The notes under the pieces were generated by a model. That model did no database searches and had not been told where the DNA came from. It saw only the letters and a program-made list of their open reading frames with translations. A stretch of DNA of 64,000 nt, from positions 159,868 through 223,867 of the forward strand of contig CAUYUJ010017813.1 in NCBI GenBank assembly GCA_963575745.1, given 5' to 3'. The position numbers were made by a program, and so were the translations under genes. Positions within the stretch are counted from its first letter, which is position 1, and the number at the start of each line of letters is the position of its first letter. This DNA comes from Prorocentrum cordatum (lineage: Eukaryota; Sar; Dinophyceae; Prorocentrales; Prorocentraceae). Shown here piece after piece: positions 1 to 64,000 of the stretch.

Positions 1-1391
1 AGTTTTAGGCCTCCGGAGCCATCACTATGGGATCGGGAAGCCTCAAGAAGCCCGAAACCTGGATTCTAGAATCAGGATCCTCGAACGGCAATCCTCGATC
101 CTCCTCCTCCTCCTCCTCCTCCCCCTCCTCCTCCTCTTCCTCCTCTTCGGGCGGAGTTGCGTTGGTTTCGTAACTACCAGACGTGTGTCGGTTTTGGGAC
201 CTCTGGGGGCGCATTTGAAACCGTATTGGGGCCAATTTGTCTGGATTGGGGCGCGTCTTGGGGGTGGGGGCTGGGGAGCCTATGTTATCTTGGGGAGCTT
301 GGGGGTGGCTGCTCTGAGGCTCCTCGGTGCTTTCCTGAAGCCCCCCTTGGTCGCGCGGAGAACACCGGATGCCTCCAGGGGGCGTCTTGGGGAGCTTGGG
401 GCCCTGGTGCGGGGGTACTCTGAGGCTACTTTCATCTTTCCTGAAGGTCTCCCACGCCCCGCGGAGAGCATGGGATGCCTCCGCAGGTGCCTGACTGCTG
501 CCGAAATTGCGTTCGTTTGGGCTCTCTTGGGCCGTCCAGGAGCCCTTCTGGGCCGCCCTGCCGGGCTTTAGCCGCGTAGGGCCTCTCTTGGGTGCCTCTT
601 GGGGCTCTTTCGGGCCGTGCTGATGCCCTCGTGGGCGTTTATTTTTTCTCGCGCGCAGCCCGCCCGATCCGCTGCCCCTCAGGAGGGCGGCTATCTTTCC
701 GGGGCCAATCGACGAACACAGCAGTAGAGTTCGCCAGGCTGTCCTGCGAGCGTGGCCGAAACTCCTCCGATGACAGCAGAAAACAAAAACCAGCAATAGC
801 CCCGAGGAGGAGGAAGAAGGACCCCCGGCGAGGTGTAGCACAACACAGATGCTATGTGGACACCCCCCTCTTGGCCTAGCCAGCCCGATAACAACAAATC
901 GCACACAACGACTTCAGGAAAGGAGGAGGATAAGACGAGGAGGAAGAGGAGGAAGGGAATGAGGAGGACCGGCAGAAGAGATAAAACAAAACACACGCTC
1001 AGTGTGCAAATCGCGAGGCGGCAGCCGCCAGCGAGCCAGTGCCAGGTCAGCGAAGCACAGTCGGAGCTGATATCAAGTTAAAGAAACATGAGTCCAATCT
1101 GGGCACATGGCACGTGCCAAGAGCGCGTTTCTTTATGTTCGGCGATGGCGGGCGTCGTGGGGGGTGGTATGACGTAACGCCCCCCCCCCCCCCGCCGTGT
1201 GGCTCCGGCACCACAGCCGCGCCCGCGCGCACGACGCGACGCACGACGAGCGACGAGCGACGAGCGACGACGACGACGACGACGACGCACCAGCATGTAG
1301 GTGGCGATATGCCCCGCGGCGCCTGTGTACACCACAACGCTCGCGTGCACCACAGAGCGCGTGTACACCACAGCGCCTGCGTACACCGCCC

Positions 1392-1508
1392 CCCAGGAGG
1401 CTCCGAGGCGGGGTCTGGGGTACCAGAACGCACAGAAAGCCCCAGGAGGCCTCAGGAGGTTCCAGGAGGCCCCCAGGAGGCTCCGAGGCGGGGTCTGGGG
1501 TACCAGAA
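1392..1508. repeat. Direct repeat, two copies about 80 bp apart
   Basis: A ~35-bp segment (caggaggctccgaggcgg and what follows, to the taccagaa end) occurs at 1394-1428 and again, identical over that length, at 1474-1508. Related GGAGGCC-type sequence lies between the copies. Confidence 0.8.
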
Positions 1509-1814
1509 GGTACGTCGGGGCTCGATGTTGGGAGGATGTCTCAGGCGAAACCGCCATTCTCTGAGAATCGGAATCGAAATCATTGAAATTACCATGTGTT
1601 TTTGAAGGTTTTATGTTAGAATGTTGAATTTCCCATGTGTTTTTGGACCCTGACGTCACGATCTGCGTGAGGGGTGCCACCGATTTTCAAAATTTCGAGG
1701 ATGTCCCGAATTTCGAAAATTTCCCCGAACGAAACGGCCAGAAAAATAGCGGACGCGGCGCCCCGCGTACGCATTAATCGCCTCTGAGCGTTACTCCCTC
1801 GGAGAGGTGCGTGT

Positions 1815-1852
1815 CATAATACATATACATATATATATATATATATATATGC
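1815..1852. repeat. (TA)n microsatellite
   Basis: Alternating TA run with a few interruptions, directly upstream of the hAT-like pseudogene. Confidence 0.9.
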
Positions 1853-1853
1853 A

Positions 1854-2694
1854 ACAGAAGCCGAGGCCTGTTTGAGGCGCACTTGTTGGGAGGCAAACCT
1901 TCCTGAGCAGCAGGCAATTGCCAAGCTGCGGCAATTGTTGATGCGTGCCGACGTACATCGTCGAGACGGGGGCACCGCGCGGCAGGCTTGGGGCCGTGCG
2001 TTGGCGGAGTGGCCTGAGTTCGACAGCGGCCGTCGTCTTGTGGAGCTTTTCCTAGTCTGGGAAAGGAACACGGGCCACGTGGAGCGGCGATTCCGCCGAT
2101 TCTCTGAGGTGCACTGCCCCGAGAGGGCCAGTTTGCTGGACGCTTCCGCTGGGGAGCGCACGCGCGTGGACCAAGCGCCCCCCTAGCAAGGTGCCGCGCA
2201 CGTGGCTGGGCCAGCAGGAGCGGGGCGAGCGCCAGGCGTTGGTACAAGCATGTGCTCCAGCTGCACGAGCGCTTCCACGGAGGAGGGCCGACAGGCGCGA
2301 CAGGGGAATCACAAGGGAGCCTCGGCCAGGACGCCGGTCAGATGTAGGCTTCGGCCGCAAGAGAGCAGCTGCCATCGACGCCATGGTGGCCGCTTCCCCG
2401 AGCAAGCGCACTCGCCTTCTCGCGGAGGCCGCCCCCGATCTCGCCGCGGTGGAGAAATGAGGCGGCCCAGGCGAGCGTCGCAGATCCAGCCCGCGCGGCT
2501 GCAACAGTCGTCGCCTCTGTTGCCAAGCGGGAGGCCAGGGCGCGACAGCGCAACCTTGGAGGGGCGAAAGCCGCCGCCAAGGCCAGGAGTGCGCGGGGGG
2601 AGAAGGCCTTGCGCAATGCCACGCCAGGCCCTGCGGGCCGTGACGCCTACCTGGCTACCGCGCGCCCTCATGGAGCCCTCTCCCACTATGTAGT
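1854..2694 (+). pseudogene. hAT-like transposase-related fragment, frameshifted
   Basis: A coding-like stretch that must be read in several frames. Frame one (about 1854-2180) ends in VELFLVWERNTGHVERRFRRF then SEVHCPERASLLD and QAPP. The spacing of ERRF...ER...LLD resembles the C-terminal dimerisation region of hAT-family transposases, and I have an impression of similar frames in dinoflagellate genomes. A frame change falls in the C-run at about 2178-2184, just before a TAG. The sequence then continues as PSKVPRTWLGQQE. A part near 2250-2300 reads better in a third frame (LQLHERFHGGG). The frame changes again near 2457, where NEAAQASVADPARAAATVVAS runs on to the end. The N-terminal half of any transposase is absent. 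The family assignment rests on a short motif and could be wrong; the frameshifts are visible directly. GC content matches the surroundings. Confidence 0.4.
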
Positions 2695-3200
2695 TAGGGT
2701 TCCTCCGGTGGCTCCCTCGGGCCCCCTGGGGACTCTCTCGGGCTGCTTTGGAACTCTCTTGTGCTGCTCGACGCTCTCTTGATGCTGTCTTGGAGCCCTC
2801 TCGGGGGCCTCGTGGACCGTGTGGCGCCGATTGGGGAGCCTTTGGGGCTGACATGGCAGCCGATGGGACATAAGAAGCGAATCTCATAGAAATGTACGCT
2901 TTTCCATGGGAAATGTTCGTTCTTGGCACCCGGGAGCTTTCTCAGCGGCCTCTTGGACCGTCTTCAGGGAGTCCTTGTAAACCTTTTTTGAATCCTCTGG
3001 GAGCCCAGTTCGGCCGTTCCGGGTCCCTCTTCGCCCGTCATGGGGACCCGAGCCCGTCTTGGGGCCCTCGGGGGGCCCTCTCCGACCATGTAGGGAGCCT
3101 CCAGTGCCCCCCTGGGGGTTCCTGGGTACTCTCTTGGGCCGTGCTGGAGCTCTCTTGTGCTGCTTGAAACTCTCTTCAGGCCGTCTGGGGGGATTCACCT
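2695..3200. repeat. Dispersed 'ctctcttggg' motif cluster
   Basis: Imperfect short repeats built on gggnnctctcttgggnn, e.g. near 2710-2820 and 3040-3190. No coding evidence. It belongs to a motif family that recurs across the window (540-620, 3850-4060, 6320-6420, 54580-55000 and 62820-63980, sometimes in reverse). Confidence 0.55.
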
Positions 3201-3214
3201 GTGTTTCACCCGAT

Positions 3215-3535
3215 AGATAATCTCATCCGTTTTGTTCCATCCGTTCAATTTCATCCGTTTCATTCCATCCGTTTACATCCATCCGTTTAACTTCATCAAG
3301 TTTAAATTCGCCCGGGTGTAAACTCATCCGGTTACAAGTCCCCCGGTTTAAATTCATCCGGGTTTAATTCGTCCAATTTAAAGTCATCCGGTTCTAATTT
3401 CTTCGGTGCGCTTCTTTCTGGCTCCCGTCATTCAAACCTCTCCCAATTAAACTCGTCCGGTTTGAAGTCGTCCAGTTTGAATTCATCCAGCTTTCTTGGA
3501 ATTCGTTCGGTTTTAGTTCGGCTGGTTTGAATTCA
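3215..3535 (+). repeat. Degenerate 'catccggtttaaattc' minisatellite
   Basis: Irregular tandem repeats of about 15-18 bp based on ttcatccgtttaa / catccggttta over roughly 320 bp. The repeat is AT-richer than its surroundings and has no open frame. Confidence 0.8.
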
Positions 3536-3595
3536 TCCCGCTGCCAGACAGCCGAGGGCATCCAGCGGCGCCGACGCGGAAATGGGGGAAGATAA

Positions 3596-3800
3596 CTGAG
3601 GAGGAGGAGGAGGAGGAGGAGGAGGAGGAGAACGGAGGGGGAGGAGGAGGATGAGGAGGAAGAGCAGGAGCAGGAGGAGAAAAAGGAGGAGGAAAAGGAG
3701 GGGGAGGAAGAGGAGGAGGGAGGAGGGCGGAGAGAGGAATGAGGAGGAAGAAGGGAGGAGGGAGGAGGAGGAGCAGGACGAGGGCGAGGAGGAGGTCGAG
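3596..3800. repeat. (GGA)n purine tract
   Basis: Near-continuous purine run of gga triplets with aga/gca interruptions. Reading frames across it are Arg/Glu low-complexity artefacts. Confidence 0.9.
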
Positions 3801-3835
3801 GAGGAGGCTGTCGGGAGCCTCTTGTGGGGCTTGTC

Positions 3836-4110
3836 TGCGGCTTCTTCGGAGCGTATTGGGGCCTCTTGGGGGCCTTTTGCGGGCCTCTTGGGGCCTCTTG
3901 GGGGCCTCTTGGGGCCTCCTGGGGGCCTTTTGGGGTTGGAACTGAATCATAAAATTGGGGCGTCTTTTGGGCTCACGGTCCCCCTCTTGGGCTCCTCTTG
4001 GGGCCGCCTTGGGTCTCTCTTGGGCTCTCGTGGGCGCCTCGTGGGCCGTCTTGGGACAATAATTGGGGCCTCTAGGGTCGTCGTCAACACCGCAAAAGCC
4101 AAAACATCGG
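3836..4110. repeat. 'gcctcttgggg' tandem-like motif array
   Basis: Repeated gcctcttggggg units (clearest at 3860-3930), decaying to ctcttgggct at 3990-4050. Same motif family as 2695-3200. Confidence 0.7.
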
Positions 4111-4364
4111 ATGTGCCAGAATGTACGGTTTCGCATGGGAAACCAATGATTTTGGGCGGTTGGGCCATGTGGATAAGCATCTTGGGTTCCTCTGGGGGCG
4201 TCTTGGCGGCGTGTACGGCTCTCTGAGAGGTATCTTGGGCGTCTTGAGGCCATTTGTCGGCGACCGGTGGCCGTCCCGGTGCTGCCCGGGCCTCCTCCCG
4301 AACGGCTCCGCGCAGTCCGAGACACCGGAGGCCCCGGAGGCCCCCACCATGTACCCTGGTATAT

Positions 4365-4406
4365 ATGTAGATATACATCTGTATATATATATAGACATAC
4401 AGACAT

Positions 4407-4443
<37 letters not shown>

Positions 4444-4556
4444 AAGACAGACAGACGGACAGACGTGTATAAGGAGTGAAGATCGCGCGAGGGAGAGAGG
4501 GAGACACACAATAACAAAACATATATATATATATATATATATACACACTCATATCT
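4365..4556. repeat. (TA)n and (ACAG)n microsatellites
   Basis: Contains gtatatatata at 4380-4392, an (acag)n array at 4398-4465, and a second TA run at 4519-4545. Confidence 0.95.
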
Positions 4557-4559
4557 ATA

Positions 4560-5320
4560 CACATGTGTACATTGTGTGCACGTTATGAAGGGTGAGAGAG
4601 AGAGAGAAAACAAAAAAATGAGAGGGAGAGAGGTTGAGATATACCCGTGGCAATTTCAGGCCTGACCCACCCGAAGCTGCAGAGGGAGAGGAAAAGCGAG
4701 AGAATCCGGATAATGATAAGGAAGATGTGGGTGAAAATGATGAAAAAGGGAGGAGGAGGAACAAGAAGAAGAAGAAGAAGAGGAAACGGGGAGGAAGAGG
4801 AGGAGGAAACGCCTCGAAGAGCGCCCTGATGGCGGTGTCAAGCCAGGACTCCTGCGATGCTTGCCAAGGCGCGCCCGAGGGAGCAACCCAGCGGGGGGGG
4901 TGCATCCTCCCTGGGGAGGAGCAAGAGGAGAAGAGGACCCTCCCCTGCCAAGCTGTCGTGTCCCCTTCTCTGCCTCCTGCGTATCGTCCTTCCCTCCACC
5001 CTCATCCTGCTCCTCCTCTCCCTTCTCCTCCCTCTCCTCCTCAGTCATTCCCCTCGGCAAGGGGCCGAGTTCGGGACGGCAAACTAGGGAATGGCACTGC
5101 CGCTCAGAGCCATGAGGAGGTTGGAACCCCGCCATCAAGAGAGCTCCACTCCCCTCGTCGGCGTACTCCTATCCTCAGGAGTTCGCACCCCTTTCATGGT
5201 GCACGGGCCCCCTGACGGGCTACGTGATCTCCGCATGAAATAGGCGGACCGACCGACGGACGTAGTTGAAGTGTGCTCCGACGGTTGCAAAGAAGCTGGC
5301 GTTGGCGACAAGTGAGCGCC
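4560..5320. other. Non-coding DNA with purine and pyrimidine tracts
   Basis: A purine-rich stretch (gagagag and aggaagaag) lies at about 4590-4815 and a pyrimidine tract at about 4960-5045. No gene is recognisable. Confidence 0.6.
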
Positions 5321-5321
5321 G

Positions 5322-6100
5322 ATGGACAACGAAGCAAACGTTATCAGCGACAACGCTCAGGCCACGGCGTGTGCCACAGCCAGGCGGTGGCAGGAAGCAA
5401 CGGGTGCCGCTGGCGAGGCAGCTCGCAGCGGCAGCAAATTTGAAAAGGCGAGCACTAGTTGCCAGCGGTGGGACGACGTGGAGCCCAACGTCATCAACTA
5501 CAGCGCTCGGGCCACGGCTTGCGAGAACGCGAGAACACCAGGCAAGGCAGCAGGCAGCGAAGGGATCATCTCGTGCGAGAAAGCGAGTGGCAAAGGAAAA
5601 CCAGGCCGGCCCACGGCCACAGCCGAAAGGCAGGGACCAAGGTGGACTGCGAGAAGGGGGTGCAATGACGACAAATGGCGGAAGGAAGGAGAGCCCACCG
5701 TCATCAGCTGCAGCGCTGGGGCCACGGCGTGCGAGAACGGCACGCAGTCGCAGCATGCAAAATGCAAGCCGCTGCAGTGACTTCGAGGAGGAGGCGCGTG
5801 TAGGGGGAGGACAGCCTGGCCCGCCCCACGTCCCCTGCCGCAAGTCAGGGACCAGGGTGGACAGCGAAAACTGGGCGCAATGGTGGCAAACGGGGGGGGG
5901 GGGGAGGGAAGGTGAGCCTACCGTCGCCATCTTCAGCTCCAGGGTAACGGCTTGCGATCGGGGCGGGCAATGGCAGAAGGGACGGCGCGCAGGAGCCATG
6001 CCGTCAGCTCCAGGGCAGGGATCAGCTCGTGCTCAAACTGCGCACCTTGCGCGGCAGGGCGCGCAAAGCACAAGCGATCAGCTACATGCAGGAGCCAGCT
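5322..6100 (+). pseudogene. PPR-like gene remnant
   Basis: Several degenerate copies resemble the start of a PPR unit of the 'PNVISYNAxISACEK' type that I associate with dinoflagellate PPR proteins. Examples are ANVISDNAQATACATARRWQ near 5336, PNVINYSARATACENAR near 5486, PTVISCSAGATACENG near 5696 and, in another frame, PTVAIFSSRVTACDRGGQW near 5918. Spacing between units is irregular (about 51 to 75 residues instead of 35), and the helix-B halves have decayed into Ala/Gly/Arg-rich sequence. PPR proteins bind organellar RNA, but this copy cannot make a functional array: at least one frame change is needed and an in-frame stop falls at 5778-5780. It is probably an old fragment or a processed copy. 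The identification depends on one motif repeated four times. Confidence 0.5.
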
Positions 6101-6215
6101 CGCGCGACGAGGCGCAAGAGTGCTCGGGCCGAGGCGGAAGAGTGCGGGCAAGGGAGACGACGCGGCCGTGGCGCGGGAGCCGCGGCGACACGGCCGATCT
6201 TCGGCTACTCCTTTG

Positions 6216-8845
6216 AGATCAGGGCCACCTTGGCTCAGCCGAGGGGGCACACACACACACAAACACTTTTTCTCGTCGGCGGCGAGGACGGGGGTACGAG
6301 CGCGTCTCTGCGCATGAGCCTGGGGCCTCCTGGGGCCTCCTGAAACCTACTGGGGCTTCCTGGGGCCTCCAGGAGCCTCTTGGGGCCTCCTGGGGCCTCC
6401 TGGCAACTCCCAGGGAGGCTTCCTGCCCCAGGAGAGGCCCAATCTATAGCAACCGACGTACAGCACCATCGAGCGGGCCAAAAGGCGGCGCCGGCGCAGC
6501 GAATGGCCAGCAGGCGCGAGCGGAACAACAGGCGGCAGGGGGGGGCGGCCGCAGAGGGGAGGGAGGGGCGAGGGGCCACTCTGAAGGGGCCCCAGGACAA
6601 CACACACACACACACACAAATAAAATGATTCCCCATATTTTCCCATGTTTTTTTTCAATGTCTGTCTTCCCCCCCAGTTCCCATACTTTCCCACATTTCC
6701 CTGGGAGTGGACGATGAATTGTGTCTGTGTGTTCTTTCCCCTCCTGACACTCAAGGGCGGACGGGTCTCACCCATGCGTGAGCCGGCGCGGCCAGGCCCG
6801 CCGTCGGGGACCGTGGCAGCTGCTGGGCCGCGGCGCCGGTGCACCCGCGGGCGCGGGCGGGGCCCAGTTCGCGCACTGCAGGCAGACGACACAGCGTGGC
6901 CTGCGACGAAGAGCACGACGTGCAGGGTGGACGGCGAGGGCCGCGCGCGGCCCAGGTGGGAGGCACAGGATTAAGGTGCGGCAAGTACGTGTGCGTCCAG
7001 GTGCGGCAGCGCAAGTAACACACACACACACACAAAGCGCGAGCCGTGCAATCAGCTATAGCTGCAGTTCAGGGTACAGCACTCCTCTGCAGCCGGGCCG
7101 GGAGAAGTCCAGCTTCGCAGAGGTGCATCCACTGAGGCTCCGAGCACGCTTGGCCGTAAGTAAAGTGCAGTGCAGACTAGGACAATCCAGGACAGTCCCT
7201 CTCCTCCTCACCGTCCTCCGTGCTTCGTCTCCTGCCGGCCTCTCAGCCCTGTCCTTATCCTTGTCCTCCCCCGGCTCCTCTTCCTCCCGCTCGTCCTCCC
7301 CGTACTCCTCCTTCCATTAGCTATCCTTCATCAAGTCTTCCCCTCGTGCGTGAAAATCATCCTCCTCCTCGTCCTGCTCTTTCCAACCCTCCTCCTCCCA
7401 CGCCTCCTCCCCCTTCTTCTCGCCGTCGCCGTCTTCCTCCTCCTCCTCCTGCTCCTCCTCCTCCCCCGCCTCTTCCTCACACTTCCACCCCCTCCAGCCC
7501 ACCTTCTCGTCCTCCCCCCCTCATCAACCCCTCCTCTCATCCAGCGGCATTGTCATCGTCCTCCCTCCTCACTGCATCCCTGCGGAAGAGAAAGCAAGGG
7601 ACCGAATGAAGCAACATAGAGCGGAAATGGTGCGTCCGCCCCTGGATCCCCCATAACTGGCCCCAAACATCCCCCCACAGAAGCCCAGGCGGTTTCCCGT
7701 CGAAGGGGGAGAAGCCCGCCGAGGCAAGTAAAGACAGATGGAAGCAAGTAAGGCGATCGAACGACAGATCGAACGACAGATAGAAGCAAGTACAGCGATC
7801 AAATGGCAGCGGACTCCGACAAAGTGGGAGGGGAACGAAAATAAGTGTAATCAAAATCAAAAGGTCAGGAAAGGGAACCAGACCTGGGAGCAGCAAGCAG
7901 CTGTTGTGGTCGATGGGCAAAAACTGATGGCACTGCGACCGATGCAACGGGGATGGCGACGACAGCGACGACCACGACGCGGGCGGTCGTCATCCTCTTC
8001 TCCCTTCCCTCCTTCGGGTATTCGTCCGCATCCTTGGAGTTCTCCTCCTAGTGCTGCCTTTCCTCTTGCTCCTCATCCTAATAATCCTCCTGCGTCGGTG
8101 TCTGCAGTTTCACCTCTTCTCTCATCCCTGTCTTTCTCCCCCTCCTGCTCCTCCATCCTGCCTCTGCTGCACCCCCTCCTCGCTCTCCTCCCCCGCCTCC
8201 CTCGTCTTCGTCCAGGCCCTTGTCTCGGCGGTGGACAAACCTCCCTTTAGTAGACCTCCCCTTAATGAAAACGGCCTGGGACCGAAACCGACGGACCCGG
8301 ACCCGCAAAAATGACGGCCGCGACGCCCTCTCGCGAACCGAAAGCGGCTAATCCCTTAATCGACGTGTCAGGGTAGGAGCTCTGTCCACCCCCGATTGTC
8401 CTCGTCCTCGCTTCCGCCCTCGGGCCCCTCCGCCGACGCCGCCCGCTCGCGCAGCGGCGATCCTCCTCGGGCTGGGAGGGCCCGCTGGGCAGGCAGAGCG
8501 TCCCGTCGGCGCGCTCGACGAGGTGCACGCACTGGCCCTGCCGGGGCGGGCGGCCCCCTCTGCACTCGTCGGCTACACGCAGGAGTGACCCTGGGTAGGA
8601 GTGACCTCTGGTGCGCGGCTTCTGGGGGGCCGCGGGGGGGGGGGCCAAGAGCGGGCGCGCAGGACGCCACTGCCGCCTCGCGTTCGGCGATCGGGGACCC
8701 CAGTGGGCCCGCACCAAAGGTCACTCCGGCGAAGGGTCACTCTTACGTGTAGACGAACTCGGAGGGGCCTGCCTCCGGCCTTCCCCGCCTCGGGCCTCCA
8801 CCTCCTGCCGATGGTGCTGCGCGGCGGTGCTGCGGGCAATAGTTC
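6216..8845. other. Non-coding DNA with simple repeats
   Basis: Holds (ac)n runs near 6249-6265, 6600-6620 and 7015-7035, a 'gggcctcctg' motif array at 6325-6412, a TCC tract at about 7200-7500 and a second pyrimidine tract at 8000-8220. A short gatcgaacgacaga repeat lies at 7755-7800. No gene is recognisable on either strand. Confidence 0.55.
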
Positions 8846-8917
8846 TATCCACATCCAATGCGTCTTGGATTCCTGGGCTCTCTTCCCCAGAAGCCGTAGA
8901 CGCACTGGGTATGGATA
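8846..8917. repeat. 72-bp foldback unit 1
   Basis: Arms 8846-8864 (tatccacatccaatgcgtc) and 8899-8917 (gacgcactgggtatggata) are inverted complements with three mismatches, around a ~34-nt loop. Partner of the unit at 8945-9016. Confidence 0.8.
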
Positions 8918-8944
8918 AACAACTGGCCCCAAGAGGCTTGATTT

Positions 8945-9016
8945 TATCCATATCCAGTGCGCCTCGGCGTTGCGGCACCTCTTCCCAAAAAGTCCACGAC
9001 GCTCTGGATATGGATA
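8945..9016. repeat. 72-bp foldback unit 2
   Basis: Arms tatccatatccagtgcg (8945-8961) and gacgctctggatatggata (8998-9016) are inverted complements. Length and arm sequence match unit 1, so the foldback itself has been duplicated in tandem, with about 27 bp between copies. Confidence 0.8.
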
Positions 9017-9787
9017 TAAGTACTGCCCGCAGGTGCCACGTGGGCGGCACCCCCCAAACCATGCATCTCCTGGAGGGCCGATGCATGCTTCCGCCGGCAT
9101 CCGCCGGCGGACTGCAGTCTTCAGTCGACCCGTAGAACAAGGACGCACGATACGGCTGCGAGGGCCTTCGACGCCATTCCGAAGCTTTTCGAGCGGGGCG
9201 CGGCCAACGAAAATGGCCAGGGACGGACCGAGGAGGCAAGGACTCAAGGATACCCTTGGGGAAGGTTGCCCATCCTTACCATGCTGGTTGACTGTAGCCT
9301 GCCTGATGCCTTTCCTGCCAGCCTCCCGCCGCCTTTCGCCGAGGAAGGGGTGCCAGCTTCTTGACCCCTCGGAGGCGAGGCCCTTTCTGGAGAGCGCCTC
9401 GCGTGGCACGTGAGCTCAACGAGGCCTGCTGCCGACGCCCTGACCGGATCCCAGCTTATTGAAGGCAGAAGGCTCCCCGGTGCCAGTGCTGGGCCCAGTT
9501 GCCTGGCGCGCGACAGCTGGCACCTCGCTGGCCCTGCAGAGCAGGTGAGCCATGCCGGCGCATGCCCTGCAGAACAGAGGAACCATGGCTGCTGGGAGAG
9601 TCACCGTCGATGCAGCAAGCCGCGGGCGACGAGGTCCCATTATGTCCCCATCACGCTTGCAGGGGTGAGGGGTACGCGACGCATGTATCCCTCACTCGAA
9701 CGGTCGCTCAGATAGGCGCTCCTGCTAGCAGTCCGATCCAGAGACTTCCTAACACCTCCGTAGACATTCCAGAACTTCAGGACACGT
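9017..9787. other. No recognised feature
   Basis: Ordinary GC-rich sequence. Open frames on both strands have no domain, repeat or convincing coding bias. Confidence 0.5.
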
Positions 9788-9855
9788 CCTCCTCCTCCTC
9801 CTCCTCCTCCTCCTCCTCCTCCTCCTCCTCCTCCTCCTCCTCCTCCTCCTCCTCT
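9788..9855. repeat. (TCC)n tract
   Basis: About 22 uninterrupted tcc triplets. Confidence 0.98.
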
Positions 9856-12224
9856 AGGCAAGCGCGATCCACTACTCGCAAAGTCATTACTCGCTAATTG
9901 CCTGGATCAGCAGCGGAGGATGTACGATCAATTACATCGAGGCGAATGTGTGTGTGTGTTTTTTGTTTTTTTTGTTTCTGACGTTTGCGAGTAGGCACTT
10001 TGCGAATAGTGGAACGCGCCCCTTGATCCTCCTCCTCCTTCTCCTCCCTCTCCTCCCTCTCCCCCTCCCACTTCTTCTGCTAAGAGGGGATGGGGACGCG
10101 CAGGGGGGGGGGGGGGACCGAGAGAGGACAGCGGACAGGAAAGAAGGAGAGGAAGTGGATAGGTTGGGAGGAAGGGAGGGGATGAAGGAGTGAAGGTGCA
10201 CATGCGGAGGATGGGAGGACAGGAGAGGAGGAAGCAGAGATGGTGCAGATGCGGAGGATGGGAGGAGAGGGGAAGACGGAGAAGAAGAGAGAGCAAGGGG
10301 AGACATAGGACAGAGGGTGGACATCTGACCGCACCACGTGCGTACGTCCTTATGTCCTCATCCTCTGATCCTCCTCCTCCTCCTCATCCTCCTCCTCCAC
10401 GTCCTCTTCGCCATCGTCCTCCTGCTCTTACTTCACCACGTTGTCCACCCACCTAACCTCTTGAAATCTCCCAATCGCTCCCGAACTCAAAACCTCCAAC
10501 TATTTTGCACAAGCCAGCGTCAAACTACCAGAACAGCAATCATCCCCGTTGTTCCCCAGTCGCCTCCTTCCTCTCCCTCTCTGGAGACTGCCAAAATCTG
10601 AAAATTCCTGCTCCTCCTCCTTCTCCCTTCTCCTGGCAGAAAGTTCCTGTCCAGGCTCATGCTCCCCCCTCCCTCTCCCGCGCGCGCGGATCTCAGAGGA
10701 CAAGGAGGAAGGACGAAGAGAGACGAGCGGCAGGGACGGAGAGCGACGAAGAGAGGCGCCACGACCACAGAGGTGCGAGCTGAAACGAACCTGCGGGCCT
10801 ACACCACCCACAGGCTGTGTGCGCGCGTAAAGCAGGGCTGCAACCTCCTGGGCACATTCCATAGCGCACGCCCCAACCGTACTAAAGCAACTTGGGACGG
10901 CTCAATGAGAAAGAATCTCTATTTTTTTTTGGGGGGGGGGCCTCTGGGGGGCTCCAGGGGGCTTCCACGGGGCGCCGGCGAAAAGCTACCGGAAGACGGC
11001 GAGCGCCTAAGACGGCCGGCGGCGAGAAATCTACTACTGGACCATGCGGGGAGCAGCGCACCTCAGAAGATGTACCGGGGGTAGCAGCGGCGATGACGAC
11101 GAGCAGAGCCTTGAGAAACAATCTGCGCAGGAAATTATCCCGGCTCCCGGCGGCGGAGCGACGTGAGACTTGCATCACGAGCTGCAGAACAACGGGCGCA
11201 GAGCGTGTAATGATTGCGGCAGGCGGGCTTCCTCTCGCATCCGAGGAGGCTCCCTTGTTGCTCGATGTGGCAATGCGCGCACGTAACCCAGGCTCCCGTC
11301 TAGTTTTTGAGAGCGGCCACGCGCAATGAGAATGACGAAGACGGGGGGGCGCAGCTGACACCACTTTTTGGGGGAGGGAGAAGATCGTAGGGGACACCAA
11401 GGTGAAATCTCCGTCTGGGCACCACGTCTGTCCTGCGAGCGTGGCTGGAATTCGAGACCCGAACTCGGACATAAGGGAAAGACGAGAGGAGGAGGAAGAG
11501 GAGGATGAGGAGGATCTTGTCTTAGTTTCATGCCAACGCTACCTTGTTGAATAAGTGGCCGGCTGGAAAACAATCACCACATACAAACCAGGAGGAGGGG
11601 GGAACGGCAGACCAGACAACGGCGTTGTGCGTGCACCCCCAGGGTCCAAACGACCAACAGTGCTAGCGATACGAATTGATACAGCACAGTGCTAGCGATA
11701 CGAATTGACCCAGGAAGCGTATCAACAGCAAGGGGAGCGAGAGGAGGAGGATGAGGAGGAGGGGGAGGAGGTGGAGGAGGAAAACCGCGAGCCAGGAGAA
11801 TCATGAACTCGGTATTTGTTAGGCGCGGCGCCGCCTGCCCCGCAGGAGAGCGTGGCCGCGTCCCCTGGTGGCTCAAGCCACCGAAACTGGCAGAAGCTGA
11901 CAAGACGTGCAGCTGAGCCGAGGAGGAGCAACGAAAGGACGGGACGAGGGAAAGGATGACGTGATGGACGCCGGGTCACAGCCAAGGGCTCCCCTGGCGG
12001 GCCACAAACACCCTCGAGAGCAGCACGCGCAGTCACACGCAGAAGCGAGGAGCAAATCAACGCGAGCAGTTCCTGGACACCCGCGGCGCACCGAGGCCAC
12101 CCGACGCGTCTCCCCCCGCAGAAAAAGGCGGGAGGGGGCAGAGGCTTCCGAGAGGGCGGGCAGCCCCGGGCGGGGCCCGGAGCCCGCTTGCAAACTGCAT
12201 GAAGCAATGCCCAGACGGCCATCG
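9856..12224. other. Non-coding DNA with pyrimidine and purine tracts
   Basis: Includes a TCC tract at 10028-10075, a purine tract with gatggtgcagatgcgg repeats at 10130-10320, a further pyrimidine stretch at 10365-10440 and poly-T/poly-G at 10921-10938. A ~24-bp direct repeat (acagtgctagcgatacgaat) occurs at about 11658 and 11686. No gene is recognisable. Confidence 0.5.
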
Positions 12225-12366
12225 GAGGCGGAGGAGGAGGAGGAGGAGGAGGAGGAGGCGGGGCCTAGAGCCCTCGGAGGCGAAGGAGGAGGAGGAGGCG
12301 GGGCCTAGAGCAATGCCCAAACGGCCATCGGAGGCGGAGGAGGAGGAGGAGGAGGAGGAGGAGGAC
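12225..12366. repeat. (GAG)n tract with duplicated flank
   Basis: Two gag arrays (about 12230-12258 and 12336-12366) are each preceded by a near-identical segment, 'caatgcccagacggccatcg' and 'caatgcccaaacggccatcg', about 106 bp apart. This indicates a tandem duplication. Confidence 0.85.
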
Positions 12367-12479
12367 ACAGAGCAACACGCGTCGAGCCCGACGTCAGACA
12401 CGCCGTCAGCCTGTAGGCCGTCAAAACTCGTCGATACGGGCCTTCAGAACACTTCTGGATGATCGAAGCTGGTCGATGC

Positions 12480-12735
12480 CGTCCGTGTCCAACTGGAAAC
12501 GTCGGAGCTGGTGTCGGAGCTGGTGTCGGAGCTGGTACGATGCCGGTGTCGATGTTGGTGGCGTGCGGGTGTCGGTGCTGGTGTCGGTGGTGGTGTCGGT
12601 GCTGGTGCCAATGCTGGTGTCGATGCTGGTGTCGATGAGGACGCCGGCGTCCGCTGAAGCGCTAGCCCCAGAGCTGGCGTCGAGGGTGGTGACACTCTTT
12701 CTGCCGCTGTGAGTGGGTGTCGGTGCCGGTGCCGA
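12480..12735 (+). repeat. 'gctggtgtcg' minisatellite
   Basis: Irregular tandem units of about 12 bp (gctggtgtcgga, gctggtgtcggt). Related decayed units recur at about 13555-13715. Confidence 0.85.
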
Positions 12736-12739
12736 TTAT

Positions 12740-14450
12740 GATGTTCGATGCACAATGATCTGGATAACGATGTGTCGCTCGAATGATACCGGACGGGCAC
12801 TTTGGGAGTGTTGGGATCCGTAGTGCAAGAAATCGACGTGGTACTCGGCTCCTGTGCAGTGACTTGGTAGCTCTGGATGCCGTAGGACTGGACAGCAGCT
12901 TGGTGGGTACCGCGGTAGGCTACAATTCCAAAGGGACACGTAGCGGCTCGGCGTTCGATTCGGTCATGGTGGACCACAATATTACTGGGTAGCGTCGTGA
13001 TGCCCAATCCCGCCGCAGATGTCGGCCACACAGCCGTGATGAAATTAGGCGGGATCTGACCTCAACCCATGACAGTTCACCAAGCCGAGACGAAGGTTAA
13101 CAAATTGTCCTCCCCCCTCCATAGTGAGCCCCGTGGCAAGCCCCTTTCGACAGCGGCGGGCATCCAAATGGTGCTCATCTCTGATGTGGTGGAATCCGTG
13201 GCAGAGCTCGAATTTACAGGGCCGGTCGGCGACGTAGCGTTCGTCTCAACCGTGATGGACAACTGGACAACATATCGGTGACCCGTATCTTCTACCATGT
13301 GGAAGTGGAGGGTGCCGCACTCCGGCCAGCAGTCCCGCGGGTACTACTGGAACCTGCCGTGCTGCTGAACTTCATACAGGACTGTGCTCGAGTGCTCACC
13401 AATGAGTGTCAGAATCGAGGGTGCTGCGCGCCATCGCGTTGTCCCCGGAGCTGGTGTCTCAACCAGACTCGGAATTGGGGTAGGAGCTGGAGTCGGGGAG
13501 ACGGAGCCATAGTCGGAGATGACGACGTAACATGAGTAGGCAACAGAGGGCAAGCTGGTGCTGGAGCTGGAGTCACTGAGGTCGCTGGGGCTGCGCTAGA
13601 AGTCGGTGTCAGAGCTGGCGACGGGAAGGTGGTCGGGGCTGGAGTTGGGGCTGGGGACAGAATTGGAGTGGGAGCTGCGTTCGGAGCTGGAGCCGGAGTC
13701 TCCCCTTTGAAGCTGCGGTCGTCATGCTGTCCTCGATCGTACTGTCCGCTGTCGTGTTAGTGTTAGTGGTCACCGTTGTATTTGCTCGCCGCCGCGCTGC
13801 CCATTGTCATCCTAATAGGATCCGTTGGACTGGTTTGTTTTTGCGCACCGTGGCAACCTAAACGGTCGCCGATGTGGGGCACGATGTGTCCACGAATTTC
13901 GGCCACGTTCGCAGGACAACGTTTGAGTATGGTCAGCCTGTCGTGCACAACGTGGTGCTGACCAGTCGTGGTGGCCGCCGTATTCGTGGAGGTGTTAGGC
14001 GTCGCGGACATGAAACTCAGCGCCAGCGTGCGGCTGATGCCCAGTGTATTCCATGAGGGCGAGTCGGAAGTCTTCCCCCGCGCTCTGCCAGCCGACGTGG
14101 GCGTGCCGCTCCCCATCGTCGTGCCATAGGTGCTGGAGCCAGTCGAAAAACACGTGGGCGCAATCGTATCCCTGGAGCGGCTGGCCGTCATGATGCCGCC
14201 GCTCAGCGACGCCGTGCCGCTGTCGTGCCGCTGATTCCCGATGCGCGCGATCGGCTCGTGCTCGATGTCGTTGCTCAGGAGCTAGCTGTTGGTCGGCACT
14301 GTCGGGCCATTCGGCGTATTTATGGTGCTGGCGTGGGGCCCGAGCGAACAACCATCACTCGCGTCGCTGGCGGTCGCGGCCGTGCGGCGCAGCGCCGTCG
14401 TGGCGTTGAGACCCGATGCGATAGTCGCACTCGTGGTGGGACCGAGGGCT
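12740..14450. other. Unique-looking DNA, no recognised gene
   Basis: Less repetitive than its surroundings apart from ggagctggagtcgg units at 13555-13715. Several frames of 60-140 codons are open on both strands, but none shows a domain or motif that I recognise. Confidence 0.45.
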
Positions 14451-14614
14451 ACATGCCGGTCGGAAGAAGTAGGTAAAAGCATGAAGTAGGAACGCGGATC
14501 AAGTAGATTGGGTTCACCAGAGAGTAACAACATACAGCAAAAGCAGATCGATTCTTGAAGTAGGCAGGCGCTTGAAGTGGGAAATCCAAAATACCTACTT
14601 TCAACGACGGATGT
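14451..14614. mobile_element. Degenerate MITE-like element (copy 1)
   Basis: Shares its ends and interior with the better preserved element at 17539-17721. Both have 'ggtcggaagaagtaggtaaa' near the left end, 'catgaagtaggaa', 'aagtagattg', and 'aaatacctactttcaacga' at the right end. The termini remain roughly inverted (…ccggtcggaagaagtaggta and tacctactttcaacgacgg…). There is no coding capacity. Confidence 0.7.
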
Positions 14615-15168
14615 GCAGCTGTGGCAATTATTGCCCAGTGGGTTGGTCAGAGGGTCAGATCTGGCTATTGCATTCGATTCCTGCAGGTGCTTGAAGACGC
14701 CGTGTGCCACCAGGGGCCCCGAAAGCGGATCCTCCAGGCCAAGGTGTGTGCGTGACTTGGCGGACGTGGCGAACGTTCCTGGCAAAAATGGTTAACGCAA
14801 GATGGCGATCGACAGGGCGCCTGCGTCGGTGAGTAGGCGATGGGGCAAGGGCGCCGTGCGACGGTCACTTGCGGCCCAACCTGCCACTTACACAATAGGT
14901 ATTGCAAGCACACGACGCAAACTTCTCTTCTTCTTTTTTCCTCCTCGTCCTCCTGCTCCTCCTCCTCCTCCTCCTCCTCCTCCTCCTCCCTCCCTCCCTC
15001 CCTCCCTCCCTCCCAGCCTCCTCCCCAGCGGCGCGCCCGCCGCCGCCCGCCTGGCCCCTCCCACGCAGCAGGACGACGCCGGCGTGCCAACCGCTGGTCG
15101 CGCCGCCTTGCGGGCCCGCGCCCCCGCGCCCCCGCGCGTCGGGGGCCGCGCTTCGGGCGCATAGCCTC
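14615..15168. other. Non-coding DNA with TCC/CCCT tract
   Basis: A pyrimidine run (tcc then ccctcc) at about 14930-15015 is followed by very GC-rich sequence. No gene is recognisable. Confidence 0.55.
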
Positions 15169-15510
15169 GGGCGCCCGAGTTATCCGTGGTAGCTCGGGCC
15201 CGGGGCAACTCGGGTTCGGATTCCCGAAGAACGAACCCGAGTTAGCCCTGACCCGAGTTACCCCTGATGATTTGGGGCTCTGGGCGCCCGAGTTATCCGG
15301 GGTAACTCGGGCCCCGGGCAACTCGGGTTCGGACTCCCGAAAAACGAACCCGAGTTAGCCCTGACCCGAGTTGCCCCTGATGATTTGGGGCTCTGGGCGC
15401 CCGAGTTATCCGGGGTAACTCGGGTCCTGGATAACTCGGGTTCGGACTCCCGAAAAACGAACCCGAGTTAGCCCTGACCCGAGTTACCCCTGATGATTCG
15501 GGGCTCTGAG
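15169..15510. repeat. 113-bp tandem repeat, three copies
   Basis: Units start at 15169, 15282 and 15395 with few differences. Each contains ccgagttatccgggg and nearby taactcggg, which are partly inverted, then several further copies of the aacccgagttagccctgac type. Each unit is therefore itself built of short direct and inverted 'acccgagtta' modules. It ends with 'gatgattnggggctctg'. Confidence 0.9.
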
Positions 15511-17536
15511 GCTGAGCCCAGGGGAGGCCAACACGTGTGTCCAGGGCCGGCGAAGGCCCATGCCTTCGGCGAGGCTCCCGAGCGCATGCGTGTCTGGCTC
15601 CCCCCCCTGGGCCATTCGCCCCTCTCGTCGACGCCGCGCGGGCGCACGCCTCCGCGCAAGGCCCCGGCGTCGTCGCGCTGGCCGCGGCAGTGGCCGAGGC
15701 CGCCGCGGCCGTCCTCCTCGTCGTCCTCGTCGTCGTCCGCGTCGTCGTCGTCGTCGCCCATCCCTCTCGCCCCGCTCCTCCCTCCTCCGATCCCCCTCTT
15801 CGCCCTCCCCCCTCCCTGCCAACTGTTCCCCCCACCCCCCTCTATCGTCCTCCTCGTTCCCCTGAGGTTCTGCACCTCGCGCCTCTGCTCCTCCTCCTCC
15901 TCCTCCTCCTCCTCCTCCTCCTCCTCCTCCTTCGCCACCAGTCCCCCTTCTCTCCGCCCCCATCTCCGCACCCAGCAAATACTGTCGGACACTTCGAGGC
16001 TGGTACGATTGACCGCAGCGCTCAGTGTGGTCGGTCGGAAGTTGGTACAGGAGAAGGAATCCGCCCGATTGCTATGCGCCGAAAGCGTTGGGCAAGTGCG
16101 CCAGAACACACTGTGGCTCTATCGCGTCGCGTGCCGTGACCAGTTGCGGAATCGCCGCCTGCTGACCTTGGCGCAACGATCAAGGAGGTACTATGATACT
16201 TCGGTGCACCGAGGTCCCACCAATGTTTGATTGCGATGCTCTGATTCGGGGACTCTGACGGACTGTTGCTGCTTGTGGACTCTTCGAGGGATGTCGAACG
16301 TCTGCGGAGGGGGACTCGAGAGGAGATGGTGGCAACGACAATGGCGAAGGTGCTGATGGTAAGAAGGTTGCTGATATGATGACAGGTAGAGGAAGAACAG
16401 GTGGCATGAGGGATGACCAGGAGCGACAATGAGGAGTAATGGAGAAGAGAACAGAGGGGATGAGGAAGAAACATGGAAGGCCCTGAGTCCAGGAGGATGG
16501 CGATGATGCGCGAGACGAATCACGGACGACCATGCTGGGCGATGGTGATGAACGAGTGGGTGACAAAGCGGAAGATGATGGACGACGGAAGATGGAGGAC
16601 GAAGAAGGAGGTGGAGGACAGAGACGTCCTCCTCCTGCGGCTTCGCTATGCATATGTTCTCCCAAAGGCCACCCGAATCCTCCAAGAAGCCCCAGCAGGA
16701 ACCCTGCCGATTCTCGAACCTCCTCCGCTTCCTCCTTATCCTGCTGCCGTCGCTTTCCCCACCCTCCTACTCCTACTCTGCATTCTGCGCCTTCTCCTTC
16801 GTGTGAGCCCGAGTGGCGAGCATGCCAGGTTTGTACTCCACGAGTAGGGGATCGACTACAGAACTGATTTACCCCAACATTGACTTTCCCACCGAATCTA
16901 GAAACCAAGACGTATAATGCCCCGTGGATGTGCGCACATTCTATGTGTTTCGTGTGCACTCGGCAGGAAAAAAGCAATTCTTGAGTAAACTCATTCTGCA
17001 GCCGATCCCCTATTCGGATTCCTTCTGGGTCTGCCAGTGGCCCGTCAGGGTCAGGGGTGACGCATTGCAGTCATCGCTCAGACTTCAGTGCCAAACGAAG
17101 CAGACAGTCCTCGACCGCCAAACAGGTCCATCACAGTAATATGATAAACTCAACCGATTAAACATGTAAAGATCACGAGCGGCATAACAAGTAGATACCC
17201 CATGGCCGGTAGCAATTGTACTTACACTTCGATCGCATAATGTTTGAAATGATCTCCAAGCAATATAATCCCCGAGTCTCCGATGGGGGGAGGCGTGTCT
17301 AGCGAGCCGTATGCCCGAAGTTTGGGGTAACCCGCGCTTTCCTGCCATCATTGTTACGTACCCAAACACGTCTCAAACCGTCGCCCGTGACTGCAGCTCA
17401 CACCTCCCGCCATCTCCACCCAGCCCTCGCGTCTCCAACATGTGCACCACTGGCTAGGGCTCCCGCCACCCCCTGACACTACGTCACGAAAGGGCGGGGG
17501 GAAACAGAACCAACGGCCCCATCTCCACACGCGATT
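15511..17536. other. Non-coding DNA, no recognised gene
   Basis: TCC tract at 15886-15932 and a tcgtcg run near 15715-15760. From 16000 to 17530 the sequence is largely unique, with gatgatggac-type purine-rich stretches at 16320-16620. No domain was recognised in any frame. Confidence 0.5.
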
Positions 17537-17538
17537 TA

Positions 17539-17721
17539 CCCATCGGTCGGAAGAAGTAGGTAGAAACATGAAGTAGGAAGGCGTTGAAAGTAGATTGAGT
17601 TTCCACCCGCCTCCTGAAGAGGAGGGAAGAGGGACAACCACTCGACTCTTGAAGTAGGAAGGCGCTGAAAGTAGATTAGAATCTGGGAATCCAAAAATAC
17701 CTACTTTCAACGACCGATGGG
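17539..17721. mobile_element. MITE-like element (copy 2), TA target duplication
   Basis: A 183-bp element with terminal inverted repeats. The left end cccatcggtcg…aagaagtaggta and the right end tacctactttcaacgaccga…tggg are complementary over about 20 of 24 positions. TA dinucleotides lie directly outside both ends (17537-17538 and 17722-17723), as expected for a TA target-site duplication of the Tc1/mariner type. The interior has repeated 'gaagtaggaaggcgntgaaagtagatt' modules and no coding capacity. A non-autonomous element is the likely explanation; the parent transposase is not in the window. Confidence 0.75.
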
Positions 17722-17723
17722 TA

Positions 17724-18843
17724 TCCGTTTGGACCTGGGATCCCCCTGTAAGGGTCAGCCCGACGGGTAGCGGGAACGCCCGCCGGGGCTACGGCCACCG
17801 AGCTGCCGCAGGGAACGCCGAACAGGGCACGAAGGGGCCCGAAACCCGAACCGACGGCCCCGTCTCCACATTTTTGTCCGCCGGCGGCGAGGCAGAGGCA
17901 GTCCGCTCCAGAGCGTGGCTATCGGGCACTCCACCTCCTTCTTCTCCTCCTCCTCCTCCTCCTCCTCCTCTTCTCCTCCTCCTCCTCCTCCTCCTCCTCC
18001 TCCTGCAGGCTGAGTGTGGCTATCCGGGGGGCAACCTGAAGGCCAAGTGGCCGGCGTGCAGGAAGGGGGGGGAGAACGACGAGAGCGGCCGCGCGGAGGG
18101 AGGGGGAGGGGGAAAGCCACCCCGTCCCCACTCGCGTCTTTTTTCGTTTGGAGCTGGATCCCCATGCGAGGGCCCCGAAGCCCGACGGGTGGCGGGAACG
18201 CCCGCCAGGGCCACGGCCACAGTGCTACCACAAGAGCCGAGCAGGGCACGAGGGGGCCTGCCTGGCCGCGGCGGCCCTCGGTGAGGGGGCCCAGGGGCGC
18301 ACCAATGAATACATACGCATCCCAGGATTCCCAAATATGTCATGTGTTCTGGGTGTTCGTCTTCCACCCCCACTTCCTATGCTTTCCCACATTTGCCTGA
18401 GAATCGACGATTCATTTCGGGGAGACATAAGACTCGGGTAAGGAGGACTCGGATTGGCCTGACGGGGCCATCACAAAAATGACGAGACCCAATCTGAAAT
18501 TTGACGCGGGCTCCCGCTGCAAACATCCCACGAAAACTGGACCGTCAAAATCCAGGACGCGCTCGTCAAAAAACGTAGGCAAACCCGAGTTCCGGCTTAC
18601 TCGAGTCTCACGTTTCCCCGATCATTGTGTCTGTGTGTTGTTCCCCTCCTGACTCTGCCACAAGCGAGGTCCCCGACCCAGATCCGAGGATCGGCCCACA
18701 GGTCAGAGGCCCTCCTGAACTCGACGTGGCACTTACGGCGCGACTGTTGAGACGGAGCCAAGGCGGGGACAACATCGGGCGAGGACAAATCGAGAATCTC
18801 TGAGATCCGGCAGCTGTGGAGGGTGTCTCGGGCGCCGTGGCCT
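17724..18843. other. Non-coding DNA with TCC tract
   Basis: TCC tract at 17938-18004. The phrase 'gcgggaacgcccgcc(a/g)ggg' occurs at about 17770 and 18192. No gene is recognisable. Confidence 0.5.
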
Positions 18844-18871
18844 TCTCAGAGCGTTCCGGAACGCTCTGAGA
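18844..18871. repeat. 28-bp perfect palindrome
   Basis: The sequence is its own reverse complement over all 28 bases, centred on ttccggaa. A second gagagcgttccgga half-copy follows at once. Confidence 0.95.
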
Positions 18872-19289
18872 GCGTTCCGGAAAGCTCTGGCACGGACGTA
18901 TCCTCGTCTCAGCTCCTCATGAACTCAGTATGGCCCTTACGTCGCGACTGTGCTCGCAACACAGATCCCCGAAAATCCAAGCCGCTTCCCGGGGGCCGGC
19001 TTGGCGTCCCAGTTCGTCTTCTGACGGCCCCAGGGCCAGGTGAGGCCCCCACGAGGCCGAGCACTTCGAAACGTTCCGCCGTGTCGTTGTTCATGGCGAA
19101 AGGATCTGGGCTTCAGCGTCTGGGCTGCGCTGCGCGAGGTGCGCAGGGACCAGCCACCGTCCCCCCCCTCCCCGCCCGTTGCGCGGGTCGGAGGAGAGAG
19201 GGGGATGGCAGCGGGGGTCGTAACGAGCCAACTGTCAGCTCACGAAGATGGCTTGCCCGGCGCAAGCCAGGCGCTGGGAGGCGCCAGCG
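18872..19289. other. No recognised feature
   Basis: GC-rich sequence without domain, repeat or RNA-gene signature. Confidence 0.5.
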
Positions 19290-20160
19290 CAAACATACAT
19301 ACATGCATACATACATACATACATACATGCATACATGCATATATGCATCCATACATACATGCATACATGCATACATGCATACACTCATACATAAATACAT
19401 CCATCCATCCATCCATCCATCCATCCATACATACATACATACATACATACATACATACAAACACCCGTTCATGCATACACAGCTACCTATATACCCACCT
19501 ACCTACCTGCATGCATGCATACACACATACACACACATACACATACACACATACACACATACACATACACATACACATACATATACACATGCACATACAC
19601 ATACACATACACATACACATACACGTACACATACACACATACACACATACACACATACATACATACGTACATGCATGCATACATACATACACGCATACAT
19701 ACATACATGCATGTATGCATACATACATACACGCATGCAATCATACATACAAAATGCATATCTATATACATGCATGCATGCATACATACATACGCACAAA
19801 CGTACATACGTATGCATACATACAAACATGCATACATGCATATATATATATATATATACACACATTTATACATGCCGACCTACCTATCTATCTACCTACC
19901 ACCAGACATACATTCACTCATAGTTGCATGCGCAATTACAAAACTATATAAGTACAATCATACATACAACATACACAAACATACACACGTTCGTATACAC
20001 ACATACGCACGTCCGTCCATACATGCGTGCATACGTACATACATACATACATACATGCGCACATACCTACGTACGTACATACATGTATGCGTGCATGCGC
20101 GCATGTGCATCCATGAATGCATACACAAATATTGAAACACCCACACACACATATACATGT
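19290..20160. repeat. Long (ACAT)n/(CA)n compound microsatellite
   Basis: About 870 bp of catacata/cacatacaca with variants (ccat runs at 19399-19428). The long His/Tyr/Thr/Ile and Met/Cys/Val/Tyr frames over it are artefacts of the tetranucleotide period. Confidence 0.97.
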
Positions 20161-20237
20161 GTGGCATGTCTCCGGAAATCCCAGGCGACAGCGCACCCCA
20201 CGCGTACTTGCGGAAGCTGATGCACCATGGGAAGGCG

Positions 20238-20340
20238 GAGGAGAAGGAGAAGGAGGAGGGGGGGAGGAGGAGGACAGGGAGGAGGAGGAGGAGGAGGAGG
20301 AGGAGGAGGAGGAGAAGGAGGAGGAGGAGGAGGAGAAAAC
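20238..20340. repeat. (GGA)n purine tract
   Basis: gga repeats with aag interruptions. Confidence 0.95.
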
Positions 20341-20639
20341 GCGGCGGCTACCGCGCGGGCGCGGCGGGCCCACGGCCTTCGCAGGCAAGCACGCGCGTCT
20401 GCAGCGCGGCCAGCCAGTCGGCGCCCGGCGGGCCCGACGACGGTCGCAGGGGAGCTGCCCTCGCCTCGCAGACGGCCCGCGCAGCGGCATCGGCCACTGC
20501 AGCGCGCCCCGCGGCCGCCGCGCGGGCCGCGGCGACGCGGCCCTTGGCTGCGGCGGCGGCGCCCGCGGCGCTGGGACAGCCGCGCGAAGCCCCGCCCGCG
20601 GGCGCCATGCGGCAGCGGAGCCGCGCACCGTGGCCCGCC

Positions 20640-22560
20640 TCAGGGCGCCGCCCGGGCCACCCAGGACGCGCTCGTGCTTTCTTCCTTGGCGGCGTAGGTG
20701 ACCGCGCCCAAGACGGCGCGCTCGTGCGCCACGAGCTTCTCAACGCTGTTGAAGACCCTCGAAGCTGGACCGCACGGCGGCGGACAGCCAGCGGCATCCT
20801 TGGCAACGACGTCCGCAAAGGACTGGCCCTCCAAGCCACTGCTGTGACCGCACATCCGTCGGACCTCTGAGCCACGCCGATCAAGGACTGAGCGCCGTGA
20901 GCTGGCATCCAGGTAAGCCATGCCAGCAGCGACAAAGGCTGATATGTCGCACCGACGAGAGTGGCCACGCGAGACCACAGCTGCGCAATCCTTTTTGTTG
21001 GTTTGGTGGCCTACGCCGTCCCCGCTTCTGCTAGGAGCGCCAGGTAGTCGGTGCGAATGATGGGCGGCACCACGGTGATGGAGAGTACGAGCATGACAGC
21101 CCAGAGCTCGGCGGCTGCCGCCTTGCGGACCCAGAGCGGAGCCACGGCGCAGACGTAGGCCACGAGGTCGGGAGCGGCAAAGAGGGGGGTGTCCAAGAGG
21201 GGGGGGTGCAAATCATGACCGGCGGGATGTGCGCGGCCCAGCGGGGGGGCCAGAGACGTAATGAAATAAGAAGGGGCGCCGTGAAATCTGGGGAAATATC
21301 ATGGCCCCCGCCATGATATCCACCCCCCCCTAGTCATCACCCCCCTCTTTTCCGCTCCCGAAAACGCGCAGCGCTGGAGCTCCCACACCGGACCGACCTT
21401 CATGGAACCGTCGGTGAAGCAGCATCAATCGGCGGGTGACGTCCGCGAACCAGCGGGCGGCCAACTCTGCCTGCGGCGGACGGCGCGGTAGCCGAAGCGT
21501 CAGAAGCCCACGGGTTCGAGGAAACACGAGGCCGGCCTGCGGCACGGAGAGCAAATGCCAGTAGATCTCCGGCGGCTCAGGCTTCCCGTTCGGCGGCAGC
21601 GAGGCCTCGCAGACCCTGCGATGCATGTGAAGGTGCCCGGCCCGGCGCGACTCCGCAGAGCTGGCAGCCCTGGTCCGCGACGTCTGCGCCCCACAGCCTG
21701 GCCAGGCGCACCCCCCGCAGCAGCAGACAGCAACTTTTTTGTCCCCCCCCCCCCCCTGCGCACTCCCCCTGACGCTATCCTCCGTGCAGTTCCCAGCGCA
21801 AGCACCCAGACAACAAAGCGTGGCTCGTTCCGGCGTTTTGCTCGTGGTGGCGTCTTGCTGGCAGCAGACAGCACCTGGGAGCGGCACGGCCCCGACCACT
21901 GCGGCGCCGTGCTGCGCGGGCGCCCACGGCCCTTGAGCAGGGCAGCGCGGGGGCCCCTTTGCGGCTCACGAGCACGGCGACCACGGCGGCATCCCTGCCG
22001 AGAGGCAGGTCGGGATCGCTGCTGCCGAAAGCCAGGAGCTCCTGCACCGCCCGCTGCGTGCGCCACCGGCCGACGGACCTGTGCACTGCAGAGGCCACCA
22101 TCGTCGGGGACGTGAGGACGAAGTCGACGGGCTTCGCCGAGGTCGTCTGCGAAACGCCTCGGGGTGGGGCACGTCCACCCGAGGCGCCAGGCCGTGGACG
22201 CCCGCCACAGGGCCGGCCACGGCGGGCCACGGCGAGCGGCCTCTCGCCACGACACTTGCCAGGCGATCCCAGGACAGCTCGAAGCCGGCGTCCGGCCACT
22301 CTGCGGGTGCCAAGCCCTGCCAATACACCCAGCCCCAATGGCGCAGTGGTGCGGCATGCGCCGCGCGGGCGGGGATCCAAGCAAGCGCCCCCGACATCGA
22401 AGACGGCGAAACCAACGTCGACGTCATGGCTGGCGCCTGGCGGCAACACCGCCCTGAGTGCGGCGACTCGCACGCTGTAGGTGCGTGCCGGCTGCGCCGA
22501 CGATGTCCACGCCGTACAGCATGCTGAGGCTGCCTGCCGCCTTCCCGCTTTGAGCGGCGT
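20640..22560 (-). pseudogene. LINE-like retrotransposon remnant (endonuclease end and RNase H)
   Basis: Pieces on the minus strand look like a decayed LINE. The segment at 21211-21011 reads AAAAELWAVMLVLSITVVPP then IIRTDYLALL, resembling an RNase H block (E…, sD). The segment at about 20968-20830 reads LTWMPAHGAQSLIGVAQRSDG, and in a neighbouring frame FADVVAKDAAG and ERAVLGAVTYAAKE. This is a 'WMPAH…IG…SDG…LAK' layout that I associate with dinoflagellate LINE C-termini. Upstream, VDFVLTSPTMVASAVHRSVG (about 22125-22065) could be the end of an endonuclease domain, and GASHDVDVGFAVFDVGG lies at about 22440-22390. The gap between the two parts (about 0.9 kb) is too short for a full reverse transcriptase, and several frame changes are needed. 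The RNase H part is better supported than the endonuclease part. Confidence 0.4.
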
Positions 22561-22859
22561 CGACACGCTGGCACCTGAGAGCGTGTGTCCTCGGGATGCG
22601 AGCTCTGAGCTCCTCTGGGCGGCTTCTCAACACGCCCACCGTCCGTGCACGGCCGCCCGCGTAGAGGGCCCCCAGCAGCTCCACGCTGCGCCTCGGCACC
22701 CGCAACCGCCGCCTGGACGGGGGGGGGGCAGCCGAACCGCCAGCCGGGGCCTCGCCGCGACGGCAGACAGCTTCTGGGGCGAGGCCGCCACAGCGCATGC
22801 CCAAGAGGGGTGCCCGGCGGCGGGGCCGACACCGCCTGCACGCAGCAGATGGTGTGAGT

Positions 22860-23335
22860 ACCCCGCCCCGGTGCCCTCCCTCCCCCCTTCCGTTTCCCCC
22901 CTCCCCTCTCGGCCCGCTCCCTGCTCCTCCTTGACCTCCTGCTCCTGCTCCCTCCCTTGTCCTGCCATGCTGGGCCCCTCCATTTTCCCCCTGCTCCTCC
23001 CCCTCCCCCTCCCCCTCCCCCTCCCCCTCCTCCTCCTCCTCCTCCTCCTCCTCCTCCTCCTCCTCCTCCTCCTCCTCCTCCTCCTCCTCCTCCTCTTCGG
23101 CGGGCCGTGGGGGCGCGTCGCGTGCTCCTCCTCTGCTCCTCCTTCTCCTTTGCGGCGTGAGACAGTTGATCCTCCCCCTCCTCCTCCTCCTCCTCCTCCT
23201 CCTCCTCCTCTCCTCCTCCTCCCCCTCCTCCTCCCCCCCTCCTCCTCCTCCTCCTCCTCCTCCTCCTCCTCCCCCCCTCTCCTCCTCCTCCTCTTCCTCC
23301 CCCCCTCGACCTCATCCTCCACCCTCCCTTGCAGA
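22860..23335. repeat. (TCC)n pyrimidine tracts
   Basis: Nearly continuous ccctcc/tcc sequence, with pure tcc runs at about 23025-23093 and 23170-23275. Long Pro/Ser/Leu and Arg/Glu/Gly frames over it are artefacts. Confidence 0.95.
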
Positions 23336-23429
23336 GCCTCCCCCCTGTCGCGCTCCCAGACGTATCGGCACGGCGGCCTTGGCGCGTCACCTCTGTCGTC
23401 CTCACCGCTTACGGGCATCAAGCCTAAAC

Positions 23430-24095
23430 GTTGCAGCACCTTGAGAATTGGAGGCCGCGTCTTTTTCCAAAACATGAATCCCGCCTTGCCGACACGCGCG
23501 CTCGTCCAAACAACATGCAGCAGCTTGAAGGATGGGTGGCGGGCCGTTTTCGAGATGCGGCCCTCGCCTATGCGCCGCGCGCGCTCGTCTAACAAACCTG
23601 CGACAGCTTCAGGGATGCAGGGGGTGGCTTCCAAACTGAGGCTCTCGCCTAAGCGCCGCCCGCAGTTTTTTTTTATTTTAAAAAAGCAGCAATTTACCAG
23701 ATGGGCGGCGCTTCCTCTGCAGCGTGCGGCTCTCGCCCTGACGCCGCACATGCTCATCTCAAGCTTGTGCAACAGCTTCCTGGATGGACGGGGTCGTTTT
23801 CGAAGTGTGGACCCTGCCTCGCCGCGCAGCCTCGTGCTATAATTGGATCACGGCTTCAGGCATGGACGGGAACACGTTTCAAAGTGTGGCTCTCGCCTTG
23901 GCTCTGCGCACGCTCACCTTCAACGCGCGCAGTCGCTTCACGGACGGCGGGCAATTCACTTTCCAAGTGGGGCTCCCGCCTCAGCGCAGCGCCACGTTCG
24001 TCCCAAACTCACCCAGCAGCTTCAAAAGAGTGAGCGCTGGTGGCTTTCAGGGCGAGGCTCTCTCCGTAGCGCCACGGGCACTCTCTGTCTAGACG
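23430..24095 (+). repeat. 82-bp tandem repeat array, about eight diverged copies
   Basis: The repeating plan is gcagcagcttnanggatgg … ttttcnaantgnggctctcgcct … gcgccgcgcgcnctcgt. Clear units begin near 23518 (catgcagcagcttgaagg), 23600, 23765 and 23850. A short poly-T/poly-A insertion sits at 23666-23690. The same unit occurs in reverse orientation at about 50340-50690. Confidence 0.85.
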
Positions 24096-24116
24096 AGAAG
24101 GAAACAGCACAAACTA

Positions 24117-24222
24117 ACTTTTGGCGCTCCTCGCGGATTTCCTGGATCTGCGCTGGAATCCCCTCCCTGGCGCGAGGGGGCCCCGGCGCGGATCCAAGAA
24201 ATCCCCGCGGAGCGCCAAAAGT
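24117..24222. repeat. 40-bp-arm foldback
   Basis: Arms 24117-24156 (acttttggcgctcc…ctgg) and 24183-24222 (ccggcgcgg…gcgccaaaagt) are inverted complements over 40 bases with about six mismatches, around a 26-nt spacer. Confidence 0.85.
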
Positions 24223-24409
24223 CTATGCCTATGGCATTCCTTCTTCGATTTTTGGTTGGGGGGCGGAGGACAGCTCTTTTTCGTACTGGGGCTCTCGCTT
24301 GGGTCGATGATCCTCAGAACGTGTGTTAGCCCCAACGTCTGTTTGTCCATCCAGGCCCTGCGATACGACGCAGGCGATGTAATGTTCTACTGGTTGGGCT
24401 GAAGGGGGT

Positions 24410-24416
24410 AACACAC

Positions 24417-24470
<54 letters not shown>
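24410..24470. repeat. (AC)n microsatellite
   Basis: About 29 ac dinucleotides with one acgc interruption. Confidence 0.98.
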
Positions 24471-24479
24471 GGCTAACAC

Positions 24480-25780
24480 ACTCGTCCCGAAAACCATCGA
24501 CTGGGACTTCGTTGGCCTGCATGACCCGGAACCTCCACACATGCAGTGCTGCACGGATCCTGGGGGAGGCGTGTTTTTCAAAACCGAGCTCTCGCCCGAC
24601 GTTTCCTCGAAGGTCATGGCCACTGCGCGCACTTTGCACAGCGTTTGCACGGATGCGGGGCGATCCTGATTCAAGAGGGAGATTTCGCTGCACACCCCGT
24701 CGAACAACATGACCACACGCTTCCGCAGTTCTGATGATGCGCCAGACACTGCAAACCAGCTATTTTTTCTCAGAGCGGGGCAGTCGCCACAGTGGCAGGC
24801 CCACCTGTGCTGGTTTTCCAAAAGGGTTTGGCGCGGTTCTTAAGGTGAATTGGGAAAACCTGTAAGAGCATCCGGGGAGGGGGCTCGAGACAGGAGGGTC
24901 GCATTGCAGCATCGCAAATAATCTTCGGTTTACTCCGGTGCCCCTTCTCCTTGCCGTCCTCCCTCCTACCTCTTTTCCTCCTCCTCCTGAACCTCTTCCT
25001 CCTCCTCCCTGCTCCTTCTCCGCCCATCTCCCCGTTCTCCTGCTCGTCCTCCTCCGCCTCCTTTCTTACTCGTCTTCCTCATCCTCCTCCTCCTCCTCCT
25101 CCTCCTGCTCCTCCTCCTCCTCCCCTCCTCCCCTTCTTCTCTCCTCTCCTCCTCCTCCCTCCTCCTCCTCCTCCCCTCCCCCTCCCCCTCCGTTCTTACT
25201 CGTCTTCTTCCTCCTCCTCCTCCTCCTCCTCCTCCTCCTCCTCCTCCTCCTCCTCCTCCTCCTCCTCCTCCCTCCCCCTCCTCCTCCTCCCCCTCACTTC
25301 GGGATCCTCGCTCGCGCGCCCTGCCCAAGTCGGCCCCCCCGCAATCAGCCGTCCTGCGGCGGGTGCGCGGCGGCTCTCCGACTCGCAGCCCGGCGCGCCG
25401 CCGTCCTGAGAAGCCAGGGGCGGCGAGCGAAAAGAGGGATCAGCCAGGGAGGAGGAGGATGATAACGAGGAGGAGGAGGAGGAGGAGGAGGAGGAGGAGG
25501 AGGAGGAGGAGGATAACGAGGAGGAGGAGGAGGAGGAGGAGGAGGAGGAGGAGGAGGGAGATAGGTACCCCAGGTGCTGATGTACATGTCCAGTGAGCAG
25601 GCACAACTAGGCGAAGACGGCACATCCATAAATCCATGACAGGCTTTCGACTCACAATTGGACTAAAGAACCAATGAAGTTGTTCCCAAGTCTGTACCCG
25701 ACACACACACACACATATATATACCTATACGACCACCCTTCGGGTGATAAGGAGGTTCGGGGGGGGGGAGGAACCAACGT
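24480..25780. other. Non-coding DNA with TCC and GGA tracts
   Basis: Weak 82-bp-type repeat remnants are visible near 24550-24600 (tttttcaaaaccgagctctcg). TCC tracts lie at about 24950-25290 and a GGA tract at 25450-25560. An (ac)n/(ta)n run is at 25700-25722. No gene is recognisable. Confidence 0.55.
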
Positions 25781-25784
25781 CTCA

Positions 25785-26005
25785 CTCGATCGGTCTCACT
25801 ATCGATCTCACTATCGATCTCAGTATCGGTCTCGCTCGATCGATCTCCCTCGATCGTTCTCACAATCGATGTCACTCGATATATCTCACAATTGATCTGA
25901 CTATCGATCTCACAAACGATCTCACAATCGATCTCACAATCGAAATCACATTCGGTCTCACTATCGATCTCACTATCGATATCACAACCGCTCTCACAAT
26001 CAACG
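25785..26005 (+). repeat. 12-bp 'atcgatctcact' minisatellite
   Basis: Tandem units atcgatctcac(t/a) with point variants, each carrying an atcgat palindrome. Confidence 0.92.
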
Positions 26006-26282
26006 TCATCATCATCAACAACAACAACATCATCATCAACATCATCATCACCAACATCATCATAATCGGAACACCGTCCCCATCATCAACACCAACATCA
26101 TCATCATCACGGGCATCAACATCATCGGGACACCACCATCGTCATCATCATCAGCACCATCATCACAATCATCATCATCATCAACATCATCATCATCAGC
26201 AGCATCGGGACACAGTCATCGTCATCATCATCATCATCAGCAGCAGCATCATCATCGGGACACCATCATCATCACCATCGTT

Positions 26283-26331
<49 letters not shown>

Positions 26332-26785
26332 GCATCATCATCATCATCGGGACACCATCATCATCATCATCTCATCCTCATCATCGACATCATCAGCATC
26401 AGCATCATCAACATCATCATCAGCATCATCATCGTCATCATCGGGGCACCATCATCATCATTACCAACATCAGCATCAACATCCTCATCATCATCATCAC
26501 CATCGGGACGCCATCATCATCAACATCATCATCACCATCGGAATAATTATCATCATCGGGACGCCATAATCATCATCAACCTCATCATCATCAACATCAT
26601 CATCATCATCGGACACAATCATAATCAGCATCATCAACATCAACATCATCATACTCATCATCACCGGGACACCATCATTGTCATCATCAAGATAATCAAC
26701 AAAATCATCATGATCATCATCCTCATCATCGGGACACCATCACCATCATCATCATCATCATCGTCATCATCATCATCGACATCAG

Positions 26786-26822
<37 letters not shown>

Positions 26823-26944
26823 GGGACACCATCATCATCATATCATCACCATCATCATCATCGTCCTCATCATCATCAGCATCATCATCAGCATCACCAT
26901 CCTCATCATCATCGTCATCATCATCATCAGCAGCATGATCATCC

Positions 26945-26975
<31 letters not shown>

Positions 26976-27031
26976 CATCACCATCATCATCATCATCATC
27001 TTCTCGTCATCACCATCATCACCATCATCAC

Positions 27032-27090
<59 letters not shown>
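26006..27090 (+). repeat. (ATC)n microsatellite with 'gggacacc' interruptions
   Basis: More than 1 kb of atc triplets, interrupted at irregular intervals by cgggacaccatc. The Ser/His/Ile frame over it is an artefact. Confidence 0.97.
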
Positions 27091-27092
<2 letters not shown>

Positions 27093-27185
27093 GCGGGACA
27101 CCGCGGGACACCGGCGGGACACCGCGGGGCACCGCGGGACACCGCGGGACACCGCGGGACACCGGCGGGACACCGCGGGCCACCG
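27091..27185 (+). repeat. 'cgcgggacac' minisatellite
   Basis: About eight units of 10-12 bp (gcgggacacc(g)). The core gggacacc is the same one that interrupts the preceding ATC array, so the two repeats share an origin. Confidence 0.92.
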
Positions 27186-27690
27186 GCCGCCCGGAAGGGA
27201 GTCATTTGGTCCGGCCGCGCCTCAGCCACAGGAGACTTTCTCTCGCCCGCCCACGCAGCTTCGCCTCGCCCGCACGGCACGCACGAACACGAAACCGAAA
27301 TCGATTTCCCGGTAGGGGGGCTCTCCGTTCCACTTCGATCTCACCCCCCAACCTCCGATATATAGATATATGTATATACATGACCGCAGAAGACCTTACT
27401 CATCATCACACGGCACATCTGTCACAGTCATTTACCCACAGCCCCATACCCTGCACACGCCCACGGAGGTATACCTGGGGGAGAGGCGTCGAGGGAAGGC
27501 CTCTACATGGATCAGCGGACACTTAGAAGCTTGGACAGATTGACAAGACGACCCATACTGTTTCTCATACATAGTCTCCGTTGCCATCGGGCTCAAATCT
27601 ATAGCTGGCACGTTCGCCAGCACATGCATACTCAGCTCGAGGTTCCCGGCGCCGCCCCCTTACACTCGGACCAATAGCAACACATACGCT
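27186..27690. other. No recognised feature
   Basis: Transition from GC-rich repeats to the A+C-rich block. A short (ta)-rich stretch lies at 27356-27380. Confidence 0.5.
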
Positions 27691-30485
27691 GTGTTCGAGA
27701 GTACATGGGCCAATGCGCGACGGTTCGCCTATCGACATTCACTGTCAATCCACATGACATGGTCACTCAAGAAGGATGACGACATCACAAAAGAGCCCAA
27801 GTATCTGATCGACTCGCTGTACCGACAGTCGACCGAACAGTACATTGATGGGGGAAGCGGGACTACACCTCCACTACTACGTACCCACGGTCGAAAAAAA
27901 ACCCGACCTACTACGCAAAGCTACCTCATCCACATACGACCCAGACTGCGCACAACCACTACGCGCACATGTCGGGCCAGACGAGCAGAATATGATCACC
28001 GAGGCCGACATCGAGAAGCACTTTGTCCACGTCTCCCTACGACTTGGCCACGGATACTTGCCTGTACCCACCAGCAAAGGCTTGGCCAAGGCCAGGATAC
28101 AGACGCACATTACAATTGCATATGTACCCGACATCAACAAGAACTACTAGAACCTACTATACGGTCGGCTCACATCAGCACTTGCGGGCTGGAAATACCT
28201 ATGCTCACACCGTCACGTCGAGCTACACTGGTCACACTGGCCGAAAGAAATTCCATATTACAGAAAGGCCGACTACAGACCCCACCACCAGCCATTCATC
28301 GACGACGAGGAGCCACCAAGATACTTACGCAAAGCTCCAGTCATACACAGCACGTGGGAGCAGCTCAGCAACGACATCGACCAAAATAAGGTACGAGACA
28401 AATGCGCATACTACAATGAGGACGGCACCAAAAAACTCACAGAAGCACTACACAACATATTCTGCCAACAGAGCATCACGAGGTACGAGTTCCAGATTGA
28501 CGACGACTACGCCATCCACGCAAAGTTCAAGCACGACGAAAATGACTACGAAGCACGTACCTTCACATGCTCAATGACAGACTCACACCACAACGTCACA
28601 TCAGTGTCTGAGCTACTTTCACTCACCAACTACTTTGCCGACGCACTACACACATCAGGCGCCTCGACGGAAGCCTTGGATCTGCGCCCATTACAGAGGT
28701 GCACCCGAGCAAATACGTCATCTACGACGACTGCAACCCGAACTACATTCAGGCCGAGACATCCGACGTCCTACTGCACCCTCATGGACCACAATTCACA
28801 TACGACCCGCCGATGTTGTGACAAAGGACGGCCTCCGACTCCGCACCGACCTACCACCAAACGGCGAGCACTACGCATTCGTACAACATCTTACAGATAC
28901 GAGATCGAGAAGGCCTTATGCGACCACCTGGAAGAGCTACGATTCATGTGAAATGGTCAGAGGAGAATGCTACCACCAGAGCAAACCATACCCATCCTAA
29001 TGTTCAAGAGAAACAAAACGAAACACGACAAACGAATATACGAATGTAACCACGAATGCATCCCACCCGAACCACCGCGGATGCCAATGCCGCCGGCACA
29101 GAACGACGACGCGCCAACGGCCCAATGGCAATACTGCCAATTCGAAACTTACGACATTTCAGCGTCAGCGGACAACAACTGCGACAGAGACGACCCATGG
29201 GCCAAGATGAGCCGAGCTTCTGACTTTCTCGAAGCTTGTCTACCACCGCGCAAACCAAACAGATACCATGACATGCACCTACCCAGTGGCTGGACCGCCT
29301 AATGCCACTACGTCGACCCACGCGAAGATACCCAAGGAGAAAACATTGGGCACCATGCAGTAGACTATCAAGAGGCAACCAACACATACACCTGCAAGTT
29401 CCCCTACGACCACCTACTACTGACTGGATGGCACTGGTATCTTACCAAACACAACAGCGAGATCTTTGTGCACAGCGGCAGGCAGCAGGACCTATCGCAT
29501 CGACCCTCAAGCGACACCACTGACCACTTATACATTCCCTGTTACGACTTGCAGACACACGCCCACATCAACACGCAGGAGGACAAGCACCACTCAGCAA
29601 TGCCAAGATCAAAGCCATACAAGAAGTGGCACAATGGCTCAATACTTGCCACGACGACTACGACAGTAAGTACAACTGGGCAGCACGACTACGCGACACA
29701 ACACTCCTACTGCAACGCATCTGCAACCCACAAGATCCAAGGCCACCGCCATCCTGGACCGCTAACAATAAACCGAACAACCCAACAAACGCAACTGAGC
29801 ACACACAACCCAATAACGGAACAGTAGACGGCACAGCAGCCACAGCAACCTAAAGTGCGCACACAACCAACAACCACGCAGCAGGGCAACACTCCACACG
29901 CGCAACAAAAACACAACACAATACCAAACAAACCCATGCCAAAGGTACGCAATAGCATGATGACCATTCCGTGCAAACCACCGCCAGCGCACCTAACACA
30001 ACGACCGCCGAACACGCCTAACACTAGCAATACGACGGCAACGGCAACCGCACCTACACCCGCGTTCACCGCAATGATCAAATCGTCACCGTCGTACATA
30101 TACCTACGGCCACACCCTCCACCACCCGCCATGATACCGATCATATACCCGCCTGGAAAACGACATCAACACACAACCACGGATACAAGCCATCCCGTGG
30201 CGGCAGCTAGCACCGCAGGCACTAGCGACACGGCGCACATACTTCACGACGCAAACCGCACAAACAATTGCAGCACATCAAGAAGCAGCTCGACGCGGGG
30301 AACAACTGATACACATCTTCGACCGACGTGTCATCTTCATCAACAAGACTGGTGGCCCCACACTCCAAAACTACATCGACAGACTACGCGGGTACCAAAT
30401 TCGCTACGAGACATACCTCAATAGCCTCAACGAACACACACTGGGTGCATATTTTAGGGAGCCACCGCCCAAGCAAATGGGGTAG
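27691..30485 (+). pseudogene. A+C-rich broken protein gene, function unknown
   Basis: A long decayed reading frame. One frame is open with protein-like composition from about 27848 to 29650, broken by TAG (28148), TGA (28949) and TAA (29300). Frame changes are needed near 27850, between about 28690 and 28880, and near 29650. A last segment (about 30252-30485) ends AYFREPPPKQMG at TAG 30483-30485. Recognisable protein-like blocks include HVGPDEQNMITEADIEKHF, HVSLRLGHGYLP, THITIAYVPDIN, SITRYEFQIDDDYAIHAKF and DVVTKDGLRLRTDLPPNGEH. Third codon positions are almost all C or A, unlike the retroelement next door or the GC-rich flanks. I do not recognise the family. HVSL and HITIAYV recall the two His motifs of 2H phosphoesterases, but they are only ~27 residues apart, too close. 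It may be part of another mobile-element polyprotein. The 16-kb retrotransposon lies about 145 bp beyond its end. Confidence 0.55.
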
Positions 30486-30629
30486 ATACACAAGGCCGCT
30501 CCCAACAATTCTTGGTGCACGGCGGACTACCGCGATTTCCACACTAAGTACCCCTAGTGGGTCAATGACCGCAGAAGGACCCATACTGAAAGGCAGCACA
30601 GCCACTCCAGCACCCAGTCTGCGTACCAT

Positions 30630-30634
30630 GACCA
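30630..30634. repeat. Probable target-site duplication (left), gacca
   Basis: The five bases gacca directly abut the left LTR and reappear directly outside the right LTR (46589-46593). A 5-bp duplication is usual for Ty1/copia integration. The first four bases also match the end of the primer-binding site, so the left boundary could be read differently. Confidence 0.6.
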
Positions 30635-30886
30635 AGTCGAAAGTGAGCCTGGTAGCTCAAATATGGCATATAGCCTGGCAAATTGCATCCATCGCTCTGC
30701 TGTGAAGGTACAGTATGAGGGGTGGATGAATAAGATATGATAAGATCGATGTAATGACCTTTCCAGCACATAGCGAACACTCGCGGTGTCCGGGCAAATA
30801 GGGCGCGCGTGCCTTGGGCCAAAGGCAACGGCGCGCGAACTATGCTCCCGATACTGTAACATCTCCCAAAGAGCTACCCTTAAAGT
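30635..30886 (-). repeat. 3' LTR
   Basis: 252 bp, differing from the 5' LTR at four positions: t/g and c/t in the gataagat…atga(c/t)cttt part, a/g in gcgcga(a/g)cta, and the last base t/c. It does not begin TG and end CA. On the element's sense strand the tract just upstream of it is pyrimidine-rich (ctcctcccctccc) instead of a purine polypurine tract, which is unusual. Confidence 0.85.
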
Positions 30887-31256
30887 CGGGAGGGGAGGAG
30901 ACGGATAGCATAGTCGCACGCAAAGATCGCGCGCACGACTGTTTGCAAAGAAAAGAAAACAGTGCGTACAGTCTGGTCAAACACCAGACTGTAAGGCGAG
31001 TTTCCTCGCAAAGTATTTCACGCAAATACAGGACAGTCCCTTCAAACAATGAAGGGCTATCGGCTCAGTTAGAGGCAAGCCAAAATTAGGCCATACCTCA
31101 CCAAGCAAATGTGTATTAAGGCAAAGAGCCTGAGTTGTACGAAGCCGGCTCGTTGCCAGGCGTGAAATATAAGGCTCGTTTCCGAGCAGCTAAAGGGGCG
31201 CCTTTATAGTAGGCGCCCGTGCTGGCAAACTGGACCGCGAGGGCAACAAGGACAGA
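30887..31256 (-). other. 3' untranslated part of the retrotransposon with hairpins
   Basis: Lies between the RNase H stop and the 3' LTR. It contains an 11-bp perfect stem with a 5-nt loop (30967-30993, tacagtctggt…accagactgta) and an 8-bp stem with a 7-nt loop (31196-31218, gggcgcct…aggcgccc). It also holds two perfect GNRA-type hairpins (30996-31009 and 31174-31187) and one imperfect one (31148-31161). No coding sequence was found. Confidence 0.75.
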
Positions 31257-32830
31257 CTAAAATTGATTAGACTTAGGTTTGTCTCTGTCCTCGGGACCCC
31301 GAAAGGGAACAAATTGCTTCACGTCATACTTAAATGACTGAGTGCCTGACATCACTTCCAGAAGCAGCTCCCGATCGATGCTTCCCTTTGTATGCCCATC
31401 TGCGGTCATATCCCTAGTATCACACCATTGCACGTTATGTACTATACCTATATCCATGAGCTCACGTATCCAGCTGATATGTCCAAGCAGAGTCCGTTCT
31501 GTAGGTATTTTGAGATCCCTGCTTGATAAAGATTTGTAGACGGACTCGGCGTCTATGGTAAGAGAGACTTTGATAGCAAGGCCTCCAACTTCACGCATGT
31601 CTCGTAGTTGTCGTGGAGTCAAAGCCCCTGCCTTAAGCTCGTGGAGAGTAATGAGCGTAGGGTAACACTCATCAAGGTTATGTGCGGCTGCAAGTGCCTC
31701 CGCAGCATAACTGGACCTCACCTGTAATCGGTGTGATTTGCATAGTCCGTCACAGAGGTGGACGACGGACTTGCCTTGGGGCGAGTTTCCTCGCCGTAGT
31801 ACGTTGGCCCCGCGTATGCCGTAGCCCTTGGTCTCGTCATCCTCCTCCCCAGTAAGCTTCCGATACCCCGAATCGCTATGGATGTCAACTTCATTCGTCG
31901 GCTTCATCCGAGGGAAGGTAATACGTTTCGGACTGCTGATCAGCTTTCGCGTCGCAGCATTCAAACGTCTGACTTGCAAATTGGTGGGCTCTCGAATTTT
32001 CTGAAGAGAGACCACATATACCATAAGCCAGGATTGGGTAAGAAGGGCATAGGCGAGGGCTCCTCGCAGGCTGACGAACATGTCGGTAATGAGTTTCGTG
32101 GCTTTGGCGTCGGCCGCCGCTCCTGTAAGTTCTAGGTGTGTGATAGGACGTAGTTGTTTAATATACTCGTCCTGGTCCATGATCACATCTCCCTGATCAT
32201 TCTTAGTGTAGCGAACGGCGCAGTTCGTATATGTGTGCTTGTTGAGCTTGCATTTGCCAAATACCTTTTCGACACGTTGTACATAGTCGTCTATATTTTT
32301 CTCTAGACCTGTCATGTTAATATCATCGACATGTTTTGCCGTCAGAAGGTCTTGGCTGAATTCAAATTCAGGATCGTAGCTGGTCGGTGTAAGTCCTATA
32401 GCTCGTGTGGTCGTACGAAGTTTGAGAGAGAACGCTCTTGGAGCGTCCTTAGTACCCGTTCCTGGTTTGAGGCATCTAAGACAGTGTAGACTTTCGTCGT
32501 AGGATGAGAAGCCAGGCAAGGTACGAAGTACCTGAGCGCTTCCTGGTGGAAGAGTAAAGCAAACCATGCGAGTTTCCTCGCCGGTGGCATGGGCAAGTTC
32601 CTCATAGGTCAAACCTTATAGGAACGCCTTATCGATATCCATGGATGCTAAGATCCACTCTGGATGACATGCCGCTTCACTTGCCAGGAGTCGTTGGGAC
32701 TGCCTTCGGGCGGTTCCCGAGAATGTTTCCACATCAAAAGCCTCAGTATCCATAAATCCGCGAAGGGCCAGTCTGAGACGAATGGTTTTGACGTTCTCGG
32801 TGCCCATCTTTACGAACTTCGGATGTCATG
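31257..32830 (-). pseudogene. Reverse transcriptase and RNase H portion, interrupted
   Basis: C-terminal part of pol in a frame different from the preceding one; the frameshift is near 32825. The RT begins around KMGTENVKTIRLRLALRGFM. Motif A is MDIDKAFL, followed at once by TAA (32616-32618) where family members would have a sense codon, then GLTYEEL in the same frame. Motif B is GTGTKDAPRAF, and motif C is HVDD in place of the usual YVDD (near 32325). RNase H residues are visible: DIHSDSG, SSYAAEALAAAH, IDAESVYKSL and DMTADGHTKG. The frame ends normally at 31257. Apart from the frameshift and the stop, the domain looks complete. It would copy the element's RNA into DNA within virus-like particles. 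As written it cannot be translated in one piece, unless by recoding. Confidence 0.88.
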
Positions 32831-35800
32831 ATGTCGATGTTGGAAGCTTTGGATAAATCGTACACCTCAAAGCATCGGTTATCAATCCAGATTTTGAGCT
32901 CAGTATATAAGGCTTCACTAACCTCCTTTGGATGTGCTGCTATGTCGGCTTTGGTCAGTAGATCATCTTCTTTGACAACCACAGCACGTTTAGCAGCAGA
33001 GGATACATATACTCTCATCGTTGCGACCATATCGGTATCGAGCTGTGCAAGTTGAGTCTGATCCAACACTATTTTTGACATTTCTGATGTAAAGCATAGT
33101 TCAACGTAAGGACCGTATTCATCACTGTCTAGAAAGTAGCTCTCGTCAGTTGTGTTTGAACAAAGCGATACTGGACAGGACTCACATGATTTCGGCTCGT
33201 CTCCGAGCATATCTGATGATGTAATATCATCTTCGTCCACAAATGCTGAAACCAAAACACATTGGTCGGGCAGCATAGTTGTTGGGACGCAATAGAGATA
33301 ATCATCGGTAATCGTCGTAGGATGAAGGTCCATACGTAGCTCGCCGTACCACTCTTCCAGCATCATAGCTTCAATATTGTGTTCCTCATTTTCCTCATAG
33401 ATTGTCGACAGACGGCCTTCGCTCGGCGATGAAGCATCTGGTGTGTCTGGAGAAGGCCTGTTTCCAGGCGACTCGTGTTCTCCAGACGTGTTGCTTGGAT
33501 GCTGATATTTAGCCAAATCGTCGTGGAATCCTAAGGAAGGGACACGTGAAGTCAAGCATTGAATAAGTCTGGAGTGAGTGCTACCAGTGATCTGAGAAAT
33601 GTTTAAGCCAGTGCCCACACATTCGTAATAGTGGAACGCCGGGCTGATGTCGTTGTCATAGTGGATCAGCGTAGACCCGGTGGCGTACTTTACTGCAGGT
33701 AGGCTTGACACACTCTTAGCCAATCGAACTGCTACTACATGTTCTACTCGGAAGTAATTTCGTACGAGATACTGTAGTGCTAAGTGTACGCGCGGGTGAA
33801 ACTTGCTGTCGTCTGACAGATTAAGGTTTCCCTTGTAATCGGGAATGTACCCGAAAACTTTGGCAGGTTTCCCTGCGCTGAGGTGTGCCACATAAGCAAG
33901 GACGGTTTGCATAGCCATATTATCCATGCCAAGTTCCCGTGTGAGGAGACATTCGATGTACAGTGTGTGACGAGCATCAGGATACATCGCAATTGCCTCA
34001 CGAGATCCTGCCTTGACAACAATATGTCCTCTCTCAGGCACATTTCGGATCACCGGGAATGGGCCGTTCCAGCCTCCATGGCCGTCCTTGGTGGCAGTAG
34101 GTCGGTGGTAGTCGACCAAATCCCCTGATGAGTAGAGGCGAGCACCATCAGGAGTCGTCTTAGCCCTAAGAGCCCGATTTGTCTTGGCCACAGCAGTAGC
34201 CTGAGTTATAGCTTCTAGGCTGACTTCCCTTACACGACGTTCTCGTTCGTGTCCTGAAGTCTCGGGTCCCTTGGGAAAGTCAAGGGCATCGAGATCAGGA
34301 AGGAAGGAGGGCTGACGTCCTGTGTGTGCCTGATATGGCGATACTCCGTTATAAAACGTAAACGCAGTAGTAACGAAGATGCCTTCCGCCAATACTCTAG
34401 TGAATACAACAGGGATGTTGTGTCTATTCAATTCTTCCTCAATCATGTGGAGGACGCCTCTGAGAATGCCGTTTCGTGACTCAATTGAAGTCGCGCGTTG
34501 GCCAGGTGCTCGGATACGAAGTTCCGTGCCCTTATTGGCCATCATGGTTTTAGCGGCATCGTTATTCAGGGCGCCTTCTCCGTCTGAGTATAAAACTTTG
34601 AAGGGTCCGCGATAGGCAATCCAGCAATAGTGGTAGGCGTCGATGATAGCGTCACGTTCTCTGTCGGAAATTTCTAGGCCTGCTGCCAGGCGAATACAAC
34701 GATCCATAATATGAAATATGGTCCGTTTCTTGTAAAACATGAGGCCCATTTCCCCTTCATCGAGCCAGTTACCAGGAAGGCTCACCGATGGTAGTGTTGA
34801 GTTTCCTGGACGTTCCCATGCTCTACATTCCCGACAGGTATCACAGACTTCCTTGATCATGTTCAGTCGAACGTTATCAAGCCCCACCTTTTCGAGGATT
34901 AGCCTCATCTTTGGCTCCTTCGCATGATGCCATCGCAGATGCAGTTTTCGGAGTTCCTTTTTCACGACATGAGGTTCGTGACTACGGAGACTCTGTAGAC
35001 TGTGTTGGATGTCGAATCTCGTCCAGTCGGGTAGTCGTGGAGCCCCAGAGCCGGTGGAGGCAAGAGGGTTCCTTGTAGCTCTCCGTAGTTGGTCCCCTGT
35101 GTTAACTGCGTCTGGAGGTGGTGGTACGCCTTGTAGACGGCCGCGGCGGGCCGCTACCTGTGGCACTTCGCTAGAAGACGCAGAAGGCGTGTTTCCACGC
35201 TCGGGGGCGTCTCGTAGCATGTCGTAGCTGCTGGCACCGGATGTCGGATCGACGTTGCCGAAGGATCGTGGTCGTGGTGGCCTGGCATGTGCGCCTTGAC
35301 GGCCACCTGAAGCTGAAGCTTGGCCCTCACCAGGTTTAGGTAAGGGTTTCCACCAAGCTGGCACAGTTTTGCCTTCGGGGTCGCGGTCGTCTGGTAGTTT
35401 AAATGGTTCAGCAAAACGACATTTACCAGGTTCGGTATCGAGGTGGTTCTTAACACCCTTGCTTCTCGTAAGATCCCTCTGACATGCTGGACATGGCCAA
35501 TATACAGAGATGGAATCATGATATTTACACTGCGTAGGGTCTCTGTTATGGCTCGGACTGTCCTTTCGGACATTGTCGATGCATGCCGGGCAAGTAGCCA
35601 CCTTTGGGATGATACGATCACCGATGCGTCTCATACCTTCGCCTGGTTCAGCTTGATCGGGAAGGTCTGTAGGATAAGCATGTGCGGTACTTATAGGCGC
35701 GTTTCCGCGCGTGGTGTCAATGGCTTTCGCCAGATATACAGCTTCCACGAAGGCAGACTGCAGTCGTCGGGTGTATTTTTGTGCCAGTGAAAGCTCGATA

Positions 35801-37749
35801 TTGCACGGTTGTGCGTGCACATGCTGACCGTTACACTGGAGTCGCTCAAAGGGTTTAAGAATTGTCTCGTCGTTGCTGGTGATATTTGTCGGCTTCTTAA
35901 TATAGTCACCAGTCGTGTCTTTAAGTCCCGTAGCGCATTGGTCAATGCGTACGGTTGTAATGTGTGGTCGGTTGGCAAGCTTCTTCCATGGAGAAATATC
36001 ATCTACCCATGTTCCTGTAGGTTGTTCGCGTATAAACCACCTCTGAGAGTCATCTTGGGTTACAGCAATTTTACCACAATAAGTTATGTGTGGTAAGTCT
36101 TCTTTATGGTGCTGTTCCCAAGTGTTGTAGTTGACTTTGTAGTTGTAGTAGGATGGTGGTCCTGTGGTGCGACAGCTGGGTTGCAGTATGGCAACTCGTA
36201 CGTAGCATATAGCAAAGTAATGGTCTATAACCTGCTGCACCGAGGGGTCTCCCAGGTCGACATATGTAGTCTTGTCCAAGTTGCCGCCTGAGGAAAGTCC
36301 CCTTGAGAAGGCAAGCTCTGAGATGCCACCCTCACCGCCACAAAGCTCCAACATATCCACGCAGTTGTTATGGCCATAGCATAGTGTAGCAACTATGCTG
36401 TATATGTTAGCGTGTGTGTCGGGCATAGATGTGGGGAGGGTAAGGAACAGGTCATCGTCCTCGTCGGAGCTTATCAGCTCAACAGGGACGTCAGTACTCC
36501 AGGTTGCCATAAGATCCTGTCCGAGTCCTGACAAGTCGTCGCCGCAATCGTCGTTTCCGTCTTCAACGTGCTTTTTAATGCGGCGAGGCTTGATGCCTGC
36601 TTCCTTTTCGGCTTTGAGCCTCTCCTTCTGTTTTATACGCGATTCAGTGGGTAAAGCTTGCTCGTCTTGTTCGTCGGTCTGTGTACTCATTGTCGCGGTT
36701 GAATGGGTACATGCGTCAATCGCCAGAGTCGGGAGGGGGAGAGAACAGTCATCTATGATGACGCGTCGATGTTTCTGTGGTGATTGAGTCGGCTCGTTTC
36801 CGAGCAAGACCGGTTCCTCGGGTTGCCAATACAACCGAGTACTGATGTTGGCAACCCCTGCAGGTAATGGTGCATGCCAATCATATCCTGTTGGTTGATC
36901 GGTAACTGAGATATCCTGAATAACCGCATTGGTATCCAGGTTGATTGTTACACGTCGGATGACTTCAGACCATTTTGGTCCTCCCTTATTAGTCGTCACG
37001 TAGTGACGGATGTTATGGTCTGTACGTGTATACGTATTTAAGTATACGGGCACGTTTCCGTGCGTGGTGGTGCTCCCCAGGATGTTGTCGTTCAAGTGAC
37101 GGATGAGTGTAGTACGTGTCTGAGCTCGCCATTCAGCATGCCGTACTGTATGGCCGTACCAATCCAACACATGTTGTGGTATTGCCTGCTTACAGGTACA
37201 TGCCCACAGCTTCGAGCTAATCGGTATTGATGATGCTACCTGCATATAAGTACCGCTTGGTGTACTGTCTTGCATATTGAACCGAATACCGAAATGACAC
37301 AAACGCATCCGTATTACTGACAACTTTAGATCTTCCAGAGTATCACGTACTGGAGATAACTTCCAAACATATCCTGGGGGACCAAATATTATGATCTTCA
37401 TGCGGAGTTTCTTGGCTTTTATCAATAGGTTCTGGATACGTGACCAATGTGGGGCCACTCTCTTTCCTGGAGTTCTTACGTACCAGTCACCCGGAGTACT
37501 GATCCATATGAGAGTGTAATCTCCACTGATCACCGCACCTAGGTAGTTTGTGCCCACGCTTGTCATAAGTTCGTTGTGGGAAATACGATCACAAATATAA
37601 CCTCGTGTGCGGAGGTCGGCACATGCCTCCCTCGTATCTTCAATGACAAAAGCCCTCTTACTAAGGCAGGTTACCCCGCTGTCCTTGTTACCCCCCGGCT
37701 TTTCAGCCAACAGGCAAGACGACGAGGGGGCGACGTCGCCCTGCCATCT
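32743..37749 (-). CDS. Pol part 1: methyltransferase-like domain, zinc finger, integrase
   Basis: The frame is continuous with gag-pro after the UGA at 37750-37752, so no independent ATG is implied. Residues are counted from the TTG at 37710. N-terminal ~1-200 includes MKIIIFGPPGYVWKL. About 451-640 is a Rossmann methyltransferase-like block: VDMLELCGGEGGISELAF (motif I), TYVDLGD (acidic strand-2 residue) and AILQPSCRTTG (motif-IV-like, Cys 513), then YCGKIAVTQDD and FIREQPTGTWVDD. About 705-760 is Cys/His-rich (CPAC, CKYH, CPACQRDL…H…C). Integrase follows: LHLRWHHAKE and CDTCRECRAW (HHCC zinc region), then Gly 989 where the first catalytic Asp is expected (EMGLMFY), Asp 1043 (YSDGEGAL) and Glu 1077 (SIESRNG). 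A GWNGPFPVI segment follows the catalytic core. Downstream is an acidic linker. The frame runs out at 32743 after the RT frameshift. Confidence 0.85.
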   Translation of the reverse strand, partial: RWQGDVAPSSSCLLAEKPGGNKDSGVTCLSKRAFVIEDTREACADLRTRGYICDRISHNELMTSVGTNYLGAVISGDYTLIWISTPGDWYVRTPGKRVAPHWSRIQNLLIKAKKLRMKIIIFGPPGYVWKLSPVRDTLEDLKLSVIRMRLCHFGIRFNMQDSTPSGTYMQVASSIPISSKLWACTCKQAIPQHVLDWYGHTVRHAEWRAQTRTTLIRHLNDNILGSTTTHGNVPVYLNTYTRTDHNIRHYVTTNKGGPKWSEVIRRVTINLDTNAVIQDISVTDQPTGYDWHAPLPAGVANISTRLYWQPEEPVLLGNEPTQSPQKHRRVIIDDCSLPLPTLAIDACTHSTATMSTQTDEQDEQALPTESRIKQKERLKAEKEAGIKPRRIKKHVEDGNDDCGDDLSGLGQDLMATWSTDVPVELISSDEDDDLFLTLPTSMPDTHANIYSIVATLCYGHNNCVDMLELCGGEGGISELAFSRGLSSGGNLDKTTYVDLGDPSVQQVIDHYFAICYVRVAILQPSCRTTGPPSYYNYKVNYNTWEQHHKEDLPHITYCGKIAVTQDDSQRWFIREQPTGTWVDDISPWKKLANRPHITTVRIDQCATGLKDTTGDYIKKPTNITSNDETILKPFERLQCNGQHVHAQPCNIELSLAQKYTRRLQSAFVEAVYLAKAIDTTRGNAPISTAHAYPTDLPDQAEPGEGMRRIGDRIIPKVATCPACIDNVRKDSPSHNRDPTQCKYHDSISVYWPCPACQRDLTRSKGVKNHLDTEPGKCRFAEPFKLPDDRDPEGKTVPAWWKPLPKPGEGQASASGGRQGAHARPPRPRSFGNVDPTSGASSYDMLRDAPERGNTPSASSSEVPQVAARRGRLQGVPPPPDAVNTGDQLRRATRNPLASTGSGAPRLPDWTRFDIQHSLQSLRSHEPHVVKKELRKLHLRWHHAKEPKMRLILEKVGLDNVRLNMIKEVCDTCRECRAWERPGNSTLPSVSLPGNWLDEGEMGLMFYKKRTIFHIMDRCIRLAAGLEISDRERDAIIDAYHYCWIAYRGPFKVLYSDGEGALNNDAAKTMMANKGTELRIRAPGQRATSIESRNGILRGVLHMIEEELNRHNIPVVFTRVLAEGIFVTTAFTFYNGVSPYQAHTGRQPSFLPDLDALDFPKGPETSGHERERRVREVSLEAITQATAVAKTNRALRAKTTPDGARLYSSGDLVDYHRPTATKDGHGGWNGPFPVIRNVPERGHIVVKAGSREAIAMYPDARHTLYIECLLTRELGMDNMAMQTVLAYVAHLSAGKPAKVFGYIPDYKGNLNLSDDSKFHPRVHLALQYLVRNYFRVEHVVAVRLAKSVSSLPAVKYATGSTLIHYDNDISPAFHYYECVGTGLNISQITGSTHSRLIQCLTSRVPSLGFHDDLAKYQHPSNTSGEHESPGNRPSPDTPDASSPSEGRLSTIYEENEEHNIEAMMLEEWYGELRMDLHPTTITDDYLYCVPTTMLPDQCVLVSAFVDEDDITSSDMLGDEPKSCESCPVSLCSNTTDESYFLDSDEYGPYVELCFTSEMSKIVLDQTQLAQLDTDMVATMRVYVSSAAKRAVVVKEDDLLTKADIAAHPKEVSEALYTELKIWIDNRCFEVYDLSKASNIDIMTSEVRKDGHRERQNHSSQTGPSRIYGY
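34744..34746 (-). other. Integrase first catalytic position is Gly (GGC)
   Basis: The codon GGC encodes Gly 989 in EMGLMFYKK. The spacing to Asp 1043 (54) and Glu 1077 (34 more) fits the DDE triad if this residue should be Asp. GAC to GGC is one transition. An upstream Asp (984, in LDEGEMG) is an alternative first Asp but fits the hydrophobic strand pattern less well. Confidence 0.55.
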
Positions 37750-37752
37750 TCA
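37750..37752 (-). other. In-frame UGA between gag-pro and pol
   Basis: The frame on both sides is the same: …DIVGTSSS then TGA then RWQGDVAPSSS and on into pol. Readthrough of this single stop would give a Gag-Pol fusion. Alternatively it is a CGA-to-TGA mutation, a transition at a CpG site. Other copies of the family would tell which. Confidence 0.8.
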
Positions 37753-40700
37753 AGATGAAGAAGATGTGCCTACAATATCTGCCAGCATCTGGGCTTCCCT
37801 CAGATGCTGGAGCTCAGCACTGCAGCGCGCCGTGGCCTCAGAGGCGGATTGCCCCGCAAATGCTGTCAGCATCGATGGATTATCCATCAGCTGTTTCAGC
37901 ACGCCTTTGGACCTAGCGTCGCTGACCGTTTGCAATTCACGATTAGTGTATCCCATCACTATTTTACGGCGGGACTGTACAGCGTCCATGGGTACACTAC
38001 CACCATGCAGGGCCAGTGTCCTGGCAACAAAACAATCGAACGTCTCGAGATCGTCGATGTTGTCGCCTCGCATGGTAGCCTTGGCGAGCGTCTCCATCAA
38101 CCCCTGGGGCAGGTTTCCCTGCAATTGGTTGCGCTCCTGCGCTGGGGTCGGCTCGCCTGCCAGCACTGTCTGGAAGGACGTTCTGCTTGAGCTCGAGGCG
38201 GGTTGCCCCGCAGCTCCAAAACAATCACACCTGATCGACAGATGCCCTGACGGCAACTTTGTCGTCGGCATGATTTTGGAGCCTTCTGGGAGCTCCATTT
38301 TGACCTGCCCCTTACCAGGGAATATCAGCTTTTCCTGGCCTCGTTCAAGCACGATGATCGTGCGTTTGTCCTGCATACTATCGAGACCTAGGATGGCTGG
38401 CAGGTCCTTGCCACAGCCTGACACAATGTTCGTCTTGTATGAATCGAGTTGGGCCGACCCCTGGTACTCGCAGGCAATACTGAATGTGCCTACGGTATCC
38501 GCTGGGGCCGACCCTTCTCCCACTCCGTTGATATTCAAACGAGAGCGGGGCTCGAACGTACAAGTACGGCCATGTGCCTCGGCAGCCTGGACGAACTTAC
38601 GGCTCGTGTTCTCGCCCATGATGTTGATCTTCGAACCGACGTCGATGAGTATGGAATTTCCACCATCATCCAAGAACGTCTTACTCGGCTGCTTGATGTG
38701 CACAGTTTCTGAAGTGTCGGCTGTGTCGGTAGGCGGGTTTCCCCGCGGCACAGTCGTACTCCCTGGCGGGTTACCCCGCACGACACTGGCATGCGACTCG
38801 CTCTCGGCCATGCGTGCCAGGTCAATGTACTGGAAGTACGACACGTGCTGGGCGTGATCGCCACGCTCCTCCCGCCAGTTGGCATACTCATCACGTATGC
38901 TCATATACTGCTCGCGGGTCGTGCGCCTTATCAACGTTAGGTACGAGTGAAGGGCGATGTCTTGCAGCCCCTCGTTCGTGATGTGATCCCGGTACCGCAG
39001 CCACTCCTCGAACTCCTCATTCGTCGCTGAGATATTGACGGCCCTGGCTGCTGTTGCTGCTGACGCCACTGAGGATTCTGATAAGTCTAGCGACGGACTA
39101 TCAGTTTCAGGATTGTTGGCATCCAGCATAAATGTTGTGTGCGTATTATCCATCTGGTTCTGGAAATGTCGTGCACGCAATTCACGCAGCTGATCAGGGT
39201 CTAGTGACATCTCAGCCTCACCTCCACTCTGGGGAGACATCTGAGGAGTATCATGCAGGTTTCCCTGCTGAGGCGCCGTCATCGGGATAAGCTGATCAAA
39301 ATATCCCGTTTCCATAGGCGGCCTTACGTCTTCAGGCAGGTATCCCTGCTGTTGTGACGGAACTGTCTGCATAGCTAGCATCCTGGACGCCATCTCCTCC
39401 ACCATGCTCCTCAGCTCCCGCAGCTCTCTCGCTGACTGATCAGGAGTCTGACTAAAGGAGCCGGTCCATGGGAAGGATGATGCTATAATGCCAGGTGCTC
39501 GACAGATCGCACATGGTGGCTGCTGGGGATCTCCCTCACGCTGATTTGTAACGTGGCCCACCACATTAGAATTCCAGCATCCCTCGTGGAATAGGTGATT
39601 GCACCTCAGGCGGTAAACGCTATCCCTGGGCTGAAATTCTTCGAGGCATACCGCGCAGGTATCTTCCATCCCAGTAAAGACCTCTACGTCTGCTGCCCTG
39701 GGATATACCCGCCGCTGCCTCTCCAGTACCGTCTCGGAGGGCATGAAGGCTGATGGGGGTGTCCCCGTTGGATTCAGCACTTCCTGCACTTCGACATTTG
39801 GCATGGAAGTGGTAGGAGTCACGGCGGGCGAGTTTCCTCGCAAAGGTGAGCCCCTGTTCCTCACCACATCAAGTGCAGCTGCACGTGACTGATCCCGTAC
39901 GCTTTGCACCGCCTGCCTTCTCCTGAAGCATGCCTGCTGAGTGTGGTGCGTCTGCCTGATGTAGTCAGGCACGCCCCTACTGCCAGACGATATTGAATGG
40001 GCAGTGGGCTGGACAACCACCTCTGGTGATGTTGGTGAAGGCATGAAGGCCATGTGCGGGTACATGGAATGGTCACTGCAGCGCACATTAGTGAGGTTAT
40101 GCATCTGATCCGCCAATTCACGAACAAATTTGTTCGGAACCCTTGACCCATCAGGGTATAATGGCGGGTTCATCTGCGCTGGTGGTGGCCTCTGACCCCC
40201 AGACATGCTCGGATGGGCATTGAACGCCGGTATAAAGGCTCGTTGCCGAGCAGGATCCCGTGGGTTGGGACCCTCAGGCTCCCAGGACCAGGCTGGTCTC
40301 CACCTCTGCCCACTTGGGTGAGGCAGATTATGGCTCTGCACCTGCTGCACCGCGGCCGCCACTCTTGAGCGATAGTCGTCAGGTACACCCGCCCTGTGGT
40401 GGCTTGGTGTGCCAGGCAGGTTTCCCTGCTGACTCGTTGGCGTGCCGGGCGGCATCATGTTGAGGAGGGCTGTGCTGTGTTCAGCCCTAGCCGCAGCTAT
40501 CCTCTCCATGAGAGTGCCGTTTGTGGCAGGGCGGACAGGTGTCCCGAATGGGGATTGTGCCGGTGGTGTGCCCAATGGAGTCATGCCCCTTGGAGTGTGC
40601 ATGCTCTGAGTAGGGCTTCCATGCATTGGTTCAAACCGAGCAGGTCCGCTTGTAGGCAGGTTTCCCTGCATGGCCTGACGATTTCTCGTAGCCATAGCGG

Positions 40701-43700
40701 ACATTGCTCCCTGGCCTGCGGCCCAGGGATCCTGCTGGTATAACCTGTCCGCCAGCTGTTCTACCTGGTCAGGGTTCAGCGCGGCTGCGATCTGATCCAG
40801 GTCCGAGGTACTGATGGCCTGCCAAGACACGGCACTAGGCCCTTGGCTTGGGGCACGGCTTGGAGCCGCGCTCCCGGCCTCACTCTCGGTAATCATGAAG
40901 ATCCGATAGATCTCAGGCTGGTTTCCCAGCTGGGTAGGGCTGTAGTGGTCCCCAACTTCTCTGTGGAGGTAGCCCATAGGGGGGTCAACGCCCCCTTGGT
41001 CTCGGGACCACTGGTACTTAACGCTGGAAGTACCAACGTCAGCCCACCTGTCAGGAGCAGACATCGTTGCGACAGAGACTCGCGCATGGCGGCTCCCCAG
41101 ATATTCTGGATTACGCCATTGCCTTCCTGTGGTCAGGTCCTCTACATGAGAGATGTAATACGGTTCAATGATACCGTTATCTCCCTCGGACAAGAGGACT
41201 CCGTTATCGGACCAACAGAACTTCATGCCATCTTGCATGGCCTTACGCCAATCTACGAAGATGATGATGTCTGAGTCTGGGTCCCACCCACTGTTCACGG
41301 CACGGCGGCGAACTGTCGGCGCGAAGTGAATGTGCGACCGGCCTGTCCCCTTTTTCTTCGTGTTATGCTCAGGTCTACAGGACAGGCCGTGCCGCATAAT
41401 CCCTTCGAAGGCGCGCCATCGAGTGCCATGCATAGCAACATCGGGGCATGGGGCCGGTCTCCCGGCAGGTTGGTCGCACAGCACAATGTAGCTGTACAGC
41501 GACCATGGAGCTTTCAATTCCCATGAATGCCCCTGAGAGGCGCGGACGAAGATAGCGGGCTCTCCGGAGTCCCGCATCAACACCTTGAACTGTAGGCGCT
41601 GTTTTTCTTCTCCGTCTGGTTCACGGACATGAACAACTGCCATCATGATGGCTGCTAGTTGGTCAACCGAGCGCCTACATAGATGCTCGTTGATGATCTT
41701 GGCCTCGTCATATCTTGGATTATACCCAGCGTGTCTTGATTGACCTGTGTTCCACGGATAACGGTCCACGAGTTCCACTAGGTTAACCCAACCATCATGA
41801 TCATCGAAAGATTCCAAGCGCCACACAGGATTGTGTTGCTTGTCTGGCGCATGTCTGCATATCCTGCTGAGAGCTTTGCTCAGCTGTTTGAGAATATCAT
41901 TGGATGTGGGAAGGATTCCAGCTTTCCTGCATTCCTTCATGAATGTCTCATCCACCGAGCGTATCGGTGGGAGCTTCCGAAGCGCAAGTCTATCCCTGAT
42001 CACATTTGGAGTCCCACTAGTGAAGGACGTGTCACCTGGGCGGTGCAGCTGAACCACTGGCGGGTTTCCCCGCATCGGAACCTCTGTTGCTGAGGAGGCT
42101 GCGGCTCCAGAAGAGGAGGAAGCTGCGGCGGCAGCGCCTGGCGGGTTTCCCCGCGGAGATGCGCGACTGGCGCTGCCCCTGATCTTCGGCACCCAGGTAC
42201 CCCTCGACATAGCACCTTCATCGGACCTCCTGGAACGAGCCGCCACAGGCGAAGCTGGCGCAGGTGCATACCCACTGCGCTCGAAAGCTGCCGCCTTTTT
42301 CGCAATGGAGCTGCTGCGACTAGGCGGGCGTCTTCGTTCCTCCATAGGGTCCTGAGGTTGCTGCTTGGGCACAGACGCTTGTGTAGGAGTTGTGCCAATC
42401 GGCGGCCTCGGAGTTTCAGTTCGAGGCACCTCCATCTGCACGTCTGGCCCAGGGTCCTGAGGGCTCGTCTTCGGTTTCGGCACCGAGGACGGCTTAGGTG
42501 TCGGGGGTTCACTCTTGGCCTTCGAAGTTAGTGGGAGTGGGGGCCTCGTAGCCCTCTTCATGTAGATCTTACTAGAATCCTCCAACATCTTGCGAGTTGC
42601 CTCGCGAGTGCGGTCTTCTGCTGTCCGCATACGCTCCTCATCCTCCGCCACACGTTGAGCCTTTATCTCATCCTTGATTGTCGGTTCTGGTTGTTGGGAC
42701 TGGCTAGAGACGCCAGGCGAGTTTCCTCGCATACTAGGAAGACTGAAGAGCGCGTCTTTCTCTTCCTGGGTCATGGCTACCAGTCCCCTTGGAACCGGGG
42801 TAGGCTTTTCTTCTCCTTTCGGATCCAAGTGGCTCAAGATCCCGAGACGACGACTCACTTCTGCAATTTCTTCCTGTGTCATCGGGATAAGTTGCGGATG
42901 GCCCTCTTTATGAGGGGTTTTGTCCCTGTTGGGGCTCAGGCCTTCGTTGTTGCCAACGGGGCATCCTGGCCTATGGTTCTGGAACGGCTGGGAACAAGGT
43001 CCGCATGCTGCGTGGGGCCTATACTGCTTGCGCGCCGCGATAATATCTCGCAACTGAGTCCGCGCTTCTTGAATTTCAGGGCGGCGGATATTTGTTGCAA
43101 GCTGATAGCCTCCGCGAATGGCCTTGCCATCACTGTCCCTATAGGCAGGGTTGCCCTTGCCGAAGGCCGAGTGTTCCCCTTTTCGGCGTCTTGGGTCGTT
43201 GTACGGAAGTAGCTGGCCACCTCTCCTGAGAGCGTGCTCTTTTGGGCCAGCCTGCCTCCACTCACGAGGAAGTCGAGCCTGTGGATGTGGCTCTTCTCTG
43301 ACGCGCGTATGGGAACGAGATCTTCTGGTGTTCTCATCAGAGGAAGCTGCCGAAGCAGCAGGAGCGGCACCCGGTGAAGGTGCCTGAGGAGGCTCCTGTG
43401 CGATCCCAGATGGATCGTCCGATGGAGGCAGGTCTCCCTGCTGGGTGGAGCTCGGCGCAAACGGCGCTTGTGCCGATGGTGATGATGATTCAGACTCATC
43501 AGGATCGAAGTCAACCTCTTCCTCACCATTCACGTCCATCATGAGGATGGTGACGTCATCCTCATCTAACCCGCAACCATCGCCTTCTACTTCTTCTGAT
43601 GTCGAACTACCGATGATGATGGCCATTGGCGTATCTGGTACAGGCAGGTTTCCCTGCATAGCCGGCGTCTGTGCGTCGCTCGGCGGTCCCGGAGTAGGAG

Positions 43701-46371
43701 GCACTGTTGTCGGCTCAGGCTCGTTGCCGAGCACAGGCTGCCCAGCAATGTTACGCATGGCCGTATGGTTTGGCCTCATTCCCACCGCCTGGAGACCCCA
43801 TCCTGGCGGGGGAAGATCATGACCGCGCATAGCAATAGCCATTTCTAGAGCATTACGCCATCTACCACGGGAGTATATCAAGTGTCTCTGCACGTCCTGA
43901 GGACGCACGCTGTCAATGAGAGTCAGAGCTGCCAACAACAGCTCTGAGCTACCGCAAGCATCAGTATCCTGTTCTGTCATAATGTCAGCTTCGATATGTT
44001 CTTGACTCTCAGGATAACCAGTTATAAGTATCTCATGCATCCTCATGAGGGTCTGCAAAAGGGTGCGTGGTCCATATTCGCCTGGAGCAAGCGAACCAGG
44101 AGGTATGAACGGAGTATCTGGTTCGCCTGCAATGAAGGCCTGAACAGATGCCTGAGACTCCATTTCAATTAAGTCTTCAGTGGTCTGGGGATATTCTCCC
44201 ATCAGAGACGGCCTGTTGCCAGGCGGGATTTCGGGCGGAGGTTCGAGGTTCCGTTGAACCTCGGAAGGCGAAGCCTCTATAGTGGTGTCCTCGTCGTCGC
44301 TCTCGTAGGCCATGATGTTGCCTGGGTTCCCGAACATCCAGTCGTAGAAAGAAAGAGGCTGGTTTCCCAGCGTACCGTGTTCCACAGGAGTAAGCTCGTT
44401 ACTGCCCATGACGAACCGGCGGACGTACTCGAGGTAGTACGCGTACAATCCATGACCATACGCTTCGAGCTCGTCGACGATGTCCATGCCAACAACCCAA
44501 GTGAAAAATATCTGCTCCATAGCCTCAAAGTCCTGGAGGCTCAGATATTCAATGGATGGTTCACTTGAGCCAAAATGGACTTCGGTCGACCTGCCCTTTC
44601 CATTTCCCTTCACTGGACAATCTCGCACAAGATGATCGGAACTACCACATTCATGGCATTTGAGAACCTGGCCGTCTCTACCTCGCGGGTTTCCCCGCCT
44701 ACCTTTGCCTTTTCCTGAGGTCTCTCTACGGCCTTTACCACGGCCTTTTCCCCCAAAGAATATCTCATCATGTTGTTCATCTGAGAGCCTCTGGAGAAAT
44801 GCCGCGATACCTCGTCCGTTCAACCTCCGACGACCTCGCTTGCCTTTACCCTTTCCTTTAAAACTTCTACGTATCCTCCTTCTAACACGACGCACTGGTT
44901 TTCGTGTGAACCTCCTCCACCTTCGTTTAGCCTGTTGTAATAACCAGAACAAATGCTCAGCACGCTGATTGTCGTTATCCATATTCATGATATCTGACCA
45001 ATCTAAAGCTTCAACACCATCTGATGATATAGTGTCTGCATCGGTGCCGGAGTCGAAATCCTCGTCTCCCAAGTAGGTGGATACACCGTCGGTTAGGGGG
45101 TTTGATTCCCCCCACAAAGAACGGTGTGGTTGTGGTTCTCTAGAAGGAGGGCTGGTTGCCCAGCTTGGTTGTGATCGATCCCCTGCTAATAAAGCAGTGG
45201 ATTCTCCTGGGTCATCGGCCCATATGCTTGAGGGCCCGTTTCCAGGCTGGGCTTCAGTGGTCAAGGTAGTGTAGAAATTTCCACTACCAGATCCCCTTCC
45301 CCTTCCAAACACAGATCCTATGTTACCAGGAGACCGTTCGGATAGGTGGCCTATCGAACGCATCCTCTCCAGCAACTCATCATACTGTTGTTGTGTTCGG
45401 GGCATTTGGTGATTGAGTGGCTGTAAGAGTTGCATGGCTCGCTGGTTGCCGACGCCTAAGGCGCGGAATAGGATAGTGGTTAGCAGTTGGAAGTTGGGAA
45501 GGTCGAATCCCACCGATTGTGCCTCAAGTCGGGCCATTTCGAATCGGGTAAGGGTGACATCGATTCGTTCCCCGTGAGGCACGTGGAAGTCGATGAGTTG
45601 TGTGCCGGAAGTGAGCTGTCGCTCATCTTCCAGGCGTTCGAACTTCATGCTTAGGAGGAACATGATGTAGGTCACTGGGTCTGTGTGGACCCCATCGATG
45701 TCAGCACCATAGTTGATAATGTCAGGCGGTACCCTCATGGCGAGTGTCCTCGCTAGGCCACCTAGGCCGCGTTGTATTGCGGCCGCTTGGGCCTGTGGCG
45801 TCATACGTCCGCTTGTAACGTTGAGCCATGCGTTGACCTCGTAGATGTACTCACGAAAAGGTACATTACCTTGAGGGTCCCAATATGGGCCATGTGTTTG
45901 CCCATCGGTGCTGTTTTCTCCACGACGCATGTGTCCGATTGCTGCCCCCAGCGCGAACCATATAATAGCGAAAACGACTAGCCCGAGAATGTGTAACGAA
46001 GGACGGTTATGATGCGCGTTGTCGCGCTGGGGTAGCGCCTTGTCGAGTCTTCGAGGCGCTCTGTCTGGCGGGTCTCCCCGCCCCTGCTTCAAGTATTGCG
46101 CTGTTGGCTCGTTGCCGAGCGGTTGGTGGTAACGCACTGATGAAGCGTATACGGTACCAGTCTGGTCGTCTAGACGTCGTACCTCTCGTGTTGCTTCTTG
46201 CTCTTGGATAGATCCTCGTAAACGTACTGGGAGTGGTGGCGCAGGGTGGTAGGTAGTCACGAAGATCGTGCCGAAGAATATGAGGCTAAGAAGAGCAAGA
46301 GCTGACCACACGAGAGTGCGGCCAGCTCCGCTACCAAGTCGAAAGTGAGCCTGGTAGCTCAAATATGGCAT
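37750..46371 (-). CDS. Gag-protease polyprotein with Tpt1-like and RING domains
   Basis: An uninterrupted frame of about 2,870 codons from ATG 46371-46369. A further in-frame ATG lies at 46473, and the frame is open to at least TTG 46530; all three are inside the 5' LTR. Residue numbers below count from 46530. Two hydrophobic helices: TLVWSALALLSLIFFGTIFV (~71-90) and ILGLVVFAIIWFALGAAIG (~178-196). Gag-like core ~215-400 (YEVNAWLNVTSG…FQLLTTILFRALG…YDELLERM). A basic RRRIRRSFKGKGKGKR region, then a CCHC knuckle CHECGSSDHLVRDC at 625-638. A long acidic/Pro/Ser linker with many x-G-N-x-P motifs, each encoded by a hairpin. Tpt1-like domain ~1550-1800. RING-H2 ~2292-2343. Aspartic protease around LIDVGSKINIMG (Asp 2630) with a later ILGLDSM. 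No stop interrupts it, unlike pol. Confidence 0.9.
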   Translation of the reverse strand: MPYLSYQAHFRLGSGAGRTLVWSALALLSLIFFGTIFVTTYHPAPPLPVRLRGSIQEQEATREVRRLDDQTGTVYASSVRYHQPLGNEPTAQYLKQGRGDPPDRAPRRLDKALPQRDNAHHNRPSLHILGLVVFAIIWFALGAAIGHMRRGENSTDGQTHGPYWDPQGNVPFREYIYEVNAWLNVTSGRMTPQAQAAAIQRGLGGLARTLAMRVPPDIINYGADIDGVHTDPVTYIMFLLSMKFERLEDERQLTSGTQLIDFHVPHGERIDVTLTRFEMARLEAQSVGFDLPNFQLLTTILFRALGVGNQRAMQLLQPLNHQMPRTQQQYDELLERMRSIGHLSERSPGNIGSVFGRGRGSGSGNFYTTLTTEAQPGNGPSSIWADDPGESTALLAGDRSQPSWATSPPSREPQPHRSLWGESNPLTDGVSTYLGDEDFDSGTDADTISSDGVEALDWSDIMNMDNDNQRAEHLFWLLQQAKRRWRRFTRKPVRRVRRRIRRSFKGKGKGKRGRRRLNGRGIAAFLQRLSDEQHDEIFFGGKGRGKGRRETSGKGKGRRGNPRGRDGQVLKCHECGSSDHLVRDCPVKGNGKGRSTEVHFGSSEPSIEYLSLQDFEAMEQIFFTWVVGMDIVDELEAYGHGLYAYYLEYVRRFVMGSNELTPVEHGTLGNQPLSFYDWMFGNPGNIMAYESDDEDTTIEASPSEVQRNLEPPPEIPPGNRPSLMGEYPQTTEDLIEMESQASVQAFIAGEPDTPFIPPGSLAPGEYGPRTLLQTLMRMHEILITGYPESQEHIEADIMTEQDTDACGSSELLLAALTLIDSVRPQDVQRHLIYSRGRWRNALEMAIAMRGHDLPPPGWGLQAVGMRPNHTAMRNIAGQPVLGNEPEPTTVPPTPGPPSDAQTPAMQGNLPVPDTPMAIIIGSSTSEEVEGDGCGLDEDDVTILMMDVNGEEEVDFDPDESESSSPSAQAPFAPSSTQQGDLPPSDDPSGIAQEPPQAPSPGAAPAASAASSDENTRRSRSHTRVREEPHPQARLPREWRQAGPKEHALRRGGQLLPYNDPRRRKGEHSAFGKGNPAYRDSDGKAIRGGYQLATNIRRPEIQEARTQLRDIIAARKQYRPHAACGPCSQPFQNHRPGCPVGNNEGLSPNRDKTPHKEGHPQLIPMTQEEIAEVSRRLGILSHLDPKGEEKPTPVPRGLVAMTQEEKDALFSLPSMRGNSPGVSSQSQQPEPTIKDEIKAQRVAEDEERMRTAEDRTREATRKMLEDSSKIYMKRATRPPLPLTSKAKSEPPTPKPSSVPKPKTSPQDPGPDVQMEVPRTETPRPPIGTTPTQASVPKQQPQDPMEERRRPPSRSSSIAKKAAAFERSGYAPAPASPVAARSRRSDEGAMSRGTWVPKIRGSASRASPRGNPPGAAAAASSSSGAAASSATEVPMRGNPPVVQLHRPGDTSFTSGTPNVIRDRLALRKLPPIRSVDETFMKECRKAGILPTSNDILKQLSKALSRICRHAPDKQHNPVWRLESFDDHDGWVNLVELVDRYPWNTGQSRHAGYNPRYDEAKIINEHLCRRSVDQLAAIMMAVVHVREPDGEEKQRLQFKVLMRDSGEPAIFVRASQGHSWELKAPWSLYSYIVLCDQPAGRPAPCPDVAMHGTRWRAFEGIMRHGLSCRPEHNTKKKGTGRSHIHFAPTVRRRAVNSGWDPDSDIIIFVDWRKAMQDGMKFCWSDNGVLLSEGDNGIIEPYYISHVEDLTTGRQWRNPEYLGSRHARVSVATMSAPDRWADVGTSSVKYQWSRDQGGVDPPMGYLHREVGDHYSPTQLGNQPEIYRIFMITESEAGSAAPSRAPSQGPSAVSWQAISTSDLDQIAAALNPDQVEQLADRLYQQDPWAAGQGAMSAMATRNRQAMQGNLPTSGPARFEPMHGSPTQSMHTPRGMTPLGTPPAQSPFGTPVRPATNGTLMERIAAARAEHSTALLNMMPPGTPTSQQGNLPGTPSHHRAGVPDDYRSRVAAAVQQVQSHNLPHPSGQRWRPAWSWEPEGPNPRDPARQRAFIPAFNAHPSMSGGQRPPPAQMNPPLYPDGSRVPNKFVRELADQMHNLTNVRCSDHSMYPHMAFMPSPTSPEVVVQPTAHSISSGSRGVPDYIRQTHHTQQACFRRRQAVQSVRDQSRAAALDVVRNRGSPLRGNSPAVTPTTSMPNVEVQEVLNPTGTPPSAFMPSETVLERQRRVYPRAADVEVFTGMEDTCAVCLEEFQPRDSVYRLRCNHLFHEGCWNSNVVGHVTNQREGDPQQPPCAICRAPGIIASSFPWTGSFSQTPDQSARELRELRSMVEEMASRMLAMQTVPSQQQGYLPEDVRPPMETGYFDQLIPMTAPQQGNLHDTPQMSPQSGGEAEMSLDPDQLRELRARHFQNQMDNTHTTFMLDANNPETDSPSLDLSESSVASAATAARAVNISATNEEFEEWLRYRDHITNEGLQDIALHSYLTLIRRTTREQYMSIRDEYANWREERGDHAQHVSYFQYIDLARMAESESHASVVRGNPPGSTTVPRGNPPTDTADTSETVHIKQPSKTFLDDGGNSILIDVGSKINIMGENTSRKFVQAAEAHGRTCTFEPRSRLNINGVGEGSAPADTVGTFSIACEYQGSAQLDSYKTNIVSGCGKDLPAILGLDSMQDKRTIIVLERGQEKLIFPGKGQVKMELPEGSKIMPTTKLPSGHLSIRCDCFGAAGQPASSSSRTSFQTVLAGEPTPAQERNQLQGNLPQGLMETLAKATMRGDNIDDLETFDCFVARTLALHGGSVPMDAVQSRRKIVMGYTNRELQTVSDARSKGVLKQLMDNPSMLTAFAGQSASEATARCSAELQHLREAQMLADIVGTSSSS
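38300..38690 (-). other. Aspartic protease domain (DVGS active site)
   Basis: SILIDVGSKINIMG carries the presumed catalytic Asp 2630 (codon 38641-38643). Retropepsins usually read D-T/S-G; here it is D-V-G-S. The hydrophobic ILGLDSM downstream matches the conserved strand before the family's end. It would cut the polyprotein during particle maturation. The Val replacement may be typical of this family, so activity is uncertain. Confidence 0.75.
39500..39657 (-). other. RING-H2 finger domain
   Basis: Cys/His order is CAVC…C-N-H-L-F-H-E-G-C…CAIC, i.e. C-x2-C, C, H, H, C, C-x2-C, starting at residue ~2292. This is the RING-H2 layout of E3 ubiquitin ligases, with a longer than usual spacer (NSNVVGHVTNQREGDPQQPP) before the last Cys pair. 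All eight metal ligands are present. It suggests that the polyprotein, or a product cut from it, recruits an E2 enzyme. Confidence 0.85.
41125..41900 (-). other. Tpt1/KptA-like RNA 2'-phosphotransferase domain
   Basis: Motifs occur in Tpt1/KptA order: LSKALSRICRHA (Arg 1559, His 1560), DGWVNLVELVDRYP, IFVRASQGHSW (Arg of the RAxQGHS block), MHGTRWRAFEGIMRHGLSCR, GRSHIHFAP (Arg before HIH), IIIFVDWRKAMQDGMKF and NGVLLSEGDNGIIEPYYI. The four residues essential in the yeast enzyme (Arg, His, Arg, Arg) all have counterparts. Tpt1 uses NAD+ to remove an internal 2'-phosphate left by RNA ligation. A domain-sized insertion (…GYNPRYDEAKIINEHLCRRS…) makes it somewhat longer than standalone enzymes. 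It sits between Gag and protease in one uninterrupted frame, so it is part of the particle polyprotein and not a passenger gene. Confidence 0.85.
44564..44586 (-). other. Spliced-leader relic inside gag
   Basis: The sense strand reads accgaagt followed by CCATTTTGGCTCAAG (44578-44564). The last 15 bases are identical to the 3' end of the conserved 22-nt dinoflagellate spliced leader. The preceding bases match its 5' part with one substitution and one inserted T. It is translated in frame as TEVHFGSS, about 30 codons after the zinc knuckle. Confidence 0.8.
44618..44658 (-). other. CCHC zinc knuckle
   Basis: CHECGSSDHLVRDC (residues 625-638), a C-x2-C-x4-H-x4-C retroviral-type nucleocapsid knuckle, followed by basic KGNGKGR. 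Confidence 0.93.
46321..46336 (-). promoter_or_regulatory. Primer-binding site
   Basis: The sense strand directly after the 5' LTR reads TGGTAGCGGAGCTGGC. TGG pairs with a tRNA CCA end. The following TA implies A73 and U72, the A1:U72 pair typical of eukaryotic initiator Met tRNA, the primer used by Ty1. It lies within the gag reading frame. Confidence 0.7.
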
Positions 46372-46588
46372 ATAGCCTGGCAAATTGCATCCATCGCTCT
46401 GCTGTGAAGGTACAGTATGAGGGGTGGATGAATAAGATAGGATAAGATCGATGTAATGATCTTTCCAGCACATAGCGAACACTCGCGGTGTCCGGGCAAA
46501 TAGGGCGCGCGTGCCTTGGGCCAAAGGCAACGGCGCGCGAGCTATGCTCCCGATACTGTAACATCTCCCAAAGAGCTACCCTTAAAGC
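46337..46588 (-). repeat. 5' LTR, containing the gag start codon
   Basis: 252 bp, partner of 30635-30886 (4 differences). In-frame ATGs at 46473 and 46371 start the Gag frame inside the LTR, the arrangement known from Ty1. No promoter motif is claimed. Confidence 0.85.
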
Positions 46589-46593
46589 GACCA
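46589..46593. repeat. Probable target-site duplication (right), gacca
   Basis: Matches 30630-30634 at the other end of the element. Confidence 0.6.
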
Positions 46594-49500
46594 CTGATCT
46601 GCAATGCGCCGCTCCTCTTTCTCCTCGCGGCTCTTCTGACACGCCAGCGGTACTTACTAACAATCGGGGCTAGCCTACAAAACCCTGGGTCGCAGCCCTA
46701 GGACTGCTTGTTTTTATTATAGTGCACATCTCCCATTGTCCTCCATCCTCCATTTTCGCATACTCATGGACTTCTCCCCTCAGGTCCGGGGTTAACCAAA
46801 ACCCTGGGTCGCAGCCCAAAGATTGCACCCTCTTTGTTTTTGAGCTTAAGGGCACACTGTAAAAACCTAATTGCACATGCAGCCTCGGCCACAGCCAGGC
46901 AGCACTAGATATTTTAGCGACAGCCACTTTTTCCAATACGCATCGACGGTGGCACGATTCCAGCCCCAGTGTACTAGTTGTACCGGTGCTGCACTGTACC
47001 CTACCTGTCCTGCAATACAGCGCGGCACCTTGACACGCTGGTGGTCTCTTACCTTACAGTCGGGGCCTTGACCTAAAGAACCCTAAATAAGGAACGAGGC
47101 CCCTTTTTCCATAAGTTAACCTTCGATTTGCTATCGGAAACAGAAGGAACACCTGAGGCAAGCTGTGAAACACTTAAGAAACACCAAACCCCTCCCCAAC
47201 GAAAAGGATTCCTTCCTCAGGGCCCCGACTGTACCCAGGTTTGGGACTACCCTACAACACCCTGGGTAGCAGCCCCGGGAGTGCCCTTTTTTTCTGTGCG
47301 CACATCACACGCATCACCTCACACAGCTACTCTTGGAGGCGGTGGGCCACTGGCTCTTTGGCTGTGGCAGCGGAGGAGGAACTCTCTACTTAGGTTCGGA
47401 GTTGCCCTATAGAACCCTGGGTCGCAGCCCAAAGACTCAACGTTTTGTTCCAAGGTGAGGGGTAGACCTTAGAAAACCTCTGACAGCACAGAGCTACAGC
47501 AGCACGCGGCATCTCTATGTCAGACGTGCCACTACTGCTGTATCTCTTCTAAGCCTAGCGAACTGCTGTTTAGACCGGCAGCTAGACACGCACGGCTGAC
47601 TTTGGTAAACACCCAAGGCGCACCACCCACTCCTATCAATACTGTAATGTGTTACGCCACACTGCAAACGCAGCCTCGAACACAGCCAGGCAGCAACACC
47701 TCGTCGACACTACGCCACTGGTTCAGTGAAGTATGTCACAGTCTCTGCGTGAGCAACATGCCCTTGCAAAAAGAGTGAATGACAGATCTCAGTGCGCGCA
47801 GCAAAATCTGAAAACACGGTGCTGCATTTCTACTGCTCACCCATCTTGCACACCCCAGACCTGTGCTTCCTGCCAGCCTGTAACACAACAGGCGAGGCAC
47901 ACGGCCAGCCTACACAAAAAGGCAAGTCCATATGCCAACTTAATCAGATTGTCTAAATAGAAGCCGAGGGTGTCACGATGGTGGACTCTTACCTTATACA
48001 GGTTTGAGGTTAACCTACAAAACACGGTGTAGCAGCCCCAGGATGTCCTTCATTACTTTGCGCACTTCACACGCTCTACCTCACCTCGCTACTCTTGGAG
48101 GCGGCGGTGGTTTTCTGATGTACTGAGGTGGTAGCGGAAGAGGAACTACTTAGGTTCGGGGCTACCCTACAGAACCCTGGGTCGCAGCCCAAATGTTGTA
48201 TTTTTCCCTACCTAGGCTCTGCCTAGAAGGGTTCTTACTCTCTTAGCTTAAAGGGGCCGGGCAGTGCTACACGCCCCGGGCGGTTCCCCCAGTCCCCTGG
48301 GAGCGGTTCCCCCCAGTCCCCTGGGAGCTTTAGCTTTAGCTTAGCTTTAGCTTAGCTTTAGCTTAGATTTAGCTTAGCTGTAGCTTAGCTTTAGCTTAGC
48401 TGCTGCTCAGCTTTGGCTTAGCTTTAGCTTAGCTTTAGCTCAGCTTGAGCTTAGCTTTAGCTTAGCTTTAGCTTAGCTGTGGCTTAGCTTTAGCTTAGCT
48501 TTAGCTTAACTTTAGCTTAGCTTTAGCTTAGCGTTACTGTTACTACTAATGCTGCTTTCCTAGGGGTTCCAACTCCTAGGTAGGGTCGCACTAGGATAAT
48601 TTAGAGACTAGGGATAAACCTTAAACACCTACTTGCAGCGCGCAGAGTTACAGCAGCACAAACACATCCCTTTACTACAATACGATGTCAAGTCTATACG
48701 TTGCACATGCAGCCTCGGACACAGCCAGGCGTCAGCCACTTCTTCAGTACACATCGATGGCGACACGCCCACAGCCCCAGTGTACTAGCAGCTCCTCAGC
48801 TGTATTGCTCTCTACCTGACCTGCAATTCACTTCTCCACCCTTTCCCGCGCGGCTCTTCGACACGATGGTCCTACCTTACCATATGCAAGTTTGGGGTTA
48901 CCCTACAAAACTCGGGGTAGCGGCCCGAGGATTGCCTTTTGTTATTGCATTGCGCTCTTCACGCTTACCTCACCTAACTACTCCTGGAGGCGGTGGTTGA
49001 CTGATGTGTACACGCGGTGGTAGCGAAGGAAGAATTCTATAATCAGGTTCGGGGTTAACCTAAAGAACCCTGGGTCGCAGCCCAACTATTGCACGCTCTT
49101 TATTTGGAGGGTAAGGGTAAACCTTTCAAACCCGATTGCAGCGCACAGCGCACACGTGCACATGCAGCCTCGAGCCCAGCCAGGCAGCAATAATTTGGCC
49201 ACAGTCACCTTTTCATTACACATTGACGGCGGCACACTTCCAGCCCAAGTGTACTAGCAATTCCTCTGCAGCATGGTACTCGGAGGCGCAGCACAGCAGC
49301 GGTACCGCCTCTCGCAGCAGAACAGACAGCACACACTCTCATTTGTTCTTCGTCTTGCTGCACCAGGCTATACGTAAGCAATCTGCCCGCGCATGAGCCC
49401 CAGCAAAACAGCCGTTGCAGTGTGTGCTGACTACAGCTTGCGTGATGGCGGAGGTGGTGGATACTTCAGGATGCGGGGGTGGCGGCGGAGGATCTAGACT

Positions 49501-49660
49501 TAGGTTGCCATACAGAACCCTGGGTCGCAGCCCAAATATTGGAAGTTCTCCTGTTGAAGGTTCGGGGTACACCTTGCAAATCATATTGCAGCCCACAGAT
49601 TGCACGTTCGACTTTGAAGATTAGGGGTAAACCTTAAAATCCTACTGCAGCGCTCACCTT
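46594..49660 (+). repeat. Composite repeat family with 'cctgggtcgcagccc' core
   Basis: The core cctgggtcgcagccc occurs at 46683, 46803, 47416, 48176, 49068 and 49518, with variants at 47271, 48025 and 48903. It is usually preceded by ggttcggggttaaccta(c/a)a. A second module, gcacatgcagcctcg…acagccaggcagca, begins near 46874, 47666, 48704 and 49157, and in most copies leads into ccccagtgtactag. A third module, 'aggcggtgg', is near 47335, 48098 and 48986. The modules repeat in similar order about every 0.5-1 kb. I see no long open frame and no RNA-gene fold. Confidence 0.8.
48325..48535 (+). repeat. 'tagctttagct' minisatellite
   Basis: About 200 bp of 6- and 12-bp units (agcttt, agctta) with rare g/t variants, embedded in the composite repeat region. 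Confidence 0.95.
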
Positions 49661-50339
49661 GCACACTTGGGTCCCCACGGGGGCTGAACCCTACGCTGTC
49701 TTTAGATATGGCTGTGGAAAACGCTTTCATTTGTTTTGACCTTTGCACTGTTCGCAGCGTGAACCGATTGAACATTGATATGTTTGACGTTTCATGGTCT
49801 ACTGGTTCGGGTCTCCTGCAATAAGGTACAAGCTGTGTTACCTGGCGGGCGCCTACTATTCTACCTGTGTGTTTTTTGACTGTCTCTCTTTACCGCCCTA
49901 GCCGCGGCGCCTGACGCTGGGCGGACCCCAGTCGGCTCGGAATGCAGCGAATCCTTCTCACCCTCTTCCTCCTCCTCCTCCTCCACAGATACAGTTGAAG
50001 CGGAGGAAAAGGAGGATGTCCAGTGTAAACCCAAGACGAATCAACGATGTTGTTGTAAAACCTCCCTCCAAGTTCCCTCCTTATGGGTTCGTACAAGCAT
50101 TAACACTATTGAGTGAAACGCCCCATTCAAAGACAACCGCCGCGAACCAAAGTGGCAGTTGCGTCTCGAAGTGCCGAATCGCGACCAAGCGCGATTTCTA
50201 GGACTTCAACGCCGCGAATCCATGTGACCGTTGCAACCTGACAGTCCTACACTACGCCAGAACACCATTCCAATGATTTCAACACCGCGAAGCAACGTGA
50301 AAGCTGCGTCCTGACAGTCCTCAATCGCGCCAGAACATC
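49661..50339. other. No recognised feature
   Basis: Moderately AT-rich, mostly unique sequence. Near 50200-50340 two imperfect ~70-bp copies (caacnccgcga…cgtgan…cagtcct…cgccagaaca) mark the edge of the 82-bp repeat array. Confidence 0.5.
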
Positions 50340-50690
50340 ACTCCCAGGACTTGAACCCTAAGAATCCTTGAAACTGTTGGCAGCCATTGAAAGACGAATG
50401 CGCGCGGCCCCAAGGCGAGAGAAACAATCTGGAAAGGCACCGCCCTCCATCCGTAAAGCGGCTGCAAACTCTTAAAGCGAATGCGCGTGGCGCTAAGGCA
50501 AGAGCTACAGGCTGAAAACAACTCGCCTCCATACTCAAAACTGCCGCACACTTTTTAAACGATGGCTCGCGGTTCTGAAGCGAGCCCCATTTTGAGAAGG
50601 ACGCGCCAACTATCCTTGAAGCTGCTGCAGCCTTTTAAAAAGAATGTGCGCGGCGAAGCGGCGAGAGCCACTTTGCCATTCTCCTGCGTG
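50340..50690 (-). repeat. 82-bp tandem repeat array, inverted relative to 23.4 kb
   Basis: On the minus strand the units read gcagcagcttcaaggatag…tcaaaatggggctcgc…, gcagccgctttacggatgg…ctctcgccttggggccgcgcgcattcg and so on. They match the plan of the array at 23430-24095. About four copies. Confidence 0.8.
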
Positions 50691-51720
50691 AGCATCAACA
50701 CGTTTCGGTCTTTGTCGTCTGGCTCGTGCTCGCGCCGTCCGCATCACAAACCACATGAAAGAGATCGCGAAGCAGATCCGCAACCGCAATCGGACTTGGT
50801 GAAGGCGGATGCTGCACTGTGCAGCCCTGTACCGCCCAGTCCGGAACAGCAAGCCAAAGGCAGTGTCGCGGCACATCGCCAGTTGAGACGTCAACTGCAT
50901 GCGACGTCTGTCCATCGACACACACAGGAGAAGGGAAAGGGAAGAGCAAGGGAGGCGAAGCAGGATGAAGAGCCGAGACAAGGATGACTGATGAAGTCAC
51001 TGAGCGCGCAACCCCACATGGTCCAATCGACTGTTATACAGAATTAGGCGTCATATCGCGTCAATCGGAAGACCAGTTGTCAGTACAAAACGAAAGCTGC
51101 AGCCTATACGGCGGCGCTGCTGATAGAAACCATGCCAGGAAATCTATCACGCGGGAAGCGGAACCAAGAAGGGGAAGGGAGGGGAGGAGGCTGGACGAAC
51201 ACACGGCAGGAGTAGACAATACTAGCAAGCAAGCTGGACGATATATGCAGACATGGGTGTAAGCACCCACCACGGTTTGTAAGCACATAACTCAACTAGG
51301 ACCACGCACGCTGCGCGCTTAGGTTCTACATAGTTCGGCGTCGGAGGACATATAGTGACTCACGGATCGTGCCCCTCAGGGAGCTCCACCGACGGCCCCA
51401 AATACAAGCGTGGCCTGGCGTCCCCCCGCCCATGCCGGCACACCCCTCAAAGGAATCGCACCCCACAGAGATCTCAACCTACGTCCCCCAAAAACAGGAT
51501 TCGCATAGTTGTGCGCAAGTCGCAGGCATCGTGCCCAACAGGTAACTGCATTTGCGGCACCCGAGGGAAGATTCATAGCGCCACCCGGCTTACTTCGGCA
51601 CACCTTAACACGGATCGTGGATGTGCCCTCAGGAATCGCGACAATCATTCGGATCGGCACCGAGGCAAAGTGATGTTAAACATAGGGATAGGAATATGCT
51701 TCAAAAAAGGTAAGAGAGGG
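50691..51720. other. No recognised feature
   Basis: Mixed-composition DNA with short frames on both strands and no domain, RNA gene or repeat that I can support. Confidence 0.5.
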
Positions 51721-51859
51721 ACGGATGCGATCAGGGAGGAGGGATGCCTCCAAGAAGCACACGGAGGCCCTTAGGAGGCCCCCCAAAAGGGTCCTCAAGA
51801 GGCCCTCCAGAGGCCCCAGGGAACTCCAAGGCTGCCTCCGAGAGGCCTCCCACGAGATC

Positions 51860-51990
51860 CTGGGAGGAGGAGGAGGAGGAGGAGGAGGAGGAGGAGGAGG
51901 AGGAGGAGGAGGAGGGAGGAGGAAAAGGAGGAGGAGGAGGAGGAGGAGGAGGAGGGAGGATGAGCAGGAGGAGGAGGAGGAGGAGGGATC
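51860..51990. repeat. (GGA)n purine tract
   Basis: Nearly pure gga triplets in three blocks. Confidence 0.97.
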
Positions 51991-52118
51991 CTGGCAGGCA
52001 TCAAAGAGGCCTCCGGACTGCAACCCTGGCGCGGCGGTGGGAGGGGCCGAAGGCCAACAGACAGCGCACCACACCCACACATCCACAGAGCGCAGTGACT
52101 CACCGCCTGGGGCCTGCA

Positions 52119-52291
52119 CGAAGGATTGCAAAAAAACCGAAGGATTGCAAAAAAACGAAGGACTGCAAAAAAAAACCCCAGGATTGCAAAAAAAACCTAG
52201 GATTGCAAAAAAACCTAGGACTGCAAAAAAAAAAACCCTAGGGTTTTTTTGCAATCCTTCGTGCAATCCTTCGTTGCAATCCTTCGTGCAA
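52119..52291. repeat. Foldback of 'gaaggattgca' repeats
   Basis: About six direct copies of (c)gaaggattgcaaaaaaa or its variants run to 52230. They are followed, after a ccctaggg centre near 52240, by three inverted copies (tgcaatccttcg). The A-tracts of the left half face a T-tract at the start of the right half. Confidence 0.9.
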
Positions 52292-52424
52292 CCATGCTCT
52301 CACCATGTCTTGCTTCTGTTGCATCTCCCGGCTTTGTCCCTCTCTCTTGAGGGGCATCGAGCGCGGGAGGGGGGAATGGCTCCGGGGGGGGGGGGGGGAT
52401 GGCCCAGAGGGGGGGGGAAATCGA

Positions 52425-52560
52425 CCTGGAATCGGAGACACCTCGCCATTCATCGACGTAGAATCGGCGATACATCGAGGCAGGGAAATCCACGTGGAAA
52501 GTCGACGTGGAATTGGCGATATGTCCTCGACAGAACAACCGCACGTTTCAGGGCGGGGTG
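52425..52560. repeat. Degenerate 'gacgtggaatcggcgata' repeat
   Basis: Three or four imperfect units of about 37 bp (cgacctggaatcggaga, cgacgtagaatcggcgata, cgacgtggaattggcgata). Confidence 0.7.
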
Positions 52561-52659
52561 GGCTACCAGGCACCTATCGCCGATGCATTGGCGATTGGGG
52601 GTCGATGCTTCCGCAGCTGAGCCGACCACCCTGTCAACGTTGAGCCTGATATCTGTCCT

Positions 52660-53360
52660 CCTTCGCTCTCTCCTCCTCCCTCCTCCTCGCGGCGACCTTC
52701 CTCCCCTCCTCCTCTTCCTCCTCCTCCTCTTCCTCTTCCTCTTCCTCCTCTTCCTCCTCCCACTCCTCCTCCTCATCTCCTCCTCCTGCTTCCCCACTAC
52801 TACGCACATCCCTTGGAACTTGGAACCGAGGTCGAGGTGTCACCAGCAACAGCAAGCGCAAGCAAGGACATGCAAGAGGAGGCGGAGGACGAGGGAGTAG
52901 GGGGGATTCAGCGGCGTAGTCCGCCTCAAAGCTACCCCAACTATGCCTATCTCCTCCTCCTCCTCCTCCTCCTCCTCCTCCACCTCCTCCTGCTGCTCCT
53001 CCTCCTCCTCCTCCTCCTCCTCCTCCCTGTCCTCCCTCCCTCCCTCCCTCCGCCTCGCTGCAACTTGGACAACGATCCTCGCCCACCCGCCGCGAGAACC
53101 ACTCGTTGCAGTGGCCGGGGCGAACGGCTTGCGCAGGCGGGGTCTGCGTGGGGCACCGGCCGCCCTCCTCATTTTCTACGGCCGTCCTCCTCCCGCTGCT
53201 CCGTCCCAGCGCGCCTCTCTCCGTCCCGCTCCCCCCCTCCTGTTCCCTCCCCATTCCCAAGCTCCTCCCCCTGCCACTCCTCCTTTTCCTCCTCCTTGAC
53301 CTAGCCCTCCTCCTCCTCCTCCTCCTCCTCCTCCTCCTCCTCCTCCTCCTCCTTCTCCCA
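52660..53360. repeat. TCC/CTT pyrimidine tracts
   Basis: Pyrimidine runs at 52660-52790, 52950-53050 and 53290-53355, separated by short unique pieces. No gene was found. Confidence 0.9.
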
Positions 53361-54300
53361 CGACCCTTCTCCTCTTACGCGCTGCGAACTGTCGGCAAAT
53401 CTGTCATCAGGTGACTGGTGCCGTGTTCTTGCGGTTCCTCTTTTTTATGATCCTTCTGTGATTCCTCCTCCTCCTCCTCACTCAGTCTCTTGTTGCTCGG
53501 TTGCTCGTTTTCTGGAAAGCGAGCGGCAGCGCCGAAAGCGCCAGCCCTTTGGCGCCCGAAAAAGAACGATCAGGCGACTGGCAGCCAACCGCGAACAATG
53601 AGGAACCCACGAGGACTCCCCGAAACCATCTTTGCCAACAAAACACTACGAACACACACTCTGCCTCCAAATTTGGAGCATGCGTAATCAACCCGATGCG
53701 GCCCCACCTCACCGTCCTTGTCGAAGACCATACAACATACACTTTGGGGCAGCGTCTGGAGGAGTCATGTTCGTGAGGCCCGCAAGCGATGTGTATTGTT
53801 TTTGACACGGACGGCGGGGGTTTCAGCATATTGCCTGCTGCGCGCAGGGCTACCATCCCTGACCAAAGCGATAATACAAACTGCACCTCGCGGCTAAATC
53901 TGGATCATGCGCGGCCACCCCGCGATCACCGCCAAGTGGTTTATGACAGGGACGGCGGGGGTGGTGGCGTATGGCCTGCTGTGCGCAGGCCCACCAGATA
54001 CAATTATTGGCATTGGTTTTCGACAAGAACGGTGGGGCCGACATGCTTCCCGATGTGTGCTGTCACGTGCGCAGGCACACCTGGCACACTCTGCGCGTGC
54101 CCTGAGAGTGGCGCACCTGGCGCGGCTGGAGTATGCGGCGCGCCTGGCGCACGCGGAGGCACGTGTCGCATCTGGTACACCAGGCGTGCTTGGCACGCTC
54201 GGGTCCCAAGGGTGCTTGGCGCGCGTGGCGCGCCTGGCACGCGTGGCGCACCTCACCCCAGCGTCGCGCACATGGGTTCGGTTGTGGTTCCCTATGCCTT
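53361..54300. repeat. Imperfect repeats ('gacacggacggcggggg' and 'ggcgcgcctggcac')
   Basis: The module tttttgacacggacggcggggg, followed by gcctgctgngcgcagg, occurs near 53795 and 53940. A truncated copy is near 54015 and an inverted relative near 53700-53735. At 54060-54265 there are ~9-bp 'ggcgcgcctggc' units. The open frames over them are Ala/Arg/His-rich and unconvincing. Confidence 0.65.
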
Positions 54301-54429
54301 TTCCATTCAAAGACGACCGCTGAACCTGCTGAGGTTCGGGTGCTACTTGTGTGTCAAAAGGGCGGGTGGGAGTGAGCTAGACGGCTTGCTAGCTAGGAGG
54401 GTGTCTTGACCCCTCCCCCTATCCCCTCC

Positions 54430-55060
54430 CCCTGGGGTACCAGAATGGACTCCGCGACAAGCCAAACACATTGATTTCAGAAGGGTCTTGGGCACCTTTT
54501 GGCCTCCTGTGGGGGGGGGGCTAATGTACTTCAGCCCATCTTTTGATTGATCTTCTCCAAGATGGCCCCCCGATGGCCCGCGAGGCTCCCGAGGGTGCCC
54601 CCACAAGGCCCCAAGAGGTTGCTTGGAGGCTCCAAGAGACCCTATGATACCCCCAAGAGGCTCCGAAGAGACCCCCAGAAGCCCTAAGAGACCCCACAGA
54701 GGCTCCCACTACGCCCGACGAAGCCTCCGCGAGAATGCTGGACTCTATGATTTTACAAGGTTGTGGCCACATGTTGGCCTCCTGGGGGGGACCTAAGTGA
54801 GCAGCCGCCCTCCTTTTACCGATATCCTCCCGAATGGCCCCAACATGGCTCCACAGAGACTCCCGAGGATGCCCCAAGACGGCACCGAGAGGTGCCCAGG
54901 AGGCCCAAAGAGGCCACCAAGATGCCCCCAAGATGTCCCCAAGACCAAGAGGCTCAACAAATAATTCCACAACCCCCCAAAAGGCTCCCCAGAGGCACCC
55001 AGGACGCCCCGCGAGGCATCGACGAGAGTACCGGAAGCGTAGCACCCCGCAGATGCGGAT
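54430..55060. repeat. Dispersed repeat units with 'ccaagaggc' tails
   Basis: Two copies (about 54443 and 54731) of a unit reading …ttgattt…aa(g)ggt…tggccacatgttggcctcctggggggg, then …gatcttctccaagatggcccc. Each is followed by irregular ccaagaggctcc units. Three further copies lie at about 62713, 63571 and 63759. Confidence 0.75.
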
Positions 55061-55184
55061 AAGAGTGAGGGGGCGGTGGGGGCGTTGGCAGTCTGCGAAA
55101 CTTTGGAAAAGCCCGCCGCATGCGCCAAAATTTCGCAAATTATGCGGCGAGCCCGCCGCACGCGCAGATTTTTTCTTCGAGCCA

Positions 55185-55475
55185 GTGTGGATCGGTCGCG
55201 GGTGGGTCGCGGGTTGGGTCGCGGGTGGATCGCAACTGGGTCGCGGGTGGCTCGCGGGTGGGTCGCGGAATGATCGCGGGGTGGGTCGCGGGGTGGGTCG
55301 CGGGGTGGGTCGCGGGTGGGTCGCGGGTGGGTCGCGGGCGGGTCGCGGGGGGGGGATCGCGGGCGGGTCGCGGCTTGCGTCGCCGGTGGGTCGCGGGGTG
55401 GGTCTCGGGGTGGGTCGCGGCGCGGGTCGCGGAGCGGGTCGTGGGGCGGGTGGCGGGTGGGTCGCGGGGGGGGCG
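55185..55475 (+). repeat. 'gggtcgcgggtg' minisatellite
   Basis: About 25 units of 10-12 bp over 290 bp. Confidence 0.95.
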
Positions 55476-56756
55476 GCGACAACGAACAACAACAACAATC
55501 ATTCGACCATCATGCGCCATGCTTCCGCCACGTGCATCCTTCAGGGTGCCAAGCCTCACCGTAGGGGTATTTTCTGGCATGCGGGGTCCGACATTCCCTC
55601 GCCCAGATCTCCCGCCCAAGAAAGTATGACCACCACCTCTTCCGAGGAACTTCGACATCCACAGCTCGGACGGCACATCGCCATCGCAATCGCCTTGCGC
55701 GCGCCCCGCATCTCGGAGGAAGAGGAAGAGGACGGGGATGGGGGTGAAGATGAGGGAGAGGAAGAGGGAGCGGAGGAGGAGGAGGGAGGAGGGGGAGGAG
55801 GGGGGAAGGAATAGTAGTTGTAGCAGCAGTACCTCCGAGGACGGGGTGGTCCTTCACTCCTCATTCGACCTCTTGCGCCACCATCCTGCGGCCTCGGCGC
55901 GTGACCCTGAACGTTCACGCCCCCAGGCGCTGCCGCTCCCATGCTCGCATCCTCCACCTGCCCCTCAACACCCTCTCAAGGAATCCCTACAGAAAATCCT
56001 TCGACCCTCGATCCTTGGAGCCCCTGGAAGCCATCCGTCCTCCTTCTTCTTCTCCTCCTCCTTCTCCACATTATCTGTTCTCTCCAAAAATGATGATTAT
56101 GTGATAATTAAGACTCAACAGGGACTCGTGAAGCCCCCAAGAGGCGATGCCGAAACGAGGGCTCCAATCTTGAATAAAAAGGTGTGGGGGTATCAAACGG
56201 GAGCGACGAGGGAGGACGGAAGGGGACGGGAGGCAGGAAAAAGGAGGAGACAAGGGGGACAAACAGAAAAAGGAGGAGGGAGGAGGAGGGAGGAGGAGGG
56301 AGGAAAGAGGGACGCGAGAGGGAGGAGGAAGGAGGGAGGAGGGAGAAGAGGCGGGGGGTGGAGGGAGAAAAAAGGAGGAAGAGAAAGGGGGGGAAGGATG
56401 GAGGAGGAGGAGGAGGAAAAGGATGCGGAGCAGGAGGAGGAAAAAGAACGAGGATGAGGATGAGGATGATGATGATGATGATGACGATAATGAGGAGGAG
56501 GAGGAGGACGAGGAGGAGAAGGAGAAGGAGGAGGAGAGGGAGGAGAAGGGGGAGGGAGGAGGAGGGAGGAAAGACGGACGGAGGAGGGGGGATGGAGGAG
56601 GGAGAAGAGGAGGGGGTGGAGGAAGGAAGAGGGAGGAAGAGGAGGGAGGAGGGAGGAGGGAGGAGGAGGAGGAGGAGGAGGAGGGAGCAGGAGGAGGAGG
56701 AGGAGGAGGAGGAGGAGGAGGAGGAGGAGGAGGACGAGGACGAGGAGGGGGAGGAG
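55476..56756. repeat. Non-coding DNA and long GGA-rich purine tracts
   Basis: Purine tracts at 55715-55810 and, almost unbroken, at 56215-56756. A pyrimidine stretch (cttcttctcctcctcc) is at 56042-56070. The sequence between is unremarkable. Confidence 0.8.
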
Positions 56757-57095
56757 AAAAGGGCGCCAGTCCAGCGTCAAGCGGGAGGAAGTCTCGGGCG
56801 GGAGCGCTGGTTTTGTCGGGACGGGGGCTGTCGGCGGCGAGCAAGAGCATCGCCTTGAGTAAAAAAGGGAGGAAGTCTCGAACGGGAGCGTTGTTGTTGC
56901 TGGGGGGCGGCTCCGGTGAGAGAAAGAGTAGCGCGCCTGTCCAAGGTAAAGCGGGGGGAAGCCTCGATCGGGAGCGCTGGTTTTGTTGAGACGGCTGCTG
57001 TCGGCGGCGAGCGAGAGCACTGGCCCTGAGTAAAAAAGGAGGACGTCTGGAACGGGAGCGTTGTTGTTGTTGGGGGGCCGGTTTGGGCGGTCTCC
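56757..57095 (+). repeat. ~175-bp tandem duplication
   Basis: Two copies (about 56765 and 56938) share cgggaggaagtctcgggcg, gagcgctggttttgt, gctgtcggcggcgagc, gagtaaaaaa and gaacgggagcgttgttgttg in the same order. Confidence 0.88.
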
Positions 57096-57204
57096 CAAAC
57101 CGCTTGAGAGTGAACCTCATGTTCAATGAAAGTGCAGCCGAAGCCTCGGCGAGAGCGCCAAGGCGCCTGTAAGAGGTCCAGCAATAATAATTTGTTAAGA
57201 ATTA

Positions 57205-57285
57205 ACACTCAACAACAACAGTAGCACCACCAAGAACAACATCAACAACAAGCAACTAGCAGCAGCAACAACAACAACATCAATG

Positions 57286-57324
<39 letters not shown>

Positions 57325-57401
57325 GTAGACCGTCGGCCTGACAAGCGGCAGCGCTGATCGGCGGTAACCCGACCACAAGAGGGACGGACAGGGGGCCGAC
57401 C

Positions 57402-57432
<31 letters not shown>

Positions 57433-57440
57433 CGACGTCA
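57205..57440. repeat. (AAC)n and (GAC)n microsatellites
   Basis: aac-rich run at 57211-57325 and a pure gac run at 57400-57432. Confidence 0.95.
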
Positions 57441-57479
57441 ACGACGAGCGAAAGCGAGAGCGAGAGAGAGAACGACAGC

Positions 57480-58190
57480 AGGGCCACGAAGGGCACGAAG
57501 TAGGCCACGAAGGGCGACAGCGGGGACACGAAGGGAATGCGTATGGGGCCACGAAGAGCGCGAACGAGCGGGGGCCACAAAGGGCTGATAATGCGGGGCC
57601 ACAGAAGGCAACGACGGGGCCACTGATGGTAGCAACTGGGCCACGCAGGACAGCGAGGGGGCCGCAAAGGGCGGCAGCGGGGCCACGAAGGGCATACACA
57701 TGGGGCCACGACGGGCGCGAACGAGCGGGGGCCACGAAGGGCATAAGTATATTGGGCCGCCGAGGACAAGGACGGGGCCACTGAGGGCAGCAACGGGGCC
57801 ACGAAGGGCAGCGAGTGGGCCACAAAGGGCGACAGCCGGGCCACGAAGGGCATGCATATGGGGCCACGACGGGTGCGAACGAGCGGGGGCCACGAAGGGC
57901 ACACATATATGGGGCCACGAAGGGCAGCGATGGGGGCCACGAAGGGCTGCAACGGGGCCACGAAGGGCAGCGAGGGAGCCACGAAAGGCTGCAGCGGGGC
58001 CACGAAGGGCAGTGAGGGGGGCCACGAAGGGCTGCAACGGGGCCAAGAAGGGCAGCGAGGGGGCCACGAAGGGCTGCAACGGGGCCAAGAAAGGCAGCGA
58101 GGGGGCCACGAAGGGCTGCAACGGGTCCACGAAGGGCAGCGAGGGGGCCACAAGGGCTGCAACGGGGCCACGAAGGGCAGCGAGATCCCG
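57480..58190 (+). repeat. 'ggggccacgaagggc' minisatellite, array 1
   Basis: About 25-30 units of mostly 24-27 bp (ggggccacgaagggcagcga, …gctgcaac), with longer interspersed cgacgggcgcgaacgagcgg variants. Long Ala/Arg/Gly and Pro/Trp frames over it are artefacts. Confidence 0.95.
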
Positions 58191-58199
58191 ATTCCTAAG

Positions 58200-58745
58200 T
58201 AATCTGTGCGGGAGTCCTAAGCGTGAGCGCGACTCCTGGGTGCCTGAGTGTCGGGAGCGCGGCGCTTGAGTAAATTGCGGGGAATTCCAACGCAAGGGCG
58301 CTATTCTCAAGTAGATTGCAAGCAGGTCTCCAGCGAGAGCGCGACTCAAGAGCGCCGAAAGAGCGATTCCTGAATCAATTGCAAAGACAACCCCAAGCGA
58401 GAGCGCGATTCCGGAATAAAATGCGTGGAAGTCTCAGGCTGGAGCGGTGGTCCTGGCTAAATTGCGAAAAGGTCTCAGGCGGGAGCCGTTGTTGTTGCAA
58501 CCCCTGGGCCAACAACACAGTTTTAGGAGGGAGACTTGCCCTATACAAAAACAGTGTGCGAACGCTGGGCGGGGGCAGTTCAATTGAGAAAAAAAATGTG
58601 CACCGGAGGGGGGATCAACAATAATTATTATTCGGTAGTGAGAGGGCAGCACCACCAACACCAACACCACCACCACCAACAACAACAACAACAACACCAA
58701 CACCAACACCAACACCATCACTAACACCAACAACAACAATATTTT
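58200..58745 (+). repeat. Duplicated module B, copy 1
   Basis: ~50-bp units of the gcgagagcgcgattcc…aattgc…gaagtctc type, then gcgggagccgttgttgttg, ggccaacaacacagttt, aaatgtgcaccg and tcaacaataattattattc. It ends in an (aac)/(acc) run at 58650-58740. Same order as at 62270-62660. Confidence 0.85.
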
Positions 58746-59195
58746 CAAGACTGCTCGCTCCGATCTGCTCACGTGCTACGTCTATCCCAAACCCTCGGTA
58801 CCCGCCCTCGTCGTCTTCGATCGTACCCCCTTCGGGGTATATGTTCCTTACCTGCCACGTCAATTTAGTGCAGCCCCTCAAACAAGGGAGGAGAGGACGG
58901 GTGGAAGGAGGAGGGAGAATAATGGAGCACGAAAGAAATTAGCAGGAGAGGGGGCAACGAGCAGAAAATTACCCTGTGACGTACCCAACACATTTGTATC
59001 ATGGGAAGCGAGGAGTTGGCCGAAACTTGCATGGACAATCAAATTGCAGGATCCGTTGTTTGATATGTAAGCTACTTGGGACACGCGCCTATGGCATGAT
59101 GCGCAGGAGAAGCATACAAGAACGAGGGGCGACAACTACAGGCTCGAAGAGAACATGGGGAGTCGGGAACGAAGAGCAGGAGAAAGACGTGCGGG
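58746..59195. other. No recognised feature
   Basis: Mixed-composition sequence without a supported gene. Confidence 0.5.
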
Positions 59196-61405
59196 AAGCC
59201 CACTGCGCTGGGCCCCCCAGCAGGCCTCGAAAGTGGCGACAGTTTCACAGATCGCAGCCCCCCAGGGATGGCGAGGTCTAATTGAATCCGCGGTGATACC
59301 CACTGTGCTGGGCCCCCAGCAGGCCTCGAAAGTGGCGAAAGTTTCACAGATCGCAGCCCCATCGGCCCCCAGGATGGCGAGGTCTAAATTTGAATCAGCG
59401 GGTGACTACCCACTGCGCTGCGGCCCCCCCAGCAGCCCTCGGAAAGTGGCACGACAGTTTTCACAGATCGCAGCACCCCCAGGGATGGGCGAGGTCTAAT
59501 TTGAATCCGCCGTGTGTACCCACTGTGCTGGGCCCCCCAGCAGGCCTCGAACGTGGCGACAGTTTCACAGATCGCAGCCCCCTAGGGATGGCGAGGTCTA
59601 ACTTGAATCCGCCGTGGGTACCCACTGTGCTGGGCCCCCCCAGCAGCCCTCGAAAGTGGCGACAGTTTCACATACCGCAGCCCCCACGGAAAGCGAGGTC
59701 TAATTTGATTCCGCGTTGTGTACCCACTGTGCTGGGCCCCCCAGCAGGCCTTGAAAATGGCGACAGTTTCACAGATCGCAGCCCTTCAGGGATGGCGAGG
59801 TCTACTTGGAGTCCGCCGTGTGTACCCACTGTGCTGGCCCCCCAACATGCTTCGAAAGTGGCGACGGATTCGCAGATCGCAGCCCCCCAGGGATGGCGAG
59901 GTCCAATTTGAATCCGCCGTGTGTGCCCACTGTGCTGGGCCCCCCAGCAGGCCTCGAAAGCGGCGACAGTTTCACAGATCGCAGCCCCCCAGGGATGGCG
60001 ATGTCTAATTTGAGTCCGCGGTGGGTGCCCACTATGTTGAGCGCCCCAGCAGGCCTCAAAAGTAACAACTGTTTCACAGATCGCAGCCCCCAGGGATGGC
60101 GAGGTCTAATTTCAGCCCGCGGTTGGTGTGTACCCACTGTGCTGGGCCCCCCAGCAGGCCTCGAACGTAACGACCGTTTCACAGATCGCAGCCCCCCAGG
60201 GATGGCGAGGTCTAATTTGAGTCTGTGGTGGGTACACACTGTGGTGAGCCCCCCAGCAGCCCTCGAAAGTGGCGACAGTTTCACAGATCGCAGCCCCCCA
60301 GGGATGGCGAGGTTCAAATTGAATCCACCGTGTGTGCCCACTGTGCTGGGCCCCCCCAGCAGGCCTCGAAAGCGGCGACAGTTTCACAGATCGCAGCCCC
60401 CCAGGGATGGCGAGGTCTAACTTGAATCCGCCGTGTGTACCCACTGTGCTGGGCCCCCAGCAGGCCTCGAAAGTGGCGACAGTTTCACAGATAAGCCCCC
60501 AGGATGGCGACAATTTGAACCGCCGTGTGTACCACTGCGCTGGCCCCCCAGCAGGCCTCGAAAGTGACGACGTTTCACAGATCGCAGCCCCCCAGGGATG
60601 GCGAGGTCTAATTTGAATCCGCGCGTGGCGTCACTGTGCTGGGCCCCCCAGCAGCCTCGAAATTGGCGACAGTTTCACAGATCGCAGCCCCCCAGGGGTG
60701 GCGAGGTCTAATTTGAATCCGCCCGTGGCGTCACTGTGCTGGGCCCCCCAGCAGGCCTCGAAAGTGGCGACAGTTTCACAGATCGCTGCCCCCCCAGGGA
60801 TGGCGAAGTCTAATTTGAATCCGCCCGTGGCGTCACTGCGCTGGGCCCCCCAGCAGGCCTCGAAAGTGGCGACAGTTTCACAGATCGCAGCCCCCCACGG
60901 ATGGCGAGGTCTAATTTGAATCCGCGTAGGACGTCGCTGTGCTGGACCCCCCAGCAGCCCTCGAAAGTGGCGACAGTTTCACAGATCGCAGCCCCCAGGG
61001 ATGGCGAGGTCTAATTTGAGTCTGCGGTGGGTACCCACTGTGCTGGGCCCCTCAGCAGCCCTCGAAAGTGGCGACAGTTTCACAGATCGCAGCCCCCAGG
61101 GATGGCGAGGTCTAATTTGAATCCGCCCGTGGCGTCACTGTGCTGGCCCCCCCAGCAGGCCTCGAAATTGGCGACAGTTTCACAGATCGCAGCCCCCCAG
61201 GGATGGCGAGGTCTAATTTGAATCCGCCCGTGGCGTCACTGTGCTGGGCCCCCCAGCAGGCCTCGAAAGTGGCGACAGTTTCACAGATCGCAGCCCCCCA
61301 GGGATGGCGAGGTCTAATTTGAATCCGCCGCGGGTGCACACTGTGCTGGGCCCCCCAGCAGCCCTCGAAACTGGCGACAGTTTCACAGATCGCAGCCCCC
61401 AGCAG
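59196..61405 (+). repeat. ~102-bp satellite, about 22 copies
   Basis: Unit: cactgtgctgggccccccag, caggcctcgaaagtggcgac, agtttcacagatcgcagccc, cccagggatggcgaggtcta, atttgaatccgccgtgtgta. Most units are 97-107 bp with a typical value near 102. Two subtypes differ in the last part (…ccgtgtgtacc versus …cccgtggcgt); the second dominates after 60610. The final copy is truncated at 61405. No promoter or RNA-gene feature is evident. Confidence 0.95.
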
Positions 61406-61704
61406 CCCTCGAAACGCAGCGACGAGCCAGGTAAAAGGCAGGGGGGAAGAGAGGGACGGGAGGGGGTGGGAAGGTTCGCGCGAGCAGTGCTCTATTCAAA
61501 ACGAGAACCCAACGCAGGAGGGTTGGGAACAAATGGTAGAAACAGGTGGGCAGATCGGGTGGGCAGGCCCATAGCGGGCAGGCCGGGAAGGCGGACCCAG
61601 TCGACGAGGTCGAGCAGGCGGGTTGCTGAAGCGTGGGTCCTGCATGAATCGCGAGGAAGTCTCCTGCGATAGCGCGATTCCAAAGTAAATCGTGAGAAAA
61701 GCCA
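61406..61704. other. No recognised feature
   Basis: Purine-rich start, then sequence leading into module-B-like units (gcgaggaagtctcctgcgat) at 61655-61695. Confidence 0.5.
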
Positions 61705-62115
61705 GCGTGTGCCACGAAGGGCATAAACTCCGAGGTGACAGAGGGCAGCGACTGGGCCGCTGAGGGCAGCGCCGCGGCCACGAAGGGCAGCGAGGGGGCC
61801 ACGAAAGGCTGCAACGGGGCCACGAAGGGCATGCATATGGGGCCACGACGAGCGCGAGCGAGCGGGGGCCACGAAGGGCTTTCGTATACGGGGCCACAAA
61901 AGGCGACAGCGGGGCCATTGAGGGCAGCCAAGGGGCCACGAAGGGCAGCGAGGGGGCCACGAAGGGCGACGGGGCTACGAATGGCATGCGTAGGGGGCCA
62001 CGACGGGCGCGTGCGAGCGGGGGCCACGAAGGGCATATAATGCGGGGCCGCAGAGGGCAGCGACGGAGCCACTGAGGGCAGCAACGGGGCCCCGAAGGGC
62101 AGCGAGCGAAGGCGA
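61705..62115 (+). repeat. 'ggggccacgaagggc' minisatellite, array 2
   Basis: The same units and the same longer variants as 57480-58190, in shorter form. Confidence 0.95.
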
Positions 62116-62269
62116 CCGCGGAACCAGTACGGGCAGCGACGGGCATCGAAGGCGGGCGAAGGACAGCGAGCGGCGACTGCAGTCATTAACGGGTTGGTCG
62201 GGCGGGCAGGCCCCGACGGGCGGGTCCAGCGGGCAGGCAATATGTAGCAGGAGCGCGATTCTTGAGAGT

Positions 62270-62660
62270 CGAGGACCGGCACCGGAATAAATTGTGAGGA
62301 AGTATCAAAAGAAGCGGTTCGGTGGTAAGTTGCGACGAAGTCCCAAGCGAGAACGCGATTCTGCAATACATTGTCAGGAAATATCACGCGGGAGCCGTGA
62401 TTCGGTGGCAAATTGCCAGGAAGTCCCAAGCGAGAGCGCGACTCTTCAATACATTGTGAGGGACCATCAGGCGGGAGCCGCTGTTGTTGTAAACCGGGGG
62501 CCAACGACACAGTTTGAGCCTGAAGACTTTCCTTAATAAAAAACAGGATGCGAGCCCCGGGAGGGGCACTTCAATCGAAAAAATACTATGTGCACCGAGC
62601 GGGGGCATCAACAATAATTATTCTTCAGAAATGAGAGCTCAACAACAACGACAACGCAAC
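62270..62660 (+). repeat. Duplicated module B, copy 2
   Basis: Matches 58200-58660: gaagtcccaagcgagagcgc units, gcgggagccgctgttgttgt, ggccaacgacacagtttgag, ctatgtgcaccg, tcaacaataattattcttc. Confidence 0.85.
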
Positions 62661-62699
62661 AAGCATAATCATCACCACGGTTTCTCACTTCAGCTCGGC

Positions 62700-64000
62700 C
62701 CCTCACTCTGACCGAACTCTATGATTTGACGAATGTGTTGGCCACATGTTGACTTCCTGGGGAGGGAAGGCCTACTGCTCTACAACCCCTCCTTTGATCT
62801 CCGACAGAATGACCGATGGCCCCTGAGGCTCCCAAGGGTGCCCCAAGACGGCCCCGAGAGGTGCCCAGGAGGCCCCAGGAGGCCCCCAAGATTAACATAA
62901 AATGCTCCAAAGAGGCTCCCAAGTGTCCCCCAAGAGCCCCCCAGAGGCTCCCCAAAAGAACCCAAGACGCCCCAGGAGGCACCTGGGACGGCCAAGAGAC
63001 CCTCAAAACACTTCAAGAAAATGTCAAGAAACTCTCGGAAGAAATCCGAGGAGGCTCCGAAGGGCATCCAAGAGACTTCTGGTCTTTCTGCTTGACCTCC
63101 TCCTCGTCCTCCTCCTCTTCTTCCTCCTACTCCTCCTTCCCCCTCCACCCATTCCTCCTCGTTGCTCCTCCCTCCTCCCCCTTTTGCTCTCCCTACTCTT
63201 CCTCCTCCACCTCCACCTCCGATTCCTCCTCCATCCTCCCCTTCTTTGGGTACGACGTCGTACCCAACCCTTTATTCCACTCTATGCTCATCCACATCCC
63301 TGATCACGGCAACTCGTCTGGACATCGTTTCTGGATGGGCTGGTGGGATTACGCGAAGCTCCTAGATTTACGAATCTCTCCTGCCAATTATGCGCTAATC
63401 GGCACGAATAACGAGCTTGCTCATGTCCCACCAGCCCTCTGGGCGTCGGTGGTTTAAGGCGTTTCCTCTTCCACCCCTCCCTCTTCCCCTTCGGGGAGGG
63501 GTTTACCCCTCTCCCTACCCCCTCCCCTGGACCTGAACAAAGGGGGTTCGCGAGGGATTGGAGCGTCCAAAACGGGCTCGGCGAGGAAGCCAAACTCATT
63601 GGTTTTACAAAGGCCTTGGCCCTATGTTGGCCTCTTGGGGTGGCGGGGGACGTAATTGAGGACCTCCCCTTCTTTGATCGACCTTCTCCGAGATGGCCCC
63701 AACCCCCAAGAGGCCCCAAGAGGCCTCCCAGAGACACCCCAGGCGCCCCCAGAGGCCTCGGCGAGAATGCCAAGATCATTGATGTTACCAAGGTGTTGGC
63801 CACATGTTGGCCTCCTGGAGGGGGGGCACTGCTTAAGATGACTCCAAAGAGCGCCTGGGATAGCCCAAGATGACCTCCAAGATGGCTCGAGTTATCCCAA
63901 GATGCCTCAAGATGGCTCCCACGATGCTCCAAGAGGCCCCAAGACCGCTCCAAGACGGCTCCAAGTGGACAAAGAGCTCCCCCAGGCGGCCCCGAATAGG
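62700..64000. repeat. Dispersed repeat units with 'ccaagaggc' tails
   Basis: Three copies of the unit described at 54430 (about 62713, 63571 and 63759), each followed by irregular ccccaagaggc/ccaagatggc units. Between 63086 and 63460 there is a pyrimidine tract and then unique sequence without a recognisable gene. Confidence 0.7.

Follow-up and report, generated by a model that had tools for sequence, protein, structure and literature searches.

Sense-strand hairpins with GNNA loops along two Copia-type retrotransposon families of Prorocentrum cordatum

Main finding

The window considered here is a 64,000-nt stretch of Prorocentrum cordatum DNA, to which all coordinates refer. It contains an LTR retrotransposon of the Copia type, about 16 kb long (30631-46587, minus strand), and between 30996 and 46120 this element carries 35 perfect 14-nt hairpins of the form GC-xy-G-GNRA-C-y'x'-GC, all of them on the sense (minus) strand. 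A sequence-only reading of the window had offered selection on RNA structure as one of two explanations, and we find this explanation strongly supported, with synonymous stem sites nearly frozen among copies of the element, stem changes that come in pairs, and the same stem frame in a second family (family B; the element of the window belongs to family A). Because synonymous shuffles, fourfold-degenerate sites, paired switches and the second family all bear on it, selection acting on the sense-strand RNA of the element is, as far as sequence can tell, close to certain.

Architecture of the element

The features of the element are collected in Table 1. Marks of the Ty1/copia group are present, among them two flanking LTRs and a Copia-type capsid; the solved structures closest to the Gag capsid domain are the Copia, PNMA2 and Ty3 capsids. 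The primer-binding-site-like stretch TGGTAGCGGAGCTGG is presumably a match to initiator tRNA-Met. The CCHC knuckle is a weak profile match in family B as well (PF00098, E 0.0084). Within the Tpt1 domain the stretches QGHS, HGT and HIHFA align with two solved tRNA 2'-phosphotransferases. In the window pol is interrupted, a 1655-aa ORF being followed by one of 451 aa in another frame, and the family A copy L051 has a single pol ORF of 2154 aa with RVT_2. The RVT_2-type reverse transcriptase (RT; PF07727) is matched at E 7.5e-9 in L051 and 2.4e-10 in the family B copy L048; the 451-aa ORF of the window gives no Pfam match, yet aligns with proteins that bear PF07727. No Pfam integrase match appears in the 1655-aa ORF (up to E 1) or in L051 and L048 (up to 0.01), and the integrase-like stretch in pol is a reading by eye.

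Several side observations concern the architecture. An in-frame TGA (about 37750-37755, minus strand) separates the Gag-to-protease ORF from pol. Of eight family A copies aligned here, seven (L034, L036, L038, L042, L044, L046 and L051) have a TGA at the corresponding position, a comparison of the place and not of the reading frames copy by copy, while L040 has a one-base gap immediately before it; in family B (L047, L049) an in-frame TGA within CGC TGA CGG is followed by a GC-rich stretch. The TGA shared by these copies and present in both families suggests stop-codon readthrough. The Tpt1/KptA domain follows Gag in two diverged Copia-type families (residues 1670-1901 of the ORF in L053), and the word Tpt1 is absent from the literature matches listed in a search on the subject, as far as their partial texts go. 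In both families the ORF with Tpt1 also encodes the RING finger, which occurs in 3 of 26 Gag relatives among public proteins as well. Adjoining the element are eight diverged 40-60-nt repeats around CCCTGGGTCGCAGCCC (46655-49607) and a tandem array with the 11-nt unit TTAGCTTTAGC (about 48330-48538).

Table 1. Features of the element and its hairpins (stem 5' arm and loop, sense strand)
Feature	Position	Strand	Remark
3' LTR	30631..30885	-	255 nt as aligned; 3 differences from 5' LTR
5' LTR	46333..46587	-	255 nt as aligned
Primer-binding-site-like stretch	46322..46336	-	end of 5' LTR; direct reading
ORF, 2926 aa	37750..46530	-	Gag, Tpt1/KptA, RING, protease-like end (by eye); ends in in-frame TGA
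Gag capsid domain	45241..45870	-	ORF residues 221-430
CCHC zinc knuckle	44614..44661	-	after a Lys/Arg-rich stretch; PF00098 E 0.002, under curated cut-off
RNA 2'-phosphotransferase domain (Tpt1/KptA, PF01885)	41182..41889	-	profile match E 1.3e-24; activity predicted from sequence
RING finger	39499..39663	-	Pfam profile match
pol ORF, 1655 aa	32743..37710	-	frame shared with preceding ORF
ORF, 451 aa	31257..32612	-	remainder of RT and RNase H; other frame
Hairpin GCTCG-GCAA	46107..46120	-	
Hairpin GCGGG-GAGA	46068..46081	-	closing pair A-U for G-C in one copy
Hairpin GCTGG-GCAA	45151..45164	-	
Hairpin GCGGG-GAAA	44685..44698	-	over conserved GRRGNP codons of Gag
Hairpin GCTGG-GAAA	44358..44371	-	GCTCG/CGAGC in three copies
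Hairpin GCCTG-GCAA	44211..44224	-	
Hairpin GCTCG-GCAA	43719..43732	-	lost in C2, C78, C130
Hairpin GCAGG-GAAA	43644..43657	-	
Hairpin GCAGG-GAGA	43428..43441	-	
Hairpin GCGAG-GAAA	42717..42730	-	GCGGG/CCCGC in other copies
Hairpin GCGAG-GCAA	42592..42605	-	
Hairpin GCGGG-GAAA	42141..42154	-	
Hairpin GCGGG-GAAA	42060..42073	-	
Hairpin GCCGG-GAGA	41453..41466	-	within Tpt1 domain
Hairpin GCTGG-GAAA	40917..40930	-	
Hairpin GCAGG-GAAA	40656..40669	-	
Hairpin GCAGG-GAAA	40416..40429	-	
Hairpin GCTCG-GCAA	40238..40251	-	
Hairpin GCGAG-GAAA	39828..39841	-	
Hairpin GCAGG-GAAA	39255..39268	-	
Hairpin GCGGG-GTAA	38766..38779	-	
Hairpin GCGGG-GAAA	38733..38746	-	
Hairpin GCGGG-GCAA	38198..38211	-	
Hairpin GCAGG-GAAA	38109..38122	-	
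Hairpin GCACG-GAAA	37050..37063	-	
Hairpin GCTCG-GAAA	36792..36805	-	
Hairpin GCGCG-GAAA	35697..35710	-	
Hairpin GCGTG-GAAA	35187..35200	-	
Hairpin GCAGG-GAAA	33863..33876	-	family B, same place: GCGGG/CCCGC
Hairpin GCCTG-GAAA	33456..33469	-	
Hairpin GCTCG-GAGA	33195..33208	-	family B, aligned place: GCGGG-GTCA, gaps nearby
Hairpin GCGAG-GAAA	32568..32581	-	over conserved RT codons (TGEETR; relatives commonly TGEKER), no indel
Hairpin GCGAG-GAAA	31781..31794	-	family B, aligned place: GCGTG-GCCA
Hairpin GCTCG-GAAA	31174..31187	-	non-coding 3' region
Hairpin GCGAG-GAAA	30996..31009	-	non-coding 3' region
Variant GCGCG-ACAA	46014..46027	-	GCGCG-GCAA in four copies
Variant GCGAG-GACA	45740..45753	-	
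Variant GCCTG-GAAA-CGGGC	45234..45247	-	one wobble pair
Variant GCAGG-GATA	39336..39349	-	GCGGG/CCCGC in two copies
Variant GCCAG-GACA	38012..38025	-	
Variant, closing pair G-U	37844..37857	-	A-U in most copies
Variant GCGGG-GTAA-CCTGC	37666..37679	-	one wobble pair
Variant GCCTG-GCAG	34678..34691	-	

Census of the hairpins

The stems GCGGG and GCAGG occur seven times each, GCTCG and GCGAG six times each, GCTGG three times and GCCTG twice, and GCCGG, GCACG, GCGCG and GCGTG are seen once each; the loops are GAAA (23), GCAA (7), GAGA (4) and GTAA (1). The fifth stem base is G in all 35 hairpins, so that only two pairs vary, and the base next to the hairpin is C in 31 of the 35. Thirty-three hairpins lie within ORFs, starting at codon position 3 in 26 cases, at position 1 in 4 and at position 2 in 3, and two lie in the non-coding 3' region. 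Eight further places are a single change away from the class; the change lies in the loop in five of them and makes a wobble pair in three, and none is a true stem mismatch. The sequence-only reading had reported 34 hairpins on ten different stems, in gag, pol and the non-coding 3' end and in all three codon phases; the sense-strand hairpins are real, and both the ten stems and the distribution hold, although the count is 35, one of the six GCGAG hairpins having been overlooked.

The same reading had noticed no such hairpins elsewhere in the window and no GNRA loop on the opposite strand. The tight class is indeed absent from the other 48 kb on both strands, while the wider motif has two more matches there, at 54882 and 62554 on the plus strand, both with C as the fifth base; and the antisense strand of the element has no class member, although it has one GNRA hairpin with another stem. 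No class hairpin is found on the antisense strand in 14 sets of loci. When pairing is left out of the search, the pattern GCNNGGNNACNNGC has 41 matches in the window, every one in the element and on the sense strand (shuffles: mean 3.6, maximum 9), and Watson-Crick pairing is complete in 38 of the 41. Over the whole genome (a 4.13-Gb assembly of 21,875 contigs), with unpaired matches counted in, GCNGGGAAACCNGC has 15,027 places versus 843 for the reversed pattern, and GCNNGGNCACNNGC has 131,206 versus 64,850.

In a 214-nt context the mean predicted pair probability exceeds 0.5 for 30 of the 35 hairpins. They match no curated Rfam family; the single hit, with E 0.44, reaches 21.9 bits where the gathering score is 48. 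The spacing in family A is more even than random (CV 0.71, P 0.026; 0.69 and P 0.007 with the variants), and its largest gap is not unusual (P 0.10; 0.07 with the variants). An even lattice is not general, since family B has clusters and short tandem arrays.

Excess over chance and frozen stem sites

How many hairpins should be expected by chance? The earlier figure of 0.015 is too low, and the excess holds nonetheless: in 500 synonymous shuffles that keep both protein and codon usage, the ORFs have a mean of 1.2 hairpins and a maximum of 5, against the 33 observed. For hairpins with any GNNA loop the same procedure (n = 500) gives 36 versus 1.3 (maximum 6) in family A and 32 versus 0.5 (maximum 5) in family B. 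In a covariation table of the 35 hairpins (19 distinct), 100% of the cells are paired versus 76.3% after shuffling and the score is 0.580 versus 0.087, with none of 500 shuffles reaching either value; the table is partly circular because the 35 were chosen for perfect pairing, and two of its five measures are not above the shuffles (479/500 and 308/500).

Eight family A copies from the same genome (loci L031-L046, 5-22% diverged) are compared with the window; C107 can be aligned over about 10 kb only and C70 (L040) with interruptions. In these copies substitutions affect 1.0-1.4% of stem positions versus 5-36% of positions in the 10-nt flanks. At fourfold-degenerate sites, counted in seven copies with C78 left out, the four most divergent copies have changed at 0-4% of the stem sites versus 28-46% of the sites outside: C15 (L034) at 2/55 versus 740/1971, C26 at 1/54 versus 760/1992, C70 at 1/46 versus 769/1669 and C107 at 0/31 versus 364/1294. 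The remaining three are C2 (1/62 versus 224/2303), C56 (0/62 versus 373/2264) and C130 (1/63 versus 267/2185). These counts are not independent events, because the copies are related. Since the sites are fourfold degenerate, conservation of the protein cannot explain the frozen stems. Since the places were picked by intact hairpins of the window, changes on its own branch go unseen; this could about halve the neutral rate at most, and not cut it ten- to twentyfold.

The second loop base, which is fourfold degenerate in the main phase, changes more often than the stems. In C70 it has changed at 9/22 places, the rate found outside hairpins, and it is below the outside rate in C2 (2/24), C15 (2/24), C26 (4/26), C56 (2/25), C107 (1/13) and C130 (2/24); with six of seven copies changing less than outside, this base is not simply neutral.

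Compensatory change

The state of each pair was compared at 43 places in 10 copies, one of which (C8713) is a family B copy that contributes only 4 places. Where both sides of a pair have changed, five states end in a different Watson-Crick pair and a sixth in a wobble pair; where one side has changed, 12 lead to G.U and one to a Watson-Crick pair. Broken states number 19 versus the six two-sided ones. Seventeen of the 19 are confined to single copies, two of these being the family B copy at 32568, a place where family B never had the hairpin; we interpret the single-copy broken states as mostly decay after insertion. Two places were lost in one lineage, since their broken states are common to C2, C78 and C130. 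Both arms have changed within family A at 46068, 44358, 42717 and 39336, and between the families at 31781 and 33863. As the alignments read, stem change is mainly pairwise or to wobble pairs.

Two of these places were followed through the genome with patterns that leave the inner pairs free but keep the outer two, and the loop's first base, fixed. The context of 42717 is fitted by 626 places, and among the 36 matches listed the fourth pair is A-U in 28 and G-C in 8, with no intermediate, and the closing pair has changed in 2. For 33863, 855 places fit; among the 100 matches listed 98 have a perfect stem, one has a G.U and one an A.C pair (by reading), the loop has changed in two further places, and the GCAGG or GCGGG stem tracks the flank of its own family.

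A palindrome of the DNA itself, serving protein binding or recombination, could also show perfect inverted repeats, as these hairpins do. Such a palindrome is contradicted by the bias toward one strand, the class GNNA loops being on the sense strand only. The one-sided changes, with 12 G.U states versus 5 A.C states by hand count, lean in the same direction, toward folding of the sense RNA, though this is not significant alone. We give the DNA-level explanation next to no chance.

The same stem frame in a second family

Family B is represented by C2:1698.6-1714.8 kb, L053 and L048, with partial copies L047, L049 and L052. It has about 60% DNA identity with family A over pol and contains the Tpt1 (E 2e-15), RING and RVT_2 domains. 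It carries 34 hairpins on the same stem frame, all sense, 29 of them with the stem GCGGG. The loops are 26 GNCA, 6 GNRA and 2 GNTA, versus 2, 35 and 1 in family A, and the GNRA to GNCA counts (35:2 in A, 6:26 in B) differ with a Fisher p of 4e-11. A scan of family B for GNRA alone finds sense hairpins at a density of about five to six per 10 kb, and GNCA emerges when other loops are allowed. At 33195 and 31781 the two families have aligned hairpins with a different stem and loop, and at 33863 with a different stem.

The main codon phase, which holds 27 of 38 hairpins in A and 24 of 34 in B, differs between the families, so that the encoded peptides differ (X-GN-X-P in A, A-G-P/S/T-P-A in B) and the RNA frame is unchanged. 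GNCA loops of family B fall in phases 0, 1 and 2 and in non-coding sequence 21, 1, 3 and 1 times; being present in all of these, if few outside phase 0, they are not only a result of the reading frame. In the first ORF of family B, alanine is encoded by GCG at 22 of 23 codons inside hairpins versus 72 of 309 outside. The corresponding figure for glycine (GGG in 23 of 24 codons inside) is set aside as evidence because the class definition fixes the third base. In L047 and L049, pol copies with about 3% divergence, stem changes are seen at 0/100 and 0/90 positions, and at 0/16 fourfold stem sites each, too few to prove anything alone. Two other loci have a few class hairpins as well (L050 five, L054 three), all sense. 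As a separate observation, hairpins of family B form arrays in L053 at 3811-3871 and 9154-9226, with spacings of 30 nt and 24 nt.

Could the hairpins be a by-product of these peptides, repeated within flexible linkers? Most of them do sit in one phase per family and encode similar peptides. The hairpins are lost, however, on synonymous shuffling, the nearly frozen fourfold stem sites contradict a peptide origin, the stem is kept in other phases and in non-coding copies, and it is the peptide that differs between the families while the RNA stem frame stays constant. The chance that the peptides account for the hairpins seems to us very small.

Origin of the hairpins

The other explanation offered earlier was that tiny mobile palindromes insert and retain their fold. 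Between nine copies and the window, 265 hairpins are common in place, and 34 window hairpins and 6 copy hairpins are without a partner. Only two of these 40 mismatches coincide with a gap of at least 10 nt, one being part of a longer deletion in C2 and the other a 17-nt tandem duplication in C70, and a clean hairpin-sized insertion of 14 or 15 nt is found in none of the 40. The many near-identical units, the short tandem arrays in family B and the duplication in C70 are what mobile units might leave, but the hairpins shared in place and the lack of clean insertions among the 40 leave the idea unsupported, and the hairpin at 32568 lies in place over RT codons that relatives have without a gap. 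We regard mobile palindromes as very improbable.

The hairpin at 32568 most likely arose by in-place substitutions, because its RT codons are common to the relatives, there is no indel, and family B has plain codons, GGCGAGAAAGAGCGT, at that place. Excised mini-introns were considered as well and are unlikely, in that excising the RT hairpin would take away residues present in the relatives, whose alignment has no gap there. Separately, the 3' non-coding hairpin at 30996 is tandemly doubled, with a unit of 16 to 17 nt, in L034 and L040, and in the former both units are altered.

Double-hairpin elements and byps are GC-rich mobile hairpins of organelle genomes. The present hairpins resemble them in being many, short and GC-rich; unlike them, they show no clean insertion polymorphism among the copies, are sense only and are kept by selection.

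Relatives elsewhere

We turn our attention to related elements. Public genome and metagenome proteins include 94 relatives of the RT, with identities of 31-90%, and the few that are named are from EukProt Pyramimonas sp. AAC.1; one of these, P0016, has 90% identity over 59% of the query. The 2926-aa ORF as a protein query finds no relatives, and no DNA relatives are found in viral or genome contig collections with the patterns used, so that the DNA comparison is confined to one genome. Peptides that GNRA hairpins would encode in the main phase occur 23 times in the RT relatives versus 9.4 after shuffling (maximum 17), while three other peptide classes are not raised. In 26 metagenomic Gag relatives, the hairpin-encoded peptides of four classes in phases 0 and 2 show no excess, with the exception of a conserved RRGNP place in 7 of the 26; the hairpins may therefore be a feature of certain lineages only. 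Other Ty1/copia elements, from algae and protists, share a related RT and were compared as proteins; the present element stands apart through its Gag ORF, which is very long and includes Tpt1 and RING, and through its set of hairpins.

Proposed function

The next question is what reads the hairpins. We think it somewhat probable that they are cis-acting recognition sites in the genomic RNA, read by a protein of the element, most likely Gag, for recognition and packing. Since it falls to Gag to locate a 16-kb RNA and package it, Gag is the leading candidate. About 35 sites, each a 5-bp stem with a GNNA loop, would be presented along 15 kb of the sense (genomic) RNA; Gag, with its capsid domain, Lys/Arg-rich stretch and CCHC knuckle, would bind the GNNA loops at many points; and by this multi-point binding the very long RNA would be recognized as the element's own, compacted and packed into particles. 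With a loop of its own, each family could separate its RNA from that of the host and of the other family, and the family-specific loops suggest such self-recognition. The two families have similar basic regions and knuckles in Gag, and no change matching the loop difference is identified in them.

The known retroviral and Ty1 packaging regions are cis RNA structures recognized by Gag, mainly in one region near the 5' end. The sites proposed here would likewise be cis RNA structure for Gag in an LTR element, unlike those in that dozens extend over the whole RNA. The lambda-type boxB hairpin measures 15 nt, has a GNRA-like loop and binds an arginine-rich peptide of the N protein; it is alike in being a short hairpin with such a loop and differs in serving phage antitermination in one or few copies. 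Closer in number are the dispersed packaging signals known in small RNA viruses: in the RNA of satellite tobacco necrosis virus (STNV), about 30 AXXA stem-loops are bound by the coat protein and are reported to serve in finding and packing the RNA (PMC3593212). As in the published description of dispersed signals (STNV; MS2), with some 30 short stem-loops on one RNA, a constant loop motif and variable stems (PMC3593212), the element has many stem-loops whose loop motif is constant while the stems vary. The differences are that the carrier is a 16-kb LTR retrotransposon, that the sites lie in coding sequence with synonymous constraint, that the loop class goes by family, and that ours are candidate protein sites. 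The literature searched, as titles and abstract openings, contains no description of such hairpins.

A host RNA-binding protein, acting in export, stability, translation or protection from decay, could be the partner instead of Gag. GNRA and GNNA loops are common docking sites for protein and RNA, and every result for selection at the RNA level fits a host protein equally. Yet a family-specific loop is easier to understand with a partner that co-evolves with the element, and about 35 sites per RNA would be more than one export or stability signal needs, which makes a host partner rather unlikely in our view. The element's own Tpt1/KptA domain, or a cycle of RNA breakage and repair, might also use the hairpins as substrates or guides: the domain aligns with two solved tRNA 2'-phosphotransferases and is also present in the hairpin-rich family B. 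Tpt1 acts, however, on 2'-phosphates at ligation sites, with no need for GNRA hairpins known to us, and the hairpins are not spliced-out inserts, one of them consisting of conserved RT codons; we consider this use improbable.

Returning to recognition by Gag, we offer more tentatively, as something that may well prove wrong, that the hairpins form an identity code of the RNA, with one loop per family repeated about 35 times on a shared stem frame, whose loops a cognate protein reads so as to pack its own RNA and exclude that of others. It is still largely unsettled how an LTR retrotransposon picks out its own RNA when cellular RNA is in vast excess, and even for viruses the debate on multi-site packaging signals continues. 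The present sites are so short, numerous and, amid diverged sequence, tightly conserved that their motif, permitted variation and family specificity can be read from the genome alone, and they are short enough for testing in vitro with 14-nt RNAs. If the proposal is true, an identity code overlies the coding sequence of the element and forces its codons; this would be a case of an RNA code overriding codon choice, even where a conserved RT motif is encoded (TGEETR here and TGEKER in most relatives).
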